The position numbers and the translations under genes were made by a program. Shown here piece after piece: positions 1 through 64,000 of a stretch of DNA of 64,000 bases (positions within the stretch are counted from its first letter, which is position 1; each line of letters begins with the position of its first letter). Source of the DNA: Spirosoma profusum (GTDB taxonomy: Bacteria > Bacteroidota > Bacteroidia > Cytophagales > Spirosomataceae); NCBI RefSeq assembly GCF_014699005.1, contig NZ_JACWZY010000014.1, forward strand, positions 62,001 to 126,000, written 5' to 3'. The notes beneath the pieces are model-generated. The model saw only the letters and a program-made list of their open reading frames with translations, made no database searches and had not been told where the DNA came from.

Positions 1-63
1 CTCCAGTCGGTGAGGAGCGCAGAACAGACGTAGCAGTCGGTCGGCCAGGTGAGGTGGTTTCAT
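1..63 (-). CDS. Orphan ABC permease, N-terminal fragment (runs off the left edge)
   Basis: Reading left from an ATG at 63, the first 21 codons give MKPPHLADRLLRLFCAPHRL and then a Glu, which matches the start of the N-terminal prefix domain of the neighbouring permeases (LADRLLRLF followed by C-x-P-H and L-E-E). The rest of the gene lies outside the window. It is separated by 31 bp from the stop of the next permease at 95, so it is the seventh permease of the PadR-led operon. The short gap still holds a half-copy (TTGTCTCTAC, about 72-81) of the palindromic repeat seen between the other genes. The family call is firm; nothing can be said about the missing core. Confidence 0.8.
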   Translation of the reverse strand, partial: MKPPHLADRLLRLFCAPHRLE

Positions 64-94
64 GGTTGTCGTTTGTCTCTACCATAGAATGGTA

Positions 95-2701
95 TTATTC
101 ACTACGTAACGATTTCACCGGATTCATCAGCGCAGCTTTGACACTCTGGAAACTGACCGTTAACAAGGCGATGGCAACGACCAAACCACCGGCCAGCGCG
201 AATACCCACCAGCTAATGTCGATTTTGTAGGCAAACGTCTGAAGCCAGTTGTTCATGGCCCACCACGCAATCGGCGAAGCAATCAAAATGGCCAGCACAA
301 CTAGTTTCAGAAAATCTTTGGAGAGTAACGTAACGATACTTCCTACGGATGCGCCCAGCACTTTTCGGATGCCGATTTCTTTCGTCCGAACTTCAATAGA
401 GAATGTCATCAGCCCCAGTAAACCCAGACAGGCTACCAGCAACGTAAGCGCCGTAAATCCATTGAACAAGCGAGCCAGCCGCTCTTCTTTGGCGTAGAGT
501 TTGTCATAAGCCTCGTCCAGAAAATAGTAGTCGAAAGGAGCCGCCGGACGAGTAGCGTCATACAGTGTTTTGAGTTGGGCCAGCGCTTCCGGTACGTTCG
601 TTTGTGGCTTTAGCCGGACGAGAATATAACCGCCATGTTCCAGCGCGGAGCGGCTGGTATCATTGACTACGGTTACCTTCATAGGTGAAACGGCACCATG
701 CAGACTTCGTACATGAAAATCTACTGCTATACCGTCGGCGGGCTGGTCTTTTAACGGAGCCGGTTGCAGTAACGGATTGCCTTTAATACCAGCCTCCTGA
801 ATCAGCGTCTGATTGTAAATCCGTAATTCTTTCGTGATCGGGCCTTCATTCCAGCCAACCGGACGGTGCTGCCAGCGTACACCCATCATATCGAAAAATG
901 GTTTGTCGACGGACAAGAAGTTCACCATGAGTTGTTTCTTATTCGTTTCCGTTTTCACGAACATCGTGGGGCAGTGATCGGTAAACAACGCTACGTTAGA
1001 AAATGCTACGTTCTCGCTTCCTGCCCATTTTCGTACCTCATCACGTAATCCTGGAAATTGGGAAGTCATTTCTGGGTCGACAAACATCGCTACGACTTGT
1101 GCCCGATTAATTCCCAGATTCTGCGTGCGGAGAAGGCGCATTTGGGTATAAAGCACGACACTGCAAATCAATAAGCCAATGCAGACCGTGAACTGAACGG
1201 TAGTGAAAATCTGTCGTAAGCCAGCTCCGCTATACCGCAGATTGGTGACCCCTTTAAGCACCAGCGCAGGCCGGAATCCCGATAGCATCAATGCCGGATA
1301 AGCTCCTGCCAGCAACGAACAACTGAACCATAACGAGATCATAAGCCCCCAGTACGGTCCTTGCGACAGTACGCGATTGTCCATGTGCAGGTCGAGCGAA
1401 TGGTTTGCCCAGGGAAACAGCATCTGGAGTAAAGCCAGCGAGAACGCAAACGCCAACGTAGTGGTCAGAAACGATTCCAGAAAAAACTGCCCGATCAGTT
1501 CTCCCCGTTGTCCGCCGATGGCTTTGCGGATGCCTACTTCTTTGGCTCGTTTGGTGGCGCGGGCGGTGGTCAGGCTAACGTAGTTGATAACGGCCAGTGC
1601 CAGAATAACCAGAGCAATTGACAGTAAAATATAGAGCGATTGCCGGGTGGTTTTCGAATCGCTACGGCTGTCTAAATGCAACGAGGGTAACGCTTCAAGG
1701 AAGTATTTTCCTGTAATATCGGCAAACTGTACATCGGCTTTTACTTTATCCAATTTTTTCTCTACAGCCGCTACGTTCGCTCCCGGACGTAGCACCACGA
1801 AGGTGGTCAGAAATCCACCGCCTTTGTACACTTCCCGCTGATTAGGGCCAAGGGCAGGCATGGAACTCAACGAAACCAGCGCCTTAAACTGAATAATGGA
1901 ATTGGTAGGCAAATCGTCCAATACCGCCGAAACTGTAAGTGGAAAATGTTTGTCATACGTTATCGTTTTACCTACGGGATTCTGATCGCCAAAATATTTC
2001 TCACTTAACGGGCGTGTTAGCACAATACGTCCTGGTTCGTTGAGCGCCGTGGCGGCATTTCCGTAGCGTACCCGAAGCCCCAGAACTGCTAGCGTAGGGG
2101 CATCGGCAAAGCCAATCTGCTCTTCTTTGAACCGATGATTCGGATCCGACTGAATGATGGCTTCTCCACTCGCGATACGAACAACTTCCTCAACATCAGG
2201 TATCTGGCGTTTTATTTCGCGCCCATACGATTCATGAAGGCCGGTGAACGTAACATCTTCACCACCAAACTTGACGATCGTCAGAATCCGATACGTTCGA
2301 TCAGCGAAGGGTTGGAAACGGTCGTAGTGGAACTCATGCCAGACGTAGAGCGCAATGAACGTACTAACAGCCAGACCTACGGTTAAACCAGTGATATTCA
2401 ATCCACTGAACAACTGATTTTTCCAGAGTTGGCGCAGGGCGATGGCAACATAGTTTCGGAACATGGTCAGATTAAGAAAAGTGGTTTTTGAATACGAATC
2501 GATTTGCTGTTTATTTGAAAAAGTTGGCTTTATGAAGCCCACTACGTCCCACCAGTAGCGCCAGCGCGCCCGTTGTTTGCCCACCCGACGTGCCTGCCAG
2601 GCAAATTCTTCATGCAAATCGCCCAGCACCTCCTCGTGCAGGTGAGGAACACAGAACAGACGTAGCAGACGGTCGGCCAGGCGGGGTGGGGTAGGTGGCA
2701 T
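95..2701 (-). CDS. Orphan FtsX/MacB-like ABC permease with prefix domain (operon 1, gene 6)
   Basis: An 868-residue inner-membrane permease of the MacB/FtsX type, lacking its own ATPase. Residues 1-75 form the prefix domain (LADRLLRLF, then GDLHEEF, then RARWRYWWDVVGF). Met80 begins MFRNYVAIALRQLW, the usual start of stand-alone permeases of this type, so the prefix appears fused upstream. TM1 is about 101-121 and is followed by a periplasmic MacB core. The first FtsX unit (about 355-500) carries KRAKEVGIRKAIG; the second (about 735-868) carries RTKEIGIRKVLGAS and ends NPVKSLRSE like all its neighbours. MacB-type permeases normally work with a LolD-like ATPase on lipoprotein, peptide or drug export, but the substrate here is unknown. 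Its core is more diverged than those of genes 1-3 of the operon. The start was chosen because the prefix begins right at this ATG. Confidence 0.88.
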   Translation of the reverse strand: MPPTPPRLADRLLRLFCVPHLHEEVLGDLHEEFAWQARRVGKQRARWRYWWDVVGFIKPTFSNKQQIDSYSKTTFLNLTMFRNYVAIALRQLWKNQLFSGLNITGLTVGLAVSTFIALYVWHEFHYDRFQPFADRTYRILTIVKFGGEDVTFTGLHESYGREIKRQIPDVEEVVRIASGEAIIQSDPNHRFKEEQIGFADAPTLAVLGLRVRYGNAATALNEPGRIVLTRPLSEKYFGDQNPVGKTITYDKHFPLTVSAVLDDLPTNSIIQFKALVSLSSMPALGPNQREVYKGGGFLTTFVVLRPGANVAAVEKKLDKVKADVQFADITGKYFLEALPSLHLDSRSDSKTTRQSLYILLSIALVILALAVINYVSLTTARATKRAKEVGIRKAIGGQRGELIGQFFLESFLTTTLAFAFSLALLQMLFPWANHSLDLHMDNRVLSQGPYWGLMISLWFSCSLLAGAYPALMLSGFRPALVLKGVTNLRYSGAGLRQIFTTVQFTVCIGLLICSVVLYTQMRLLRTQNLGINRAQVVAMFVDPEMTSQFPGLRDEVRKWAGSENVAFSNVALFTDHCPTMFVKTETNKKQLMVNFLSVDKPFFDMMGVRWQHRPVGWNEGPITKELRIYNQTLIQEAGIKGNPLLQPAPLKDQPADGIAVDFHVRSLHGAVSPMKVTVVNDTSRSALEHGGYILVRLKPQTNVPEALAQLKTLYDATRPAAPFDYYFLDEAYDKLYAKEERLARLFNGFTALTLLVACLGLLGLMTFSIEVRTKEIGIRKVLGASVGSIVTLLSKDFLKLVVLAILIASPIAWWAMNNWLQTFAYKIDISWWVFALAGGLVVAIALLTVSFQSVKAALMNPVKSLRSE

Positions 2702-2776
2702 GGGGCAGAGGGGTTTTGGGCAAAGGGTTTGGGTTGGTGCAGGTTTTATCCTATGCCCCCAACCCCATGCCCGTTG
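2702..2776. repeat. G/C-strand-asymmetric imperfect hairpin repeat (GGGCATAGGG family)
   Basis: The gap between two permease genes is filled by a G-rich half (GGGGCAGAGGGG...GGGCAAAGGG) followed by a C-rich half (ATCCTATGCCCCCAACCCC), so the two halves can pair imperfectly. Relatives lie at 16182-16254, 20980-21057, 23725-23798, 29937-30003 and inside miaB at 55820-55868. Their placement between co-directional genes suggests a mobile palindromic element that may affect operon mRNA. The function is unknown. Confidence 0.7.
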
Positions 2777-5431
2777 CTATTCACTACGTAACGATTTCAC
2801 CGGATTCATCAACGCGGCTTTGATGCTGTGGAAACTGATCGTGGCCAGTGCGACGACGATGGCCCCAGCGCCTACCAATCCAAAAACCCAGAGACTCAAC
2901 TCGATGCGATAGGGATATTCGGCTAGCCATTGATTCATTAAGAACCAGGTTAAGGGTACCGCAATTACCAGGGCAGCAACTACCAGTTTTACAAAATCGC
3001 GGGAGAGTAACAGGATGATACCGGGGATACTGGCTCCCAGCACCTTACGAACCCCAATTTCTTTGGTACGTTGCTCAATGGCCATGAGTGCTACTGCAAA
3101 TAAACCCAGGCACGATAGCAGAATCGCAATGCCAGATGCAAAACTGAAAATCATTGCCATCGACTCCTCGTTCCGGTATAAGGCATCGATATTTTCGTCA
3201 ACAAACGTGCCTGTAAATTCGGCTCCCGGTGCTATTTCGGTCCAGAGATGTTTCAGCTTTTCCATTGAGCTGTTTAGGCTCTGCGGAGTAACCCGAACGA
3301 AAATGTAGCTGATTTCCTCCCTACTAGAAATGTGCATTGTAATAGCCTTCGGCTTCTGCTGAAGGGAATACAGATGATAATCAGGTATTAAGCCAATGAT
3401 CTGGATTTTTGCTCCGGCTGTATCAGTTTGGAAAAACGTACCGACGGGATTTTTTTCGCCAAGTTGTTTGGCCATTGTTTCCGTAATGACAACCCGGTCC
3501 AATGAATCAGATGGGAAGGCAGGGCTAAAATCACGTCCAGCTAATAGTTTGATATTCAGCGTTTTTAGATAGTCATAGTCAACCAATAGCCAGTCGGACG
3601 CAATTTCTTTTTCCTTATGCGTAAAACTGAGAATACCCCTCGACGTAGAGCCATCTTTACCCCGACCCAGGTTTACTCCGGAACCCGAAATGGCCAGTAC
3701 AGATGGATCATTCCTGAGTTTGTTACGTAGACGCTGTACCAATTGCCGACCGCTGTATTTGTTGCCCACTGGAATACTGATCACCTGTTCTTTCTCAAAA
3801 CCCAGCGGCCTTGTCCGCAAATAATCGACCTGCTGAATGGCGAAGATCGTGCAGCAGGTAAGCAGGCAGGAAATAGTAAATTGCGTCACGATCAGTGAGT
3901 TGCGAAGAAATCCCGGTCGTTTTACGGTAATCTTGCCTTTTAAGACTTCTACGGTATTGACTTTGGTCATTTGCCAGCTTGGATAACCTCCGGCGACTAG
4001 CGTTACCAGCAGAAACATACCTAAAATACCCGCAATGGCTCCCGGCTGAAGGAGATAATCCATAATAATTTTCGCATTGAAATAGGCGTTGAAGGCCGGC
4101 ACGAGTAGAAAAGCAAGGAGCGTACCGATAACAAAGCCCGCCAGACAAAGCAGCGCCGATTCGCCCCAAATCTGGGTAAACAACTGTTTTTTCAACGCCC
4201 CTAATGATTTCCGAACACCAACCTCCCGGGCACGGGTAAAGGATCGGGCAATGCTGAGGTTTATAAAATTGATACTGGCAATCAGTAAGATAAAAACCGC
4301 CATCCCTAATAAGGCATATACTAGGGCAATGGGTGCGCCAGAGTTGGCAATTTCCCTGTCGAAGTGAACATTAGCGAGTTTTTGAAACCGAATAGCAACC
4401 AGGTCACCCCGCTCATCGGGCTTGCCCCCCTGTTTTTTTAGTTTCTCCAGATCGTCCGAAAAGTATTTCTGTGCAAAGGGCTTTAGTCGGTTTTCAAGGG
4501 CAGCCTGCGTTGCGTTTGGCGCCAGCTTTACATAAACCGTGTGGTTATAGGCGTCCCATTGATTTTTAGAATTCTGATACCCAGGTGCATTTTCGATCCG
4601 AACCAGTGAATGGTACTGAAGCGATGAATTGTCGGGCGAATCGGCTAACACGCCCGTTACGATGTATTCCTTCTGATTGCCAACGCTTCCCAGACGTAGC
4701 GTTTTGCCAATCGGGTCTTCAGTGCCAAAAACAGCTTTGGCCGTACTTTCGTTGATAACCAGACTACTCAGATCACGTAGCGCCAGTGATCGGTTTCCCT
4801 TGAGCATAGGAAACGAAAACACCTTTAGAAAATCAGCGTCGACATACTTCACATTTTTTTCGACGAACTTCCCTTTATAGTCAAACAGACTGCTACTCTC
4901 CAGAAATCGGGTTGCGGCTTCCACTTCCGGGTATTCGTTCTTTAAGGCAGGCGTCAACGGCAACGGCATTCCACCCGTACGACTGGCTTTGTCTGGGTTA
5001 TTGATGAAGCGATATACCTGAAAAATGCGGTCGCCATCCTCATGGAAGGAATCGAAGGTGAGTTGGCGATACACCATCTGAAATAAAAACGTACAGACGC
5101 AAAAAGCCACCGAAAGGCCAAACACATTGATGGCGGCATAGCCCTTGCTGCGCCAGAGCGAACGAAGCGCAATTTTGATATAGTTACGTAGCATAAGTGT
5201 GCTTATTTGAGATGATGTTGAATACGTATTTGCTTGTCGTTTTCTTAAAAATGTTGGTTTGAGGAAACTCACTACGTCCCACCAGTAGCGCCAGCGCGCC
5301 CACCGTTGGCCGAGACGTCGTGCCTGATAAGCGAACTCTTCGTGCAAGTCGCCCTGCACTTCCTCCAATCGGTCAGAAGCGAAGAACAGACGTAGTAGTC
5401 GGTCGGCCAGGCGGGGTGGGGTAGGTGGCAT
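2777..5431 (-). CDS. Orphan FtsX/MacB-like ABC permease with prefix domain (operon 1, gene 5)
   Basis: An 884-residue membrane permease. Prefix domain 1-75 (LADRLLRLF, GDLHEEFAYQ, RARWRYWWDVV). Met80 starts the canonical MLRNYIKIALRSLW segment, followed by TM1 (about 100-120). FtsX1 carries RAREVGVRKSLGALKK after INFINLSIARS; FtsX2 carries RTKEIGVRKVLGAS; the tail is NPVKSLRSE. No Walker motifs are present. The core differs clearly from its neighbours although the prefix and the last 30 residues are nearly the same, so the ends of these genes look homogenised while the periplasmic part diverges. It is 100 bp from the upstream gene and 75 bp from the downstream gene; both gaps are filled by repeats. 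Substrate unknown. Confidence 0.88.
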   Translation of the reverse strand: MPPTPPRLADRLLRLFFASDRLEEVQGDLHEEFAYQARRLGQRWARWRYWWDVVSFLKPTFLRKRQANTYSTSSQISTLMLRNYIKIALRSLWRSKGYAAINVFGLSVAFCVCTFLFQMVYRQLTFDSFHEDGDRIFQVYRFINNPDKASRTGGMPLPLTPALKNEYPEVEAATRFLESSSLFDYKGKFVEKNVKYVDADFLKVFSFPMLKGNRSLALRDLSSLVINESTAKAVFGTEDPIGKTLRLGSVGNQKEYIVTGVLADSPDNSSLQYHSLVRIENAPGYQNSKNQWDAYNHTVYVKLAPNATQAALENRLKPFAQKYFSDDLEKLKKQGGKPDERGDLVAIRFQKLANVHFDREIANSGAPIALVYALLGMAVFILLIASINFINLSIARSFTRAREVGVRKSLGALKKQLFTQIWGESALLCLAGFVIGTLLAFLLVPAFNAYFNAKIIMDYLLQPGAIAGILGMFLLVTLVAGGYPSWQMTKVNTVEVLKGKITVKRPGFLRNSLIVTQFTISCLLTCCTIFAIQQVDYLRTRPLGFEKEQVISIPVGNKYSGRQLVQRLRNKLRNDPSVLAISGSGVNLGRGKDGSTSRGILSFTHKEKEIASDWLLVDYDYLKTLNIKLLAGRDFSPAFPSDSLDRVVITETMAKQLGEKNPVGTFFQTDTAGAKIQIIGLIPDYHLYSLQQKPKAITMHISSREEISYIFVRVTPQSLNSSMEKLKHLWTEIAPGAEFTGTFVDENIDALYRNEESMAMIFSFASGIAILLSCLGLFAVALMAIEQRTKEIGVRKVLGASIPGIILLLSRDFVKLVVAALVIAVPLTWFLMNQWLAEYPYRIELSLWVFGLVGAGAIVVALATISFHSIKAALMNPVKSLRSE

Positions 5432-5447
5432 GGGGTTTCGTTTGTTT

Positions 5448-5527
5448 GTAGAGACAAGGCATGCCTTGTCTCCTGTGCGTTAGCAACAAACCATCCGATC
5501 ATGAGACAGGTCATGCCCTGTCTCTAC
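5448..5527. repeat. Composite palindromic element, long form (two hairpins around a spacer)
   Basis: The left hairpin begins GTAGAGACAAGGCA and pairs with TGCCTTGTCTC. A spacer follows, CTGTGCGTTAGCAACAAACC and ATCCGATCAT, then a right hairpin GAGACAGGTCATG / CCCTGTCTCTAC. A second long copy is at 33424-33533, and a truncated one (left hairpin plus spacer remnant) is at 13464-13522. The short form consists of the hairpin alone. The architecture of two inverted hairpins around a conserved spacer is like REPINs or MITEs. No transposase is nearby. Confidence 0.85.
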
Positions 5528-5531
5528 ATAA

Positions 5532-8132
5532 TCATTCTGAACGTAGTGATTTAACTGGATTCATCAAGGCGGCTTTTATGCTTTGGAAACTGACCGTCAG
5601 CAGGGCGATGGCAAGGGCTAAGAAACCCGCTAGCACAAAGACCCACCATTGAACGTCAATCTTATAGGCGAAATCCTGTAACCACTGGCTCATGGCATAC
5701 CAGGCAATGGGCGTAGCTATCAGAATGGCGATGAGTACCAGTTTGATAAAATCTTTCGCCAGCATCTGAATGATGCTCGATACGCTGGCTCCCAATACTT
5801 TACGGACGCCGATCTCACGAGTACGTACCTGCGCCGTATACGTAGCAAGTCCGAATAGACCTAAAGCAGAAATAAGAATGGCTATTCCCGCAAACACATT
5901 GAACAGCAGCCCCGTTTGCTGTTCCGACTTATAGAGTCGATTAAAGGAATCGTCCAGGAACGCGTAATCAAATGGGAAGTCTGGGTTGTATCGCTTGTAG
6001 GCACGCTGCGCTGCGGCAATAGCTTCCTGTGCATTTTGGCCAGTCGTTTTGACGTACAGCGCCCGCATCTGGCTGGGTCTATAGTAGAAAATGGCCGGTT
6101 CAATTTTCTGGCGCATCGACTCAAAATGGAAGTCTTTCACTACGCCGACAATGGTGCCTTTGTCTTTCCACAGTCGGAACGATTTGCCAATTGGGTCGTT
6201 GATGCGAGCCCGTTTAACAGCGGTTTCGTTCAGAATAAAATGCAGTGAATCAGCCGGTGAATCCGTGAAATTAACGCCCCGCAATAGCTGTATTTTAAAA
6301 AATGGAATAAAATATTTGTCGATGGCAACGGGCCGTATAAACATGGTTTCGCCTTTTTCCTTGCCATCCCATTCGTTATCGCCGGTTTGTGCGCCAATCT
6401 GAACGATATTGCTGCTGGCCCGGGCAACAGCCGCTATGCCGGGCTGATTCAGTAAATCGGCTTTTACGGCGTCGTAATGCTGACTCATCTCATCCCGCAT
6501 GAAAAAGCCGAACACATGCGTTTTGTCGTAACCAAGTTCTTTCGACTGGATGTACTTCAACTGATTGCTGATAATCAACGTACTGGCAATCAGGATCACC
6601 GATACCGCAAACTGGGTTACGACCAGCACTCTTCGGAACGTAGCTTCGCTCAGCCGGGGCGATACTTTTCCTTTCAGGGCTTTCAACGGTTCAAAAGACG
6701 AGAGAAGCAAAGCAGGATAAATGCTCGACGCTGCCAGCGTACCGACAATCGTTAGCCCAATAAGCCGCCAGAGCCGATAGTCTGAGAAATCCAGCACCAG
6801 TTCTTTTCCCGATAGCTGATTGTAAGCGGGTAGTAGCGCATACATTAGCCCGAATGCCAGTATAGTAGCCAGCGCAAACAGCAGGGCCGTCTCGATCAGA
6901 AACTGCATAAATAACTGACTCTTAGCCGCTCCCACAATTTTCCGCATACTCACCTCTTTGGAACGTAGCAGAGAGCGGGCCGTGGAAAGATTGACGTAGT
7001 TGATGCAGGCAATCACCAGAATCAGCAGCGCAATAATCGAAAACATACGTACCGTTTCGATACCGCCATTACTGCCATCGGCCCGGTATAAGTGCATATC
7101 TGCCAGAGGTTGGAGCAGATACGTCAGGTCGGTATCGTCGGGTTTGTTACGTAGGTGAATGTTTCGTAGTTTATCGGTCAGTTGATCGATCGAAGCATCC
7201 GGTTGTAATACATAATACGTATCGTAGTTGAAATTATGGAAGTCATTCCTTTGATCACGACCATCCGTTCGTTCGCGATACATAGTGTCAAACATCAGCG
7301 AAATTGGCAGCACCATGTCGCGCTGGATACTCGAATTTTTTGGGAAATCCCGAATTATGCCACTGACTTTGAACGAGTTATTGTCAGTAGTTGTCAGTAC
7401 TTTGCCAATTGGATTGTCATTTCCAAAATACCGTTTCGCCGTGCTTTCCGTCAATATAATCGAATGATTATCCGGGAATGGATTCACTGGATTCCCCTGA
7501 ATCAATGGGAAATCGAACATGGAAAACAGCGTCGGATCAGCGAAGGTTGTATTTTCTTCATTGACCGTTTTATCCTTGTATTTAAACAAGGTGTATATAT
7601 AGTTATACGATAACCGAACGGCCTCTTTAATTTCCGGCAGTTCTTTTTTGCCCATTTCGGCGATGGGCGCTACAGTCGATGTCCAGATTTGCCGACTACT
7701 ACCCGTTCCGGCCCAGTTTTCGAGTCGGTACATATTGGCCGATTGCTGGTGAAAACGGTCGAAGCTAAGTTCATCCTGGACCCAAAGTAAAATCAGCATA
7801 CCGACAGCCAGTCCGGCGGTTAGTCCTGTAATGTTGATAAGTGAATAGAACCGGTTTTTAACCAGATTTCGCCAGGCTGTTCTAAAATAATTACGTATCA
7901 TAATTGAACTCATTAAGTAGGTTGTTGAATACGTATCAGATTGTCGTTTACTCAAAAAAGTTGGTTTCAGAAACCCCACTACGTCCCACCAGTAACGCCA
8001 GCGCGCCCGCCGTTGGCCGATACGTCGCAGCTGATACGTAAATTCCTCGTGCAAATCGCCCTGCACTTCCTCCAGTCGGTCGGAAGCGCAGAACAGACGT
8101 AACAGTCGGTCGGCCAGGCGGGGTGGGTTCAT
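5532..8132 (-). CDS. Orphan FtsX/MacB-like ABC permease with prefix domain (operon 1, gene 4)
   Basis: 866 residues from the ATG at 8132. A longer reading frame to 8159 exists, but its extra nine codons (MPCLYKRKT) come from the palindromic repeat, so the start at 8132 (MNPPRLADRLLRLF) is preferred by comparison with the neighbours. Prefix domain 1-70; Met78 begins MIRNYFRTAWRNL; TM1 about 95-118 (LAVGMLILLW). FtsX1 has RSKEVSMRKIVGAAKSQ; FtsX2 has RTREIGVRKVLGAS; the tail is NPVKSLRSE. No ATP-binding motifs. The first ~160 bp of the gene are identical in DNA to the start of the next gene upstream (8178-10805), while the cores are different, which points to gene conversion. Substrate unknown. 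Confidence 0.88.
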   Translation of the reverse strand: MNPPRLADRLLRLFCASDRLEEVQGDLHEEFTYQLRRIGQRRARWRYWWDVVGFLKPTFLSKRQSDTYSTTYLMSSIMIRNYFRTAWRNLVKNRFYSLINITGLTAGLAVGMLILLWVQDELSFDRFHQQSANMYRLENWAGTGSSRQIWTSTVAPIAEMGKKELPEIKEAVRLSYNYIYTLFKYKDKTVNEENTTFADPTLFSMFDFPLIQGNPVNPFPDNHSIILTESTAKRYFGNDNPIGKVLTTTDNNSFKVSGIIRDFPKNSSIQRDMVLPISLMFDTMYRERTDGRDQRNDFHNFNYDTYYVLQPDASIDQLTDKLRNIHLRNKPDDTDLTYLLQPLADMHLYRADGSNGGIETVRMFSIIALLILVIACINYVNLSTARSLLRSKEVSMRKIVGAAKSQLFMQFLIETALLFALATILAFGLMYALLPAYNQLSGKELVLDFSDYRLWRLIGLTIVGTLAASSIYPALLLSSFEPLKALKGKVSPRLSEATFRRVLVVTQFAVSVILIASTLIISNQLKYIQSKELGYDKTHVFGFFMRDEMSQHYDAVKADLLNQPGIAAVARASSNIVQIGAQTGDNEWDGKEKGETMFIRPVAIDKYFIPFFKIQLLRGVNFTDSPADSLHFILNETAVKRARINDPIGKSFRLWKDKGTIVGVVKDFHFESMRQKIEPAIFYYRPSQMRALYVKTTGQNAQEAIAAAQRAYKRYNPDFPFDYAFLDDSFNRLYKSEQQTGLLFNVFAGIAILISALGLFGLATYTAQVRTREIGVRKVLGASVSSIIQMLAKDFIKLVLIAILIATPIAWYAMSQWLQDFAYKIDVQWWVFVLAGFLALAIALLTVSFQSIKAALMNPVKSLRSE

Positions 8133-8256
8133 GGTTTTTCGTTTGTAGAGACAAGGCATGCCTTGTCTCTACGTGGGTTATTCACTACGTAACGATTTCA
8201 CCGGATTGACCAGGGCGGCTTTGATACTTTGGAAACTGACTGTCAGTAACGTAATG
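7971..8256. repeat. 286-bp exact direct repeat, copy A (gene junction)
   Basis: This block is identical base for base to 10644-10929 (offset 2673). It spans the 5' end of one permease, the 28-bp palindrome and the 3' end of the next permease. The identity stops abruptly on both sides and the gene cores beyond are very different. This is the mark of recent gene conversion or unequal exchange at the gene junctions, not of a whole-gene duplication. Confidence 0.93.
8145..8172. repeat. 28-bp perfect palindrome (short form)
   Basis: GTAGAGACAAGGCA followed directly by its exact reverse complement TGCCTTGTCTCTAC. It fills most of the 45-bp gap between two permease genes. Identical copies are at 10818-10845, 17767-17794 and 18285-18312. 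In RNA it would fold into a strong hairpin that lacks a T-tract, so it is not a classical intrinsic terminator. Confidence 0.95.
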
Positions 8257-10805
8257 AATAGGGCACCTGCACCTGTAGCGGCAAAAATCCACCACGATAT
8301 GTCGGTTCGATACTCGTATTTCTGGAGCCATTTGTTCAGGAAGTTATACGCGATGGGCGTAGCGATTCCGAAGGCGATAATGACTAATACGACAAAATCT
8401 TTTGAGACTAACCCCCACAGATTCAGGACTGAAGCTCCCAATACTTTTCGTACCCCAATCTCTTTGGTACGTTGCTCGGCAATAAACGACGCCAGCCCAA
8501 ACAAGCCCAGGCAGGAAATGAAAATGGCCAACGTAGCAAAGACCGAAGCCAGCTTGCCGATACGTTCTTCGGCGGCAAACTTCAGCGCATATTCAGTATC
8601 GACAAAGTCGTAGTTGAACGGCGACGATGGATTGTATTTCTTAAAAACAACTTCAATACGTTGTAACGCTTCGTTGGCGCTGGAAGCCGGATTAATGCGG
8701 ATGGTGACGAAATTGGCTGCTCGTCTGGGAATAAAATAAATGGTCTGCTTAACGGGGTCGTAGGGCGACGACATCAGCATGTCTTTCACGACACCAATGA
8801 CCTTGAAACTGCGGTCGCCCCACTGAACGATCTGTCCAACCGGACGTTTTAAACCCATAAATTTGACGGCTGCTTCATTCAGAACGAACCCGGAGGAATC
8901 CGTCTGAATGGCTCTGGAAAAGTCTCGCCCGTCGGTAAATTTCCAGCCAACCGTTCTGCCAAAATCATGCGATACGCCAATGGTTGCAAAGTCGGTTTGC
9001 AAGGCGGGGTCTTTTCCCTTCCAGTTGAAACCCGTATTGTTCGACCATACATCGGTAGCTGGACTCATTGATTCGGCAAGGGCCAGCACCGTTCCTGATT
9101 TGGTCAGCTCATCCCGAACGGCATCAAAATGGTCATGAATGTCGGGCGTACTCATGTGCATCATCACCAACCCTTCGCGGTTGTAGCCTATCGGCCGGTT
9201 TTTTGCGTGGAGAATTTGCCGGTATACGACGACTGTTCCGACAATCAGCGTAATCGAAACGGTAAACTGCATCACGACCAGAACTTTTCGGGGAAGTCCC
9301 GCCATCCGTCCAAAACGAAGCCCGGAAATTGTTCCTTTTAGTACTTTGATGGGTTGGAAGGACGACAGGTAAAAAGCGGGGTAACTACCAGTCAATAAGC
9401 CGGTTATCAGGCAGAAGCTTAATCCGGCCAGCCAGAAAAAGGGACTGAGCCAGGGCATCGTCATTTGCTTATCGGCAACGTCATTAAAGAAGGGCATCGT
9501 AAGCTGCGCCATCAGCAGAGCGAGGACAAAAGACAACCCAACGACCAGAAACGATTCGCTCAGAAACTGGCTGATCAACTGTCGACGTAGCGAACCGATG
9601 GCTTTGCGGATACCCACTTCTTTGGCTCGTTTTTCACTACGTGCCGTACTCAGATTCATGAAATTGATGCAGGCCAGTAGCAGCACAAACAATCCTGTGC
9701 AGCTGAATAACCATACAAATTCAATACGTCCGCCCTCGTTCTCGCCGTTGACCCAATCGGTGTGTAAGTGCCACCGGTTCATTGGATACAAGTGTATTTC
9801 TGGCTGGAATTTTACCTCATCTGCACCGCCTTTCTGTTGCTTGATAAGCCGGATTTTTTCAGAAACTGCGGCTGGATTGACGTTTTCGGCGAGTTGAACG
9901 AACAGTTGAAACGAGTTTTGCCCCCATTCGTTTTCGTCGTTTGCCTTTTTCACCCAATCGGTCGATGCTACGTATAGATCCCAGGGGGCAATAAATCGAA
10001 GATCCTGAAATTCGGAGTTGTAGGGTATATCCTCATAAATACCCGTTACTTTAACGTCCAGATTGTTGTCGATTTTGATCAACTTGTCCAGCGGATCGGT
10101 CGAGCCGAAAAGCGCTTTCGCTACTGATTCAGACAGTAAAATGGATGACGACTGCTGCAATCCTGACGGCGACCCTTTGATCATTTTTAACGACAGAAGT
10201 TCAGGAGCGTCAGGTGTCATGAAGGCCCCCATTTTGGTAAACTTAGTATCACCAAAAGTCAGCATATGGCGGGTGTTCCAGGACGAAAGTGTTACGTGTC
10301 TGAAGTCGGTACCGTACTCATTTTGCAACACTTTCGCCACCGGAATCGGAATGCCCTGTGTGGTCAGAATTTCGCCGTTGACGGTACGTTGGTGTACGAC
10401 CCGGGCAATTCGGTCGTGGTTTTTGTGATACGCATTGAATGTCAACTCATCATACACCCATAAGCCAATCAGCAGGGCAACCGCCATGCCCACGGCCAAT
10501 CCGCCGATGTTAATGAAGGAATACACCTTATTTTTCGCCAGACTACGAAACGCGATTTTGAGATAATTTCGAATCATCATTGGGTGAATGGAATTAGGTA
10601 TTGAATACGCCTTAGTTTCTCTTCTGATCGCGAATGGACTAATAAACCCCACTACGTCCCACCAGTAACGCCAGCGCGCCCGCCGTTGGCCGATACGTCG
10701 CAGCTGATACGTAAATTCCTCGTGCAAATCGCCCTGCACTTCCTCCAGTCGGTCGGAAGCGCAGAACAGACGTAACAGTCGGTCGGCCAGGCGGGGTGGG
10801 TTCAT
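8178..10805 (-). CDS. Orphan FtsX/MacB-like ABC permease with prefix domain (operon 1, gene 3)
   Basis: 875 residues from the ATG at 10805; the in-frame extension to 10832 is again repeat-encoded (MPCLYKRKT) and was not used. Prefix domain 1-70, identical in sequence to that of the next gene. A linker follows, then MMIRNYLKIAFRSL at about 82 and TM1 (about 100-122, GLAVGMAVALLIGLW). FtsX1 has KRAKEVGIRKAIGSLRRQ; FtsX2 has RTKEIGVRKVLGASVLNLW; the tail is ALVNPVKSLRSE. The core is closely similar to the genes at 10851 and 13527, so these three form a recent paralog set within the operon, yet the prefix matches the less related gene at 5532. The gap to the upstream gene is 45 bp. No ATPase motifs; substrate unknown. 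Confidence 0.9.
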   Translation of the reverse strand: MNPPRLADRLLRLFCASDRLEEVQGDLHEEFTYQLRRIGQRRARWRYWWDVVGFISPFAIRRETKAYSIPNSIHPMMIRNYLKIAFRSLAKNKVYSFINIGGLAVGMAVALLIGLWVYDELTFNAYHKNHDRIARVVHQRTVNGEILTTQGIPIPVAKVLQNEYGTDFRHVTLSSWNTRHMLTFGDTKFTKMGAFMTPDAPELLSLKMIKGSPSGLQQSSSILLSESVAKALFGSTDPLDKLIKIDNNLDVKVTGIYEDIPYNSEFQDLRFIAPWDLYVASTDWVKKANDENEWGQNSFQLFVQLAENVNPAAVSEKIRLIKQQKGGADEVKFQPEIHLYPMNRWHLHTDWVNGENEGGRIEFVWLFSCTGLFVLLLACINFMNLSTARSEKRAKEVGIRKAIGSLRRQLISQFLSESFLVVGLSFVLALLMAQLTMPFFNDVADKQMTMPWLSPFFWLAGLSFCLITGLLTGSYPAFYLSSFQPIKVLKGTISGLRFGRMAGLPRKVLVVMQFTVSITLIVGTVVVYRQILHAKNRPIGYNREGLVMMHMSTPDIHDHFDAVRDELTKSGTVLALAESMSPATDVWSNNTGFNWKGKDPALQTDFATIGVSHDFGRTVGWKFTDGRDFSRAIQTDSSGFVLNEAAVKFMGLKRPVGQIVQWGDRSFKVIGVVKDMLMSSPYDPVKQTIYFIPRRAANFVTIRINPASSANEALQRIEVVFKKYNPSSPFNYDFVDTEYALKFAAEERIGKLASVFATLAIFISCLGLFGLASFIAEQRTKEIGVRKVLGASVLNLWGLVSKDFVVLVIIAFGIATPIAYNFLNKWLQKYEYRTDISWWIFAATGAGALFITLLTVSFQSIKAALVNPVKSLRSE

Positions 10806-10929
10806 GGTTTTTCGTTTGTAGAGACAAGGCATGCCTTGTCTCTACGTGGGTTATTCACTACGTAACGATTTCACCGGATTGACCAGGGCGGCTTTGATAC
10901 TTTGGAAACTGACTGTCAGTAACGTAATG
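10644..10929. repeat. 286-bp exact direct repeat, copy B (gene junction)
   Basis: Identical to 7971-8256. It again covers the 5' end of a permease gene, the 28-bp palindrome, the stop codon and the first ~80 bp (3' end) of the adjacent permease. The flanking sequence diverges immediately outside. Confidence 0.93.
10818..10845. repeat. 28-bp perfect palindrome (short form)
   Basis: Same palindrome as at 8145-8172, here inside the second copy of the 286-bp direct repeat and filling the 45-bp gap between two permease genes. Confidence 0.95.
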
Positions 10930-13439
10930 GCTAAGGCTCCGATGCCAGACGCGGCAAAAATCCACCACGCGATTTCAGTTCGATACTCGTAATGTTGAAG
11001 CCAGTTATTCAGGTAGTAATAGGCAATTGGGCTGGCAACGAAGCAGGCAATGAGTACCAGAATGATGAAATCGCGGGATAATAAACTCCACAGATTGAAA
11101 ACTGAAGCGCCTAATACTTTCCGAACGCCGATTTCTTTGGTACGTTGTTCGGCCACAAACGAGGCTAATCCGAAGATACCCAAGCAACTAATGAAAATGG
11201 TCAGGATGGCAAAGAAGCTCGCCAGTCGACCGATACGTTCCTCGGCGGCAAACTTCTTGGCGTATTCCTGGTCGGCAAATTTGTATTCAAATGGAGCCGC
11301 TGGATTGATTCGTTTGAAAACGGTTTCCAGTTTGCTTAAGGCCATTTGAGCACTTAGCGCAGGATTCAGTTTGATATGAATGACGTTTAAGGGTCGTTCA
11401 TTGGTGTTCATCATGAACACGGTAGGTCTGGCAGGTTCGAAGGGCGATGTCATGACCATATCTTTGATAACACCGATGATCTTCCAGTTTTTTTCGTGCC
11501 AGCGGATGGTTTCGCCAATTGGTTTCTTGAGTCCCATCAGTTTAATGGCAGCTTCGTTGAACATAAATGTGGCTGAATCGCTGGTAAACTGCCTTGAGAA
11601 TTGTCGCCCTTCCTTTATTTTCCATCCCACTACGTTGCCGAATTCAGGCGTAATCGAAATCGTACCAAAGGCAGCGGTTCGGTTGGGGTCTTTGCCCCGC
11701 CACTCCAGATTATTCGCCCCCGACCAGATATTGGTCATTGGACTCGACGATTCAGCCATGTCGGCCACGACGCCGGTAGCCATCAATTCATTCCGAATCG
11801 CATCGTACCGCCCCTGAATTTCAGGCGTATTCATCGTAATGTTGATTAGCCCTTCGCGGCTATAACCTACGGGTCGATTTTTGGCAAACTGGATTTGGCG
11901 GAACACGATGATCGTGCCGATAATCAGCGTAACCGATACGGTGAACTGCACCACCACCAGAACTTTGCGCGGAATGGACGCCAGTCGTCCCAGGACAAAC
12001 GTGCCTTTGAGCACTTTAATCGGCTGAAACGACGATAGGAACAAAGCCGGATAACTGCCTGCTACAAAACCTGTTAAGCCGATAAAGCCGAGGCAGATCA
12101 GCCAGAAACGCGGGTCGTTCCATAAAATGGCGGTGGTTTTGTCTGCTACGTCGTTAAAGAAGGGTAGCGTTAGTTGCACCAGACCCAGCGCCAGCAAAAA
12201 CGATAGCCCTACAACCAGAAACGATTCGCTAAAAAACTGACCAATTATCTGACTACGTAACGATCCAATCGCTTTTCGAATGCCCACCTCTTTAGCCCGT
12301 TTTTGCGAGCGGGCCGTGCTCAGATTCATGAAATTGATGCAAGCCAGCAGCAACACAAAAACGCCAATGCAGCTAAACAACCACACAAACTCAATACGTC
12401 CACCCGCGTTAGTACCGTTTTTGAACTCGGAGCGCAGATACCAGTCGTTCATTGGGTGCAGAAAAAGCTCCGACTGCGTTTTATCCTTTGGTATGTGATT
12501 GTGAAAGACGTCTTTGATTTTCGTTGATACGTCCTTAAAATCCCGATTTGGGTGTAGTTGGGCGATAATGGCGAACGAGCTGCTTCGCCAGTTATCCATG
12601 CCCTGCCCCGATTCGAAAAGTAAACCGATTGGTGCGATAAACGCCAGGTCTTTAAACGTAGTATTATGCGGCAAATCCTCGAAAACGCCTGCTACCTGAA
12701 CGGTATATCGATTCCCAATCTTAATGGTTTTTCGAAGTGGGTCAACGTCGCCAAAGAGCGCTTTCGCTGTTGACTCGGCGAGCAGAACGGTGTTTGAATT
12801 CTGTAGACCCTGCCGGGTTCCCCGAAGCATGGACAGGGTCATCATTTCCGGAAAATCGGCTTCGGTGAAGCTTCCGAACCTTGTGAGTTTCTTGTCGTCG
12901 TAGGCTAGAATCTGGTCGAATTCGGACGAAGCCACTACCGATTTAAAATCACTTGCATACTTGGTCCGGAGTTCATGACTCATCGGCATTGGCAGTGACC
13001 TGGAGGTACTAATACCCTGTTCCAGCGTCTGGTTTTCCACGACCTGTACAACCTGATCGTGGTTTTTATGGTACGTGTTGTACGATAATTCGTCATACAC
13101 CCACAAACCAATTAGCATCGCCACGGCCATTCCAACCGATAATCCACCAATATTGATGGCAGAATACCCTTTGCTGTTCACAAGGTTCCGCCAGGCTGTT
13201 CTGAAATAATTACGTAACATAATAGGGTTTGTTGAATACTGTTCTTTTTGTCGTTTACTCAAAAATGTTGGCTTAATGAATCCCACTACGTCCCACCAGT
13301 AACGCCAGTGCGCCTGCCGTTGGCCGTTACGTCGCACCTGATACGCGAACTCTTCATGCAAATCGCCCATCACCTCTTCCAGTCTTTCAGACGATAGAAA
13401 GAGACGTAGCAGACGGTCGGCGATTTTGGGTGGTTGCAT
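10851..13439 (-). CDS. Orphan FtsX/MacB-like ABC permease with prefix domain (operon 1, gene 2)
   Basis: 862 residues from the ATG at 13439 (MQPPKIADRLLRLF); the longer frame to 13478 reads through the palindromic repeat and was rejected. Prefix 1-70 with GDLHEEFAYQ. Met74 starts MLRNYFRTAWRNLV, then TM1 (about 92-115). FtsX1 carries KRAKEVGIRKAIGSLRSQ, and a TM follows in KVLVVVQFTVSVTLIIGT. FtsX2 carries RTKEIGVRKVLGASVFNLW; the end is ALVNPVKSLRSE. It is closely related to the genes on both sides (8178 and 13527), including the central periplasmic region. It has no nucleotide-binding domain and depends on an ATPase encoded elsewhere, or works without one. Substrate unknown. Confidence 0.9.
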   Translation of the reverse strand: MQPPKIADRLLRLFLSSERLEEVMGDLHEEFAYQVRRNGQRQAHWRYWWDVVGFIKPTFLSKRQKEQYSTNPIMLRNYFRTAWRNLVNSKGYSAINIGGLSVGMAVAMLIGLWVYDELSYNTYHKNHDQVVQVVENQTLEQGISTSRSLPMPMSHELRTKYASDFKSVVASSEFDQILAYDDKKLTRFGSFTEADFPEMMTLSMLRGTRQGLQNSNTVLLAESTAKALFGDVDPLRKTIKIGNRYTVQVAGVFEDLPHNTTFKDLAFIAPIGLLFESGQGMDNWRSSSFAIIAQLHPNRDFKDVSTKIKDVFHNHIPKDKTQSELFLHPMNDWYLRSEFKNGTNAGGRIEFVWLFSCIGVFVLLLACINFMNLSTARSQKRAKEVGIRKAIGSLRSQIIGQFFSESFLVVGLSFLLALGLVQLTLPFFNDVADKTTAILWNDPRFWLICLGFIGLTGFVAGSYPALFLSSFQPIKVLKGTFVLGRLASIPRKVLVVVQFTVSVTLIIGTIIVFRQIQFAKNRPVGYSREGLINITMNTPEIQGRYDAIRNELMATGVVADMAESSSPMTNIWSGANNLEWRGKDPNRTAAFGTISITPEFGNVVGWKIKEGRQFSRQFTSDSATFMFNEAAIKLMGLKKPIGETIRWHEKNWKIIGVIKDMVMTSPFEPARPTVFMMNTNERPLNVIHIKLNPALSAQMALSKLETVFKRINPAAPFEYKFADQEYAKKFAAEERIGRLASFFAILTIFISCLGIFGLASFVAEQRTKEIGVRKVLGASVFNLWSLLSRDFIILVLIACFVASPIAYYYLNNWLQHYEYRTEIAWWIFAASGIGALAITLLTVSFQSIKAALVNPVKSLRSE

Positions 13440-13463
13440 AGGGTTTGATTTGGATCGGGATTT

Positions 13464-13522
13464 GTAGAGATAAGGCATGCCTTGTCTCTACATGCGCCAG
13501 CAATAAACCATCCGGCGTAGAA
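13464..13522. repeat. Palindrome (one substitution) with truncated long-form spacer
   Basis: Bases 13464-13491 are the 28-bp palindrome with one change (GAGATAAGG for GAGACAAGG). They are followed by ATGCGCCAGCAATAAACCAT, a diverged copy of the spacer in the long elements at 5448 and 33424. The right hairpin is missing, so this is a decayed long form. Confidence 0.75.
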
Positions 13523-13526
13523 CGTA

Positions 13527-16181
13527 TCATTCACTACGTAGTGATTTCACGGGATTGACCAGCGCGGCTTTTATGGTTTGGAAACTGACGGTTAGCAACG
13601 TAATGAGCAGAGCACCAACGGCAGAACCCGCGAATACCCACCACGATAGTTCGGTTCGATAATCGTAGTCCTTCAGCCAATCGCTCAGATAATAGTAGGC
13701 AATGGGCGACGCAATCAGACAGGCGATAATCACCAGCACCACAAAGTCTTTCGACAGCAAACTCCACAGATTTAAGACCGATGCACCCAGCACTTTGCGA
13801 ACACCGATTTCTTTGGTACGTTGTTCGGCCACAAACGACGACAGCCCAAATAAGCCCAGGCAGGAAATCAAAATAGCCAGTATGGCAAAGCTGCCAGCCA
13901 GTTTACCGATACGTTCCTCTGACGCAAACTTTTTACCGAATTCTTCGTCGGCAAACTTATAATCGAATGGGGCAGACGGTACGTGTTTCTTAAAAATAGA
14001 TTCGATGGTAGCAATGGACTGACTGGCACTCCGGGCTGGATTTAATTTGAGCATTATCCAGTTGACGTTCTCATAATCCATGATATAGATTGCCTGTTTC
14101 ACGGGTTCATAAGGCGATTCTGCCAATACGTCCTTGATAACCCCGACAATCGTAAAATAGTCAGGCTTATTGGTATCACTTTCCTCTCCCCATTTGACGA
14201 CTGTGCCGAGCGGATGCTCAAGGCCCATGAATTTGACGGCGGCTTCGTTGATCACAATGGCCGACGAATCGGTTGTGAACTTCCTCGAAAAATCCCGGCC
14301 TTCCTTGAATTGCCAGCCAACCGTTTTGCCGAAGTCGTGGGTAACCCAAACCGTCGCGAAATCAGAGTCGAGAGATGGATCTTTACCGGGCCAGCTGAAG
14401 CCACCATTATTCGACCAAATGCCCGTTAACGGACTGGACGACTCGGCCATTTCCTGAATAACCCCCGCATTTTTAAGGTCTGTTTTTAGTACGTCGTATT
14501 TGCCATAATACGCGGGCGACATCATCTGCATCATCAGCAGTCCATTGTTGTCGTAGCCAAGGGGCCGATTTTTGGTGTGCTGAATTTGCCGGTAAACGAT
14601 AATGGTTCCGATAATCAGTGTAATGGAAACCGTGAATTGAACCACCACCAGCACTTTGCGCGGAACAGCCGCCAATCCACCTACTTTGAAAGTCCCTTTT
14701 AAGACCTTAATTGGCTGGAACGAAGAGAGATAGAACGCGGGATAGCTGCCTGCCAGCAACCCGGTAATTAGAATAAAGCTAAAACTCGCCAGCCAGAATG
14801 AGGCATTGGCCCAGGGGAACGCTATCTGCTTGTCGGCCACCTCGTTGAACCAGGGTAAAAGAGCGAGTATAAGCAGTATAGCACCGCCAAACGCAAAGAC
14901 AACTACCAGAAATGACTCACTAAAAAACTGATTGATTAGCTGGCTGCGTACTGATCCTACAGCTTTGCGTATGCCCACTTCTTTGGCTCGTTTTTCACTA
15001 CGTGCCGTACTCAGATTCATGAAATTGATGCAGGCCAGCAGCAGCACAAATAGGCCCACAATGGCAAACAACCGAACGTACTGCATATAGCCCCCCGTTT
15101 GGATGCCCTCTTCCCAATTGGAATGCAGACGCCAGTCGCTCATTGGGTGAAGAAACATCTCCGATTTATATTTCTTCTGGTGGTCTGGTACGTTGTTTAA
15201 TTTGGAATTTTTGATTCGGGAACTCACCGTTTCCATGTCCATATTATCAGCGATCTGGACAAATAGCTGGAAGGAGTTATTGTCCCACACACGCTGATCA
15301 AGAGCCTGTTTTACCCAGGGCTGTGTTGCTACGTACAACGCCCATGAAGCAATGAACGTAAGCTCGCGAAATTCGGTGTTGAAGGGTAGATCTTCATAAA
15401 CCCCCGTTACGCGAACATCTGCCTTGCCGTCAATATTGATGAGTTTCCCCATCGGATTGTCCTGTCCAAAAAGTGATTGGGCCGTTGAGGCCGACAGTAA
15501 AATGGTGTTGGTTTCTTTCAGACCATTACGGCTGCCTTTCAGCATGTGCAACGACAGGATTTCGGGCATTTCGAAGCCCATGTAATTGCCTGTTCGCGTG
15601 ATCTTTTTATCACCGTATGACAGAATGCGATCGCCCTGCCAGGTGGCCATCGCCAGGTGTTTAAAGTTATTGCCGTACTTATTCCGCAATTCATCGCCCA
15701 ACGGAGCTGGAATTGAGTTCTGTGAACTGATGTGCCCGTTAGACGTCTGATGTTGCATAACCTGGGCAATGCGGTCGTAGTGCTGGTGGTAGGTGTTGTA
15801 GGATAGTTCGTCGTATATCCACAGGCCAATCAGCATCGCAACCGCCATACCGACAGCCAATCCGCCAATGTTTATAGCGGAATAACCTTTATGTCTGGTC
15901 AGATTCCGAAAAGCGATTTTTAAATAATTACGAAGCATGTCTGTGTTTGATGGATTTGAATACTGTTTTGGTTCGTGCTTAATCGCAGATGACCCTCCGG
16001 TCCGGGGCTTTAGAAATCCTACTACGTTCCGCCAGTAATGCCATTTCGCCCGTTGCTCGCCAACTCGACGTAGCTGATAGGCAAATTCTTCGTGCAAATC
16101 GCCCTGTACTTCCTCCAGTCGATGAGGAGCGCAGAATAGACGTAGCAGTTGGTCGGCCAGGCGGGGTGGGGTAGTTGGCAT
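13527..16181 (-). CDS. Orphan FtsX/MacB-like ABC permease with prefix domain (operon 1, gene 1)
   Basis: 884 residues from the ATG at 16181 (MPTTPPRLADQLLRLF), the first permease after the PadR gene. An upstream in-frame ATG at 16202 lies in the G-rich repeat and was not used. Prefix domain 1-75; Met82 starts MLRNYLKIAFRNLTRHK; TM1 about 100-123. FtsX1 contains INFMNLSTARS and KRAKEVGIRKAVGSVRSQ; FtsX2 contains RTKEIGVRKVLGASVLNLW; the tail is ALVNPVKSLRSE. The gap to the PadR gene is 73 bp. Being first in the operon and sharing its core with the next two genes, it could be the parent of the local duplications, though order alone does not prove that. Substrate unknown. Confidence 0.9.
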   Translation of the reverse strand: MPTTPPRLADQLLRLFCAPHRLEEVQGDLHEEFAYQLRRVGEQRAKWHYWRNVVGFLKPRTGGSSAIKHEPKQYSNPSNTDMLRNYLKIAFRNLTRHKGYSAINIGGLAVGMAVAMLIGLWIYDELSYNTYHQHYDRIAQVMQHQTSNGHISSQNSIPAPLGDELRNKYGNNFKHLAMATWQGDRILSYGDKKITRTGNYMGFEMPEILSLHMLKGSRNGLKETNTILLSASTAQSLFGQDNPMGKLINIDGKADVRVTGVYEDLPFNTEFRELTFIASWALYVATQPWVKQALDQRVWDNNSFQLFVQIADNMDMETVSSRIKNSKLNNVPDHQKKYKSEMFLHPMSDWRLHSNWEEGIQTGGYMQYVRLFAIVGLFVLLLACINFMNLSTARSEKRAKEVGIRKAVGSVRSQLINQFFSESFLVVVFAFGGAILLILALLPWFNEVADKQIAFPWANASFWLASFSFILITGLLAGSYPAFYLSSFQPIKVLKGTFKVGGLAAVPRKVLVVVQFTVSITLIIGTIIVYRQIQHTKNRPLGYDNNGLLMMQMMSPAYYGKYDVLKTDLKNAGVIQEMAESSSPLTGIWSNNGGFSWPGKDPSLDSDFATVWVTHDFGKTVGWQFKEGRDFSRKFTTDSSAIVINEAAVKFMGLEHPLGTVVKWGEESDTNKPDYFTIVGVIKDVLAESPYEPVKQAIYIMDYENVNWIMLKLNPARSASQSIATIESIFKKHVPSAPFDYKFADEEFGKKFASEERIGKLAGSFAILAILISCLGLFGLSSFVAEQRTKEIGVRKVLGASVLNLWSLLSKDFVVLVIIACLIASPIAYYYLSDWLKDYDYRTELSWWVFAGSAVGALLITLLTVSFQTIKAALVNPVKSLRSE

Positions 16182-16254
16182 AGGGCAGAGGGGTTTGAGC
16201 ATTGGGTAGGGGTTGGTGCCGGTTTAGACTTATCCCATAGCCCCATGATCTATG
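16182..16254. repeat. G-rich/C-rich imperfect hairpin repeat (GGGCATAGGG family)
   Basis: Contains AGGGCAGAGGGGTTTGAGCA and TTGGGTAGGGGTTGGTGCC, then the C-rich partner ATCCCATAGCCCC. It separates the PadR gene from the first permease and could form an mRNA structure at that point. It belongs to the same family as 2702-2776. Confidence 0.7.
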
Positions 16255-16593
16255 CTATAAGCTAGTCGCCGGTTTGAGGGGACTTAACAACCGATCCCAG
16301 AAACTGACGCGCACCTCCTGAATTTCCTGTAACGTTCTACGTCCATACGCAGTTACCGTAAACAGTCGCTTGCGTCGGCCACCGCGTTCGGCTGTTGGTT
16401 CACCCATTTCGGATTTTACCATGCCTTTATCCTCCAGCCGATCCAGAGCCGCGTGAATCTGGTTGAGACGTACCGCTCGTCCCGTTTGCTCGATGATTTC
16501 GTGGGTAATCGCTACGCCGTATGCCTGGCCTTCCATTACAGCCACAGTCAGGAGCACAATCTCCTCGAACTCGCCTAAGTAGCTTCGTTTCAT
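16255..16593 (-). CDS. PadR-family transcriptional regulator, head of permease operon 1
   Basis: A 112-residue winged-helix repressor of the PadR family: MKRSYLGEFEEIVLLTVAV, then YGVAITHEIIEQTGRAV, the recognition region IHAALDRLEDKGMVKSEMG, and the basic wing ERGGRRKRLFTVTAYG. PadR proteins bind DNA as dimers and are usually released by small ligands or stress. It is the first gene of the minus-strand permease operon, 73 bp before the first permease, and a close paralog heads operon 2. Acidobacterial duplicated orphan permeases are also accompanied by PadR genes, so a regulatory link is likely. Length is normal for the short PadR subfamily (about 110 residues). The ligand is unknown. Confidence 0.93.
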   Translation of the reverse strand: MKRSYLGEFEEIVLLTVAVMEGQAYGVAITHEIIEQTGRAVRLNQIHAALDRLEDKGMVKSEMGEPTAERGGRRKRLFTVTAYGRRTLQEIQEVRVSFWDRLLSPLKPATSL

Positions 16594-16621
16594 CGCTATT
16601 AATTAGTTCTAGTTTTGCTGA

Positions 16622-16636
16622 TCAAATGATCGGCCA
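16622..16636 (-). promoter_or_regulatory. Candidate sigma-54-like promoter of operon 1
   Basis: On the minus strand, TGGCCGATCATTTGA lies 29 bp before the PadR start codon. TGGC at the -24 position and TTG at the -12 position have sigma-54 spacing, but the C that normally follows TTG is A. The same block (TGGCAAAGCATTTGT) lies at 26822-26836, 31 bp before the second PadR gene. The shared consensus is TGGCMRAKCATTTGWTC. Conservation is clear; the sigma-54 assignment is an inference. Confidence 0.45.
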
Positions 16637-16700
16637 GAATGAAAAATATGGCTTAGAGTCGCTGAAATGACTTTTCTGGCGATATAGAGTAGTAGCTTTT

Positions 16701-16716
16701 TGTCCGAAACCGGACA
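16701..16716. promoter_or_regulatory. Candidate activator/operator palindrome upstream of PadR operon 1
   Basis: TGTCCGAAACCGGACA is a perfect inverted repeat of TGTCCG with a 4-base centre, located 65 bp upstream of the -24-like TGGC. A related palindrome lies at the matching place before the second PadR gene (26890-26907). The position is typical for an enhancer-binding protein site; binding by PadR itself is the alternative. The rest of 16594-16899 shows no gene; it also carries the promoter region of the divergent gene at 16900. Confidence 0.45.
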
Positions 16717-16899
16717 GGAAACGTACGCTATGGGACAAGCCCGAACAGGTTTGATTTGCCGAAAACAGATCGCTACGTATCGTATTCAGTGAGTTTGGTA
16801 TTCACTACGTTACGTTCACGGCCGCCTAAATACTGTTTGGTTTAGCATGGGTAAACACGATTCAGTCTGCTCTTTTAGTTAGAAATAAATCTTTTTTCG

Positions 16900-17751
16900 A
16901 TGATGAAACATCTGACAAAATATGTGCTCTTCGGTGCTTTACTTGTTGCGAGTGTAAGTGCCGTGATGGCGCAGAAAGGCCCCGAAGATAAAGCGGGCTG
17001 GAAACTTGGTTCACAGGCTTATTCGTTCCGATTATTCTCGTTCGCCGATGCCTTGCGGAAAATTGATAGTTGTGGATTGAAATACGTCGAAGCTTTTCCG
17101 GGACAAACGATTGGTGGTGGCGTCGAAGGAAAGATGGATTTTTCGATGGATGCCGCTACCCGTCAGGCGGTTAAGAAATTAATCAAAGATAAAGGGTTGA
17201 CAGTGGTAGCCTACGGCGTTGTGAACCCCAAAACCGACGATGAATGGAAAACGCTGTTTGAGTTCGCGAAGGATATGGGCATTCTGAACATCAACTCCGA
17301 GCCGACTCCACAACAAATGCCGCTGGTTCGGAAGCTGGCCGATCAATACAAAATCAACGTAGCATTGCACAATCACCCCAAGCCATCGCGCTACTGGCAC
17401 CCTGATACGGTACTGGCAGCTATTGGCGGTAGCAAATACGTCGGTTCCTGCTCGGATATCGGCCACTGGGTACGTTCAGGACTTGACCCGGTCGAATGCC
17501 TGAAAAAACTGAACGGACACGTACTGGGGATGCACTTTAAGGACGTAAAGAAAGAAACGCCCGATGGTAAGTATCACGACGTAGTATGGGGAACCGGCGA
17601 TTGTAAAGTATCAGAAGTGATTGCCGAAATGAAGCGCCAGAAGTTCAAAGGTCCGATTTCGGTTGAATACGAATACCACTGGGAAAACAACGGCCCCGAG
17701 ATTGCCGAAAGCGTGAAAAACTTCCGCAAAATCTACGGTGGCGGGCAGTAG
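16900..17751 (+). CDS. Secreted sugar phosphate isomerase/epimerase-like TIM barrel protein
   Basis: A 283-residue protein with an N-terminal signal peptide (about 1-25, ending VSAVMAQ) and a xylose-isomerase-like (AP endonuclease family 2) TIM barrel. Candidate metal ligands follow the family pattern: Glu in INSEPTP, His in VALHNHPKP, Asp/His in CSDIGHWVRSG, His in GMHFKD and a late Glu in SVEYEYHW. Family members isomerise or epimerise keto-sugars or act on inositol-like compounds; secreted Bacteroidota members often lie near carbohydrate or glycan genes. Here it stands alone on the plus strand between two permease operons, divergent from the PadR gene. Two start codons are adjacent (16900 and 16903). 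The exact substrate cannot be told. Confidence 0.85.
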   Translation: MMKHLTKYVLFGALLVASVSAVMAQKGPEDKAGWKLGSQAYSFRLFSFADALRKIDSCGLKYVEAFPGQTIGGGVEGKMDFSMDAATRQAVKKLIKDKGLTVVAYGVVNPKTDDEWKTLFEFAKDMGILNINSEPTPQQMPLVRKLADQYKINVALHNHPKPSRYWHPDTVLAAIGGSKYVGSCSDIGHWVRSGLDPVECLKKLNGHVLGMHFKDVKKETPDGKYHDVVWGTGDCKVSEVIAEMKRQKFKGPISVEYEYHWENNGPEIAESVKNFRKIYGGGQ

Positions 17752-17766
17752 GGTGGTGTTTGGCAT

Positions 17767-17794
17767 GTAGAGACAAGGCATGCCTTGTCTCTAC
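17767..17794. repeat. 28-bp perfect palindrome (short form)
   Basis: Identical to the copies at 8145 and 10818. Its last three bases on the minus strand provide the TAG stop codon of the gene at 17791-18261. It lies 15 bp after the stop of the plus-strand gene at 17751 and so sits between two convergent genes. Confidence 0.95.
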
Positions 17795-18261
17795 CGCACG
17801 GAATTATCCATATCGGCGGCAATTAACCATCGCCCGTCGGAACCTTTACGAAGGGCAAGAATGAATTTTCCGATATCGGGGCCATCTGCTTTTGCCCGAT
17901 ATGCGCCGATGATGTAGCCCAAATCTCCTCCCTGTGCAAATGATAGTGCACGAAGGAACAGCGGCTGCCCGCCTGAATTGCTATACGCATTTTTTAAGTT
18001 TGCCTGACCACGAATAGCTGGCCGTCGAGGTTGCAGAACAAACCCATCTGGCGTAAATAAACTCACCAGCTTTTCGGCATTGCCGGCGCCCCATTCGCGT
18101 TCGTAATCACGTAGTACCCGATCAATTTCAGGAGGAAGTGTTACCGAACGTAACGAATCCGTTGGCGGGAAACCTGGACCAGTTTGCTGAGCCATTAGTC
18201 GGCCTGCCAGGCATAACAAGCAGTGGAAAACTATCAGGCGAACTAGTGTCGTATCTTTCAT
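17791..18261 (-). CDS. Secreted SnoaL/DUF4440-like protein
   Basis: 156 residues from the ATG at 18261 (MKDTTLVRLIVF). The frame can be extended to 18294, but that part is encoded by the palindromic repeat. Residues 1-24 form a signal peptide ending GRLMAQ. The rest has the cystatin-like NTF2/SnoaL pattern of the DUF4440 family: EIDRVLRDYEREWGAGNAEK, LVSLFTPDGFVLQPRRPAIR, then a C-terminal strand pair (IGKFILALRKGSDGRWLIAA). The family includes enzymes and ligand-binding proteins, so no reaction can be assigned. The gene is flanked on both sides by identical 28-bp palindromes, and its stop codon lies in one of them. It follows the last permease of operon 2 after 93 bp and could be cotranscribed. 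Confidence 0.75.
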   Translation of the reverse strand: MKDTTLVRLIVFHCLLCLAGRLMAQQTGPGFPPTDSLRSVTLPPEIDRVLRDYEREWGAGNAEKLVSLFTPDGFVLQPRRPAIRGQANLKNAYSNSGGQPLFLRALSFAQGGDLGYIIGAYRAKADGPDIGKFILALRKGSDGRWLIAADMDNSVR

Positions 18262-18284
18262 TTGTTTGTATGGATTATCTGGAT

Positions 18285-18312
18285 GTAGAGACAAGGCATG
18301 CCTTGTCTCTAC
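18285..18312. repeat. 28-bp perfect palindrome (short form)
   Basis: Identical to the copy at 17767-17794. Together they bracket the DUF4440-like gene. It lies in the gap between that gene and the last permease of operon 2. Confidence 0.95.
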
Positions 18313-18354
18313 GTAACGTACGTCGAATGGGATACGTAATGACGGGAAACAACT

Positions 18355-20979
18355 CTATTCACTACGTAGTGATTTCACCGGATTCATCAATGCAGCTTTG
18401 ATGCTTTGGAAACTGACTGTTAGTAAGGCAATGCCGATCATTGCAAACCCAGCTAGTGCAAATAACCACCAGTTCAGATCAGTTTTGTAGGCGTAACTCT
18501 GTAGCCAGCGATTGAGAAACCACCAGGCGATTGGCGAAGCAATCAGAATAGCGATAAGAACTACGATCAGAAAGTCGCGGGAAAGTAACGTAACGATACT
18601 GAAAACCGATGCGCCGAGCACTTTCCGAACCCCGATCTCTTTAGTACGTTGCTCAGCCGTGAACGAAGCGAGGCCAAACAGCCCTAAGCAGGCAATAAAA
18701 ATTGCCAGTATGGCGAAGTAATTTACCAGTGTGCTTACCATCAGCTCGCTTTGGTACATATTCTGGTATTCCTGATCAGCGAAGGAAAAGCTAAAAGGAA
18801 ACGTTGGATTTAACGTTTTGCAAACTTTCTCAAGACTAGCTAACGCCTGTTTGGTTTGACCGGGTTGCGTGCGCACCAGCAGATTGCCATACGTGTTCGC
18901 TTCCCCAAACCACATAATCAGCGGTTTAAGCGGTTCGTGCAGGGACTGGAAATGAAAATCCTGGATAACACCAATAATTTTGCCCGGTTTCCCCCAGAAC
19001 GTGAGCGGCTGTCCGACTGGATTTTTATAGCCAATACGTCGGGCCGCTTGTTCATTGATTACATACCCCGATGAATCGGTCGGAAAATTGCGCGAAAAAT
19101 AACGACCGGCTATTACTTTCATGCGCGTGGCTTTATCCAGATCATAGCCAGTCGAAACCTGCGCAAACCCAATGTTGACAGCCGGATCTTTCCCTTGCCA
19201 ATCGACCCAGGTGGTATTGCTGCCTATTCTGCTGGGATGATAATCCATTCGGGCAATGTACTGAATGCCCGGCATGCGCTGTAACTCCTGTTTTAGAATT
19301 GGATAACTGGTTAATAAAGCGCCTTCCAGAGGTACGTAAATCAGGTTTTCCCGGTCGAAGCCAAGATTCTTGTTTTGAATGAAATTTATCTGTCGATAGA
19401 CGACAAATGTGCCAATGATCATGAACATCGAGATAACGAACTGTACGACAACCAATCCTTGTCGAAATAGACCCTTCGCTGACCTTTTCGTTGGTGCAGA
19501 GATAATTCCTTTCAATATGCGAACGGGTTGTAAGGACGATAAAAACAAGGCCGGATAACTACCCGCCAGAAATCCTGTGAACAACATAATAACCAATAAA
19601 GCCAACCAGAAATCCGGCTCAGTAATTGGGAGAGCAACCTGCTTGTTACTCAGTTGATTAAAGGCTGGCAGGAGAAGGCTAGTCAATACTAAAGACAAAA
19701 TAACCGCTACGAAAGTCAGTAAAAGTGCCTCGCCGATAAACTGACTGATTAACCGGGATCGCTCAGCACCGATTACTTTACGAATGCCCACCTCTTTAGC
19801 ACGATTGGCAGAACGGGCCGTCGAAAGATTCATAAAGTTGATGCAGGCCATAAGTAGCAGAAAACCAGCTACTATGCTTAATAACCGTATATAGTCGATG
19901 CGCCCCCCCGAAATCTCGCCATTGTCTGTTTGAGCATATAAATACATGTCCTCATACGGCTGAAGAAACAACTCAACATCAAACCGGCTGGCGTTTTTCG
20001 TATTGATTCCCAGGTAGCTCCGAAGAAAGTGTTTAATCTTAGCATTGAAGGCCGCTACGTCGGTATCCGAACGTAGTTGGAGAAAGGTTTCCGGACTTGG
20101 GTTGCCCCACTCTCTGGCCCAGGATTCCCTTTTCAAAAAATCATCCCAGGAAAGCAGAAAATCGTATTTCTGAGATGTATTCTCGGGTAAATTCTCAAAA
20201 ACAGCCGTTACCTGATACGTCTCTTTATTGTCAATCCGAACCGATTTGCCCAAGGCGGCTTGTGGGCTACCAAAATACGTATCGGCCAATTTCCGGGAAA
20301 GCGCTAAACTATTCGGGGCTTTCAGCGCTGTTTCTGGTGAACCACTCAGCAACGGCACACTAAACAGGTTGAACCAGTTGACGCCTGCCCATTCACCCGT
20401 TTCTTTGTTAATCTTGTCACCGACCGTAAATGTGAGGTGCGCATGTCGATTGGAAAACCCTGCCGCCTGGACAATCTCCGGAAACTTTTTCGGTATCTCC
20501 TGAGACATAGGTCCAGGCGTTTCGGGCATTGCCATTCGCTTTCCATCTGACAATTGCCGCCACATAATTCGGTATAAATGGGGGCCATTGGCATGGTAGT
20601 GGTCTACCCGCAATTCATCCCGAATCCAGAGGAAGATGAGTAAACTACAGGTGAGGCCAAGCGCTAATCCCAAACTATTAATGGCTGAAAAAGACTTATG
20701 TCGCCAAAAATTGCGGAAGGCGATTTTTAGATAGTTGTGTAACATGGCAGGGCTTAGTAGGAGGGGTGATGAATAATCCGTTGGTTGTCTCTTTAGAGCA
20801 AATGGGCGGATAAACCGTAGCACATTGAACCAATACTGACGATTAGCTTTTACCACGCCGTTACGTTTCATATCTCGAACATATCGCTCATATAAATCGC
20901 CCTGCACCTCCTCCAGCAGATGCGGAGCGCAGAACCATTCGAGCAGTCGATCAGCCCATCGGGGTGGGGTGTTTTGCAT
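18355..20979 (-). CDS. Orphan FtsX/MacB-like ABC permease with prefix domain (operon 2, gene 3)
   Basis: 874 residues. The prefix (1-75) is of the operon-2 type: ADRLLEWFCAPHLLEEVQGD followed by LYERYVRD, in place of the GDLHEEF type of operon 1. Met79 starts MLHNYLKIAFRNFWRHK; TM1 about 96-117. FtsX1 carries NRAKEVGIRKVIGAERS after INFMNLSTARS; FtsX2 carries RTKEIGVRKVLGASVFSI; the tail is NPVKSLRSE. The core is close to the gene at 23799 and clearly different from the one between them (21058). No ATP-binding motifs. Membrane permease, substrate unknown; the MacB-like extracytoplasmic domain suggests mechanotransmission or export at the inner membrane. Confidence 0.9.
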   Translation of the reverse strand: MQNTPPRWADRLLEWFCAPHLLEEVQGDLYERYVRDMKRNGVVKANRQYWFNVLRFIRPFALKRQPTDYSSPLLLSPAMLHNYLKIAFRNFWRHKSFSAINSLGLALGLTCSLLIFLWIRDELRVDHYHANGPHLYRIMWRQLSDGKRMAMPETPGPMSQEIPKKFPEIVQAAGFSNRHAHLTFTVGDKINKETGEWAGVNWFNLFSVPLLSGSPETALKAPNSLALSRKLADTYFGSPQAALGKSVRIDNKETYQVTAVFENLPENTSQKYDFLLSWDDFLKRESWAREWGNPSPETFLQLRSDTDVAAFNAKIKHFLRSYLGINTKNASRFDVELFLQPYEDMYLYAQTDNGEISGGRIDYIRLLSIVAGFLLLMACINFMNLSTARSANRAKEVGIRKVIGAERSRLISQFIGEALLLTFVAVILSLVLTSLLLPAFNQLSNKQVALPITEPDFWLALLVIMLFTGFLAGSYPALFLSSLQPVRILKGIISAPTKRSAKGLFRQGLVVVQFVISMFMIIGTFVVYRQINFIQNKNLGFDRENLIYVPLEGALLTSYPILKQELQRMPGIQYIARMDYHPSRIGSNTTWVDWQGKDPAVNIGFAQVSTGYDLDKATRMKVIAGRYFSRNFPTDSSGYVINEQAARRIGYKNPVGQPLTFWGKPGKIIGVIQDFHFQSLHEPLKPLIMWFGEANTYGNLLVRTQPGQTKQALASLEKVCKTLNPTFPFSFSFADQEYQNMYQSELMVSTLVNYFAILAIFIACLGLFGLASFTAEQRTKEIGVRKVLGASVFSIVTLLSRDFLIVVLIAILIASPIAWWFLNRWLQSYAYKTDLNWWLFALAGFAMIGIALLTVSFQSIKAALMNPVKSLRSE

Positions 20980-21057
20980 AAGGCAGACGGTTTAGAGCAT
21001 AGGGGAGGAATGGATTGAGTGAGATTTTACCCCATGCCCTTACCCCTATGCCCTCTG
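20980..21057. repeat. G-rich/C-rich imperfect hairpin repeat (GGGCATAGGG family)
   Basis: G-rich AAGGCAGACGG and GAGCATAGGGGAGGAATGG, then C-rich TTTACCCCATGCCCTTACCC and CTATGCCCTCTG. It fills the gap between two operon 2 permeases. Its right end resembles that of the copy inside miaB (CCCCATGCCC...CCCTCTGC). Confidence 0.7.
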
Positions 21058-23724
21058 CTATTCACTACGTAACGATTTCACCGGATTCACCAGCGCGGCT
21101 TTGATACTTTGGAAACTAACAGTTAACAACGCAATACCAATCGACAATAATCCAGCCAGCACAAACACCCACCATTCGATATCAACTTTGTAGGCGAAGT
21201 CTTTCAGCCACTGATTCATGGCCCACCACGCAATGGGTGAGGCAATTACGAGGGCAATAATCACCAGCTTCAGGAAGTCTTTGGAAAGCAACGTAACGAT
21301 ACTTCCCACGGATGCGCCTAATACTTTCCGAACACCGATTTCCTTGGTACGTTGTTCAGCCGTGAACATTGCCAGCCCGAACAAGCCCATACACGAAATC
21401 AGGATAGCAATAAGCGTAGACGTGTTGACGAGCTGGCCGGTTTTCTCTTCTTTTTCGTAAAGACTGGCAATTGATTCGTCCAGAAATTTGTACTCGAATT
21501 TATGGTCTGGAAATACGCTTTTCCATTGTTGTTCCAGGCTGGCCAGTGTTACCTTTACATCCGACATATCTTTCCCTTTGGTCCGCAGTTTGATACCAAT
21601 ATTCCGTGCCTGTCCCGGCATATATCCGATAAACGTAGCTTCGATTTTTTCGTGGAAAGACTGCTCATGAAAATCCGCAACTACACCCACAATCGGGATT
21701 TTTTTGCCTTGCCACTCAATGAGTTGGTTGAGTGCGTCGGCTGGTTTGCGGAATCCCAGCGCTTTAGCATACGTAGCATTGATGACCAGTTCACGAAGAG
21801 AATCCGTCTTGACGTAATTACGCCCGGCAAGGAGACGTAGCTGATAGAGCGGGATAAAATTTTCATCACCAACCTTTGCCGATACGTCTGTTTCGATAGC
21901 CTGCTTTTTGGGCGGCTGATATTTCATTTTCGTAACCATATAAGCGGGTCCCATCGGCGGAAACCATTCGAGCGTAACCCGATCAACGGTCGATAACTGC
22001 TTGATTTTTTGCAACAGCACATCCCCTTTCTCCCGATCGCCCCAAGGAGGACGAATTTCCAGTATCGCATCGGCCGAAAAGCCGAGGTCTTTATTCCGTA
22101 TAAAACTGAGCTGACGGCTAACCATCAACGTACCGATGATAAAGACCAGGGAAACTGTAAACTGGAATATAATCAGTGCTTTACGAAAATGCCCTTTTTG
22201 TCCATTATTTAAAGCTGTCTGCCCTTTGAGCGTCAACGCCGGTACGTACGACGATAGCACCCAGGACGGATAAAATCCTGACAGTAACGACGTAATGACC
22301 GTAACGCCAAGCAGAAATACAAGCGTTTGAACGCTGAATAAATTGACCGTTAACCCTTTGGGCGTGAGCGTCTGGAAACCCGCCAGAATCGGTTTGACAA
22401 GAACTAAAGCGATCAGAACCGCAAGCAGTGTCAGGAACGTAGTTTCGCTTAGGAACTGCATAACCAGACTCGCACGGCTCCCGCCCATCACTTTACGAAT
22501 TCCGGTTTCCTTGGCCCGCTGCACCGACTGAGCCGTCGATAGATTGATGAAATTGATAGCCGCAATCAGCAGGATAAACCCGGCAACGGCCATCAGGCCA
22601 TACAAGGTTGGCAGATGAGCTTTCCGGGCGTAATTGTCTTGGTAATCTTCGTTGAAGTGAAGGTCAGCCAAAGGTTGTAAAGCGGGCGTATATTTAAACT
22701 CCTTCGGAAAATGAGCCTTGTTAAAACGCTGGAATTGGGCAGTAAATTGAGAAGGCGTAGCACCTTTCGGCAATCTGACAAACGCCTGTGAGGCCGACCA
22801 GATATCATCCCATTGATCGAGGTTGATGCTTTTCTTTAACTGGCTCGCGTGAATCGTAGCAAACGAAATGAAATCGGTGAATATAAAATCGGAAGGTTGG
22901 CTCCAGGCTTTCACAATTCCCGCTACGTTCGCGCGGACCGAATCCTGATAAATAACTTCCTTACCGATCATTTTCTCAATCGGAAGGTTGCCAAAATAGG
23001 TGAGGGCTTTCTGCTCCGAGAGTACTACGTTAAATGGCTCATTGAGTGCCGTTTGCGGATTGCCTGCCAGCCATTGGTACTTGAAAATATCGAAGTACTG
23101 AGGCTCGACAACAACAATCTCACTGTGCGTGTTTTCAAATCGCTTTGGCTTTTCCCGACCATCTGGAATCAATACGTCGGTGCTGATAGTATGAAAGGCC
23201 GCTACCGTTTCCAGCCCGGCAATTTCTTTCCGAATCGCTGCCGGAACAGCGTTGGGTACGAAGCCAACAGGATGCTTTTCGCCCGGATTGCCATATTGTG
23301 CTTCGCCGACCAGCCGGTAAATACGTTCACTATCTGGGTGGAACGTATCGTAGCTCAGTTCGTAATTCGTGATGAGATAAATGACCAGACAGGCCGTTAC
23401 GCCCAGCGTGAGTCCAAGCAGGTTAATCAGCGTACTGATTTTGTTTTTTGCCAGATTGCGGAGGCTGGTTTTGAAATAGTTACGTAGCATAATCGGATGG
23501 AGTAAAATCGGTTGTGAATATTCAGCAGGTTGCCGTTTGAGCGCAAATGGACGTATGAAACGTAGCACGTTGAGCCAATACCTGCGGTTGGCTTTTGATG
23601 TACCGCTACGTTGCTCATCCCGAACGTAACGTTCATATAAATCGCCCTGCACTTCCTCCAGCAGGTGAGAAGCACAGAACCATTCGAGGAATCGGTCAGC
23701 CAGTCGGGGTGGGGTATGTTGCAT
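21058..23724 (-). CDS. Orphan FtsX/MacB-like ABC permease with prefix domain (operon 2, gene 2)
   Basis: 888 residues. Prefix 1-75 of the operon-2 type (ADRFLEWFCASHLLEEVQGD, LYERYVRD). Near residue 79 the canonical MLRNYFKTSLRNLAKNK begins, with TM1 about 96-118 (LLGLTLGVTACLVIYLI). FtsX1 carries QRAKETGIRKVMGGSRAS; FtsX2 carries RTKEIGVRKVLGASVGSI; the end is ALVNPVKSLRSE. Its core is diverged from the flanking paralogs while its prefix and tail match them, again suggesting that the gene ends are exchanged within the operon. 78 and 74 bp gaps with G-rich repeats separate it from its neighbours. Substrate unknown. Confidence 0.9.
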   Translation of the reverse strand: MQHTPPRLADRFLEWFCASHLLEEVQGDLYERYVRDEQRSGTSKANRRYWLNVLRFIRPFALKRQPAEYSQPILLHPIMLRNYFKTSLRNLAKNKISTLINLLGLTLGVTACLVIYLITNYELSYDTFHPDSERIYRLVGEAQYGNPGEKHPVGFVPNAVPAAIRKEIAGLETVAAFHTISTDVLIPDGREKPKRFENTHSEIVVVEPQYFDIFKYQWLAGNPQTALNEPFNVVLSEQKALTYFGNLPIEKMIGKEVIYQDSVRANVAGIVKAWSQPSDFIFTDFISFATIHASQLKKSINLDQWDDIWSASQAFVRLPKGATPSQFTAQFQRFNKAHFPKEFKYTPALQPLADLHFNEDYQDNYARKAHLPTLYGLMAVAGFILLIAAINFINLSTAQSVQRAKETGIRKVMGGSRASLVMQFLSETTFLTLLAVLIALVLVKPILAGFQTLTPKGLTVNLFSVQTLVFLLGVTVITSLLSGFYPSWVLSSYVPALTLKGQTALNNGQKGHFRKALIIFQFTVSLVFIIGTLMVSRQLSFIRNKDLGFSADAILEIRPPWGDREKGDVLLQKIKQLSTVDRVTLEWFPPMGPAYMVTKMKYQPPKKQAIETDVSAKVGDENFIPLYQLRLLAGRNYVKTDSLRELVINATYAKALGFRKPADALNQLIEWQGKKIPIVGVVADFHEQSFHEKIEATFIGYMPGQARNIGIKLRTKGKDMSDVKVTLASLEQQWKSVFPDHKFEYKFLDESIASLYEKEEKTGQLVNTSTLIAILISCMGLFGLAMFTAEQRTKEIGVRKVLGASVGSIVTLLSKDFLKLVIIALVIASPIAWWAMNQWLKDFAYKVDIEWWVFVLAGLLSIGIALLTVSFQSIKAALVNPVKSLRSE

Positions 23725-23798
23725 GGGGCATAGGGTTCAGGGCATAGGGTAGGGGTTGGTGCCGGTTTTACCCTCTGCCCCGACCCCCATGCCTTCTG
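23725..23798. repeat. G-rich/C-rich imperfect hairpin repeat (GGGCATAGGG family)
   Basis: GGGGCATAGGGTTCAGGGCA and TAGGGTAGGGGTTGGTGCCG, then TTTTACCCTCTGCCCCGACC and CCCATGCC. This is a clear member of the family, placed between two permease genes of operon 2. A short related G-rich piece (AGGGCAAGGAGG) also follows at 26419-26443. Confidence 0.7.
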
Positions 23799-26417
23799 CT
23801 ATTCGCTACGTAATGATTTCACAGGGTTCATCAATGCGGCTTTGATGCTTTGGAAGCTGATTGTCAGTAGGGCAATACAAACGGCTACCAGGCCAGCGAG
23901 GGGGAACATCCACCATTCGATGTCGATTTTATAGGCAAACTCCTGTAGCCATTGCTTCATGGCGTACCAGCCTAGGGGTGAAGCAATGAGAATGGCGACC
24001 AGAACTAATTTCAGGAAATCGACTGATAGTAGTGCCACTACGCTGGCGACTGAAGCGCCCAGTACTTTGCGTAAGCCGATTTCTTTGGTACGTTGCTCAG
24101 CCATGAAAGCCGCTAAGCCGAACAAGCCCAGGCAGGAAATGAAAATGGCCAGAAACGCAAAATAGTTTGCCAATGTGCCAATAATGGTTTCGCTGCGGTA
24201 TAGCTTCTGAAACGCCTGATCAGCAAAGGTATACGTGAACGGAAACTTTGGATTAAACTGTTGCCAAACCGATTCCAGACTCGCTAGTGCCTGCTTTGAT
24301 TGCCCTGGCTGCGTTCGAACAATAATACTTTTACGATCAGACTTGGGGCTCAATTTGACAATCATCGGCTCAATGGCCTGATGGAGCGAATTTTGGTGAA
24401 AATCCTTCATAACACCAATGATATTCCCCGTTTTGCCCCACAATGTCAGCTGCTTGCCAATCGCTTGCTGATAACCGATACGTCGGGCGGCTGTTTCATT
24501 AATCAGGAAAGTTGTGGAATCCATACCAAAATCGCGTGAAAAATCCCGACCTGTTACGTTCACTTTCAGGGTTTTGGTGAAATCATAATCGACCGTCGAA
24601 AACTGAAACATCAACGTACTGGTAGGGTTTTTACCGGGCCACTGAACATTTCTTGTACTGCCAAACGTATTGGTCGGACTTCCATCCATGTAGGTAACGG
24701 ACTGTATACCTGGCTTTTGCAGGAGTTCCTGCTTGAATGCTGTATAATTGGTTGCTAATTCGCCTTCTCCCTTCAGGTAAATCAGATTTTCACGGTCAAA
24801 TCCCAAGTTAGTGGTTTGGATAAAGCCAATCTGTCGGTAAACAATAATGGTCCCGATGATCAGCAGTATCGACAGCGAAAATTGAAAAACGACCAGCCCC
24901 TGCCGGAACAGTCGCGCTCCTGCTCCAAATCGAAGGGTGCCTTTTAGTACCCGAATGGGGTTCAGCGACGAAAGCACTAACGCCGGGTAACTGCCCGCAA
25001 TGAAACCCGTTATGAGCGTCATTCCTAGCAGGGTTATCCAGAAACTGGCATTGATTAATGGGAAACTGATTTGCTTGTTGGTCAATGAGTTAAACGCGGG
25101 TAGTAATAATGCTGTCAGGACCAGAGCAATAACCAGTGCTATAGTCGTCAATAGCAGTGCTTCGCCAATAAACTGTCCGATCAGTAAACTCCGGGCCGCG
25201 CCCACAACTTTCCGAACGCCTACCTCACGCGCCCGCTTGACCGAACGGGCGGTGGCCAGATTCATGAAATTAATACAGGCAATCAGGAGAATAAAGGCAG
25301 CCACAATACCGGCCAATCGGACGTACTCGATTCGGCCGCCAGACTGATACCCATTTTTGAAATTAGAATAGAGGTACGCATCCTGATAAGGTTGCAGAAA
25401 GAGCTGAATATCAAACTTCTCTTTTCCAATAGATGGGTTATAACGCTTCAGGAAAGTCTTCATTTTGGCCTCCAGCTTAGCCGGATCAGCCGAAACACCG
25501 TTGCGATCGGTCCGGAGCTGAATACGAGCAACAGGCGCGTTGCTGCCCCAATCCTTGAGCCACTCATTTCGTTGCAGAAAATCCTGCCAGGGAAGCACAT
25601 AATCGTAGGTTTCTGAGCTATTGGCGGGTATATCCTCAAATACGGCGCTGACCTGATAATCAGCTGTATTGTCCAGACGGATACTTTTGCCCATCGCTTC
25701 CTGCGGACTCCCGAAGTAATTCTGAGCCAGTTTTCGGGAAATGGCGATGTTATTGGGAGCCGCCAGCGCTGTCTCTGCCTTACCTGCCAGCAGAGGAAAA
25801 CTGAACATCGTAAACCAGCTCGCACCCGCAGATCGCCCTATTTCTTTGTTGAGCTTATCCCCAACGGCGAACGTGAACGTCTGCTCCCAGGATAAACTGG
25901 CCGCGTGCTCAATTTCAGGAAATACTTTTTCCAATTCCTCGGCTAACAGCGCAGGTGTGCTTGGACTAGCCTCAATTTTACCATCAAAAAACTGACGCTC
26001 CATAACTGTGTAGAGTTGCGGGCCATTAGCGTGATAGGCATCTACACTGAACTCATCCTGAATCCAGAGATAGATAAGCAGGCTGGTAGCCATGCCCAGT
26101 GCCAGACCCATAATGTTGATGGCCGAAAATGATTTATGCTGAATCATATTTCGCCAGGCGATTTTCAGATAATTACGTAGCATGACAGGATTACCAAAAA
26201 AGTTTAGCTGATAGTCAGATGATTGTCGTTTGAGGGCAAATGGACGGAAGAAACGTAGTACGTTCAACCAGTATTTCCGATTGGCTTTTGACGTACCACT
26301 ACGTTGCAGATCACGCACGTAGCGTTCATATAAATCGCCCTGCACTTCCTCCAGCAAATGCGGAGCGCAGAACCATTCGAGCAGTCGATCAGCAAAGCGA
26401 GGTGGGGGACGTAGCAT
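23799..26417 (-). CDS. Orphan FtsX/MacB-like ABC permease with prefix domain (operon 2, gene 1)
   Basis: 872 residues, first permease after the second PadR gene (26-bp gap). Prefix 1-75 (ADRLLEWFCAPHLLEEVQGD, LYERYVRD); Met79 starts MLRNYLKIAWRNMIQHK; TM1 about 96-118. FtsX1 has KRAREVGVRKVVGAARS after INFMNLATARS; FtsX2 has RTKEIGLRKVLGASVASV; the tail is NPVKSLRSE. It is closely related to 18355-20979. No nucleotide-binding motifs. The tight spacing to PadR supports cotranscription from the shared promoter upstream of that gene. Confidence 0.9.
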   Translation of the reverse strand: MLRPPPRFADRLLEWFCAPHLLEEVQGDLYERYVRDLQRSGTSKANRKYWLNVLRFFRPFALKRQSSDYQLNFFGNPVMLRNYLKIAWRNMIQHKSFSAINIMGLALGMATSLLIYLWIQDEFSVDAYHANGPQLYTVMERQFFDGKIEASPSTPALLAEELEKVFPEIEHAASLSWEQTFTFAVGDKLNKEIGRSAGASWFTMFSFPLLAGKAETALAAPNNIAISRKLAQNYFGSPQEAMGKSIRLDNTADYQVSAVFEDIPANSSETYDYVLPWQDFLQRNEWLKDWGSNAPVARIQLRTDRNGVSADPAKLEAKMKTFLKRYNPSIGKEKFDIQLFLQPYQDAYLYSNFKNGYQSGGRIEYVRLAGIVAAFILLIACINFMNLATARSVKRAREVGVRKVVGAARSLLIGQFIGEALLLTTIALVIALVLTALLLPAFNSLTNKQISFPLINASFWITLLGMTLITGFIAGSYPALVLSSLNPIRVLKGTLRFGAGARLFRQGLVVFQFSLSILLIIGTIIVYRQIGFIQTTNLGFDRENLIYLKGEGELATNYTAFKQELLQKPGIQSVTYMDGSPTNTFGSTRNVQWPGKNPTSTLMFQFSTVDYDFTKTLKVNVTGRDFSRDFGMDSTTFLINETAARRIGYQQAIGKQLTLWGKTGNIIGVMKDFHQNSLHQAIEPMIVKLSPKSDRKSIIVRTQPGQSKQALASLESVWQQFNPKFPFTYTFADQAFQKLYRSETIIGTLANYFAFLAIFISCLGLFGLAAFMAEQRTKEIGLRKVLGASVASVVALLSVDFLKLVLVAILIASPLGWYAMKQWLQEFAYKIDIEWWMFPLAGLVAVCIALLTISFQSIKAALMNPVKSLRSE

Positions 26418-26443
26418 AGGGCAAGGAGGTAAGGGCAGAGGAT

Positions 26444-26791
26444 TTATGAACCGGCCAGACCGATGGTTGGTAAAGCGTTGGGTTCAATAGAATTCCACAA
26501 TTGATCGCGCATGGAACGGATGTCGTGCAACGTGCGGCTTCCGAGTGCCGTAACCGTAAACAGTCGCTTGCGTCGGCCACCTCGTTCGGCGGTTGCATCA
26601 CCCATATGTGAGTAAAGCATACCTTTTTCCTGAAGTCGACTTAGGGCAGCATGAACGGCACTGATGCTCACCGAGCGGCCCGTTTGCCGATCCAGCTCGT
26701 CGGTAATGGCTACACCGTAAGCTTTTTCATTCAGGACCGCTACGGTCAGCAGGACAACCTCTTCAAATTCTCCCAGATACGTTCGTTTCAT
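26444..26791 (-). CDS. PadR-family transcriptional regulator, head of permease operon 2
   Basis: 115 residues from the ATG at 26791 (MKRTYLGEFEEVVLLTVAV). The frame can be extended to 26941, but the added 50 residues have no counterpart in the first PadR protein and cover the conserved promoter block. The winged helix is seen in YGVAITDELDRQTGRSVSIS, VHAALSRLQEKGMLYSHMG and the wing ERGGRRKRLFTVTALG. It is a paralog of 16255-16593, most alike in the first 20 residues and the wing. It heads the three-permease operon and probably controls it. The ligand is unknown. Confidence 0.92.
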   Translation of the reverse strand: MKRTYLGEFEEVVLLTVAVLNEKAYGVAITDELDRQTGRSVSISAVHAALSRLQEKGMLYSHMGDATAERGGRRKRLFTVTALGSRTLHDIRSMRDQLWNSIEPNALPTIGLAGS

Positions 26792-26821
26792 TACGTAGCA
26801 TATATATTCAACTTCTGTAGA

Positions 26822-26836
26822 ACAAATGCTTTGCCA
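26822..26836 (-). promoter_or_regulatory. Candidate sigma-54-like promoter of operon 2
   Basis: Minus-strand TGGCAAAGCATTTGT, 31 bp before the second PadR start. TGGCA fits a -24 element and TTG a -12 element, but the C after TTG is T. It matches the block at 16622-16636 at nearly the same distance from the start codon. No standard Bacteroidota -33/-7 promoter (TTTG, TAnnTTTG) at correct spacing was seen around it. Confidence 0.45.
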
Positions 26837-26889
26837 ATCTGTAAAAAGTGGATTCCTGGCCTGATTTAGCGTATGTGATAGGCAATGAG

Positions 26890-26907
26890 TTGTCCGATAT
26901 CGTACAA
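26890..26907. promoter_or_regulatory. Candidate activator/operator palindrome upstream of PadR operon 2
   Basis: TTGTCCGATATCGTACAA is an 18-base palindrome with one mismatched pair, 54 bp upstream of the -24-like TGGC. A half site TTTTGTCCGATG follows at 26909-26920. Its centre is 10 bp closer to the promoter block than the palindrome of operon 1, one helical turn, so both sites would face the same side of the DNA. Confidence 0.45.
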
Positions 26908-27005
26908 GTTTTGTCCGATGATGAACGCGTATGGGAAGCAATTAGTAGTCTACTGATAAATGAATTGGATGGAAGACGAGACTTTTGAGCAATAAACTTT
27001 TTGTT

Positions 27006-27291
27006 ATGCTGAGCTACGACGTAATGCCTTTTGCGGATATCTATCTATGTAACAAACGGCGGATTTGGGGGCGTTTTATTAGCGTTAAAGCATGGACTAC
27101 CAATGGTTGTGGCTGGTTTACATGAAGGTAAAAACGAGATTGCATCACGCATCGGATATTTCAACTTCGGCATCAATCTGAATACCGAAACGCCTAAAGT
27201 CGAAGCAACCAGCAAAGCCGTAGAGACGGTGGCAAACAGCATAATGTATAAGGTTAACGTTAGGCGGCTGGCCGATGAGTTTGCCGATTAG
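27006..27291 (+). pseudogene. 3' remnant of a UDP-glycosyltransferase (YjiC/MGT type), frameshifted
   Basis: The frame from 27031 encodes VTNGGFGGVLLALKHGLPMV, VAGLHEGKNEIASRIGYF and LADEF, the conserved donor-binding end of GT1-family glycosyltransferases. Just upstream, in another frame, MLSYDVMPFADIY continues the same motif. Removing one of two tandem TCTA units (27050-27057) would join them as FADIYVTNGGFGG, so a 4-base microduplication broke the frame. The N-terminal three quarters of the enzyme are absent, so this is a truncated relic. The short frame alone (86 residues) would not be functional. Confidence 0.8.
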
Positions 27292-27470
27292 CCGGTCAAT
27301 ACGTTGTTCGCTGGCTACGTAGCAAAAGTAATAGCTCAGGCCGCTTCTTAGACCGTCAATGAAATATGATGACCGCTCAATAACTTATTTCGCCATTACG
27401 TTTCCGTTGTTTTGTGACTATCAATATCTTAACGATGAAATAATCACTATTCCTCTCTACCAAACTTCAC

Positions 27471-28457
27471 ATGAAAAAAGTAGGCAAAATTATCGGTATT
27501 GTACTTGGCGTCGTTCTGCTGGTTATTCTTGGTGTAATGGCCTATGTTAAATTCGCTCTGCCCAACGTAGGCGATGCACCGACTCTTACTATCGAACGAA
27601 CACCGGAACGTATTGCTCGGGGTGAATATCTGGCAAATCACGTAACAGTTTGTATGGATTGCCACAGTACCCGCGACTACAGTCTTTTTTCGGCACCATT
27701 GGAACCCGGTACGTTAGGGAAGGGTGGAGAGCTATTCAACCAGGAGATGGGTTTTCCTGGCTCGTTTACATCGAAAAACATTACGCCTGCTGGTATCGGA
27801 AGCTGGACCGATGGCGAAATCTATCGGGCTGTTACTACAGGCGTCAGTCGCGATGGGCACGCTTTTTTTCCGGTGATGCCTTATCCTTACTATGGCAAAA
27901 TGAGCGATGAAGATGTCAAGAGCATCGTTGCCTATGTGCGTAGTCTCAAGCCTATCGAAAACAAACCGGCTGATTCCAGGGCTGACTTCCCATTCAATTT
28001 TATCCTGAACACCATCCCGCAAAAAGCTGAGCCAAGCCCAATGCCTGATCCCAAAGATGAACTGGCTACGGGAAAGTATCTGGTCATGATTGCTGGTTGC
28101 GTAGAATGCCATACGCAGGTTGAGAAAGGACAGATTATTAAGGAAAAGTCGTTTTCGGGTGGGCGGGAATTCAAATTGCCAGGCGGTACCTTAGTCACGG
28201 CTAACATCACGCCTGATAAAGAAACTGGTATCGGTAGCTGGACAAAAGAGGCTTTTGTCAGCCGCTTTAGAACCTATGCCGATAGTACGTACAAACCACA
28301 CAAGGTTGGGGCGAACGATTTCCAGACTATTATGCCCTGGACCATGTACGGTGGCATGAACGAACAGGATCTGGGTGCTATTTATACTTATCTGATGTCG
28401 CTGAAACCAATTCCGAACAAAGTAGAGAAGTTCACGCCTAACGTAGCGCAGCGCTAA
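27471..28457 (+). CDS. Membrane-anchored dihaem cytochrome c
   Basis: 328 residues with an uncleaved-looking N-terminal membrane anchor (about 5-28, IIGIVLGVVLLVILGVMAYV) and two cytochrome c domains in the periplasm. Haem-binding CMDCH is at 61-65 and CVECH at 210-214. Likely distal Met ligands lie in FFPVMPYPYYG and IMPWTMYG. Proteins of this layout pass electrons between dehydrogenases and the respiratory chain, and often accompany alcohol or sugar dehydrogenases, but no such partner is adjacent here. It stands alone, 180 bp after a glycosyltransferase remnant. The start ATG is the first in the frame and directly precedes the anchor. Confidence 0.88.
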   Translation: MKKVGKIIGIVLGVVLLVILGVMAYVKFALPNVGDAPTLTIERTPERIARGEYLANHVTVCMDCHSTRDYSLFSAPLEPGTLGKGGELFNQEMGFPGSFTSKNITPAGIGSWTDGEIYRAVTTGVSRDGHAFFPVMPYPYYGKMSDEDVKSIVAYVRSLKPIENKPADSRADFPFNFILNTIPQKAEPSPMPDPKDELATGKYLVMIAGCVECHTQVEKGQIIKEKSFSGGREFKLPGGTLVTANITPDKETGIGSWTKEAFVSRFRTYADSTYKPHKVGANDFQTIMPWTMYGGMNEQDLGAIYTYLMSLKPIPNKVEKFTPNVAQR

Positions 28458-28550
28458 CGTACTGAATTCCAATTCTTTTATTTTGTCTTCAACAAGCCTT
28501 AACGCGCTTATTACGTATACCAAATTTTTAGGTACCCAAACCGGCCTTTG

Positions 28551-28706
28551 ATGACTATACCAGCTTTTAACAAGCAAATAAACATTAAGGGATTTGGCAT
28601 TGACCGCTACAAGGATGGCAAAATTATCGAGCGGATGCAGTTAGGTGATGACGTTACGTTACAACAGCAAATTGGGGCCATGCCTGATACTGGTTCAGCA
28701 AAGTAA
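28551..28706 (+). pseudogene. C-terminal remnant of a SnoaL-like ester cyclase
   Basis: A 51-codon frame from ATG to TAA: MTIPAFNKQINIKGFGIDRY, then KDGKIIERMQLGDDVTLQQQ and IGAMPDTG. The pattern (D-x-YR/YK-DGKI-E then QQ-G-xxP) is the end of SnoaL-like polyketide or ester cyclases, normally about 130-150 residues, so about two thirds are missing. It could in theory be a small real gene. It is followed by a good terminator, which may have served the intact ancestor. Confidence 0.55.
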
Positions 28707-28754
28707 ACAAGCTGATTTTCAATTTAGTCTAAACTTTCAGTCCAGTTTTATTTC

Positions 28755-28797
28755 CCTTCCAGTCAGCGTTTGTACCTGATTGGAAGGTTTTTTTGTA
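28755..28797 (+). terminator. Rho-independent terminator
   Basis: CCTTCCAGTCA pairs with TGATTGGAAGG (one G-U pair) and is followed by seven T. It ends the transcript coming from the left (cytochrome c and the cyclase remnant). Confidence 0.8.
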
Positions 28798-29263
28798 TGA
28801 ATAATTATCATTCCCAAAAAAGGGAGCAAAAATCCCTGTATTTATGGGATTGATTTACAGGTGTTTCATTAGCCAACTTTGTAAGATTGTCAGCAGGTAG
28901 AACGTGAATTTTTTCACGTAACAGCCAATGTCGGCAATCCAGTTTCGACAGATTGTATGGCTAACGAATACCGGCATGTATAAACGAAACAAGCAACCGA
29001 AATCCGAACCCCGGAAGAACGAAGCGGCTAATGGAACTGGTCTGAGTGATGCCTTAGAAACACCGGTAGGGTTTATATATCTTGTTCATTATCTGAGCGA
29101 CGTAACAATGAGAAAAACGTACCACAACCTCCCAAGCCCAGCTTTTCGCATAATCTGTTTAGTAACAAGATTTTACAATCAACGTAGTGACTCATAACTG
29201 GCAGTACGTTCGATAAAAACAATTCAGATTTGAAGAGATTAATAGAATGCTGTGAGTTGTCTC
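28798..29263. other. Gene-poor stretch with one small hairpin
   Basis: No convincing coding sequence. An 89-codon open frame at 28928 has no recognisable features. A short hairpin ACGTGAA-TTTT-TTCACGT is at 28902-28919. The remainder shows nothing recognisable apart from the promoter-like element at 29264. Confidence 0.5.
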
Positions 29264-29271
29264 TACCTTTG
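29264..29271 (+). promoter_or_regulatory. Bacteroidota -7 promoter element
   Basis: TACCTTTG matches the Bacteroidota primary sigma factor -7 consensus TAnnTTTG, 44 bp before the ATG at 29316. A well-placed -33 TTTG was not found, so this is a partial match. Confidence 0.45.
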
Positions 29272-29315
29272 TGGATGCGCTGATAACGTAGCACTGGTTA
29301 CGGCTCACTTCCCTT

Positions 29316-29936
29316 ATGGCTCTGAAAACGCTCGTTAAAATTTCTAACGTAACAAACCTCAGCGATGCGCGCTACTGTGCTGGCATGGGCGTCGATATGC
29401 TTGGCTTTTCGATGGACGCTGGTGCTCCGGAGTACGTTGATCCGAAAAAATTTGAAGAAATAAAATCGTGGGTGGCTGGTGTTCAGATTGTTGGTGAAAC
29501 AACGTCCATCGACCCTGAGCAGATTGAGCAACTGCTGGCTACGTATCAACCCGACGTATTACAGGTAGACGAAGCAGCTTTATTACCCTACCTCACTACG
29601 TTTGAGCGTCCGCTTATTCTTCGTGTCGATTTATCGCAGATGACGCTCGATCAGCTCGATACGCTGGTTCGAACCAGTACGTCCGGGGCTGATTATATCT
29701 TGCTCGAAAGCAATACTTCACTTCATTTTGATGCTGATTTTAAAGAAATTCTCCAGCACTTAGCTGCCCGATATCCGATTCTGTTAGGAACGGGCGTATC
29801 TGTCGAAAATGTCCATGAACTGCTTGCCGATCTGCCGGTACGTGGTATTGCGCTGAGTGGTGGCGACGAAGAACGACCCGGTAACAGAGAGTTCGGTGAA
29901 CTCATGGATGTTCTGGAAGCGATTGAGGAGGAGTAG
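29316..29936 (+). CDS. Phosphoribosylanthranilate isomerase-like (TrpF-like) protein lacking catalytic residues
   Basis: 206 residues with the TrpF start pattern LVKISNVTNLSDARYCAGMG followed by VDMLGFSMD. In true TrpF the motif is KICG with a catalytic Cys; here it is KISN. The catalytic Asp expected in the LLD strand is replaced by Glu (YILLESNTS). The phosphate-binding end (LLGTGVSVENVHELL, then GIALSGGDEERPG) is partly kept. It is therefore probably a TIM-barrel paralog that no longer does the Amadori rearrangement, or does another reaction. It stands alone, with no trp genes nearby. Confidence 0.75.
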   Translation: MALKTLVKISNVTNLSDARYCAGMGVDMLGFSMDAGAPEYVDPKKFEEIKSWVAGVQIVGETTSIDPEQIEQLLATYQPDVLQVDEAALLPYLTTFERPLILRVDLSQMTLDQLDTLVRTSTSGADYILLESNTSLHFDADFKEILQHLAARYPILLGTGVSVENVHELLADLPVRGIALSGGDEERPGNREFGELMDVLEAIEEE

Positions 29937-30003
29937 CAAAGGGGTAAGGGCATAGGGTAGAGTTGATTTTACCCCATTCCCTTACTTCAATGCCCTATGT
30001 GCA
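29937..30003. repeat. G-rich/C-rich imperfect hairpin repeat (GGGCATAGGG family)
   Basis: GGGGTAAGGGCATAGGGTAG, then ATTTTACCCCATTCCCTTAC and TTCAATGCCCTATG, which pair imperfectly. It starts right at the stop codon of the TrpF-like gene. No gene is seen between here and 30133. Confidence 0.7.
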
Positions 30004-30132
30004 GCGCTACTATGCATTACCTACTATCATTGAAAACATACTTCTATCCATAACCGCGTCCATTCTTCCAATTCTGCTTCCATTCAGCATGTATATCTGC
30101 TAGGTTTACAACGTTTTAAACAATTAGAAACC

Positions 30133-30612
30133 ATGAACAAGCGATTAGAACGTATTGCCGACCAGGCCCAGTTAGGGGGTGTTTGCGCTGGTCTGGCCGA
30201 TTATTTTGGCATTGACCGTGCTCTGGTGCGGGTATTGTTTGTAATCGGCATTTTTTTGCCGCATTTTCCGGCAATTATTATTTACATTATCCTGTGGATT
30301 GCCTTGCCCGAACGACGTTCGGATGGCGCAGTAGTTCAATCAACCGCGTTTTCTAATCCTTATTTTTCCATGAATCCCTACAATCCCAACAAACCTGCTT
30401 CTCCCGACCGCAGCCTCGTCGGCGGGGCTGTCCTGATTATTCTTGGCATCATCTTTCTTCTAGACCGTTATCTGGATATTGATTTCGGTGATTTATGGCC
30501 GTTCTTCCTGATTGCGATCGGGTTATGGTTAATCTTCAAAGACCGGATCAAACCACCTTATGATAATACCACGAATTACGACAGTCCGAACGACCCAAAC
30601 GCAACCTTGTAA
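30133..30612 (+). CDS. PspC-domain membrane protein
   Basis: 159 residues. Residues 3-60 form a PspC domain: RLERIADQAQLGGVCAGLAD, YFGIDRALVRVLFVIG and a membrane segment ending IILWIALPER. A second hydrophobic part (about 97-140, GGAVLIILGIIFLLDRYLDI and LWPFFLIAIGLWLIF) matches the LiaI/LiaF-type TM region seen in Bacteroidota envelope-stress proteins. The next gene shares this second module, so the two probably form a small envelope-stress operon. PspC proteins sense or relay membrane stress. The partner sigma factor or kinase is not evident from the spacing. Confidence 0.88.
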   Translation: MNKRLERIADQAQLGGVCAGLADYFGIDRALVRVLFVIGIFLPHFPAIIIYIILWIALPERRSDGAVVQSTAFSNPYFSMNPYNPNKPASPDRSLVGGAVLIILGIIFLLDRYLDIDFGDLWPFFLIAIGLWLIFKDRIKPPYDNTTNYDSPNDPNATL

Positions 30613-30616
30613 ACTA

Positions 30617-30694
30617 GATGTATGAACTATGAAGTATGGTGTATGAAAGTAACTGAGTGCACACTCATACACCATATATCATAGTTCATACATC
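30617..30694. repeat. 30-bp-arm inverted repeat (ATGTATGA family)
   Basis: Left arm GATGTATGAACTATGAAGTA followed by TGGTGTATGA; right arm is its reverse complement with two mismatches; loop of 18 bases. It lies between the PspC gene and the LiaF-like gene. A relative lies at 59428-59497, where it supplies the N-terminus of the TamL gene. Confidence 0.85.
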
Positions 30695-30710
30695 ATACTT
30701 TTAAAAAGTT

Positions 30711-31742
30711 ATGCAACGAAGAAACGGATTATTCTGGGGAATTTTTCTGCTGACGTTTGGCGTGCTGTTTCTGGCTCGCCGGGCAGGAGGACTTGATGTC
30801 GATTGGCACGATCTCGTGCACCTTTGGCCTTTTTTATTGATTCTGGCGGGTATACATCTGATTCTGGAACGACGTAATAACCAGTTTGCTTTTATTACGA
30901 CGGTTATGCTGGCTGTAGCTGTACCCACTACGTTGTTTGGGTTCTTCTCACGCCACCGGAATCATGAAGGATACCATATGCGCTGGCACCATGACGACGA
31001 TGATGACGATGACGACGATGACAACCATGATGATGGAGATGATGACGATGACGATGATGACGATTATCAATCGGAACGGAAAAGTCGCTCGTTAAGTAAT
31101 CTGGAATCGCATTCGAATACGTTCTCAGAAGCCATGCAGGCCGATACACGTGAAGCAGTGCTGAAACTAGCTGGTGGCGCAGGTCGTATTACTATCAGTG
31201 ACCCGAGTACCGAACTGATCAAAGCTGATACGAAACAGACGGTGGGCATCTATTCGATGTCGGTAGACCGCGATGAGACGACACATATCCCGACCATTGA
31301 GTTAAAGCCGACCGAGGATCAGGATATTGAATGGAAAGATGGCAAATTTCAAAACCGGGTAGATGTGCATTTGAATGCTACGCCAGTGTGGAGTATGGAC
31401 GTAGCACTTGGCGCGGGCGAAGGCGATTTAGACCTGAGTGCTTATACCGTGAAAGATCTGAAAGTTGCCGTAGGTGCCGCCGATCTGGATCTTAAATTAG
31501 GTGATAAAGCTGATCAGGCCGATGTGAAACTGGACGTTGGCGCAGCTTCGGTAACGGTACGTGTTCCGAAGTCGGTAGGTTGCCGAATCAAAAAAGATGG
31601 CGCTCTGAATATTGAACAACTCGATGACTTTACAAGCGTAGGGGGAGGAGAGTACGTAAGCCCCGATTACGACGGAGCCGCCAAAAAGATAACGATACGT
31701 TTCGACGGTGGTATTTCAAGATTTAAAGTAGTGCGCTATTAG
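30711..31742 (+). CDS. LiaF-like membrane/adhesin-fold protein with Asp-rich stretch
   Basis: 343 residues. The N-terminal membrane part (about 1-72: GLFWGIFLLTFGVLFLARRA, then LWPFLLILAGIHLIL and a third segment) is of the LiaI/LiaF type also seen in the preceding gene. Residues about 94-120 are almost only Asp and His. The C-terminal half (about 145-343) is a beta-rich toast-rack-like domain with repeated phrases such as LGAGEGDLDLSAYTVKDLKV, VAVGAADLDLKLGDKADQ and KLDVGAASVTVRV. Such domains lie outside the membrane in envelope-stress proteins. The acidic run may bind cations or act as a spacer. It probably shares an operon with the PspC gene 98 bp upstream. Confidence 0.8.
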   Translation: MQRRNGLFWGIFLLTFGVLFLARRAGGLDVDWHDLVHLWPFLLILAGIHLILERRNNQFAFITTVMLAVAVPTTLFGFFSRHRNHEGYHMRWHHDDDDDDDDDDNHDDGDDDDDDDDDYQSERKSRSLSNLESHSNTFSEAMQADTREAVLKLAGGAGRITISDPSTELIKADTKQTVGIYSMSVDRDETTHIPTIELKPTEDQDIEWKDGKFQNRVDVHLNATPVWSMDVALGAGEGDLDLSAYTVKDLKVAVGAADLDLKLGDKADQADVKLDVGAASVTVRVPKSVGCRIKKDGALNIEQLDDFTSVGGGEYVSPDYDGAAKKITIRFDGGISRFKVVRY

Positions 31743-31745
31743 TCA

Positions 31746-31853
31746 GAACCGGGATTTAACAGATTTAGGGATTAACACGATTTTGTTCTTCGCTTCTTTG
31801 AAGCGCTTATCTACAAAATCGTGTTAATCCCTAAATCTGTTAAATCCCGGTTC
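31746..31853. repeat. 41-bp-arm perfect inverted repeat between convergent genes
   Basis: The left arm (31746-31786) starts GAACCGGGATTTAACAGATT and is followed by TAGGGATTAACACGATTTTGT. The right arm (31813-31853) is its exact reverse complement. The loop has an inner hairpin CGCTTC-TTT-GAAGCG. The last base pairs overlap the stop codon of the gene at 31852. It could stop transcription from both sides, but its perfection over 41 bp suggests a mobile or recently copied repeat. Confidence 0.95.
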
Positions 31854-32286
31854 AGTTATTCTGGTTCAATCGATTAAGCAGCATTTTATTAAACATTTGC
31901 TCGGTCTTATACAACTCTGCCAACTGGGCGGGGCTGATGACTTTCAGGAACCGACTCATGTATTCTTCATCGAGGTCGGCGAGTTTTTGTTTGGTGGAAT
32001 TTACTTCCCGAAGCCCATTCACCAATTGATCATCGGTCAACGAGTTGCGTGAGGGAGCATTGTTTAGTTGGCGAACCCGCCGATTCAGTTCCTGCTTTTT
32101 ACCATTGTATTCATTGTAAATTGCCCAAAATTGCGGAGCCTGGTCGGTGGTTAGATTCAGCCGATTCGTAATCATGCCAATTTTGGCGGCTTCAATTTTC
32201 TGGCGTCCATTAAGGTCGTTCTGTGCTTTAACGCAGGTCGTTAAAAACAATAGGCCAACCAGACAACCAATCCATGCGTATCTCAT
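31852..32286 (-). CDS. Small secreted helical protein, Spy/CpxP-like
   Basis: 144 residues from the ATG at 32286 (MRYAWIGCLVGLLFL); an ATG six codons earlier at 32304 is also possible. A signal peptide ends near CVKAQ. The mature part is helical with LTTDQAPQFWAIYNEYNGKK and a later LADLDEEYMSRFLKVISPAQ. The phrase L-T-x-D-Q-x-x-x-F-W and the closing I-S-P-A-Q-x-A resemble periplasmic Spy/CpxP-like proteins that follow ECF sigma factors in Bacteroidota. It is third after the ECF sigma factor (32843) and the membrane gene (32313), in one direction and with small gaps, so it probably belongs to that regulon. Confidence 0.65.
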   Translation of the reverse strand: MRYAWIGCLVGLLFLTTCVKAQNDLNGRQKIEAAKIGMITNRLNLTTDQAPQFWAIYNEYNGKKQELNRRVRQLNNAPSRNSLTDDQLVNGLREVNSTKQKLADLDEEYMSRFLKVISPAQLAELYKTEQMFNKMLLNRLNQNN

Positions 32287-32312
32287 TGTGGTGAAATTAA
32301 CCATTCGTAAAA

Positions 32313-32777
32313 TCAGGAGTCGCGATCTGACTTGTTGACCAGACTCTGTTCATTGATAAGTTGCTGAATCTCAGTTGGTGCTACGTTCAGAAACTGAATC
32401 GCCGTGGTATCGCTACCCAGCGACGAATGCAGTTGCTGACTATCGGCCAGTTCGTCGGCGTTGATGCCCTGCTCGTCAAGATAAGCAGCAATAACATCAT
32501 TACTAACGCCAGCTAATGCTTCGTTACCAATCGATTCCTGTCGTTGGGGCAGAGTTTGCCAGACCAGTATGGCGATCAGACTTGCCCCTGCTAACGACGC
32601 CATCGTGCGCTGCCACGACCAGCTGATCCGAAAGGCTGGTTTTGCTTTAGGAGCGATTCGGGCCTGTACCCGCGAAGGCAAGTCGTCGAAGTAGCCATCA
32701 GGCGCAACAAACGGATTTTGCCGCAACGGATGCTCCGGTGGGAGTTCATCAAGCCGAATGTTATTGTACTTGCTCAT
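32313..32777 (-). CDS. Putative membrane protein / anti-sigma-like protein next to ECF sigma factor
   Basis: 154 residues with one membrane segment at about 58-75 (MASLAGASLIAILVWQT). The N-terminal cytoplasmic part holds RLDELPPEHPLRQNPFVAPD followed by GYFDDLP, a phrase common in Bacteroidota proteins placed after ECF sigma genes. The C-terminal part contains NDVIAAYLDEQGINADELAD. The gene lies 65 bp after the sigma factor in the same direction. A role as anti-sigma factor is suggested by position and topology, but no zinc-binding H-x3-C-x2-C motif is seen. Confidence 0.6.
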   Translation of the reverse strand: MSKYNNIRLDELPPEHPLRQNPFVAPDGYFDDLPSRVQARIAPKAKPAFRISWSWQRTMASLAGASLIAILVWQTLPQRQESIGNEALAGVSNDVIAAYLDEQGINADELADSQQLHSSLGSDTTAIQFLNVAPTEIQQLINEQSLVNKSDRDS

Positions 32778-32842
32778 GGTGGTGTATCAATTACACAATT
32801 CTGTTCTCGTTTGGGAGTTTGACAGCACAGGCCCGTCGGGGT

Positions 32843-33415
32843 TTAATCCGTTGTATCTGTTTTTGTTATATAATCTTCGATTTTTTTCACCGCTAAATGA
32901 TACGACGCTTTTAGTGCTCCAACCGACGTACCGGTAATTTCGGCAATTTCTTCGTATTTCATATCATCGAAGTACTTCATGTTAAATACCAAACGTTGCT
33001 TGTCTGGTAATTTCAACAGAGCCTTCTGTAGTTTCATTTGAACTTCCTCACCACTGGGCTCATTGCCCGACGTAGTGAATTCGGAACTGCTTTCGAGTTT
33101 TTCCATCAACTCGCCCTCTACGTCGCCGATAGGGAGAAAAAAGCGACGCCGTTTTTTATTGAGGAAGTTGAGACACTCGTTCGTAGCGATACGGTAAATC
33201 CATGTATATAACTGACTATCACCCCGAAACTGTTCCAGACTATTCCAGACTTTTATGAAGGTTTCCTGCACCAGATCGTCAGCGTCATCGTGGTCGATGA
33301 CCATCTTCCGAATATGCCAATAAATTTTCTGCTGATACTTACGTACCATCAGATTGAAGGCATAATTCCGGCTCGACGGGTCGCGATATTTAGCGAGAAG
33401 TTCTTCGTCAGTCAT
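32843..33415 (-). CDS. ECF-type RNA polymerase sigma factor
   Basis: 190 residues. Region 2 covers about 18-85, with IRKMVIDHDDADDLVQETFI, KVWNSLEQFRGDSQLYTWIY and RIATNECLNFLNKKRRR. Region 4 (about 125-180) has LPDKQRLVFNMKYFDDMKYE, EIAEITGTSVGALKASYHLA and then VKKIEDYI. Length is normal for group 4 sigma factors. It heads a three-gene minus-strand cluster with a membrane protein and a small secreted protein. The DNA just upstream is a long palindromic element (33424-33533), which must either contain or displace the promoter. Confidence 0.93.
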   Translation of the reverse strand: MTDEELLAKYRDPSSRNYAFNLMVRKYQQKIYWHIRKMVIDHDDADDLVQETFIKVWNSLEQFRGDSQLYTWIYRIATNECLNFLNKKRRRFFLPIGDVEGELMEKLESSSEFTTSGNEPSGEEVQMKLQKALLKLPDKQRLVFNMKYFDDMKYEEIAEITGTSVGALKASYHLAVKKIEDYITKTDTTD

Positions 33416-33423
33416 TTTTTTGT

Positions 33424-33533
33424 GTGTAGAGACCGGTCCGCCGTTGCGGGGGCATGCTCTGTCTCCTGTGCGTCAGCTATATCAGGCGTCAGCCAACCAT
33501 CCGGTCATGAGACAACACATGTGTTGTCTCTAC
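33424..33533. repeat. Composite palindromic element, long form
   Basis: Left part GTAGAGACCGG...CATGCTCTGTCTC, spacer CTGTGCGTCAGC...CCAACCATCCGGTCAT, right hairpin GAGACAACACATG / TGTGTTGTCTCTAC. It shares ends and spacer with 5448-5527. Its right end gives the TAG stop codon of the transketolase subunit (33530-33532); its left end lies 9 bp from the sigma factor start. Confidence 0.8.
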
Positions 33534-34486
33534 GATTTTCTTGCCATTGCTTTCTTTACCTGCTCAACAATTTTGTCGGCGGTAAGGCCATATTTCTTCA
33601 TCAGTTGGTCGGGCGTACCACTTTCACCGAACGTATCATGCACACCAACGTATTCGAGTGGGGCAGGGAAGTGGCGGGCAAGCACCTGCGCTACGCTATC
33701 ACCTAAGCCACCGTTCAGCATGTGTTCTTCGGCCGAGACTGCGCAGCCCGTTTTCTTCACCGATGCGAGAATAGCCTCTTCATCTAACGGTTTAATAGTG
33801 TGAATATTGATGATGTCGGCTTCGATTCCTTCTTCGGATAGAATCTCACCAGCTTTGATGGCTTCCCAAACCAGATGTCCTGTGCAGAAAATCGATACGT
33901 CTTTCCCTTCGTTTACAGTCCACGCTTTACCAATCTCAAACTTCTGATCTGCAGGCGTAAACACCGGAATTACAGGGCGGCCGAAACGCAGGTAGACTGG
34001 GCCCTCATGATCGGCGATAGCGATGGTAGCAGCTTTGGTCTGGTTATAATCACAGGGGTTGATGACGGTCATGTTGGGCAGCATTTTCATCATGCCCAAA
34101 TCTTCCAGAATCTGGTGCGTGGCCCCATCTTCGCCCAACGTAACGCCCGCGTGCGATGCGCAGATTTTCACGTTTTTGTTCGAGTACGCCACCGATTGCC
34201 GAATCTGGTCATACACGCGACCCGTAGCAAAATTGGCGAACGTAGTGGCAAACGGAATCTTGCCGCCGATGGTCAGACCAGCCGATACGCCAATCATGTT
34301 GGCTTCAGCAATGCCGCACTGAATGAACCGTTCAGGATATTCTTTAATAAACGTTTCAAGTTTCAACGAGCCAGCCAAATCGGCGGTTAAGGCCACTACG
34401 TTCGGGTGGGTTTTTCCAAGCTCGGCGATACCCGCGCCAAAACCTGAGCGCGTATCTTTCTTATCTGTGTATTCGTATTTTTTCAT
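33530..34486 (-). CDS. Transketolase, C-terminal subunit
   Basis: 318 residues covering the pyrimidine-binding and C-terminal domains of a split transketolase. Seen are LGKTHPNVVALTADLAGSLK, QCGIAEANMIGVSAGLTIGG, the catalytic Glu in the CGIAEANM segment, ICASHAGVTLGEDGATHQIL, and a C-terminal domain with INIHTIKPLDEEAILASVKK. With the N-terminal subunit (36114-36971) it transfers two-carbon ketol units in the pentose phosphate pathway using thiamine diphosphate. The two subunits are normally adjacent; here a two-gene ATPase/TOPRIM cassette of about 1.6 kb separates them. The stop codon lies in a repeat element. Confidence 0.92.
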   Translation of the reverse strand: MKKYEYTDKKDTRSGFGAGIAELGKTHPNVVALTADLAGSLKLETFIKEYPERFIQCGIAEANMIGVSAGLTIGGKIPFATTFANFATGRVYDQIRQSVAYSNKNVKICASHAGVTLGEDGATHQILEDLGMMKMLPNMTVINPCDYNQTKAATIAIADHEGPVYLRFGRPVIPVFTPADQKFEIGKAWTVNEGKDVSIFCTGHLVWEAIKAGEILSEEGIEADIINIHTIKPLDEEAILASVKKTGCAVSAEEHMLNGGLGDSVAQVLARHFPAPLEYVGVHDTFGESGTPDQLMKKYGLTADKIVEQVKKAMARKS

Positions 34487-34495
34487 AATCTATTG

Positions 34496-35071
34496 TCAGT
34501 TCGCCGAAGCGAGGGTTTGCAATTTGGTCAAAAAATAATGAGCATTAGGGCAGTTGGAGTATTGAGCAGCATTTTCGATGGTGAAGCCACAGCTAAGCAT
34601 TGTTCTAGTAAATATTTTCTTGTCGCTGATACCTCTACCGGTATATTGTTTACGTAGTATGGCCAGAAGTTCAAATGGATTTGCTTCTGTTTCAGGATTG
34701 GGGTGTTCAAAATCCGTTTGAAATAAAATAGATAATGCTTTCGAATCAGCTAAAAACCATGCCTCTAATTCCTGAACAGCAATACATACTTCAGTGTCTA
34801 TAGCCTGATAGACTTCTTCTTTTACGACTGCAAACGATTCGGCATTATCCATGTCACGTAGTACAACGATCCAATTGGCTCCAGCATCACGTAATAGCTG
34901 AACTTGCGTATTCATGCGTTGACTACTTGATTTGAGATTGCCTTTACCCTCCATATCGATAATGTCAGCGACCTGTTCAATCTGCTTCGAACGCAAATAA
35001 TCCTGAAATTTAGTTGTCTTCAAGATTATTTTTTCGGAGGCTCCTTCTACAATATAACCAACTTTTACCAC
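34496..35071 (-). CDS. TOPRIM-like DUF4276 protein, probable effector of a two-gene defence module
   Basis: 191 residues if it starts at the GTG at 35071 (VVKVGYIVEGASEKIIL), overlapping the ATPase stop by 7 bp; an ATG at 35104 would add 11 residues and overlap by 40 bp. The N-terminal VEGASE and the later VVLRDMDNAE fit the TOPRIM Glu and D-x-D metal-binding motifs. Further landmarks are VQELEAWFLADSKAL and YSNCPNAHYFLTKLQTL. The family (DUF4276) is often paired with an AAA/ABC-type ATPase. In PARIS the TOPRIM partner (AriB) is a nuclease released on phage infection. A similar role is inferred here from the pairing, and no activity is shown. The DNA looks more AT-rich than the flanking transketolase genes. 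Confidence 0.75.
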   Translation of the reverse strand: MVKVGYIVEGASEKIILKTTKFQDYLRSKQIEQVADIIDMEGKGNLKSSSQRMNTQVQLLRDAGANWIVVLRDMDNAESFAVVKEEVYQAIDTEVCIAVQELEAWFLADSKALSILFQTDFEHPNPETEANPFELLAILRKQYTGRGISDKKIFTRTMLSCGFTIENAAQYSNCPNAHYFLTKLQTLASAN

Positions 35072-36042
35072 GGTAAGCCTCCCCCCAAAGCTCCGGTAAG
35101 CCATGCTTCATCCGTTGGAATGTCGTAAAGATTCCGACCCTTAATTTGTCTGGTTTTTGTTGCGCCGTCTTCCTTATTGACTAACACGATTTCATCAGTT
35201 GTTAGGCAACGTACCAGCGACTCAGAATGAGTATTCAGCCAAATGTAGTGCCCTTTCTCTTCACATTGTTTGCGGAAAAAATCAACCAAAGTCATCAAGA
35301 CTTGAGGATGTAATCCATTTTCCGGTTCTTCCATACAAAGAAACTGTGGTTCATCGCTTTGATAAACAGCCGTCAAAAAAGCGAGGATATTATACGTACC
35401 GTCGGATATTAAAGCTTTGGTAAAGTAAGCAGGAGATGAAGTTTCGAACCAGTGTGATTCATCCCGATCATCAACTTCAACAGATTTAAACCCCGGAACA
35501 AAAAGTTCAAGCCATTCGAAAATTTCGCTACGTATCGTATCGTTAGCTAAGACGCGTTTTAAGACTTTTTCGAGGTTATTGGCTGAAAAAGTTAGTTGCA
35601 AATTATCTGAGTAATTAAGTCTTTGTTTAAACTGATTGCCTATAAATAGGTGTAAAAAATTAACTATTAATTGCTGGTTATCTTGACGAATCTTGATAGG
35701 GTCTGATTCACCCCAACGAGTTCCTACTACAGTATATTCCGGCTGTTTGTCCAAGTTATTACGTTGAACTAATCGATGAGTATACGAATCCTCTATCTTA
35801 AAATTGATCTCAACTGTGCTCGAAATATTACGACGATTTAAAAAATACTCCTTCCCTCCGAACAAACTTTCTACTGTACCCCTGTTTGTTTTAATAGATA
35901 AATTAAAAAACTCCAAAGCCTCGAAAATATTCGATTTGCCCGACCCGTTTGGACCGACAAAGACCGTGAACGGATTTGGCTCAATAAGCTCAATCCGTTC
36001 AATGGATTTGAAATTTTCGATGACCAAGCGTTTGATTTTCAT
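35065..36042 (-). CDS. AAA/ABC-type ATPase of a two-gene defence module
   Basis: 325 residues from the ATG at 36042 (MKIKRLVIENFKSIERIELI); the upstream in-frame ATG at 36093 falls in a hairpin region and gives residues not typical for the family. Walker A is FVGPNGSGKSNIFEALEFF (about 27-45). A signature-like ISDGTYNILAFL, Walker B FLCMEEPENGLHP and the switch His in WLNTHSESLVR follow in order. This is the compact AAA_15/AAA_21 (OLD/RecF-like) type that senses invading DNA or phage proteins in PARIS and related systems. It is translationally coupled to the TOPRIM gene downstream. The pair is inserted between the two transketolase genes. Confidence 0.85.
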   Translation of the reverse strand: MKIKRLVIENFKSIERIELIEPNPFTVFVGPNGSGKSNIFEALEFFNLSIKTNRGTVESLFGGKEYFLNRRNISSTVEINFKIEDSYTHRLVQRNNLDKQPEYTVVGTRWGESDPIKIRQDNQQLIVNFLHLFIGNQFKQRLNYSDNLQLTFSANNLEKVLKRVLANDTIRSEIFEWLELFVPGFKSVEVDDRDESHWFETSSPAYFTKALISDGTYNILAFLTAVYQSDEPQFLCMEEPENGLHPQVLMTLVDFFRKQCEEKGHYIWLNTHSESLVRCLTTDEIVLVNKEDGATKTRQIKGRNLYDIPTDEAWLTGALGGGLPW

Positions 36043-36086
36043 TCCCAAAGGCTCAAATAGGCGCTGGCTATTTGCGGTAATATCAA

Positions 36087-36107
36087 CAAACAACCAGAGG
36101 TTGTTTG
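36087..36107. repeat. Perfect 9-bp hairpin at the cassette border
   Basis: CAAACAACC-AGA-GGTTGTTTG lies between the N-terminal transketolase gene and the ATPase gene. No long T-run follows, so termination is uncertain. It may mark the upstream border of the inserted cassette. Confidence 0.6.
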
Positions 36108-36113
36108 AGCCGG

Positions 36114-36971
36114 TTAATAATCCGAATAGCCAACGGTCAATGGCAGTTGGTTAAGTGCCTGTGTTAGTTGTTCGGCGTTGGGGGCAATGCCGTGCCATTT
36201 GTGGCCTACCATCATGTAGTCGACGCCAAAGCCCATTTGGGTACGCATCAGAATCATCGTCGGTACGTCAGGATTTTCCTGTGATTTACGTAGCGTTTTT
36301 ACTACGTCGGCTATGTCATTTCCATTCATTTCATCGACGTACCAGCCAAAAGCGCGGTATTTCGCAGCCAGATCACGATTGTCATTGACATTATCCGTTG
36401 AGCCGTCGATCTGGGCGTGGTTGAGGTCGATGATGGCAGTTAGGTTGCCGAGTTTTTTGTTGGGAGCAAACTGAGCGGCTTCCCAAACCTGGCCTTCCTG
36501 CTGCTCGCCATCGCCCATCAATACGTATACATGCTTGTCGTCGCCATTGAGTTTTTTGGCATAGGCTGCACCAGACGCTACTGACAAGCCCTGTCCTAAC
36601 GAACCCGATGCGATACGTATACCCGGCAGGTGTTCGGCTGTGGTGGGGTGGCCTTGTAAACGACTATCCAGTTTACGGAACGTAGCAAGTTCGGAAACCG
36701 GGAAATAGCCTGCTCGGGCCAGTGCTGAATAGAAAACCGGCGAGATGTGGCCGTTCGAGAGGAAGAAAAGATCTTCATCGCGGCCATCCATCTCGAAAAC
36801 AGGCGTTCCATCGGCATCTCTTTTTAGCCGCATGATGTCGAAATAAAGGGCGACTAAAAGGTCGGTGCAGCCGAGCGAACCGCCGGGGTGACCAGAATTT
36901 ACAGCCGCAACCATGCGGACAATATCGCGCCGAACGGCGGTAGCAATGTGTTCGAGTTTTTCGATTTCCAT
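36114..36971 (-). CDS. Transketolase, N-terminal subunit
   Basis: 285 residues with the thiamine-diphosphate-binding domain. Markers are VNSGHPGGSLGCTDLLVALY near the N-terminus, LSNGHISPVFYSALARAGYF, GIRIASGSLGQGLSVASGAA, and the Mg/ThDP motif MGDGEQQEGQVWEAAQFAPN continuing to IIDLNHAQIDG. It forms the active enzyme with the C-terminal subunit at 33530-34486. Both genes lie on the minus strand but are split by the ATPase/TOPRIM pair, so coordinated expression would need readthrough or a second promoter. Repeats flank its 5' side. Confidence 0.92.
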   Translation of the reverse strand: MEIEKLEHIATAVRRDIVRMVAAVNSGHPGGSLGCTDLLVALYFDIMRLKRDADGTPVFEMDGRDEDLFFLSNGHISPVFYSALARAGYFPVSELATFRKLDSRLQGHPTTAEHLPGIRIASGSLGQGLSVASGAAYAKKLNGDDKHVYVLMGDGEQQEGQVWEAAQFAPNKKLGNLTAIIDLNHAQIDGSTDNVNDNRDLAAKYRAFGWYVDEMNGNDIADVVKTLRKSQENPDVPTMILMRTQMGFGVDYMMVGHKWHGIAPNAEQLTQALNQLPLTVGYSDY

Positions 36972-36973
36972 AT

Positions 36974-37037
36974 GTAACGCGGACTTTCTGTCCGCAGGTA
37001 ATAAGTAAATGATGGGCGGATTGGAAGTCCGCGTTAC
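36974..37037. repeat. Inverted repeat of the GTAACGCGGAC family
   Basis: GTAACGCGGACTT and its exact reverse complement AAGTCCGCGTTAC form the ends; next to the left end an inner GCGGAC-TTTCT-GTCCGC hairpin is formed. The right end supplies the TAA stop codon of the peroxiredoxin gene. A related single half is at 40302-40323. Confidence 0.85.
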
Positions 37038-37483
37038 GTTAAAATCTGATCCGCGTGGTTTTGGGTGTCAATTTTACTAATGATTTCGCTGATAATACCG
37101 TTTTCGTCAATCACGAACGTAGTACGAACGATACCCATAAAGTTGCGGCCATACATCGATTTTTCTTTCCACACATCGTAAGCTTCTACAATATGATGGT
37201 CAGTATCAGCCACGAGGGTGAACGGTAGAGAAAATTTCTTACTAAACTTCTGGTGCGACTTCTCATCATCCACGCTGACACCCAATACTTCATACCCTGA
37301 TGCCTGTAGTTTTTCGTAATTGTCGCGTAAGCTACAGGCTTGGGCAGTGCAGCCCGGCGTATCGTCTTTGGGATAAAAATAAAGGACTACTTTTTTGCCC
37401 CGATAATCTGATAGTTTGACGGACTGACCATTCTGATCAGTACTTGTAAAGTCAGGGGCGGGGTTACCTATTTGTAAACTCAT
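37034..37483 (-). CDS. bcp: Thioredoxin-dependent peroxiredoxin, BCP/PrxQ type
   Basis: 149 residues, normal for the family. IGNPAPDFTSTDQNGQSVKL opens the fold. The peroxidatic Cys45 and resolving Cys50 are in PGCTAQACSL. VVLYFYPKDDTPGC and FMGIVRTTFVIDENG are further family marks. It reduces hydrogen peroxide and organic hydroperoxides in the cytoplasm with thioredoxin as donor. It is probably a single-gene unit or cotranscribed from upstream; an M23 peptidase gene lies 53 bp upstream in the same direction. Its stop codon lies in the repeat at 36974-37037. Confidence 0.93.
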   Translation of the reverse strand: MSLQIGNPAPDFTSTDQNGQSVKLSDYRGKKVVLYFYPKDDTPGCTAQACSLRDNYEKLQASGYEVLGVSVDDEKSHQKFSKKFSLPFTLVADTDHHIVEAYDVWKEKSMYGRNFMGIVRTTFVIDENGIISEIISKIDTQNHADQILT

Positions 37484-37536
37484 ATTTGTTTCAAGTTTTA
37501 GATTCCGGTCTCAAAATTGAGAGCTTGAAATAAAAT

Positions 37537-39636
37537 CTATCGTCTGCGTCTCTTTCGTTTGGACGTTGCTTTGGTTTTCGTCTTTGCCTTACGACTAACC
37601 GCTCTTCGGGGTTCCTTGATGAAAGAAGTGTCGGAGCCTATATTGCCCGAACGGTCTTTCACCTGAACCAGTACTTCGGCCCCCGTTTCAAACAGTTCGC
37701 CCGGAACCAGTTTATCGGACCAGAGCAGTGCCCGTTTATAATCGTACTGCATCAACACCCACTCCCCATTGACCAGAGCCCGGAATTCGGAGATTCCTGA
37801 TAAATCATCCCGAATGCGGGCCGAAAAACCAGCTGGCGTTGCACTCAGAATCTGAACCGATGGCGGATTGGCATCGGTCATCAACTGGAAACGCCCCAAC
37901 GAACGCGTTTTAAATTCAATACGTCCTTTGTTCCAGGTTCCACCCAGATAGCTTTCACGACCGCCACTAACCCAATAAGCTTTGGTACGTGCCGTGTCAA
38001 TCGCAATCGGGTAGTTCGGAGTGTACTGCACAGTCAGGTAATCGTTGAGTGGAATGGTTGGCTGGTTAATTTCCAGACCACCCGTTGGCAAAGGGCGCAT
38101 GGCCAGATGAAGTGTATCAAATAGCGTTCGTTCCTCAAATTCCAGTCGATTATTGCCGTCCATAACAACCTCTTTACGTCCGGGAACAATCCGCTTTTTG
38201 AGATTCGTACGAACCACACCCCGGCCAAACTGAACGGAGTCGGGCAATACGTAGCGCAAATCTATGAGATAAATAGCTTGATTGTTACGTATATAGCTTA
38301 CAGATTGCTCTGCTACGTTACGTCCTGTGATAAGTTTGGCCTTCGGTGGGTTCGTTAGCGAAATATTTTTGACAGCCAGTTTTAATACGTTCTCGTCGGT
38401 TGTGATGGTTACGGAAGGCTCCTTTGTCGATACATCTGCTACGTTATCAGCTACTTGAACCACTGCCGAATCCGATGGAACAGGCAACGCTGGCGGAGCT
38501 TCAGGTTGAACAGTGAAAATAAGTCGGGTAGCCTGGTCGTAAGCGTCGAAAAGCGTCAATGTGATTTCGTGTGGCTGACCGTCGAGTAGGGGCAACCGAC
38601 CCCGATAGGCTGCGTTGCTGGGTAATTTATACAGATTCAATACGTTACCGTCGGCAATGTATCCCCGATGATACCGCTGCCCGCTCATCTGCTCCACTTC
38701 ATAATTTTCGTGGATGTTCATGAACCGCGTCAGTTCATTCGGGAAGCTATTCATGTTATAGGCAAACACTTCTTTGCCATCCAGCTTGATTTCCAGACAA
38801 CTAATTCCGTTGCGATAGGGAGAGCCACTCGTTTTGTCGTAGGCCAAAACTTCCATCCCAATTAACCCTGAGGCCGTAATGGGCTGGGTAATCGTAAACG
38901 TACCATCGGCACGACGGACAGGAACGTAGCTGACACGCTGGTATTCACCATTGATACGTGACGTAGCGGTCATGGTTTTCAGGGCAACCCGCTCGAAATA
39001 AGGTGGGATTTCGTCTTTAATTTCTGAAAACCCGTAGAGCAGTGGGTTAATCAGATTGTCTTTCCCATCCCGAATTTCAAAGTGAAGGTGTGGCCCACCC
39101 GAACCACCTGTATTGCCTGATGCTGCGATTACGTCACCTTTTTTCACCGGAAACTGACCGGGTTCTGGACGAAGGTCAATTTCAAACTTTTTCTGCTGGT
39201 ATTGTTGGGTACGCAGATACGTTCCTAACGTATCGTTCAGATTGCGCAGATGGCCATAAACCGTCGTTAACCCGTTAGGGTGTTTGATAAAAATAACGTT
39301 TCCGTAGCCGCCCGTAAAAACAGCAATACGTGATACGTAGCCGTCGGCGGCCGCGTGTACATCCAGCCCTTCGCGACCTCCCGTACGTATATCGATGCCC
39401 GCGTGAAAGTGATTCGGGCGTAAATCACCCATGCCCCCCGACAGGGAATTGAGTGCGCCGGGCTGAATGGGAAACAGAAAATAACCGGGTTGAATAATAC
39501 CTGCCAATGCCGAAGCCGTCGGGGCCGACGGTTGCGCTGGCTGTGCCGGAAGCACGACTCCTTTCTGACCAAATGTCAGACCACTGGCAACTAAAATCGC
39601 AAGAAAGGAGAAAATGGTGAAACGTGTCAAAAGCAA
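37537..39636 (-). CDS. Secreted M23 (LytM) family peptidase, large
   Basis: 699 residues with a signal peptide (1-24, ending GLTFGQ). The LytM domain is at about 75-205: zinc ligands HFHAGID (H and D) and the catalytic PHLHFEIRDG, separated by GYVSRIAVFTGGYGNVIFIK and VYGHLRN. The following ~490 residues are beta-rich without a clear known domain. The C-terminus is strongly basic (many Lys/Arg in the last 25 residues). M23 enzymes cut peptidoglycan cross-bridges or regulate such cutting in the periplasm. The size is larger than usual for envelope-type LytM proteins but common among Cytophagales homologs. A repair role at division is possible but not shown. Confidence 0.87.
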   Translation of the reverse strand: MLLTRFTIFSFLAILVASGLTFGQKGVVLPAQPAQPSAPTASALAGIIQPGYFLFPIQPGALNSLSGGMGDLRPNHFHAGIDIRTGGREGLDVHAAADGYVSRIAVFTGGYGNVIFIKHPNGLTTVYGHLRNLNDTLGTYLRTQQYQQKKFEIDLRPEPGQFPVKKGDVIAASGNTGGSGGPHLHFEIRDGKDNLINPLLYGFSEIKDEIPPYFERVALKTMTATSRINGEYQRVSYVPVRRADGTFTITQPITASGLIGMEVLAYDKTSGSPYRNGISCLEIKLDGKEVFAYNMNSFPNELTRFMNIHENYEVEQMSGQRYHRGYIADGNVLNLYKLPSNAAYRGRLPLLDGQPHEITLTLFDAYDQATRLIFTVQPEAPPALPVPSDSAVVQVADNVADVSTKEPSVTITTDENVLKLAVKNISLTNPPKAKLITGRNVAEQSVSYIRNNQAIYLIDLRYVLPDSVQFGRGVVRTNLKKRIVPGRKEVVMDGNNRLEFEERTLFDTLHLAMRPLPTGGLEINQPTIPLNDYLTVQYTPNYPIAIDTARTKAYWVSGGRESYLGGTWNKGRIEFKTRSLGRFQLMTDANPPSVQILSATPAGFSARIRDDLSGISEFRALVNGEWVLMQYDYKRALLWSDKLVPGELFETGAEVLVQVKDRSGNIGSDTSFIKEPRRAVSRKAKTKTKATSKRKRRRR

Positions 39637-39685
39637 ACGGATTTTTCAGGTAACAACGTAGCGTCAACTACCTGAGAGGCAATGA

Positions 39686-40297
39686 TTATTTTACGTTAAC
39701 CTCCAGCATTTCCCGTCCTTCGATGGAGGCTGTGAGTCGGTCGCCAATTTGTACGGGTCCAACGCCATGAGGAGTTCCGGTAAAGAGAATGTCGCCCTGC
39801 TGCAGCAGGAAATACCGGGATACAAACGAAATCAGGTAGTCGATTTTGTACAACATCAGGCTCGTATTTCCGCGCTGACGCGTTTCGCCATTCAGGTCGA
39901 GCTGGAAGTTCAGATTTTGTAAATCCGGAAAATCGGTTTTGGGTACAAATTGTGAGATAGGAGCAGAGCCATTGAATCCTTTAGCCAGTTCCCATGGTAA
40001 GCCCTTGGCTTTCAGCTTACTCTGCACATCGCGGGCTGTGAAATCAATGCCGATGCCGATTTCGTCGTAATATTTATGCGCAAATTTTTCGTCGATATTC
40101 TTACCAACCCGATTGATTTTAACCAGAATTTCGACTTCAAAATGAACATCTTTCGAAAATTCCGGATAGAAAAACGGCTCATTTTTCAGCGGAATCGCCG
40201 TTTCGGGTTTAAGGAAAATAACTGGGTCGTCGGGTGTCTCATTATTCAGCTCCTTGATGTGCTCAACGTAGTTTCGACCAACACAAATAATTTTCAT
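39686..40297 (-). CDS. Fumarylacetoacetate hydrolase (FAH) family protein
   Basis: 203 residues from the ATG at 40297 (MKIICVGRNYVEHIKELNNE); the frame runs open to 40363 but the extension passes through a repeat. Metal ligands appear in HFEVEILVKI, and further family marks are GIGIDFTARDVQSKLKAKGL, PWELAKGFNGSAPISQF and the end region GDILFTGTPHGVGPVQIGD. FAH-family enzymes cleave or decarboxylate beta-keto acids; this small type often acts as acylpyruvase or oxaloacetate decarboxylase. The precise substrate is open. Confidence 0.88.
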   Translation of the reverse strand: MKIICVGRNYVEHIKELNNETPDDPVIFLKPETAIPLKNEPFFYPEFSKDVHFEVEILVKINRVGKNIDEKFAHKYYDEIGIGIDFTARDVQSKLKAKGLPWELAKGFNGSAPISQFVPKTDFPDLQNLNFQLDLNGETRQRGNTSLMLYKIDYLISFVSRYFLLQQGDILFTGTPHGVGPVQIGDRLTASIEGREMLEVNVK

Positions 40298-40301
40298 AGA
40301 C

Positions 40302-40323
40302 GTAACGCGGACATTCTGTCCGT
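40302..40323. repeat. Half-copy of the GTAACGCGGAC repeat
   Basis: GTAACGCGGACATTCTGTCC, nearly the same as the left end of the element at 36974-37037 (one base different), with an internal CGGAC...GTCCG hairpin. It sits 5 bp upstream of the FAH-family start codon, where a leader or promoter would be expected. Confidence 0.75.
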
Positions 40324-40478
40324 ATATATAAAGACAGAATTTAAACCTGAAGATAAGCTGCAAATCTAAGGACTAAAGACGCCCTGACCGCACGGATGCG
40401 TAAAAATTTGAACAAATCCGGTACGTTTACGGTCATTATACGTCAGAACCATTCAATTAGACATAAACCTATTCGATA

Positions 40479-41297
40479 ATGAAAAATGCACTTATTGCAA
40501 TGCTGGTTATTGGCTTTGCTATCGGTTGCCAGAAAGTGCCTATCACGGGCCGAAGCCAGTTGAAGCTGGTACCAAACGACCAGCTATTACCGCTCAGTTT
40601 TACGAACTATAAAGGTGTTTTAGACACCAGCACGGTGGTACGCGGCACTAACGATGCTCAAATGATTCAGCGAGTTGGTAACCGGTTGCGTCAGGCTATG
40701 GAGCAGTATCTGAACGCCAACAATCTTTCAAGTCGACTGCAAGGGTTTCAGTGGGAGTTCAACCTGATTCAAAGTCCGCAAGTCAATGCCTGGTGTATGC
40801 CCGGTGGGAAGGTTGCTTTTTACACGGGTATCCTACCCTATACACAGAACGAAGCGGGTGCGGCTGCCGTAATGGGGCACGAAATTTCGCATGCTATTGC
40901 CGAGCATGGTAATGAGCGAATGAGCGAAGGTTTACTGGCTAACGGATTGATTCAGGGAGGGCAGATCGCTGCGGGCGTTGCGGCTCAGGGGAGCAACAGA
41001 CAGGTAAATTCAATTTTGCTCCAGGCTGTGGGGGCGGCTCTTCCGATTGGTTATCAGCTAGGCCGGGCCTTGCCGCATAGCCGAAAACAGGAGACGGAGG
41101 CCGATCATCTGGGTGTTATCTTTATGGCTATGGCGGGTTATAATCCACAGGAAGCCGTTACGTTCTGGGGGCGGATGGCAAAAGCGGGAAGTGGTCAGAA
41201 ACCACCTGAGTTTTTGTCGACACACCCATCTGATGAACGTCGGATTCGGGATCTACAGGCGCTAATGCCCGAAGCCATGAAGTATTATAAACGATAA
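40479..41297 (+). CDS. M48-family metalloprotease, lipoprotein
   Basis: 272 residues. A lipoprotein signal peptide is at 1-17 with lipobox AIGC, followed by QKVPITGRSQL. The zinc motif HEISH lies in AAVMGHEISHAIAEHGNERM, with the third ligand Glu in SRKQETEADHLGVIFMAMAG. This is the BepA/LoiP-like M48 group, which degrades misfolded outer-membrane proteins or assists their assembly. Length is normal. It stands alone on the plus strand and is closed by a strong terminator. Confidence 0.92.
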   Translation: MKNALIAMLVIGFAIGCQKVPITGRSQLKLVPNDQLLPLSFTNYKGVLDTSTVVRGTNDAQMIQRVGNRLRQAMEQYLNANNLSSRLQGFQWEFNLIQSPQVNAWCMPGGKVAFYTGILPYTQNEAGAAAVMGHEISHAIAEHGNERMSEGLLANGLIQGGQIAAGVAAQGSNRQVNSILLQAVGAALPIGYQLGRALPHSRKQETEADHLGVIFMAMAGYNPQEAVTFWGRMAKAGSGQKPPEFLSTHPSDERRIRDLQALMPEAMKYYKR

Positions 41298-41302
41298 ATC
41301 AC

Positions 41303-41334
41303 GAAAAAGCCGGAGCTCAAGCTCCGGCTTTTTC
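41303..41334. terminator. Bidirectional terminator between convergent genes
   Basis: GAAAAAGCCGGAGCT and its exact reverse complement AGCTCCGGCTTTTTC with a 2-base loop (CA). The A and T flanks allow termination from the M48 gene on the plus strand and from sucC on the minus strand. Confidence 0.93.
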
Positions 41335-41370
41335 ATTACGTATGGATGGATTAGTTAGAAAGTCAGTGTT

Positions 41371-42588
41371 TTATAAAGATTCAACTACCTTGCGTACTTT
41401 TTCGGCGGCTTCTTTCAACTCAACAGCCGATTGTACTTTTAGGCCCGAATCATCGATAATTTTGGCACCTTCAGCCGCGTTGGTTCCCTGAAGACGAACA
41501 ATAATGGGCACCGGAATATCGCCGATGGCTTTGTAGGCTTCGACAACCCCCTGGGCCACAAGGTCACAACGCACAATACCCCCGAAAATATTAATCAGAA
41601 TGACCTTCACGTTTGGGTCTTTCAGAATGATTCGGAAGCCAGCCTCAACCGTTTTGGCATTGGCGCCACCGCCCACATCAAGGAAGTTGGCTGGTTCACC
41701 ACCCGACAGTTTAATGATGTCCATAGTAGCCATCGCTAACCCGGCTCCGTTCACCATGCATCCTACGTTACCATCCAGCTTGACGTAGTTCAAATCACTG
41801 GCTGATGCTTCTACTTCGAGGGGCGCTTCTTCAGTAATGTCGCGGAGGTTAGCCAGATCCGGGTGACGATATAGAGCATTGTCGTCCAGATTTACTTTGG
41901 CGTCGACGGCCAGAATTTTGTTGTCCGATGTTTTCAGAACGGGGTTAATTTCGAACATCGATGCGTCGGTATCAACATAGGCTTTGTAGAGCGACGTAAC
42001 AAATTTGACCATGTCTTTAAAAGCCTCGCCTTCCAGCCCAAGCCCAAAAGCTACTTTTCGTGCCTGAAAAGGTTGTAGACCAACAGCTGGGTCGATCCAT
42101 TCCTTAACGATTTTTTCGGGGGTTTTTTCGGCTACCTCTTCGATGTCCATGCCGCCTTCAGTGCTGGCCATGATAACATTACAGGCCTTGCCCCGGTCAA
42201 GCAGGATGCTGAGATACATCTCTTTTGGCTCTGAAGCACCGGGGTAAAATACGTCCTGCGCCACCAGCACTTTATTTACTTTCTTACCTTCAGGGCCAGT
42301 CTGATGCGTAACCAGTATGTTGCCAATCAGGTTTTTAGCGATGTCGCGCACATCTTCAACCGATTTGGCAAGGGCAACGCCACGTTGTTCACTACCAACG
42401 ATTTTACCCTTACCACGTCCGCCAGCATGGATTTGCGATTTGACGACGACAAACTTTGACCCACTCTGGGCCATAATTTGCTTGGCTGCTTCGACGGCTT
42501 TCTCCGGCGACTCGGCTACAATGCCTTCCTGAATGCGAACGCCGTATTTTTTGAGAATTTCTTTACCCTGATACTCGTGTATATTCAT
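41371..42588 (-). CDS. sucC: Succinate-CoA ligase (ADP-forming), beta subunit
   Basis: 405 residues from the ATG at 42588 ([17 protein letters not shown]). ATP-grasp part: [20 protein letters not shown] and later [20 protein letters not shown]. CoA-ligase part: [40 protein letters not shown] and [20 protein letters not shown]. It forms the TCA-cycle enzyme with SucD, converting succinyl-CoA to succinate with ATP formation. No sucD is adjacent. The upstream gap to the ABC ATPase gene is taken by an inverted repeat. Confidence 0.96.
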
Positions 42589-42644
42589 GGTAACTGCAAC
42601 AAGGAGATTGGGAAATCGTATTTTTGCGCGGCAAGTTAACACTA

Positions 42645-42724
42645 AGTGATGAGTGATGAATGATAAGTGATGAGTTTTTAAACAACTCTTTCAACTCATT
42701 GCTTATCATTCATCACTCATCACT
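42645..42724. repeat. 32-bp-arm inverted repeat (GTGATGAGTGATGAATG family)
   Basis: Left arm AGTGATGAGTGATGAATGAT followed by AAGTGATGAGTT; right arm is the reverse complement with two mismatches. It occupies the gap between the divergent sucC and lolD-like genes. Relatives: 49876-49957 between groES and groEL, and a diverged copy within the start of lptE (about 53084-53185). Confidence 0.88.
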
Positions 42725-42729
42725 ATAAA

Positions 42730-43389
42730 ATGTCGCTTCTTCAAACAACGGATATTCGCCGGAACTACGGCAATCTGCCAGTCCTGAAAGGAATTAATAT
42801 ACGTATCGAACCTGGCGAAGTTGTGTCAATTGTGGGCGCATCGGGGGCTGGTAAAACAACCTTACTCCAAATTCTGGGTACGCTCGACCGGCCTGATTCG
42901 GGTGAATTACGTATTGATGGGCAAAACGTATTTACGCTGAACGACCGGCAACTGGCTAAATTCCGAAATGAACGTATCGGATTTGTGTTTCAGTTTAACA
43001 ATCTGCTCCCCGAGTTTACAGCCCTCGAAAACGTGTGTCTGCCGGGTTTCATCGCCGGAACGGCTGAGAGTCAGGTACGTGAACGAGCACATGAATTATT
43101 AAACATACTTAATTTACGTGACCGCACCGATCACTTGCCGTCTCAACTGTCGGGAGGAGAGCAGCAGCGGGTTGCCGTTGCCCGGGCGCTGATTAACCAG
43201 CCGGCGATTGTTTTCGCCGATGAACCCAGCGGTAATCTTGACTCCCGAAACGCCGAAGAATTACATCAGCTATTTTTTCGGCTACGCGATGAATTTGGTC
43301 AGACGCTGGTCATTGTTACGCATAACGAGCACCTGGCCGACCTGGCCGACCGTAAATTGGTGATTCGGGACGGAATGGTAATCGCTTAA
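42730..43389 (+). CDS. LolD/MacB-type ABC transporter ATPase
   Basis: 219 residues, a complete stand-alone nucleotide-binding protein. Walker A is GASGAGKTT (about 37-45), Q-loop [18 protein letters not shown], signature [15 protein letters not shown], Walker [14 protein letters not shown] and the switch His in [11 protein letters not shown]. The [10 protein letters not shown] phrase is typical of the LolD/FtsE/MacB ATPase group that pairs with FtsX-type permeases. No permease lies next to it. It is the only ATPase of this type in the window and could energise the orphan permeases at 1-26400, but that is speculation. LolD itself serves lipoprotein release. Confidence 0.92.
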
Positions 43390-43465
43390 TCCAACACGCT
43401 CTTTCTGTAATGTCAATGACTCCTCAAAAGGGAGATAGATTTTTATTGCCTTTAACTACCCATAC

Positions 43466-46400
43466 ATGAAAAACTTGTACGTCGAATCCCTTCTACGCCG
43501 TTTTCGCTGGTCATTTGTTTTACTAACGGCCCTGCTACTTACATTTGTTTCGCTTCAGACTGTTGGACAGTCAGTTCCTACGGGCTTTAATAATAGCCTG
43601 GTGCAAAATGGCTACACCACGCCAATGGGAACCGTTTTCTCTGCTGATGGCAAGCAACTTTTTGTGTGGGATAAAGCTGGACGGGTCTGGGTATCAGACT
43701 GGAACGGCGTTCAATACGTAAAACAAACTACTGCCGTTCTGGACATCAGCCCGGAAGTAGGTAACTGGCGCGATTTTGGGCTGTTAAGCATCTGTCTCGA
43801 CCCAAATTTTGCGACGAACGGACTTATTTACCTCTTCTACGTGGTAGACCGCCATCACCTGCTCAATTTTGGAACGGCATCCTACAGTGCTACTGCTAAC
43901 CTGTACTTTAACGCCACTATTAGCCGGGTTACTCGTTATAAAGTGGTTAAAACAAATAACGTGCTTGCGGCTGACGAGAGCAGCCGTAAAATATTGCTTG
44001 GAGAAACAAAATCTACAGGCGTTCCACTTACCCATGAATCGCACGCGGGTGGAACAATCTTGTTTGGAACCGACGGTACGTTGCTGATTTCGACCGGCGA
44101 TAATGCCAGTTATAATACGACTGACAAAGGCAGTTCGAGTGATACGTACTGGCAACAGGCCATTACTGACGGTATTTTACGTACCAACGAGAACGTAGGG
44201 GCGTTTCGGGCACAGATGATTACGTCGCTATGCGGTAAAGTGTTACGTCTCGACCCAAACACTGGCGATGGAGTATCCAGTAATCCGTTTTATAATTCCA
44301 GTGATCCGCGTTCTCCAGCTTCACGTGTATGGGCGCTTGGCTTCCGTAATCCATACCGTATGGGACTTCAGCCGGGCACGGGTAGCACAAATCCAGCGAA
44401 TGGAAATCCGGGAAACTTATTTGTAGGTGATGTAGGTTGGTCGACCTGGGAAGATGCACACGTAATAAAACAAGGAGGGGAGAATGCTGGATGGCCAATT
44501 TTTGAAGGTATTCTGGTGAATAGTTCGTATTCGTCGGCAGCTCAGACACTGGAAAACCGGGACGAACCCAATCCTACCAATACCTGTAACAAGCCTTATC
44601 TGACTTTTGATAACTTATTAAAGCAAGCGTCCAGCGGTACAACTACAGTGCTAAATCCTTGCAGTGGCCAGCCATTGGTTGGCCTACAGCGACGCTACGT
44701 TCACAGCGTACCCTTGCTGGATTGGCATCACACACAAACTACTGCCCGTGTACCAGTACTGGGATCAACATCCACAACGGCTTCGGTGATTGGTTCTAGT
44801 GGATCACCCGCCACTGGTACTCCTTTCAAAGGGAATTGCGCTACCGGGGGGGCTTATTATACGGCAACGAACTTCCCAACGGCCTATCGTAACAAGTATT
44901 ATTTTGCTGATTACGGAGCTAACTGGATAAAATATGCTACGTTAAACAGCAATGGAGCCGTAACAGCCGTCAACGATTTTGTACCAGCTGGAGGCACCAA
45001 CGGCGTTGTTGATATAGAGATCAGTCCGCTTGATGGAACACTTTTTTATACCAATATCAATAACGGTGAAGTCAGGCGGATCAGTTTTGGGACGAATCAG
45101 CCACCAATAGCCGTCTTAACTGCCGACAAAACGGTGGGTAGCAGTCCGTTAACGGTTCAGTTTAAAGGCGATGGCTCAAGCGACCCCGATGGAGACGCCC
45201 TTACGTATGCCTGGGATTTTGGCGATAATACGTCATCTACTGTCGCCAATCCGTCGCACACCTTTACCGGTACGGGTACCCGGAGTTTTACGGTACGTTT
45301 AACCGTCACGGACACGAAAGGACAGACGGCCAGTCAGCAACAGATTATTTCGTTGAACAACACAGCACCAACCGTGAAAATCACGGCTCCAGTAGCCGGA
45401 AGTTTATATCTGTTGGACAAGGAAAGTACGTATCAGTTGAAAGCTACGGTTACCGACGAAGCAACGGCTAGTCTGGCCTATAGCTGGCAAGTTATTTTGC
45501 GACATAATAATCACCAGCATGCCGAACCGGTAATTACGGAGGCTTCTCCCAGCGTAAAGATTTCGCCGGTAGGCTGCGATGGGGATACGTATTATTACCT
45601 CATTAAAGTTCAGGTAACGGATAACGGCGGATTGACGGCTACTGATTCGGTAAAGATTTATCCAGACTGCGCTTCTGCAAATCTGGCGATACGTAACCTG
45701 ACTGCTACGTTAAATGCCAATACGAATGCGAATCTGAATTGGTCATCACCAATTGCTCCTTTTGATGAAGTGCTTGTTGCCGCTCGTGCAGGAAGTGGTT
45801 TTCTGGATAGACCATCTGGAACAACGTATACGGCCAATCCCGATTTTACAGGTAACGGATCGGTTATTGAAGGGGGTAAAGTTGTTTACCGGGGAACCGC
45901 CAGTATGGTGACAGTCTCCAACCTGAGTCCGCAGACAACGTATTATTTCCGGGTATTTACAAGGGCCGGAACGGCTTGGTCGGGTGGGGTAGAGGTGTCG
46001 TTAACTACCGGGACTACTAGTAATACTACGACACCAGGCGCTTATGATCCTGCGTCTTGTTATAAAATTACGAACCGAATTAGTGGCAGAACGCTGACTG
46101 TGGAGGCTGCTTCTACGGCTGAAGGGGCTGCCGTAAAACAGAATACGTTCACCAATCAGGACTGGCAGAAGTGGAAGTTTTTATCGCTGGGTTCAAATAC
46201 GTATCAGTTAGTAGCTCAACACAGTAGTAAAGTGCTTTCTGTTCAGAATGCCGCTACCAACGACTGGGCTAGTATAAACCAGACGACCAACACAAATGCC
46301 TCGAATCAGAAATGGATTATACAGACAGATGGAGACGGATTTTCAACCCTAAAGGCCGTTCATTCCAATAAATTGCTGGACGTAGCCAATCAGGATGAAA

Positions 46401-47215
46401 GTGCCTCAGTTATTCAATATGCACCTAGCGGTGCCTACGTACAGTATTGGAAAATTGAAGCGACAGGCTGTACCAGTGCGACAGTCGCGCCACCGACATC
46501 GGCTTCAACCTGCTATAAAATCACAAACCGAATCAGCGGAAAATCGCTGGAGGTTGAGGGCGCGTCAACAACAGACGGAGCCTCGGTTAAGCAACGAACA
46601 TTTGCCAATCAGGCCTGGCAGAAATGGGAGATGCGGACAACGGGCGTGGCCAATACGTATCAGTTTGTAGCTATTCATAGCGGCAAAGCGCTTACTGTGC
46701 CCAATGCAGCTACTAATGACTGGGCCACGTTGACGCAGGCTACCAGCGTGTCAACGGCCACAAATCAGCGATGGTTGATGCAATCGGTTGGCGATGGTTT
46801 TTCGTCCCTAAAAGCCGTTCATTCCAATAAGATGCTCGACATAGGTAATCAAGATGAAGGCGGTGTAGTTATTCAGTATTCGCTGAGTGGCGCTTATGCG
46901 CAACACTGGAAAGTTGAAACCGTTGGCTGTACTGCCGGTGGGCGACTTGGAGAAGAAGTTGATAACGTAGTGACAATTTACCCCAATCCAGCCCAGAATT
47001 ACGTACTAATTAATATACCGGTTACCAAGCCCACGGATGTTCAATTGGATTTGATTTCTCCGACCGGCCAGCGTCTTCGTTCGGAGGCACTCCAACTAAA
47101 TGAATCGACAACGTATCGATTGCCATTGGTTAATTTACCCACCGGATTATACTTGATCCACTTACAGGATGGTAAACAATGGAAGCAAATTCATCGTTTA
47201 CTAATAGAAAGGTAA
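43466..47215 (+). CDS. Secreted PQQ-type sugar dehydrogenase with PKD, two ricin-type domains and T9SS sorting signal
   Basis: 1249 residues. Signal peptide about 1-35. A glucose/sorbosone dehydrogenase-like beta-propeller spans about 40-540 (VFSADGKQLFVWDKAGRVWV, LTHESHAGGTILFGTDGTLL, ALGFRNPYRMGLQPGTGS). A PKD domain follows at about 545-630 (SDPDGDALTYAWDFGDNTSS), then an Ig-like part (630-735) and a fibronectin-like part (740-840). Two ricin-B-like domains start at about 865 and 1015 with the same opening CYKITNRISG and repeated QKW / HSNKLLD motifs. The last ~80 residues (VVTIYPNPAQNYVLI to GLYLIHLQDGKQWKQIHRLL) are a type IX sorting domain. It is probably secreted or surface-bound, oxidising sugars while holding glycans. 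Cofactor use is inferred from the family. Confidence 0.9.
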   Translation: MKNLYVESLLRRFRWSFVLLTALLLTFVSLQTVGQSVPTGFNNSLVQNGYTTPMGTVFSADGKQLFVWDKAGRVWVSDWNGVQYVKQTTAVLDISPEVGNWRDFGLLSICLDPNFATNGLIYLFYVVDRHHLLNFGTASYSATANLYFNATISRVTRYKVVKTNNVLAADESSRKILLGETKSTGVPLTHESHAGGTILFGTDGTLLISTGDNASYNTTDKGSSSDTYWQQAITDGILRTNENVGAFRAQMITSLCGKVLRLDPNTGDGVSSNPFYNSSDPRSPASRVWALGFRNPYRMGLQPGTGSTNPANGNPGNLFVGDVGWSTWEDAHVIKQGGENAGWPIFEGILVNSSYSSAAQTLENRDEPNPTNTCNKPYLTFDNLLKQASSGTTTVLNPCSGQPLVGLQRRYVHSVPLLDWHHTQTTARVPVLGSTSTTASVIGSSGSPATGTPFKGNCATGGAYYTATNFPTAYRNKYYFADYGANWIKYATLNSNGAVTAVNDFVPAGGTNGVVDIEISPLDGTLFYTNINNGEVRRISFGTNQPPIAVLTADKTVGSSPLTVQFKGDGSSDPDGDALTYAWDFGDNTSSTVANPSHTFTGTGTRSFTVRLTVTDTKGQTASQQQIISLNNTAPTVKITAPVAGSLYLLDKESTYQLKATVTDEATASLAYSWQVILRHNNHQHAEPVITEASPSVKISPVGCDGDTYYYLIKVQVTDNGGLTATDSVKIYPDCASANLAIRNLTATLNANTNANLNWSSPIAPFDEVLVAARAGSGFLDRPSGTTYTANPDFTGNGSVIEGGKVVYRGTASMVTVSNLSPQTTYYFRVFTRAGTAWSGGVEVSLTTGTTSNTTTPGAYDPASCYKITNRISGRTLTVEAASTAEGAAVKQNTFTNQDWQKWKFLSLGSNTYQLVAQHSSKVLSVQNAATNDWASINQTTNTNASNQKWIIQTDGDGFSTLKAVHSNKLLDVANQDESASVIQYAPSGAYVQYWKIEATGCTSATVAPPTSASTCYKITNRISGKSLEVEGASTTDGASVKQRTFANQAWQKWEMRTTGVANTYQFVAIHSGKALTVPNAATNDWATLTQATSVSTATNQRWLMQSVGDGFSSLKAVHSNKMLDIGNQDEGGVVIQYSLSGAYAQHWKVETVGCTAGGRLGEEVDNVVTIYPNPAQNYVLINIPVTKPTDVQLDLISPTGQRLRSEALQLNESTTYRLPLVNLPTGLYLIHLQDGKQWKQIHRLLIER

Positions 47216-47436
47216 GCCTAGGCGTTCGAAATTTTGTGAGGGAATGGTCCCGTTGGAATTGTGCGTTTTGTGCGCAATGTCGGGTATTTATACTTATGAA
47301 AAATGAGGTAATTGGGTGATTTCTAGAAGTTTAATGAATGAGTAGATTTTTTTTTGACTGTGGAATATTTTTTTTATTATTTTTGTTTTATTATTGTGTC
47401 GAAAAGAAAAGTTTTTCATAACGTTGAGTAAATCAG

Positions 47437-47468
47437 AAAGCCAAGAGAGTGTCTCGCTTGGCTTTTTT
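47437..47468 (+). terminator. Rho-independent terminator
   Basis: AAAGCCAAG pairs with CTTGGCTTT around an 11-base loop and runs into a T-tract. It ends the transcript of the large dehydrogenase gene. The stretch before it (47216-47436) is AT-rich with long T-runs and shows no gene. Confidence 0.8.
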
Positions 47469-47628
47469 GTTTATATATAGTTCACTTTAGTGTCGCGCTT
47501 TCCAAGCCTTTAACTACTCCTCGAATTGGCTTGGAGTTGGTACGTTCCCTTCTCTTAGCAACTCATTGGCTTTGGTACGGGAACAACGTACTGCCTGTCA
47601 ACTCAACGATGCCTGGTAGTGTGCATCA
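47469..47628. other. Intergenic stretch without recognisable features
   Basis: No coding sequence, RNA gene or repeat was recognised. A 67-codon plus-strand frame at 47531 runs against the DoxX gene and has no family resemblance. Confidence 0.4.
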
Positions 47629-48048
47629 TCAGCGTTTACGAGTATTCTTCTCCAGCAATGCATCCAAACTCCATCGGCCAGGTCCGGTAAAGAAGAAGAC
47701 CATAGCTAGCAGCACGAAAAGGAAAGGATGTTGATCTTCATACCAGAATTTCCCGTGTCCCACAAAAAAAGTGATGTAGAGTAACGTTCCTATAGTAAGT
47801 AGAGCAGCTACCCTTGTCAACAGCCCTAGCGTCAGCAGGATGCCGGCAACTAATTCAGACCCCTTGCCAAGATAAACCATAAATGAAGGAGATGAGGATT
47901 CTTTAAACGTATCCCAAGCGGCATATTGATTCATCTGGACAGGGTCAAATACTTCCCATCCATGATACGTTAGAAGCAAGCCGACAATAACCCGAGTCAG
48001 CATCAGCCCCCCTTCCCGAAAAATCCCTTCCGTAGAGAAAATTTTCAT
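47629..48048 (-). CDS. DoxX-family membrane protein
   Basis: 139 residues with four hydrophobic segments: LMLTRVIVGLLLTYHGWEVF, GKGSELVAGILLTLGLLTRV, AALLTIGTLLYITFFVGHGK and PFLFVLLAMVFFFTGPGRWS. The pattern G-x-E-L-x-x-G-x-x-L-x-x-G and the closing F-x-x-x-G-x-G-x-x-S-L-D match the DoxX/DoxD-like family. Members sit in the inner membrane; roles in redox homeostasis have been proposed for some. Nothing here narrows the function. It is a single gene on the minus strand. Confidence 0.88.
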   Translation of the reverse strand: MKIFSTEGIFREGGLMLTRVIVGLLLTYHGWEVFDPVQMNQYAAWDTFKESSSPSFMVYLGKGSELVAGILLTLGLLTRVAALLTIGTLLYITFFVGHGKFWYEDQHPFLFVLLAMVFFFTGPGRWSLDALLEKNTRKR

Positions 48049-48150
48049 TTGTATAGCTTTGCTACGTTGAAAAAGACCGCCAAATGTAAGTAAACAAATT
48101 GGTATAGTTAGGTTTATTGCACTGACTCTAACTACTTTGATACTGCCAAT

Positions 48151-48186
48151 AAAAATACCCCTGGTCGGAAGACCAGGGGTATTTTT
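48151..48186. terminator. Terminator between groEL and the doxX region
   Basis: AAAAATACCCCTGGTC-GGAA-GACCAGGGGTATTTTT, a perfect 16-bp stem with A and T flanks. It lies 48 bp after the groEL stop and would end the groES-groEL transcript. Confidence 0.92.
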
Positions 48187-48233
48187 ACAAAATCCAGAAA
48201 ATCAATAAATCAGATAAATCCAGGTTCAGACGA

Positions 48234-49957
<1,724 letters not shown>

Positions 49958-49961
49958 AAAA

Positions 49962-50258
49962 TTAAAGGATTGCGAAAATGTCAGATTCACGCATAATGAG
50001 GTACTCTTTGCCATCAACGGTGATTTCTGTACCAGCATATTTGCCATACAACACCGTATCGCCCACCTGAACCGTCAGCGGCTCATCTTTCTTACCTGCG
50101 CCAACGGCAACGACCGTACCACGCTGGGGTTTTTCCTTTGCCGTGTCGGGGATGATAATCCCGAACGAGGTTTTTTCTTCTGCCGGAGCTGCTTCTACCA
50201 GCACCCGGTCGGCCAGCGGTTTCACGTTCACTTTAACGCTTTCCGTTTCTGCTACCAT
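49962..50258 (-). CDS. groES: Co-chaperonin GroES (10 kDa)
   Basis: 98 residues. [20 protein letters not shown] opens the fold, [20 protein letters not shown] is the mobile-loop region, and [20 protein letters not shown] then [13 protein letters not shown] close it. It caps GroEL during folding. It is the first gene of the minus-strand groES-groEL operon. Confidence 0.97.
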
Positions 50259-50292
50259 GATAGTAATGAGTTGATTAAGGTTATTACTGTTT

Positions 50293-50309
50293 GTGTAAAG
50301 AACTTACAC
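50293..50309. promoter_or_regulatory. Candidate operator upstream of groES
   Basis: GTGTAA-AGAAC-TTACAC, a 6-bp inverted repeat with a 5-base centre, 35 bp before the groES start. It is not the CIRCE sequence. A role in heat-shock control is only suggested by position. The gap 50310-50511 shows nothing else recognisable. Confidence 0.3.
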
Positions 50310-50511
50310 GACATTCTGCACTCGCCAATTACTGTGCCAACTCAGGTTAGCCTGTCAAATTTTCAGCATTCATCCTGACATACTGCCATTTACACTATTT
50401 GCTGTACTTCCTATGGGAAAAGCCCGTTTTTAAGCAAATAGAATTTGGTAGTTTCCCTGCGATTGCTTAGATTAACCAAGTCATCTGCCCACCAGATGGC
50501 CTTTTTAGCGT

Positions 50512-51219
50512 ATGAAAAAGCTACAACCTGACTGGTTTACACAAAACTGGCTGGACGCGGAATACCAGAAGTATGTCTTGATGGCATACTTGCAGGCCGT
50601 TCAGCAGAACTTTATAGAACATAAACTTTGCCCTGATTTGCCTGAATTACGCGACCACTATAATGCCGGTGTTCGTTTTACGAGGGGCAAAGGTACGTTA
50701 AATGCTGCTTTCCCCAAACGTATTAATCGAATTACTGGACCACCCCCCAGAATCGAGTACAAATCGGAAGTGCCCGATTCTACGTTTATGACCGAAATGG
50801 ACGCGATTATGGAGTTTGCACTGCCGCGGTTTCAGACCATGCTGACAGAAGGTCATCAGCGTTGGGATGATATTTCACGTTCGCTGGTTCTAATGCCTGT
50901 TGGCGTCTTGCCGCTACGTCCGGAAGAAGGATATCTGTTGCTCCATGCCACAAATGGGTCCGAAACGCAGGTTTACTATTTCTCCATAACCCTGTACTCT
51001 GAGCAGGAGCCAGGGGGACGATTGGTAAAGCTACGTTACGTAGAAGCGGTACGTAAGAGCCTGGTTAATACGTTTGAAAACATTAAACTCGATTTGATAC
51101 GTCGGTATCGGCACCTGCCCAATCCCGCTACGTATACACTGGAGAGTAAGCGAACGTACCCTGTGCAGGAAACATTACTACCTATTGCGCAACAGTTGCT
51201 GGCTCAGGCTGTAGCATAA
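50512..51219 (+). CDS. Conserved hypothetical protein
   Basis: 235 residues, no signal peptide and no membrane segment. It begins MKKLQPDWFTQNWLDAEYQK and contains RINRITGPPPRIEYKSEVPD, LLHATNGSETQVYYFSITLY and a C-terminal helical part VRKSLVNTFENIKLDLIRRY. It looks like a soluble mixed alpha/beta protein conserved in Cytophagales; I do not recognise a functional family. It is divergent from groES and convergent with secG, with a good terminator at its end. Confidence 0.75.
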   Translation: MKKLQPDWFTQNWLDAEYQKYVLMAYLQAVQQNFIEHKLCPDLPELRDHYNAGVRFTRGKGTLNAAFPKRINRITGPPPRIEYKSEVPDSTFMTEMDAIMEFALPRFQTMLTEGHQRWDDISRSLVLMPVGVLPLRPEEGYLLLHATNGSETQVYYFSITLYSEQEPGGRLVKLRYVEAVRKSLVNTFENIKLDLIRRYRHLPNPATYTLESKRTYPVQETLLPIAQQLLAQAVA

Positions 51220-51223
51220 AAAT

Positions 51224-51247
51224 AGCCATTTCCTTTCGGAAATGGCT
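51224..51247. terminator. Hairpin terminator between convergent genes
   Basis: AGCCATTTCC-TTTC-GGAAATGGCT, a perfect 10-bp stem 4 bp after the stop codon at 51219. A T-run follows about 11 bases later, and A-rich sequence lies on the other side, so it may serve both directions. Confidence 0.75.
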
Positions 51248-51273
51248 CCATACAATTTTTTAGTACGCAGGTA

Positions 51274-51672
51274 TTATTTCTGAGGTGTCAACGCTGATGT
51301 CGAAGCACCCGGCGATTGCGCGCCTGGAACTGCCTGACTTGGGGCCGCTCCATTAGCTGCGGTCGGAGCCGGGGCAGCCGCGCCTGGTAGTGTTTGGGTC
51401 TGCGCCCGGTCTACGTTCGCACTGTTGATGATGGCTGCCTGACTGCGATCGACCATAACGTAGGATGCCAGCGACAGTACCATAACGGCAATGCCAAGGC
51501 CCCATGTGATTTGTTCGAGCAGGTCGGTTGTTTTCTTAACGCCCATCAGTTGATTCGAACCCAGTCCACCAAACTCACCAGTCAGACCCCCACCTTTCGA
51601 ATTCTGAATCAGAACAATTAAAACCAGTAGTACGGTAAGAATGCAGATAATAACAATGATTGCCGTTAGCAT
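51274..51672 (-). CDS. secG: Preprotein translocase subunit SecG
   Basis: 132 residues with two membrane segments: MLTAIIVIICILTVLLVLIV (about 1-22) and ITWGLGIAVMVLSLASYVMV (about 54-73). Between them lies the SecG motif QNSKGGGLTGEFGGLGSNQL followed by MGVKKTTDLLE. The C-terminal ~50 residues are Ala/Pro/Gln-rich and of low complexity, which makes the protein longer than typical SecG. It is part of the SecYEG channel in the inner membrane. It belongs to the minus-strand gene group with 51729 and lptE. Confidence 0.93.
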   Translation of the reverse strand: MLTAIIVIICILTVLLVLIVLIQNSKGGGLTGEFGGLGSNQLMGVKKTTDLLEQITWGLGIAVMVLSLASYVMVDRSQAAIINSANVDRAQTQTLPGAAAPAPTAANGAAPSQAVPGAQSPGASTSALTPQK

Positions 51673-51728
51673 GTAAAGTGTTACGTATGTTTAGTTAATG
51701 CCTTTACTGAACTAGAGAAACACAAAAA

Positions 51729-52520
51729 TTAGCTCTCAGACGCTTTTCGGCGATTCTCCATTTCAGCCATTTTTTCCGCAAAGTACGCCTTTTTTTCTGG
51801 ATTTCTCGACATCAGTTTCTTATAGATGTCGCGGGCTTTATCAAATTTGCCTTGTTTCTCTAAAACTTTAGCGAAACTTTCGGTCACCAGCGGTACTCCG
51901 GCTATTTTATTCCGTTTGGTTAAATCTTCCTGATCAATCGTTTCACTCGGCAGAATGCGGGAAATACTCGGTTCGTTTTTGATGAAATTCTCAATCAGCT
52001 CAAATTGACGCTGACGCTCCAGATCCGCTTCCGTAAGTGGCTCGGCGGGTGGTTCAGCTATCTGAGTAAGCTCGTTCTGTAGGTTGGTTTCGCTCAGGGT
52101 TGCGTCTTCTGGCGTAGGCATAGTGGGCAGACGTAGAAGCTGCAGTTTCGGGAATCCACCGCTCAGGCCATGCTTCGATTTGAAGAGCGCGTAACTTTCC
52201 TGCTGATAATCGTCGGGAATCGGTACGTGCTTGGCGGATAGCTCATTAAGCCTCGATAGTAGATTGGTCGACCACTGAAATTCATTATCGACCAATTTGC
52301 GGAGCGCGTTCCGGCTAAGCGCGTGCGCAGCCGCCTGCCGAATCAACGTAACGGCCTGGGTACGCTGGTGAATAGAGGCTGCCTTAGCTGTCAGGGTAAA
52401 AAGCGACTGGCAATATGGATACGTAGACAAATTCTCCTGTAGCTGAGTCAGATCAGCCACAGAGAGGTCTTCAGGATGAGTAACCCAGTACGAAAACGTT
52501 TCTTTATCGAGTGTCTGCAC
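51729..52520 (-). CDS. Conserved Bacteroidota hypothetical protein with a TPR-like end
   Basis: 263 residues, soluble and helical. The N-terminus (about 1-95) has FSYWVTHPEDLSVADLTQLQ and YPYCQSLFTLTAKAA. A Pro/Glu-rich middle follows, and the C-terminus (about 215-250) is a TPR-like unit: TESFAKVLEKQGKFDKARDI followed by YKKLMSRNPEKKAYFAEKMA. It lies between secG and lptE, an order I associate with Cytophagales genomes, so an envelope-related role is possible. No function is assigned. Confidence 0.75.
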   Translation of the reverse strand: MQTLDKETFSYWVTHPEDLSVADLTQLQENLSTYPYCQSLFTLTAKAASIHQRTQAVTLIRQAAAHALSRNALRKLVDNEFQWSTNLLSRLNELSAKHVPIPDDYQQESYALFKSKHGLSGGFPKLQLLRLPTMPTPEDATLSETNLQNELTQIAEPPAEPLTEADLERQRQFELIENFIKNEPSISRILPSETIDQEDLTKRNKIAGVPLVTESFAKVLEKQGKFDKARDIYKKLMSRNPEKKAYFAEKMAEMENRRKASES

Positions 52521-52626
52521 AGGAAACGGTCATTGACGAGTGAAACGGCCTAGTGGTACGTAGTACGGTTTGCTAAACTACTTTTTTCAGGAGTAAATCG
52601 CTACAGTTGATCCCGTAAATCTTTTG

Positions 52627-53196
52627 TTACCAGTCGGCGGCTGTTTTATTAAAAATGTCTAGCACAATTTGATCCAAAATTTTCGGTACCAACCGACTTT
52701 CATTCTGACTGAGTGTTTGCCCCTGCGGAAAATCCTGGTAAAAGGAGAACGATTGCTCGAAATTCTTGGTCTCGTCTTTGTTATTGTAGAATCTGGCTAA
52801 AACGGTGATTTGTAGTCTGTTAACGCCTGCCTGATCCTGCGCAGTGGGAGCTACAGCCTGAAGCTCGTAACCTGTAATATTGCCTTCTAATAAAATATCG
52901 CCGTTGGCGGGTACAACTTTTAAATTTGTATAACGCTGGTAATATTCTTTCAACTTCTCGTTAAACGTGAGCGGTAAGTTGGCCGGGCCCCCCGCAGTAG
53001 CTAGCACGAAGTTGTTGACGGTCACGGTTTTGATGTCCGGAGAAAGCGTCGTTCCCGTAAACGAATAAATACCACACGATTGAACGATGAGTGATGAACT
53101 AAGAACGATGAATAAAAAAATAAAGCGATATGTAGTAACGCTCTTCGCTCCTCGCTTATCACACCTCACTCCTAACTTATTCCTCGTCAATCTCAT
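52627..53196 (-). CDS. lptE: LPS assembly lipoprotein LptE (Bacteroidota type)
   Basis: 189 residues if started at the ATG at 53196 (MRLTRNKLGVRCDKRG), overlapping the preceding regulator gene by 20 bp; an ATG at 53238 is also in frame. A lipoprotein signal lies at about 27-42 (FIFLFIVLSSSLIVQSC). The mature start CGIYSFTGTTLSPDIKTVTV and the later ILLEGNITGYELQAVAPTAQ are LptE family marks. LptE plugs LptD in the outer membrane during LPS export. The signal-peptide region is written by a diverged copy of the GTGATGAG repeat family, so the N-terminus seems partly repeat-derived. No better start codon was found nearer the lipobox. Confidence 0.85.
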   Translation of the reverse strand: MRLTRNKLGVRCDKRGAKSVTTYRFIFLFIVLSSSLIVQSCGIYSFTGTTLSPDIKTVTVNNFVLATAGGPANLPLTFNEKLKEYYQRYTNLKVVPANGDILLEGNITGYELQAVAPTAQDQAGVNRLQITVLARFYNNKDETKNFEQSFSFYQDFPQGQTLSQNESRLVPKILDQIVLDIFNKTAADW

Positions 53197-54529
53197 ACTG
53201 TTTAATTTTTCGGTATAAGGTCCGTTCAGAGATGCCAAGTGCCTGAGCTGCGTACTTTCGTTTGTTGTTATTACGTCGTAAGGCTTTGAGAATCATTTCT
53301 TTCTCCTGCCGTTCCAGCGAGAGCGAATCATCTTCTTCGGTTTCATGGCTGACATCCTCAACCGTTACGTCGTTAATGTCGCCATCAACATCTTCAAATA
53401 TCTGCACGGGCGGATGACCACCGTAAGTCTCAGATGGTGGGGTATCGGTACGTAGCGAGCCGTTATTGGCTGGTAGAAAGCGCGTTACGTCTGAAGAGGC
53501 ACGATTGTCACCATCAGGTGTAATGGAGTCGAATAGGTCTTTGTGCGTATGCAGAATCTGTCGGCCATCCTGTTCATTCCCCACCAGTACGTCGCGCACA
53601 AGTTTCTTTAGTTCGTTCACATCCCGGCGCATATCGAACAGCACCTTATAGAGCAGTTCCCGTTCAGAGAAGCTTTCGGCGTGGGTACTACCATTTGCAT
53701 AAGGAAACAGAGCCATCGTCCGACTGGGCTGCTGTGATTGTGGCAAATATTTTGCTAGCGTCGGCCCGTCGATAGCCTTGTTCTGGTCAGACTCAAGAAT
53801 GGATATCTGCTCGGCAATATTTTTTAACTGCCGAATGTTACCTGGAAACGGAAACGCCATCAGGGTTTCCTTGGCATCATCGGTAAGTTGAAGCGGTTTA
53901 ATTCGGTATCGCTCGGCAAAATCAGTCGTGAACTTCCTGAATAAGAGTTCAATATCGGTGCCACGTTCGCGTAGGGGAGGTACGTAAATGGGAACCGTAT
54001 TGAGTCGGTAATATAAATCTTCCCGGAATTTTCCTTTTTCAACGGCATCCATCAGGTTGACGTTGGTTGCAGCTACCACGCGTACATCGGTTTTCTGCGT
54101 TTTGGAAGATCCTACGCGAATAAATTCTCCGTTCTCAAGCACACGTAACAGACGGGCCTGTGTACCAAGCGGCATCTCCCCGATTTCATCGAGAAAAATG
54201 GTGCCGCCATTGGTAGTTTCAAAATAGCCTTTGCGAGCATCGACAGCCCCCGTAAAAGAGCCTTTTTCGTGTCCAAAAAGCTCAGAATCAATAGTGCCCT
54301 CGGGGATGGCTCCGCAGTTGATGGCAATAAACTGACCATGTTTACGGGCGCTGAGGCTATGTATAATTTTTGAAAACGATTCTTTACCACTACCGCTTTC
54401 GCCCGTAATGAGCACGGTAAGGTCGGTTGCCGACACCTGCATCCCTACGTTTATAGCGTAGTTCAGCGCCGGAGCATTCCCGATTATACCGAATCGTTGT
54501 TTTACACTTTGAATTTCCTGATTATTCAT
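53177..54529 (-). CDS. Sigma-54-dependent activator without receiver domain
   Basis: 450 residues. The AAA+ domain lies at about 12-250: Walker A ITGESGSGKESFSKI, the sigma-54 contact loop EKGSFTGAVDARKGYFE, Walker B GGTIFLDEIGEMPLGTQA, and the sensor region LNTVPIYVPPLRERGTDIEL. A long linker and a C-terminal Fis-type HTH (KRKYAAQALGISERTLYRKI) follow. No N-terminal receiver, GAF or PAS domain is present, so activity is not under direct phospho-control. It precedes lptE and overlaps it. It is the only enhancer-binding protein in the window and thus a candidate to act at the sigma-54-like sites before the PadR operons, which is speculative. Confidence 0.93.
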   Translation of the reverse strand: MNNQEIQSVKQRFGIIGNAPALNYAINVGMQVSATDLTVLITGESGSGKESFSKIIHSLSARKHGQFIAINCGAIPEGTIDSELFGHEKGSFTGAVDARKGYFETTNGGTIFLDEIGEMPLGTQARLLRVLENGEFIRVGSSKTQKTDVRVVAATNVNLMDAVEKGKFREDLYYRLNTVPIYVPPLRERGTDIELLFRKFTTDFAERYRIKPLQLTDDAKETLMAFPFPGNIRQLKNIAEQISILESDQNKAIDGPTLAKYLPQSQQPSRTMALFPYANGSTHAESFSERELLYKVLFDMRRDVNELKKLVRDVLVGNEQDGRQILHTHKDLFDSITPDGDNRASSDVTRFLPANNGSLRTDTPPSETYGGHPPVQIFEDVDGDINDVTVEDVSHETEEDDSLSLERQEKEMILKALRRNNNKRKYAAQALGISERTLYRKIKQYEIDEE

Positions 54530-54535
54530 TATGTA

Positions 54536-54984
54536 TTAAGGCAGGTTTTCTAAATCACCGATATCCTTGCCGCGACCTGTTGCTGCCTTGTTGATTTTCA
54601 GGTCGTTGAGGTGAATAAAATTTACCAGCAAGCCATCTAAATCAGCTTTTACACTTCGGGCGAAACATTCACTAAAAGTCAAACCAGTTACTGACGTAAG
54701 AATGGCGATTCTATTAGGTTCGTAGCCAAGCTGGACGACATGCAGTAAATCAGTTGCCGGAATACCCACAGTCGCAAAGCCAAAGTCTTTCAATACCTGT
54801 ACAACTCGTTGCGTATTATCGGCAGAAATCGCTATCCAGAAGTCAATATCCCTGTGAATCTAGGTCGGCCGTGAAAAGCAACTGCGTAACCACCTACAAC
54901 TAAATATTCAACTTCGTGTACGTTTAATAATTCGACAAACTCTCTGAACCGAAGCGTCGGCCGGTCCTGACCCAGTTCCAGCAT
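54536..54984 (-). pseudogene. Nucleotidyltransferase (MNT/AbiEii-like), frameshifted
   Basis: From the ATG at 54984 the frame encodes LRFREFVELLNVHEVEYLVV and GGYAVAFHGRPRFTG and then stops early. One base appears to be missing near 54863; with it restored the protein continues GDIDFWIAISADN into the open frame that includes KDFGFATVGIPATDLLHVVQ and ends GKDIGDLENLP at 54536. GG...TGDID is the active-site pattern of small nucleotidyltransferases used in toxin-antitoxin and abortive-infection modules. The frameshift makes it a likely pseudogene unless it is a sequencing error. It would be about 149 residues when intact. Confidence 0.75.
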
Positions 54985-55117
54985 ATTGCTTACGCAAATA
55001 GTCAACAGCCGGGATACGCTCGATAGGAATCTTTGTCACCCAATATTCATACGCAGGCGGCTCTTCCGACTGTTTACGAATGGCAAATGCTGATCTGTCT
55101 AAACGTATCGTTGACAT
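54908..55117 (-). CDS. Small partner protein of the nucleotidyltransferase
   Basis: 69 residues: MSTIRLDRSAFAIRKQSEEP, PAYEYWVTKIPIERIPAVDY, LRKQYAGTGSGPADASVQRV, then CRIIKRTRS. Similar short proteins (W-x3-S/T-P-x-E-R-x-x-A-x-x-x-L-R) precede MNT-like nucleotidyltransferases in Bacteroidota, so the pair may be a toxin-antitoxin or regulatory unit. It overlaps the nucleotidyltransferase start by 77 bp in another frame. The second gene is broken, so the pair is probably dead. Confidence 0.6.
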   Translation of the reverse strand: MSTIRLDRSAFAIRKQSEEPPAYEYWVTKIPIERIPAVDYLRKQYAGTGSGPADASVQRVCRIIKRTRS

Positions 55118-55132
55118 TGTTTATAGGTTAAA

Positions 55133-56608
55133 TTAAACTACTTCTCCCCGCAACGTAGCAGATGTGCATTCAGTCACTAATACGTTGACGTACTGACCTT
55201 TCTGGAGATTTCCTTTGGGAAATACAACCATTTTGTTCTGGTCGTTACGTCCGCACAGGAAATCGTCAGAGCGTTTGGAAGGGCCTTCTATTAAGACGCG
55301 CTGTACTTGACCGATGTGCCGCTGGTTACGTTCGGCAGAATGAGTTAATTGCTTCGCGATGATTTCGTTCAGACGACGTTTTTTGACGTCTTCAGGAATA
55401 TCATCTGCATACTTTTTGGCGGCCAACGTACCGGGCCGCTCCGAATACGCAAACATGTAAGCATAATCGTAATGAACGTAGTCCATCAGCGACAACGATT
55501 CCTCATGTTCATCCTCGGTTTCAGTACAAAAGCCCGAAATCATATCCGTCGAAATTCCGCAATCTTCACCCAGAATTTCCCGAATCCGGTCGATTTTACC
55601 AACGTACCACTCCCGGTCATACGTCCTGTTCATCAGCTTCAGCACCCGACTATTGCCGCTTTGGGCAGGCAGGTGAATGTAATTACAGATGTTTTCGTAA
55701 CGCGCCATCGTATGCAGTACGTCGTCCGTAATATCTTTCGGATGCGAAGTCGAAAAACGAACCCGCAAGTCGGGATGAATCTGAGCGACCATCTCCAGCA
55801 GATTGGCGAACGTAGTGATGGCAGAGGGTTGAGTTGACGAATCTACCCCATGCCCCATGCCCTCTGCCGACCCGTCGGACCGCCCCTGCCACTTATAACT
55901 ATCCACGTTCTGACCGAGCAGCGTCACCTCGCGGTAGCCCTGGTCAAAAAGATCTTGCGCTTCACGGACGATGCTGTGTGGGTCGCGGCTACGTTCGCGG
56001 CCACGGGTGAACGGTACGACGCAAAAACTGCACATATTATCGCAGCCGCGCATGATGGACACAAAAGCCGTTACGCCGTTGGAATTCAATCGAATGGGCG
56101 AAATGTCGGCGTAAGTTTCCTCGCGCGACAGAAATACGTTCACTGCTTTCTGTCCCGATTCGGCTTCTTCAACCAGTTTCGGAATATCGCGGTAAGCATC
56201 GGGGCCAGCCACGATGTCGACCACTTTTTCTTCTTCCAGCAGCTTGGTTTTGAGCCGTTCGGCCATGCAGCCGAGCATACCCACCAGTAGTTCCGGTTTC
56301 TGACGTTTCAGGCCGGTCAGGTGTTTGAGCCGATTACGTACTTTCTGCTCCGCGTTGTCGCGAATGGCACAGGTATTCAGAAAAATAAGATCCGCTTCTT
56401 CGGCAGAGGACGTAGTAGCAAAACCGGCATTACGCATCACAGCCGCCACAATTTCGCTATCGGCAAAATTCATCTGGCAACCATAACTTTCGATATAAAG
56501 CCGTTTTTTACCCACTGCCAGTTCGTCTTCCGAGGTGCGAGGCAGGTCAATTTGTTCCTTATCAGCCGGTTGCAGTATGGTCAGTTCGGGAATATGAGCC
56601 ATTGTCAA
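55133..56608 (-). CDS. miaB: tRNA-2-methylthio-N6-dimethylallyladenosine synthase MiaB
   Basis: 491 residues; ATGs at 56608 and 56602 are both possible. The UPF0004 domain has [31 protein letters not shown] and [12 protein letters not shown] with the three cluster Cys. The radical-SAM motif is in [25 protein letters not shown] (C-x3-C-x2-C). A TRAM domain closes the protein ([20 protein letters not shown]). It adds the methylthio group to i6A37 of tRNAs. After [11 protein letters not shown], residues about 247-263 ([16 protein letters not shown]) are encoded by a palindromic repeat that keeps the reading frame; this loop is naturally variable in Bacteroidota MiaB. Confidence 0.95.
55820..55868. 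repeat. Palindromic repeat inside the miaB reading frame
   Basis: Ends GGCAGAGGG and CCCTCTGCC are exact reverse complements; the inner part (AATCTACCCCATGCCCCATG) matches the C-rich half of the intergenic GGGCATAGGG family. It is read through in frame as part of MiaB. Confidence 0.75.
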
Positions 56609-56620
56609 TAAATAATCATT

Positions 56621-56691
56621 AGTCGATAGTGGTTAGTCAACAGTCATTTGCTGTAAAAGAGCTAGCGGCTATTGACTGATGACTAGCGACT
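56621..56691. repeat. Imperfect inverted repeat (AGTCGATAGT family)
   Basis: AGTCGATAGTGGTTAGTCAA and CAGTCA on one side, TGACTGATGACTAGCGACT on the other, followed by T6. It lies 13 bp upstream of miaB. The rest of the gap to 56833 shows nothing recognisable. Confidence 0.6.
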
Positions 56692-56833
56692 TTTTTACAA
56701 ATTTACTAAGAAAGCCCTGGAAAACTGTCATTTTGTCAGGAAATGACAGTTAAATTGTGTTAAGTGGTTATAGATCAGGCTTACAGGCGTTGACACCCAT
56801 AGGAAAGGTAGTAACCCGCTTTCTATTGGTAAA

Positions 56834-59506
56834 TCAGAAGGGATAACCAATACCGAAGTTGATAATCATAGGATTCTTTCCAGTCGATAAACGGCGGAAT
56901 GAGAATTCGCGAAGCATGAAGCGTTCGTCAACAAAAGGTTCATCGGGTTTAGGCTGGTAGCGTCGGGCAGGGTCCCAGACTTTAATACCGCCATCGAGTC
57001 GAATGACGAAGAACGAGAAATCAATCCGTAAACCCACGCCCGTCCCGACGGCAATCTGAGGAATGAACGTATCGAGCTGAAACTGTTCGCCTACGCGTCT
57101 TGGATTATTCCGAATCGTCCAGACGTTACCTGCATCAACAAATAATGCCCCGTTGATGTCCGCTCCAAGCCGGAATAATCTTCCTCGTAACTCTGCCGAG
57201 CCTTCGATAAGCATATCGCCGGGTTTCTCGAATGTGTACGCAAACTGTTCTTTACGTCCATCCCGCTGGCTGAGCGTAGGTACAGTCGGATAGCCGGGAG
57301 TCGGCTGAGGAACTTCAGAGCCAGGACCTAACCGGCGGGGAAGCCATCCCCGAATGCTGTTACTGCCGCCAGCAAAGAAAAGCTTTTCATAGGGAGCCGT
57401 ACTGTTTTCCCCAAAACCATAACCGTATACTATACCTGTATTAAAACGGAACGCCAGCGTAGTACGTGAACGAATAGGAATGTAATGGCGATAATCGACA
57501 CTTAGGCGTAAAAATTTATAGAATTGAAGCCCGGTCGCGTCACTCCATTGGTCGATGGTTTTACTGGAAAAGAAATTGAGCGTAGTTCCACCCGATTCAA
57601 CAGCCGCACGGAAGAAATTTGCCCGCCGGTTTTGCCCCTGTACGTTGGTATTATATGTATAAGCGAAACTGAAACTTGAACTTAACGATTTACGAAAACT
57701 TAAATAAACAGTGCTTCCTTCGTCTTCGTATTGTCGGCGAATTTGTTCATAAAATGCCTGGCCCAGTGGCGTGTCAGGGAAGTTGGCATTAATCAGGTTG
57801 ATGTCCGCGATCAGAAAACTGAACTGCTTCGACGGTGTCGTTTGCCAGTTGTATGCCATCGTCGAACGTAGCAGCGAACGCTTGTAATCGGGCCGGATGG
57901 TATTGTTAAAGCTCAAACTGACTTGCGTACGTGGATTATATCGGTTGAAAAAGAACCGTCCGCGACCCGGAAACAGAATTTGTGGGAACGTAAGGGAACT
58001 GATAACTCCAAATTCATTCGATTGATAAAAAGCTTGCTTGCTGGATTGATCGGTGTCAAAACCAGTCTGATATTCCAGACCGTAACGTACCGTTGTTTCA
58101 AAGGTTTCGAATCCACCAAATAGATTGCGTGCTCGAAACGTTACGTTGGCAAACGGCCCCGGCCGGGTTTGGGCCAGCACAAATACCCCTCCCTCGAAGG
58201 TATAATCGTATTTGTCGAGCGGAGATGCTGTAATGAGTGTACGCAATTGTCGATTGGTTGTATCAATAAAATTGAGGTTTACGAACTTAAACTGGTTGAG
58301 CAGAAACAACTGACGCTGCGTATCGCGGTAATTGGTCTGGCTATAAAGCTGGTTGGGGCGAAACAGAATTTTACTTTCCAGCAACGACAGCGATATATTC
58401 CGATTTCCCAGCAGATACCGTATGCCACTACGTTGGAGGGTATCGTATCGGGAGGCACCCGGAACTCTTGCACCTGCAGTTGATGCATCCGGTACGTCGG
58501 TGTCGCCGTTGGGACTGATACGTACTTCTACATCGCCGATGTGATAAATCGGGTGGCTCGACCTTCCTGGTGGATTGGCAATCTGTAAAACAACATCAAC
58601 TTTCCGGTCGGTTGTGTCGCCTAACTGAAACCGGTCTGTACCGCGCCGTACTGTATCAACATCGGTGGCCCGGATGTATTGGCGGGAGAAAGCATAATAA
58701 CCCTGATCACGTAGCAGTGTTTCGATACGAATTCGCTCCGCCGTCATGTTCTCAAAATCAAAACGGTCGCCGACTTGTAATTTTGCGTCTTCCAGCGATT
58801 TCCGTACGATAGTATCTAGTTGAGGATCAGCAATCTCATAAAAGACATTCCGTAGATAATACCCAGCGTGTTCGGCTATCAGGTAATTAACCCGAATCTG
58901 TCGCCGACGTAACGTATCGAGCTTGTATCCGACCTGGGCATTGAAAAACCCTTTGTCGGCTATATATTTCTGCATTTTGGCCGCGTTCGCCTGGGCGTCC
59001 TTTTCGGCAAAATAGGAAGGTGGGTCGCCCATATTACGCATGGCCCAGTTACCTTCTTCGGCCTTTACGCGAAGCTTTTTTAACTTACGTTCGTAACGCC
59101 GATTCAATTTTTTCAGCGCATTGGGCTGATTGGCCAGTAACTGACTTTGCTGTTCAAATTCGTTAGTTTTGGCCTGCAACTCGCGAATGGCGGCTTCGCG
59201 GTCGTACTTGCGCTGACCAATCTGATAAAACCAGAGCTGGGGCGTAATGGGTAAGCCAAGAAGCCGACGGTTTGGTTTTTGGGGAATCAGGCTTTCCAGA
59301 TTCTCATCTGAAATGGTTTTGTTGCCCCGAAATGTCTGAGAAGTCAGAATATATTCGTTGCTGCGGAGTTGTTTCGAGCTAAAACAGGACGACAAAGAAG
59401 CAACCAGTATCAGCAAGCCTATTTTTAATGTATGATGTGTGATGTATGATATAGGCTTTTCGAGCCAGCCATACATCATACATCTTATAGCATACATTTT
59501 CTCCAT
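56834..59506 (-). CDS. tamL: TamL-type outer-membrane assembly lipoprotein (BamA/TamA family)
   Basis: 890 residues in the frame from 59506. The lipoprotein signal is LKIGLLILVASLSSCFSSKQ (about 28-46), so the first ~27 residues (MEKMYAIRC and following) are an atypical extension encoded by a palindromic repeat; the true start is uncertain and could be the Met at 59479 or 59476. POTRA-like repeats follow (about 50-450, with RGNKTISDENLESLIPQKPN), then a 16-strand barrel of the Omp85 type, ending PMIINFGIGYPF. Barrel marks are FFAGGSNSIRGWLPRRLGPG and VDAGNVWTI. TamL works with TamB in inserting outer-membrane or surface material. The divergent methyltransferase gene starts one base away. Confidence 0.87.
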   Translation of the reverse strand: MEKMYAIRCMMYGWLEKPISYITHHTLKIGLLILVASLSSCFSSKQLRSNEYILTSQTFRGNKTISDENLESLIPQKPNRRLLGLPITPQLWFYQIGQRKYDREAAIRELQAKTNEFEQQSQLLANQPNALKKLNRRYERKLKKLRVKAEEGNWAMRNMGDPPSYFAEKDAQANAAKMQKYIADKGFFNAQVGYKLDTLRRRQIRVNYLIAEHAGYYLRNVFYEIADPQLDTIVRKSLEDAKLQVGDRFDFENMTAERIRIETLLRDQGYYAFSRQYIRATDVDTVRRGTDRFQLGDTTDRKVDVVLQIANPPGRSSHPIYHIGDVEVRISPNGDTDVPDASTAGARVPGASRYDTLQRSGIRYLLGNRNISLSLLESKILFRPNQLYSQTNYRDTQRQLFLLNQFKFVNLNFIDTTNRQLRTLITASPLDKYDYTFEGGVFVLAQTRPGPFANVTFRARNLFGGFETFETTVRYGLEYQTGFDTDQSSKQAFYQSNEFGVISSLTFPQILFPGRGRFFFNRYNPRTQVSLSFNNTIRPDYKRSLLRSTMAYNWQTTPSKQFSFLIADINLINANFPDTPLGQAFYEQIRRQYEDEGSTVYLSFRKSLSSSFSFAYTYNTNVQGQNRRANFFRAAVESGGTTLNFFSSKTIDQWSDATGLQFYKFLRLSVDYRHYIPIRSRTTLAFRFNTGIVYGYGFGENSTAPYEKLFFAGGSNSIRGWLPRRLGPGSEVPQPTPGYPTVPTLSQRDGRKEQFAYTFEKPGDMLIEGSAELRGRLFRLGADINGALFVDAGNVWTIRNNPRRVGEQFQLDTFIPQIAVGTGVGLRIDFSFFVIRLDGGIKVWDPARRYQPKPDEPFVDERFMLREFSFRRLSTGKNPMIINFGIGYPF
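59428..59497. repeat. Inverted repeat (ATGTATGA family) covering a divergent gene start
   Basis: AATGTATGATGTGTGATGTA on one side and ATACATCATACATCTTATAG on the other pair imperfectly. It is related to 30617-30694. It covers the N-terminal codons of tamL and takes up the space where a promoter for either divergent gene would be expected. Confidence 0.75.
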
Positions 59507-60269
59507 GCTTTCAAAAAATCAACTTAAATACATTCAGTCGCTGCACCAGAAAAAATACCGGCAACAGCATGGGGCGTTTCTGGTCGAAGGCGCCAAAAGT
59601 GTTCAGGAAGTACTTCAATCCAACTTCGAAACCGAAGTCCTTGTTGCTACCGAACTATTTTACAAAGAAAACGCTCACCTGACAGACCGCCAACGAACTC
59701 CTGTGGAAATCGTGTCGGCCACCGAACTTACGCGCATGGGTACGCTCGAAAGTAACAATGCAGCGCTGGCTGTGGTGAAAACGAAAGAAAACGTACCACT
59801 ATTGGCTGAACCCGATGAGATTGTCCTGATTTTAGATGATATACGCGATCCCGGCAATCTGGGAACCATACTACGTATTGCCGACTGGTACGGAATTCGA
59901 AAAATTCTGTGTTCCAGTACCACGGCAGATGTCTACAATCCCAAAGTGATTTCGGCCAGTAAAGGCTCTTTTACGCGTGTAAACTGGTGGTATGGCGACG
60001 TAGTACAGGTTCTAAAAAAAACGGTCCAGCAGCCGACCAACGTAGTGTACGGGGCGTTTCTGGATGGAGCCGATGTACATTCTATAAGCTTTGCTACGTC
60101 AGGGTATCTGGTGATGGGAAACGAATCGAATGGCATCAGCACCGACGTAGCACAATACGTAACGCAGCGGGTTACCATTCCTCGTTATGGAAACGCCGAA
60201 TCGCTCAATGTGGGCATCGCTACGGCTATTTTGCTGGATAATATTCGGCGAATTAGTGATCAACGTTGA
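59505..60269 (+). CDS. TrmH-family (SpoU) rRNA/tRNA 2'-O-methyltransferase
   Basis: 254 residues from the ATG at 59505 (MLSKNQLKYIQSLHQKKYRQ); an upstream in-frame ATG at 59439 lies in the repeat. The N-terminal substrate-binding domain includes GAFLVEGAKSVQEVLQ. The SPOUT motifs are RDPGNLGTILRIADWYGI (motif 1), VMGNESNGIS (motif 2) and PRYGNAESLNVGIATAILL (motif 3). It methylates ribose 2'-OH in RNA with S-adenosylmethionine; whether the target is 23S rRNA or tRNA cannot be told. Its start codon overlaps that of tamL on the other strand (shared CATG). Confidence 0.93.
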   Translation: MLSKNQLKYIQSLHQKKYRQQHGAFLVEGAKSVQEVLQSNFETEVLVATELFYKENAHLTDRQRTPVEIVSATELTRMGTLESNNAALAVVKTKENVPLLAEPDEIVLILDDIRDPGNLGTILRIADWYGIRKILCSSTTADVYNPKVISASKGSFTRVNWWYGDVVQVLKKTVQQPTNVVYGAFLDGADVHSISFATSGYLVMGNESNGISTDVAQYVTQRVTIPRYGNAESLNVGIATAILLDNIRRISDQR

Positions 60270-60294
60270 CTCTCTTTCTGGAAAAATCCACTAT

Positions 60295-60353
60295 TTTCGA
60301 AGATGCTACGTAGGCCGTATCTTGGAGATATAGCCTACGTAGCATCTTCGAAA
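60295..60353. repeat. 21-bp-arm perfect hairpin between co-directional genes
   Basis: TTTCGAAGATGCTACGTAGG plus C, and its exact reverse complement, with an inner TATCT-TGG-AGATA stem. It lies 26 bp after the methyltransferase stop and 13 bp before the peroxidase start. An in-frame ATG within it (60303) is not the likely start. It contains the TACGTA word in each arm and may act as a terminator or as a mobile repeat. Confidence 0.9.
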
Positions 60354-60365
60354 TTCCTCATTTTC

Positions 60366-62249
60366 ATGCATCGACTATTGGCGCTGTTTTTTCTGGTAAT
60401 GGCTGTTCCGGCATTTCTGCCGAAGCCACCGCCACCCGATCCAACGGGGCAGGCGGTGTACCAGCAGTTTATGGTCGATAAAATGCGCTTTCATGAGCAG
60501 GTACAGCAATTGGCCAATTATGTCAGTACAAATGCGCCACCAGATTCATTGCAGATTGCTTTCAAACGCAGTCGACTACGGTATAAACGTATTGAATGGT
60601 TACTGGAATTTTATCAGCCGTTTCTGGCGACGCACGTCAACGGCCCACCAGTACCTGAAGCGGAGATTGACGAACCCGGTCAGCGCGTTGTTCCGCCGAC
60701 AGGATTGCAGGTCGTAGAGCCTTTTTTATTTCCCGAATACGATTCTACGCAAAAAGCTGAACTGACTCGTGAGTTGAACGTATTACTGTCTTACTCCTCG
60801 CGGCTGGAGCAAGGAGTTCCTGCCAACCTTATAAACGATACCGAAATTCTGGAAGCCGTCCGCCAGCAACTATTCCGACTTCTGACGCTGGGTATTACCG
60901 GTTACGATGCGCCCGAAACACGTAGTGGTCTGCCCGAAGCTGCTACGTCGTTGCGGACCATGCATTCGGCGTTACGTCCTTATCTGGAACGCTTGCAACA
61001 GCCTTTAGCAGCTCAGGTTAATCAGCGCTGGCAAACGACAATTCAGGCGCTGGAACAGGCAACCGATTTCACTACGTTCGACCGTGTTACGTTCATTCGA
61101 GAGCAGCTTTATCCGCTTTGTCGGGCCTTGCAGCAGATGCGCCAGGAATTGAAAATTCCGGCTCCGGCGAGCGGGCGTTTTCTGTCGCCAGCCGTTACTA
61201 CGTTGTCAGATTCGGGCGCGTTCCGGCCTGATTACGTAACAAATTTTAGCGCGTTTGCCACTAGCCCCCAGAAAGTGGCGTTGGGTCGGACTTTATTTTT
61301 CGATCCGCTATTGTCAGGAAATAATGCCCGAAGTTGTGCTTCCTGCCACCAGCCCGAACGGGCCTTTACGGACGGACGTAGCAAAAGCCGGGCTTTCGGA
61401 AATCCCATCAAACGGGTCAATCGCAACGCGCCTACGTTGCTGAACGCGGGTTTGCAGAAGGCGCAGTTCTACGATTCGCGGGTGATTTATCTGGAAGATC
61501 AGGCGCACGACGTACTGAAAAACGCTCACGAAATGCGCACCTCACCCGAACAGGTAGTCGAAAAATTGGGTGCCAGTTCTCAGTACAAAAGCTTATTTGC
61601 CGAAGCTTTCCCGGATGGGATTACGTCCACCAACGTACGTAACGCACTGGCCTGCTACGTTCGCAGCCTGACGAGTCTGAATGCCAGCCCCGACCGTTAC
61701 TTACGCGGTGAGAACGTAACACTATCAGACGATGAGCGACTGGGATTCAACCTGTTTCTGGGGAAAGGACGTTGTGCTACGTGCCATTTCTTTCCGATTT
61801 ACAATGGATACGTACCACCCCACTTTGAGAAAGTGGAGAGCGAAATTATTGGTGTACCCCGTCGCCCGAAAACGACCCGTGCCCGACTCGATGCTGACGT
61901 AGGGAAATTTGGCCCGTTTGGAAAAAACCTTCACCGATTTGCTTTCAAAACACCGACCATACGTAACGCGGCTCTGACGGCTCCGTATATGCACAATGGC
62001 GCTTATAAAACGCTGGAACAGGTCGTTGACTTTTATAACCGGGGTGGTGGCAAAGGAATCGGCGTCGACGTTGAAGGGCAGACCCTGGCCGAAGACTCGC
62101 TTAGTCTGACGGCTCATGAACAACATGCCCTGGTCGCGTTTATGCAGGCACTTACTGATACGACAGGACTTACCAAACGCCCTCACCAACTGCCCGCCGT
62201 TGAAGGCCACCCGGCCTGGAACCGTCGTAGGCCGGGTGGACGGTATTGA
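60366..62249 (+). CDS. MauG/cytochrome-c-peroxidase-like dihaem protein
   Basis: 627 residues from the ATG at 60366 (MHRLLALFFLVMAVPAFLPK), a signal peptide; the longer frame from 60303 reads through a hairpin. Residues about 30-290 are helical without a recognised enzyme domain. Residues about 310-610 are the dihaem peroxidase region: VALGRTLFFDPLLSGNNARS, CASCHQPERAFTDG (haem 1), LGKGRCATCHFFPIYNG (haem 2) and APYMHNGAYKTLEQVVDFYN. Such proteins reduce hydrogen peroxide or oxidise protein or organic substrates in the periplasm. The N-terminal helical half recalls imelysin-like iron or haem proteins, but that link is weak. A large hairpin terminator follows. Confidence 0.9.
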   Translation: MHRLLALFFLVMAVPAFLPKPPPPDPTGQAVYQQFMVDKMRFHEQVQQLANYVSTNAPPDSLQIAFKRSRLRYKRIEWLLEFYQPFLATHVNGPPVPEAEIDEPGQRVVPPTGLQVVEPFLFPEYDSTQKAELTRELNVLLSYSSRLEQGVPANLINDTEILEAVRQQLFRLLTLGITGYDAPETRSGLPEAATSLRTMHSALRPYLERLQQPLAAQVNQRWQTTIQALEQATDFTTFDRVTFIREQLYPLCRALQQMRQELKIPAPASGRFLSPAVTTLSDSGAFRPDYVTNFSAFATSPQKVALGRTLFFDPLLSGNNARSCASCHQPERAFTDGRSKSRAFGNPIKRVNRNAPTLLNAGLQKAQFYDSRVIYLEDQAHDVLKNAHEMRTSPEQVVEKLGASSQYKSLFAEAFPDGITSTNVRNALACYVRSLTSLNASPDRYLRGENVTLSDDERLGFNLFLGKGRCATCHFFPIYNGYVPPHFEKVESEIIGVPRRPKTTRARLDADVGKFGPFGKNLHRFAFKTPTIRNAALTAPYMHNGAYKTLEQVVDFYNRGGGKGIGVDVEGQTLAEDSLSLTAHEQHALVAFMQALTDTTGLTKRPHQLPAVEGHPAWNRRRPGGRY

Positions 62250-62253
62250 AGAA

Positions 62254-62323
62254 TGTAGCCTGGACAGCCACGTCCGGGTGTAAACAGACGTATTTTCTCC
62301 CGGACGTAGCCGTCCAGGCTACA
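62254..62323. terminator. Large hairpin between convergent genes
   Basis: TGTAGCCTGGACAGCCACGT plus CCGGG on the left and its reverse complement on the right with two mismatches; loop of 20 bases. It starts 5 bp after one stop codon and ends 3 bp before the other. It lacks a T-run, so it may be a repeat element that doubles as a terminator. Confidence 0.75.
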
Positions 62324-62325
62324 CT

Positions 62326-64000
62326 TTACGGTTGCAATTTCAAATAGGCGTTTTGCCCATGTAGAATTTGTATGCCAGGATCGTAGGTTACCTTCAGGGC
62401 AAAAACCGTCGTGTTATCGGGAATGGTGATCAGATGCTTCACACGCAACTGATCGCTGGGGCCGGGTACCCGATTCCCTGACCAAATAGTAGGATCGTTC
62501 CAGTCGCCAATTTTAACGGTCTGCATGTTAGGAGATGGCGTATTGCTTACCTGAACCGTGAATGTATTCTGAACGCAGTTCTGCACATCGCGTACCTGAT
62601 ACGTATGCGTGCCTACCGGCGGGCTAATCACCACCGATCGGCTACTTGCCGAAAAACCAGGGTCTGCCGGATTGGTCCAGACGTAATTGCTGATGAACGG
62701 AGACGTTAACGTAACAGATTGCCCACTGGCAACCGTCAGCGACTGGGGAATACCAACGTCTTTCAGAATGGTAAACTGATCGGCAATGTTGTAGCTGTAG
62801 GGCGGGTTTGTATTCAGATTTTGAAGGAATTTGGCATCCAGCCGGTTGTCTTCCACTTCGAAATAAAACGACCCGCCAATGTCTTTCTGGGTGTATACCA
62901 TAGCCGGATGATTGCCCAATCCCGCAATTTTTTCCAGCGCCCCTGCCGACCCCGACACGACGTAAACCGTTCCCTGCTTTTTCTTCTCGGCCGTTTTTTT
63001 GTACGGACATGATCCGCCCGACCCATCATATCGTCCGTTGCTTTCGTCGCCGGCGAAGCGGAATGCCGATGGATTGTTCGAATAGGGCGTCATGCTGTTG
63101 GCGCTGTAAAGATCATGCAGCGGGTACGAGCGCTCATACACGTGGCTGTGCCCGGTAATCACCATATCAACGCCGAAACGCTCCATTATAGGATTAATGA
63201 CCTGACGAATCGCAACCATATCGGCATCAGTGGATGAATTCTCCGAGTTATGCGACCCCTGACTGTAGGATGGATAGTGCTGATACACAATCTTCCATTT
63301 TTTGTTTGTTTTTGCCAGATCCTCCTTTAGCCAGATTACCTGCGGATGGTTGAGCGTATCTTCGTAAAAACGCCGTTGTATGCCGCCCACGTTACGTCGC
63401 CCATAGCCATCGAGCATCACAAAATGGATGGGACCATAATCGAACGAATACCATTCTTTGGTACCCGAAGCCACGCCCCCCGCTTCGGCATTGGTCGGAA
63501 AATTAAATATGTCGAAATAGGGAATGTTATGATTCTCGGCCAGTGTGGGAGAATTATTATAATCGTGATTGCCTGGAATCGCATAAATCATCGAATTTTT
63601 CATCAGACTGGTGGTCTGATAGCGGCTAAAGAATTTTGTCTGGTAGGTCGGGTCGTCGCCATCATACGAGTTATCGCCAATGAGCATCCATAAATCGATG
63701 GGATTATTGCCCCGGAACGCCAGAAATCCGTCGCGTGCCTTAATCTGGTTATCGTTGGTTTCGTTGGAACCGCAGTCGCCAAAAGCAGCTATCCGGATTT
63801 TACGCTTTGTATTCCCCAGAGGAGCCGTCAGAAAATAATTATCGGTGCCCTGCTGAATTATAGCTGACGTAGTACCCACTGTGTAGAAATACTGCTTATC
63901 AGGTTGGAGACCCGTGAGTTGAATGACGTGTTCGGTAGTGCTGCTGGGTTCGCTCACTACCCCCGTCAGGCTGGTGGTAGAAAGCCCGTACGTTACCTGG
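62326..64000 (-). CDS. Purple-acid-phosphatase-like secreted metallophosphoesterase (5' end outside window)
   Basis: The frame stays open to base 64000, so the start lies beyond the window; a GTG at 63957 is not the true start because upstream codons (QVTYGLSTTSLTG) continue the N-terminal fibronectin-like domain of purple acid phosphatases. Metal motifs in order: GDCGSNET, GDNSYDGD, GNHDYNN, YQHYPSYSQGSHN and TGHSHVYERSYP. After the phosphatase (about to residue 400 of the visible part) comes an Ig-like domain (LTVASGQSVTLTSPFISNYV) and a short module with GDWNDPTIWSGNRVPGPSDQ that recurs in Cytophagales secreted proteins. It probably hydrolyses phosphomonoesters outside the cytoplasm. No type IX sorting domain is visible at the C-terminus. 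Confidence 0.88.
   Translation of the reverse strand, partial: QVTYGLSTTSLTGVVSEPSSTTEHVIQLTGLQPDKQYFYTVGTTSAIIQQGTDNYFLTAPLGNTKRKIRIAAFGDCGSNETNDNQIKARDGFLAFRGNNPIDLWMLIGDNSYDGDDPTYQTKFFSRYQTTSLMKNSMIYAIPGNHDYNNSPTLAENHNIPYFDIFNFPTNAEAGGVASGTKEWYSFDYGPIHFVMLDGYGRRNVGGIQRRFYEDTLNHPQVIWLKEDLAKTNKKWKIVYQHYPSYSQGSHNSENSSTDADMVAIRQVINPIMERFGVDMVITGHSHVYERSYPLHDLYSANSMTPYSNNPSAFRFAGDESNGRYDGSGGSCPYKKTAEKKKQGTVYVVSGSAGALEKIAGLGNHPAMVYTQKDIGGSFYFEVEDNRLDAKFLQNLNTNPPYSYNIADQFTILKDVGIPQSLTVASGQSVTLTSPFISNYVWTNPADPGFSASSRSVVISPPVGTHTYQVRDVQNCVQNTFTVQVSNTPSPNMQTVKIGDWNDPTIWSGNRVPGPSDQLRVKHLITIPDNTTVFALKVTYDPGIQILHGQNAYLKLQP

What the first reader, a model, noticed from the sequence alone, without database searches (positions are those of the whole stretch)
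16594..26920. Same promoter architecture before both PadR genes: sigma-54-like core plus distant TGTCCG palindrome
Seen: TGGCCGATCATTTGA (16622-16636) and TGGCAAAGCATTTGT (26822-26836) lie 29 and 31 bp before the PadR starts. Palindromes TGTCCGAAACCGGACA and TTGTCCGATATCGTACAA lie 65 and 54 bp further upstream, with centres differing by exactly 10 bp relative to the core, one helical turn. Known: sigma-54 promoters have TGGC at -24 and TTGC at -12 and need an activator bound at about -80 to -150. Inference: PadR/permease operons are switched on by an enhancer-binding protein. The C of the -12 element is missing in both, so another sigma factor is possible.
Basis: partly seen in the sequence, partly recalled or inferred. 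Interest (0 to 1): 0.72.

Follow-up and report, generated by a model that had tools for sequence, protein, structure and literature searches.

The report
Shared enhancer switch for permease operons
Two regulator-and-transporter operons in this bacterium carry the same remote-control promoter, and the same design recurs across its genome and its relatives, which suggests that one sensor protein can switch on a large family of envelope transporters while many of these operons also keep a local lock of their own.

Summary
In the 8.7 Mb genome, 26 of 30 palindromes TGTCCG-N4-CGGACA (at most one mismatch) lie 52-67 or 85 bp upstream of TGG[CT]-N7-TTG; one more has only the -24 box, at 52 bp, and three lie inside ORFs. 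15 of 18 PadR genes of this family and 53 of 78 named relatives carry the pair (shuffles: 0 and at most 1). Spacings fall in steps of about 10.5 bp, with about 12 changes of class on a PadR tree.

The likely activator is outside the window: a receiver-AAA+-Fis regulator beside an HlyD-ATPase-permease exporter; 13 of 20 loci of its relatives carry the site, against 0 of 20 for another such regulator.

Two things were missed. A second palindrome sits 20-23 bp upstream in 53 of 65 promoters. And an element overlapping the -12 box and start marks PadR promoters (15 of 15; 2 of 15 promoters without a PadR gene) and co-varies with PadR: probably its operator. The -12 C is mostly absent across the regulon. 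No experiment exists; rpoN dependence is untested.

The parts
16701..16716 (-). Palindrome A, proposed enhancer (activator) site, TGTCCGGTTTCGGACA; centre about -98 from the inferred start
16722..16737 (-). Degenerate second palindrome of A (3 mismatches), 21 bp upstream of the first
   Evidence: a second copy at 20-23 bp is found in 53 of 65 promoters
16622..16636 (-). Sigma-54-like core A: TGGC (-24) N7 TTG (-12), C of -12 replaced by A
16602..16627 (-). PadR-linked element A, ATTTGATCAGCAAAACTAGAACTAAT, overlapping -12 and inferred start; proposed PadR operator
   Evidence: score 21.5 for L016
16255..16593 (-). PadR family regulator A (112 aa)
   Evidence: Pfam PF03551 E 2.4e-10
13527..16202 (-). 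First permease of operon A (891 aa), MacB/FtsX type with N-terminal permease prefix domain 2; further prefix permeases follow (10851-13478 and on into the part before the window)
   Evidence: NF038404 E 1.3e-26; operon walk
26891..26906 (-). Palindrome B, proposed enhancer site, TGTACGATATCGGACA; centre about -88 from the inferred start
26912..26927 (-). Degenerate second palindrome of B (3 mismatches), 21 bp upstream of the first
26822..26836 (-). Sigma-54-like core B: TGGC N7 TTG, C of -12 replaced by T
26802..26827 (-). PadR-linked element B, ATTTGTTCTACAGAAGTTGAATATAT; proposed PadR operator
   Evidence: score 20.7 for L017
26444..26791 (-). PadR family regulator B (115 aa; start by homology, the mechanical ORF of 165 aa runs through the promoter)
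   Evidence: PF03551 E 1.6e-08
18355..26417 (-). Three permeases of operon B (23799-26417, 21058-23724, 18355-20979), all with permease prefix domain 2

Best explanation
The two promoters belong to a regulon of about 30 promoters in this Spirosoma-like genome. A kinase-linked enhancer-binding protein (receiver, AAA+ and Fis-type HTH domains; contig C11:394959-396344, outside the window) binds as dimers to one or two TGTCCG-N4-CGGACA palindromes, set a whole number of helical turns upstream, and by DNA looping activates sigma-54 polymerase waiting at TGGCA-N6-TTG. The targets encode MacB/FtsX-type permeases, an HlyD-ATPase-permease exporter and apparently secreted proteins, so the regulon is probably an envelope or antimicrobial stress response. 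Where the permeases carry an N-terminal prefix domain, the operon nearly always starts with its own PadR gene, and a PadR-linked element lies over the -12 box and start. PadR would thus act as a private lock under the shared switch, probably released through its partner prefix domain. Shown by sequence: the sites, phasing, recurrence, adjacency to one regulator type, and co-occurrence of PadR gene, PadR-linked element and prefix. Inferred: binding, sigma-54 dependence, repression by PadR, the signal.
For: Genome-wide: 26 of 30 palindromes with at most one mismatch have the full core, one more has TGGCACG at 52 bp with TAG at -12, and the other three are inside ORFs. PadR genes: composite in 15 of 18 own and 53 of 78 named relatives; shuffles 0 and at most 1. 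Phasing: 101 palindromes within 21-120 bp upstream of 76 cores, all at 42-43, 52-54, 62-66, 73-76 or 83-86 bp, resultant 0.87 at period 10.5 (not corrected for kinship); nearest palindrome within 41-70 bp in 65 promoters: 32, 30 and 3 in the 53-, 63- and 43-bp classes, with 12 parsimony changes on the PadR tree. A second palindrome lies 20-23 bp upstream in 53 of 65 promoters, and at any other offset from 12 to 35 in one. Order-wide scan: 20 of 156 genomes have the strict composite, up to 10 copies each, against one control match in one genome; of the 30 loci held from it, 17 have a PadR gene and 22 a permease. Activator: composite in 13 of 20 loci of its relatives (12 of the 14 in the same family): before hlyD in 11 and before the regulator itself in 3, one locus having both; against 0 of 20 for the C35-type regulator. 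RpoN present with RpoN box ARRTVAKYRE. PadR element: under a matrix trained on relatives only, all 15 own PadR promoters with a core score 5.7 or more and 13 own promoters without PadR score below 0 (two further ones do not, see against); its similarity tracks PadR identity (Mantel 0.31, permuted maximum 0.14, partial 0.32 given the spacer) and reaches 0.87 against 0.48 for the spacer in pairs above 80% PadR identity. Prefix domain and PadR operon: 32 with both, 26 with neither, 3 exceptions among 61 permeases.
Against: No transcript starts, binding or mutant data. The -12 C is absent in both window promoters; in 76 PadR promoters that base is T 50, A 15, C 11, and in 13 own promoters without PadR G 7, A 4, C 2. 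9 of the 78 relatives have T for the -12 G, 3 have the spacing shifted by one base and 1 has CGGC. The canonical TGGCACGN4TTGC is barely above control in this genome (7 against 3). Adjacency does not prove which activator binds; relatives of this regulator are nearly universal in the order (154 of 156 genomes at E 1e-40), while the strict composite is found in only 20. Seven of the 20 relatives' loci lack the site. Own PadR genes L030 and L033 and relatives L142, L147, L159 and L162 lack the architecture; L029 has it only 0.8 kb upstream, before another gene. Two own promoters carry the PadR-type element without any PadR gene nearby: C57 before an AraC-type gene (score 18.8) and C33b before a prefix permease (5.3). 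The spacer also tracks PadR identity weakly (0.17, permuted maximum 0.14). Outside the order the composite is near background: 6 of 284 genomes with one hit each, against one control hit in 296. The element does not match the ATGT-N8-10-ACAT motif described for other PadR proteins.
Confidence: 0.8

Rival explanations
1. The TGTCCG palindrome is the operator of PadR itself, not an enhancer; PadR controls its operon from there and the core belongs to an ordinary promoter.
For: It lies upstream of 15 of 18 own PadR genes, and several PadR proteins repress their own genes (PMC6624303 passages).
Against: The same palindrome with similar spacing (52-55 bp, in one case 63) precedes permease, exporter and secreted-protein genes without PadR and sits at the activator locus; the element at -12 changes with PadR while the palindrome recurs across PadR clades; a distance of 90-100 bp with helical phasing suits activation.
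Confidence: 0.06
2. Promoter of another sigma factor (the housekeeping sigma of Bacteroidota with its TTTG and TAnnTTTG boxes, recalled, or an ECF sigma) helped by a class I activator; TGGC is a coincidence.
For: -12 C missing; TTTG is also a housekeeping box (recalled); 9 of 78 relatives have T for the -12 G.
Against: TGG[CT] keeps its register to TTG in 26 of 30 genome-wide sites; no TAnnTTTG consensus appears in the 68 aligned promoters; members without PadR mostly read TGGCA[CT]-N5-TTG[GA]; spacing changes by whole turns; the adjacent regulator has the AAA+ sigma-54 domain.
Confidence: 0.12
3. A different enhancer-binding protein of the genome, not the C11 one, binds the palindrome.
For: Six strong candidates exist; adjacency is circumstantial.
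Against: No composite was found in the stretches held around the other five own regulators or in 20 loci of C35-type relatives.
Confidence: 0.15
4. The downstream element is a general part of these promoters or leaders (initiation or translation signal), not a PadR operator.
For: It overlaps the inferred start; part of it (TAAT) is shared across clades; two own promoters have it without a PadR gene nearby (C57, C33b).
Against: Absent from 13 own promoters with the same palindrome and no PadR; co-varies with PadR; keeps its register to the core when the ATG is over 100 bp away (L124, L134, L163).
Confidence: 0.22

Closest known systems
Sigma-54 promoters with NtrC-family enhancer-binding proteins (TGT-N10-ACA upstream sites such as those of NifA, recalled)
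   Same: -24 TGGCA, 7-bp spacing, TTG at -12, tandem palindromes about 90-120 bp upstream on one face of the helix, AAA+ activator with a kinase gene nearby
   Different: -12 C mostly not conserved; activator loop reads GAFTDA; a PadR-linked element lies over the -12 box
Predicted sigma-54 control of FtsX/COG0577 permeases in Bacteroidota (PMC12316311; passages read)
   Same: Same class of target and same sigma factor, predicted from -24/-12 matrices
   Different: That paper does not mention PadR (0 occurrences) and says that EBP specificity is not available for all its organisms; here enhancer motif, candidate activator, phasing and PadR element are added
HAAS-PadR dyads with MacB/FtsX permeases and PSP/Toastrack genes (PMC11237479; passages read)
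   Same: PadR paired with permeases that carry an N-terminal domain; proposed envelope-stress role
   Different: Here the operons also share a sigma-54-type enhancer; that the prefix domain is HAAS-like is inferred, not tested
Listeria sigC-lstR operon (PMC6624303; passages read)
   Same: An alternative sigma factor and an autorepressing PadR integrate two signals at one membrane-protein operon
   Different: ECF sigma and a single operon; here about 15 operons under one shared enhancer

Membership tests
Sigma-54-dependent promoter | -24 box with GG (TGGC) | tested here: met
   Both window cores; in 68 promoters TGG is fixed by the search pattern, the next bases are C in 90% and A in 78%
Sigma-54-dependent promoter | -12 box with G of the GC dinucleotide at fixed spacing | tested here: met
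   Both window cores and 26 of 30 genome-wide sites; not met in 9 of 78 relatives
Sigma-54-dependent promoter | -12 box with C of the GC dinucleotide | tested here: not met
   A and T in the window; C in 11 of 76 PadR promoters and 2 of 13 own others. Verified E. coli promoters that deviate here are quoted in PMC12316311, so this lowers the filing as a canonical member, not the likeness
Sigma-54-dependent promoter | Upstream activator site with helical phasing | tested here: met
Sigma-54-dependent promoter | Expression depends on RpoN | not testable with these tools
   RpoN gene present; no expression data
Sigma-54 enhancer-binding protein (C11 regulator) | Receiver, sigma-54 AAA+ and Fis-type HTH domains | tested here: met
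   PF00072, PF00158 and PF02954 above cut-off
Sigma-54 enhancer-binding protein (C11 regulator) | GAFTGA loop | tested here: inconclusive
   GAFTDA in the own protein; GAFTDA in 16 and GSFTDA in 4 of 20 loci of relatives. NorR G266D, the same substitution, is discussed among bypass variants that retain activity (PMC2941729 passages)
PadR family regulator | PadR winged-helix domain | tested here: met
   PF03551 for both window proteins
PadR family regulator | Operator ATGT-N8-10-ACAT (PMC3506622) | tested here: not met
   The element reads ATTTGnT...CAAAA...A..TAAT, with partial two-fold symmetry about positions 17 and 22.5; this concerns the proposed operator, not the protein family
HAAS-PadR dyad | PadR coupled with an N-terminal HAAS domain on the permease | tested here: inconclusive
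   Prefix domain 2 (NF038404) in all five window permeases tested; prefix and PadR operon agree in 58 of 61; homology of prefix 2 to HAAS was not tested

The most novel reading that the evidence does not exclude
One kinase-activator pair works as the master switch, and some fifteen PadR-prefix-permease operons each have a private PadR lock laid over the -12 element of the same sigma-54 promoter, so that each operon opens only when the global signal and its own permease-borne signal coincide. In this lineage the -12 element has drifted from TTGC in step with an activator loop GAFTDA that differs from GAFTGA at the position of NtrC G219 and NorR G266.
Probability: 0.38. Interest if true: 0.75.

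Novelty: new variant of a known kind. Interest (0 to 1): 0.6.

Why it matters
Orphan MacB/FtsX permeases with PadR genes form large duplicated families in this group of bacteria, and I found no account of how they are controlled. This gives them a concrete circuit: a candidate activator, its motif, a promoter class and a per-operon repressor site, all testable in a cultivable Spirosoma, Larkinella or Dyadobacter. It would show how one alternative-sigma regulon can serve many duplicated operons while each keeps a separate lock, it offers natural variation for the activator-loop and -12 problem, and it warns that sigma-54 searches that demand TTGC will miss promoters like these.

Tried and rejected
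Tried and dropped. (1) Recent duplication of the upstream region: rejected, the window promoters agree in 18 of 50 spacer bases. (2) Palindrome as PadR operator: rejected as argued above. (3) The enhancer-binding protein inside the window (53177-54529) as activator: its neighbours look by eye like a tRNA-modification enzyme and outer-membrane assembly proteins and no composite is near it. (4) Canonical sites TGGCACGN4TTGC genome-wide: 7 against 3 in the control, uninformative. (5) Palindrome at up to two mismatches alone: 252 against 377 in the control, no signal. (6) Pattern GGACA-N40-68-TGGC-N7-TTG: 59 against 43, mostly background, a lead only. (7) Phylum-wide scan: 9 of 296 genomes, near background outside the order. 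(8) A link of regulator presence with motif presence across genomes: not decisive, because relatives of the regulator are nearly universal. (9) Literature: searches listed no paper joining PadR, sigma-54 and these permeases; the library is open access only.

Rows and selection. PadR promoters: 96 (18 own, 78 named). 76 had a core in register and were used (phasing); 68; the 20 without it are printed. The two spacings of 57 bp come from an alternative TGGG core in L118 and L123; one search uses their TGGC core. One search compared 13 own promoters without PadR; C57, C33a and C33b, left out there, were scored and are positive (18.8, 5.9, 5.3). C33a does have a PadR gene as second gene; C57 and C33b have none within the stretches held (best E 0.79 and above). 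The summary's 2 of 15 counts the 13 plus these two. The 78 relatives come from the best 80 of 521 confirmed stretches, so they lean towards close kin.

Limits. The own genome could be scanned whole only with patterns; about 741 kb of 8.73 Mb was held for scripts, most of it chosen for palindromes, PadR genes or activators, so the reversed-sequence control (30 against 0) is not an unbiased rate. One search starts from all 30 genome-wide palindromes. Scripts required TTG in the core. Rayleigh values ignore kinship; the tree count is a partial remedy.

Full report
What was claimed and what is there. Every element is at the stated place. The gaps between palindrome and core are 64 and 54 bases. 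These are the only two palindromes with at most one mismatch in the window. Both PadR proteins match PF03551. The five permeases tested behind them are MacB/FtsX-type proteins with an N-terminal permease prefix domain 2.

Is it more than chance? The genome (8.73 Mb, 81 contigs; the nearest named PadR relatives are Spirosoma and Larkinella) holds 30 palindromes with at most one mismatch. Of these, 26 have TGG[CT]-N7-TTG downstream at 52-55, 63-67 or 85 bp; one more (C11:322156) has TGGCACG at 52 bp but TAG at -12; the other three lie inside ORFs. Two of the 26 are the tandem pair of one promoter, and further promoters have palindromes with two mismatches, so the regulon has about 30 promoters. 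The palindrome alone at two mismatches is not enriched (252 against 377 in the control), so the signal is the composite. Of 18 close PadR genes in the genome (19 hits, the nineteenth weak and not used), 15 have the composite; of 78 loci of named relatives, 53 do; shuffles give 0 and at most 1. In 156 genomes of the same order a strict composite pattern is found in 20, with up to 10 copies, against one control match. Of the 30 loci held from that scan (one of them from this genome), 17 have a PadR gene and 22 a related permease.

Geometry. The palindromes found 21-120 bp upstream of 76 PadR cores lie at 42-43, 52-54, 62-66, 73-76 and 83-86 bp, with none between. Of the periods tried, 10.5-10.75 bp fits best. 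Taking the nearest palindrome within 41-70 bp in 65 promoters, 32 are in the 53-bp class, 30 in the 63-bp class and 3 in the 43-bp class. Twelve changes of class are needed on a PadR tree by parsimony. Insertions and deletions of about one turn have therefore been accepted repeatedly and others have not, which is what looping between a bound activator and a polymerase demands. A second palindrome (up to three mismatches) sits 20-23 bp, two turns, further upstream in 53 of 65 promoters; other offsets from 12 to 35 give one.

The activator. The genome has one RpoN, aligned nearly end to end with solved sigma-54 structures and with the RpoN box intact, and six strong enhancer-binding proteins. 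One of them, C11:394959-396344 (receiver, sigma-54 AAA+ and Fis HTH domains), has a composite site about 2 kb away, in front of an operon for HlyD, ATPase and permease. Among 20 loci of its best relatives in other genomes, 13 carry the composite, including 12 of the 14 in the same family: before hlyD in 11 and before the regulator gene itself in three (L264-L266; L266 has both). Among 20 loci of another ABC-linked regulator (C35 type) none does. The C35 control loci came from a query whose tail was not a true sequence; each matched that query at 63% or more over the receiver domain. The enhancer-binding protein inside the window (53177-54529) shows no such site.

The promoter core. In 68 PadR promoters the core reads TTGGCA-N4-ATTTG[TAC]T, TGG and TTG being fixed by the search. 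Outside PadR promoters, members mostly read TGGCA[CT]-N5-TTG[GA]. The -12 C is present in only 11 of 76 PadR promoters and 2 of 13 own others. Nine relatives (L101, L102, L103, L105, L114, L141, L165, L166, L173) have T for the -12 G, three have the spacing shifted by one base (L129, L135, L158) and one has CGGC (L119). I therefore say that the promoter works like a sigma-54 promoter and leave strict membership open until an rpoN test. The activator's loop reads GAFTDA in 16 and GSFTDA in 4 of 20 loci of relatives, while the four own regulators outside the two ABC-linked ones read GAFTGA or GSFTGA. NorR G266D, the same substitution, is discussed among variants that still activate (PMC2941729 passages). 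A link between loop and -12 element is a hypothesis only.

Downstream of the -12 box, conservation continues for about 20 bases in register with the core, not with the ATG: ATTTGnT...CAAAA...A..TAAT. A matrix trained on relatives scores all 15 own PadR promoters with a core at 5.7 or more and 13 own promoters without PadR below zero. Three further promoters are positive: C33a, where PadR is the second gene, and C57 and C33b, where no PadR gene was found in the stretches held. So two of 15 promoters without PadR break the rule; C33b still precedes a prefix permease, and C57 precedes an AraC-type gene. The element's similarity follows PadR identity (Mantel 0.31, permuted maximum 0.14; partial 0.32 given the spacer), and the spacer itself shows a weaker 0.17 against 0.14, as kinship would give. 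In pairs above 80% PadR identity the element is 87% identical while the spacer is 48%. It has partial two-fold symmetry about positions 17 and 22.5 of the core numbering, though not the ATGT-N8-10-ACAT of other PadR proteins (PMC3506622 passages). The simplest reading is a PadR operator over the -12 box and start.

Two branches of one regulon. Of 61 permeases in the stretches held, 34 have the N-terminal prefix and 27 do not; prefix and PadR operon agree in 58. Of the three exceptions, C5:11102 has its own composite promoter just upstream, C33a has a PadR gene just upstream that ORF calling missed, and C33b has the element but no PadR hit. So prefix, PadR gene and PadR-linked element nearly always come together, while the enhancer is common to both branches. 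Published work proposes HAAS domains as PadR partners, fused among others to MacB/FtsX permeases, in PSP-like envelope stress systems (PMC11237479 passages). One target here, C11:307325-308380, resembles a Toastrack repeat protein by eye but has no Pfam hit. A DUF2807 gene (PF10988, C4:81478-82182) lies beside another site, but on the side away from the core found there, so it is not counted as a target.

How it most likely works. A membrane or envelope signal reaches the kinase; the phosphorylated regulator binds the palindromes and activates sigma-54 polymerase at some 30 promoters. Operons without PadR respond directly. Operons with PadR would also need release of their own PadR, perhaps through the prefix domain of their permease. 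The first half is well supported by sequence; the second half is inference.

Known or new. A 2025 matrix study already predicts sigma-54 control of FtsX-type permeases, including in Bacteroidota, and calls it the first evidence for that link (PMC12316311 passages). PadR plus an alternative sigma factor at one operon is known from Listeria (PMC6624303 passages). I found no paper that joins PadR, sigma-54 and these operons, or that gives this motif or activator, in searches of an open-access library. The combination is a new variant of a known kind. It is largely confined to this order: of 284 genomes sampled outside it, 6 have one hit each, against one control hit, though single Chitinophaga and Flavobacterium loci have it.

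Noticed in passing
G000 contig C57:22172-23141: An AraC-type regulator gene, not a PadR gene, sits behind a full composite promoter that also carries a strong PadR-type element (score 18.8); no PadR relic was found there.
   Followed up: partly
G000 contig C33:59764-60927: A composite promoter with PadR-type element is followed first by a gene for an apparently secreted 230-aa protein and only then by PadR and a prefix permease: a gene seems to have entered the operon.
   Followed up: partly
window 53177-54529: An enhancer-binding protein with GSFTGA next to genes that look by eye like LptE and MiaB; no TGTCCG composite nearby, so a different regulon is likely.
   Followed up: partly
window 30133-31742: By eye, a PspC-like protein and a LiaF-like protein with an Asp-rich stretch lie some 3-4 kb from operon B; no composite site was listed before them, although PSP-type genes are linked to PadR systems elsewhere.
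   Followed up: no
G000 contigs C11:311092-380143 and C5:11102-88417: Very large tandem expansions of MacB/FtsX permeases: in the stretches held 20 without prefix in this part of C11, and 20 with prefix on C5.
   Followed up: partly
G000 C4:2872-3246, C4:50291-50665, C14:73010-73384: Three similar, apparently secreted proteins of 124 aa (one tested: weakly like FlgD Ig domains, below the cut-off), each behind a composite promoter of the regulon; function unknown.
   Followed up: partly
C11- and C35-type activators: The sigma-54 contact loop reads GAFTDA or GSFTDA rather than GAFTGA in all 20 loci of relatives examined for each type.
   Followed up: partly
window 26444-26941: The mechanical ORF of PadR B extends by 50 codons through its own promoter; the real start is very probably 26791.
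   Followed up: yes
L124, L134 (Emticicia), L163: The whole promoter with PadR-type element lies 110-136 bp upstream of the PadR ATG instead of about 45, so these operons have a long leader; L132 and L133 have palindrome and core at such a distance but a poor element.
   Followed up: no
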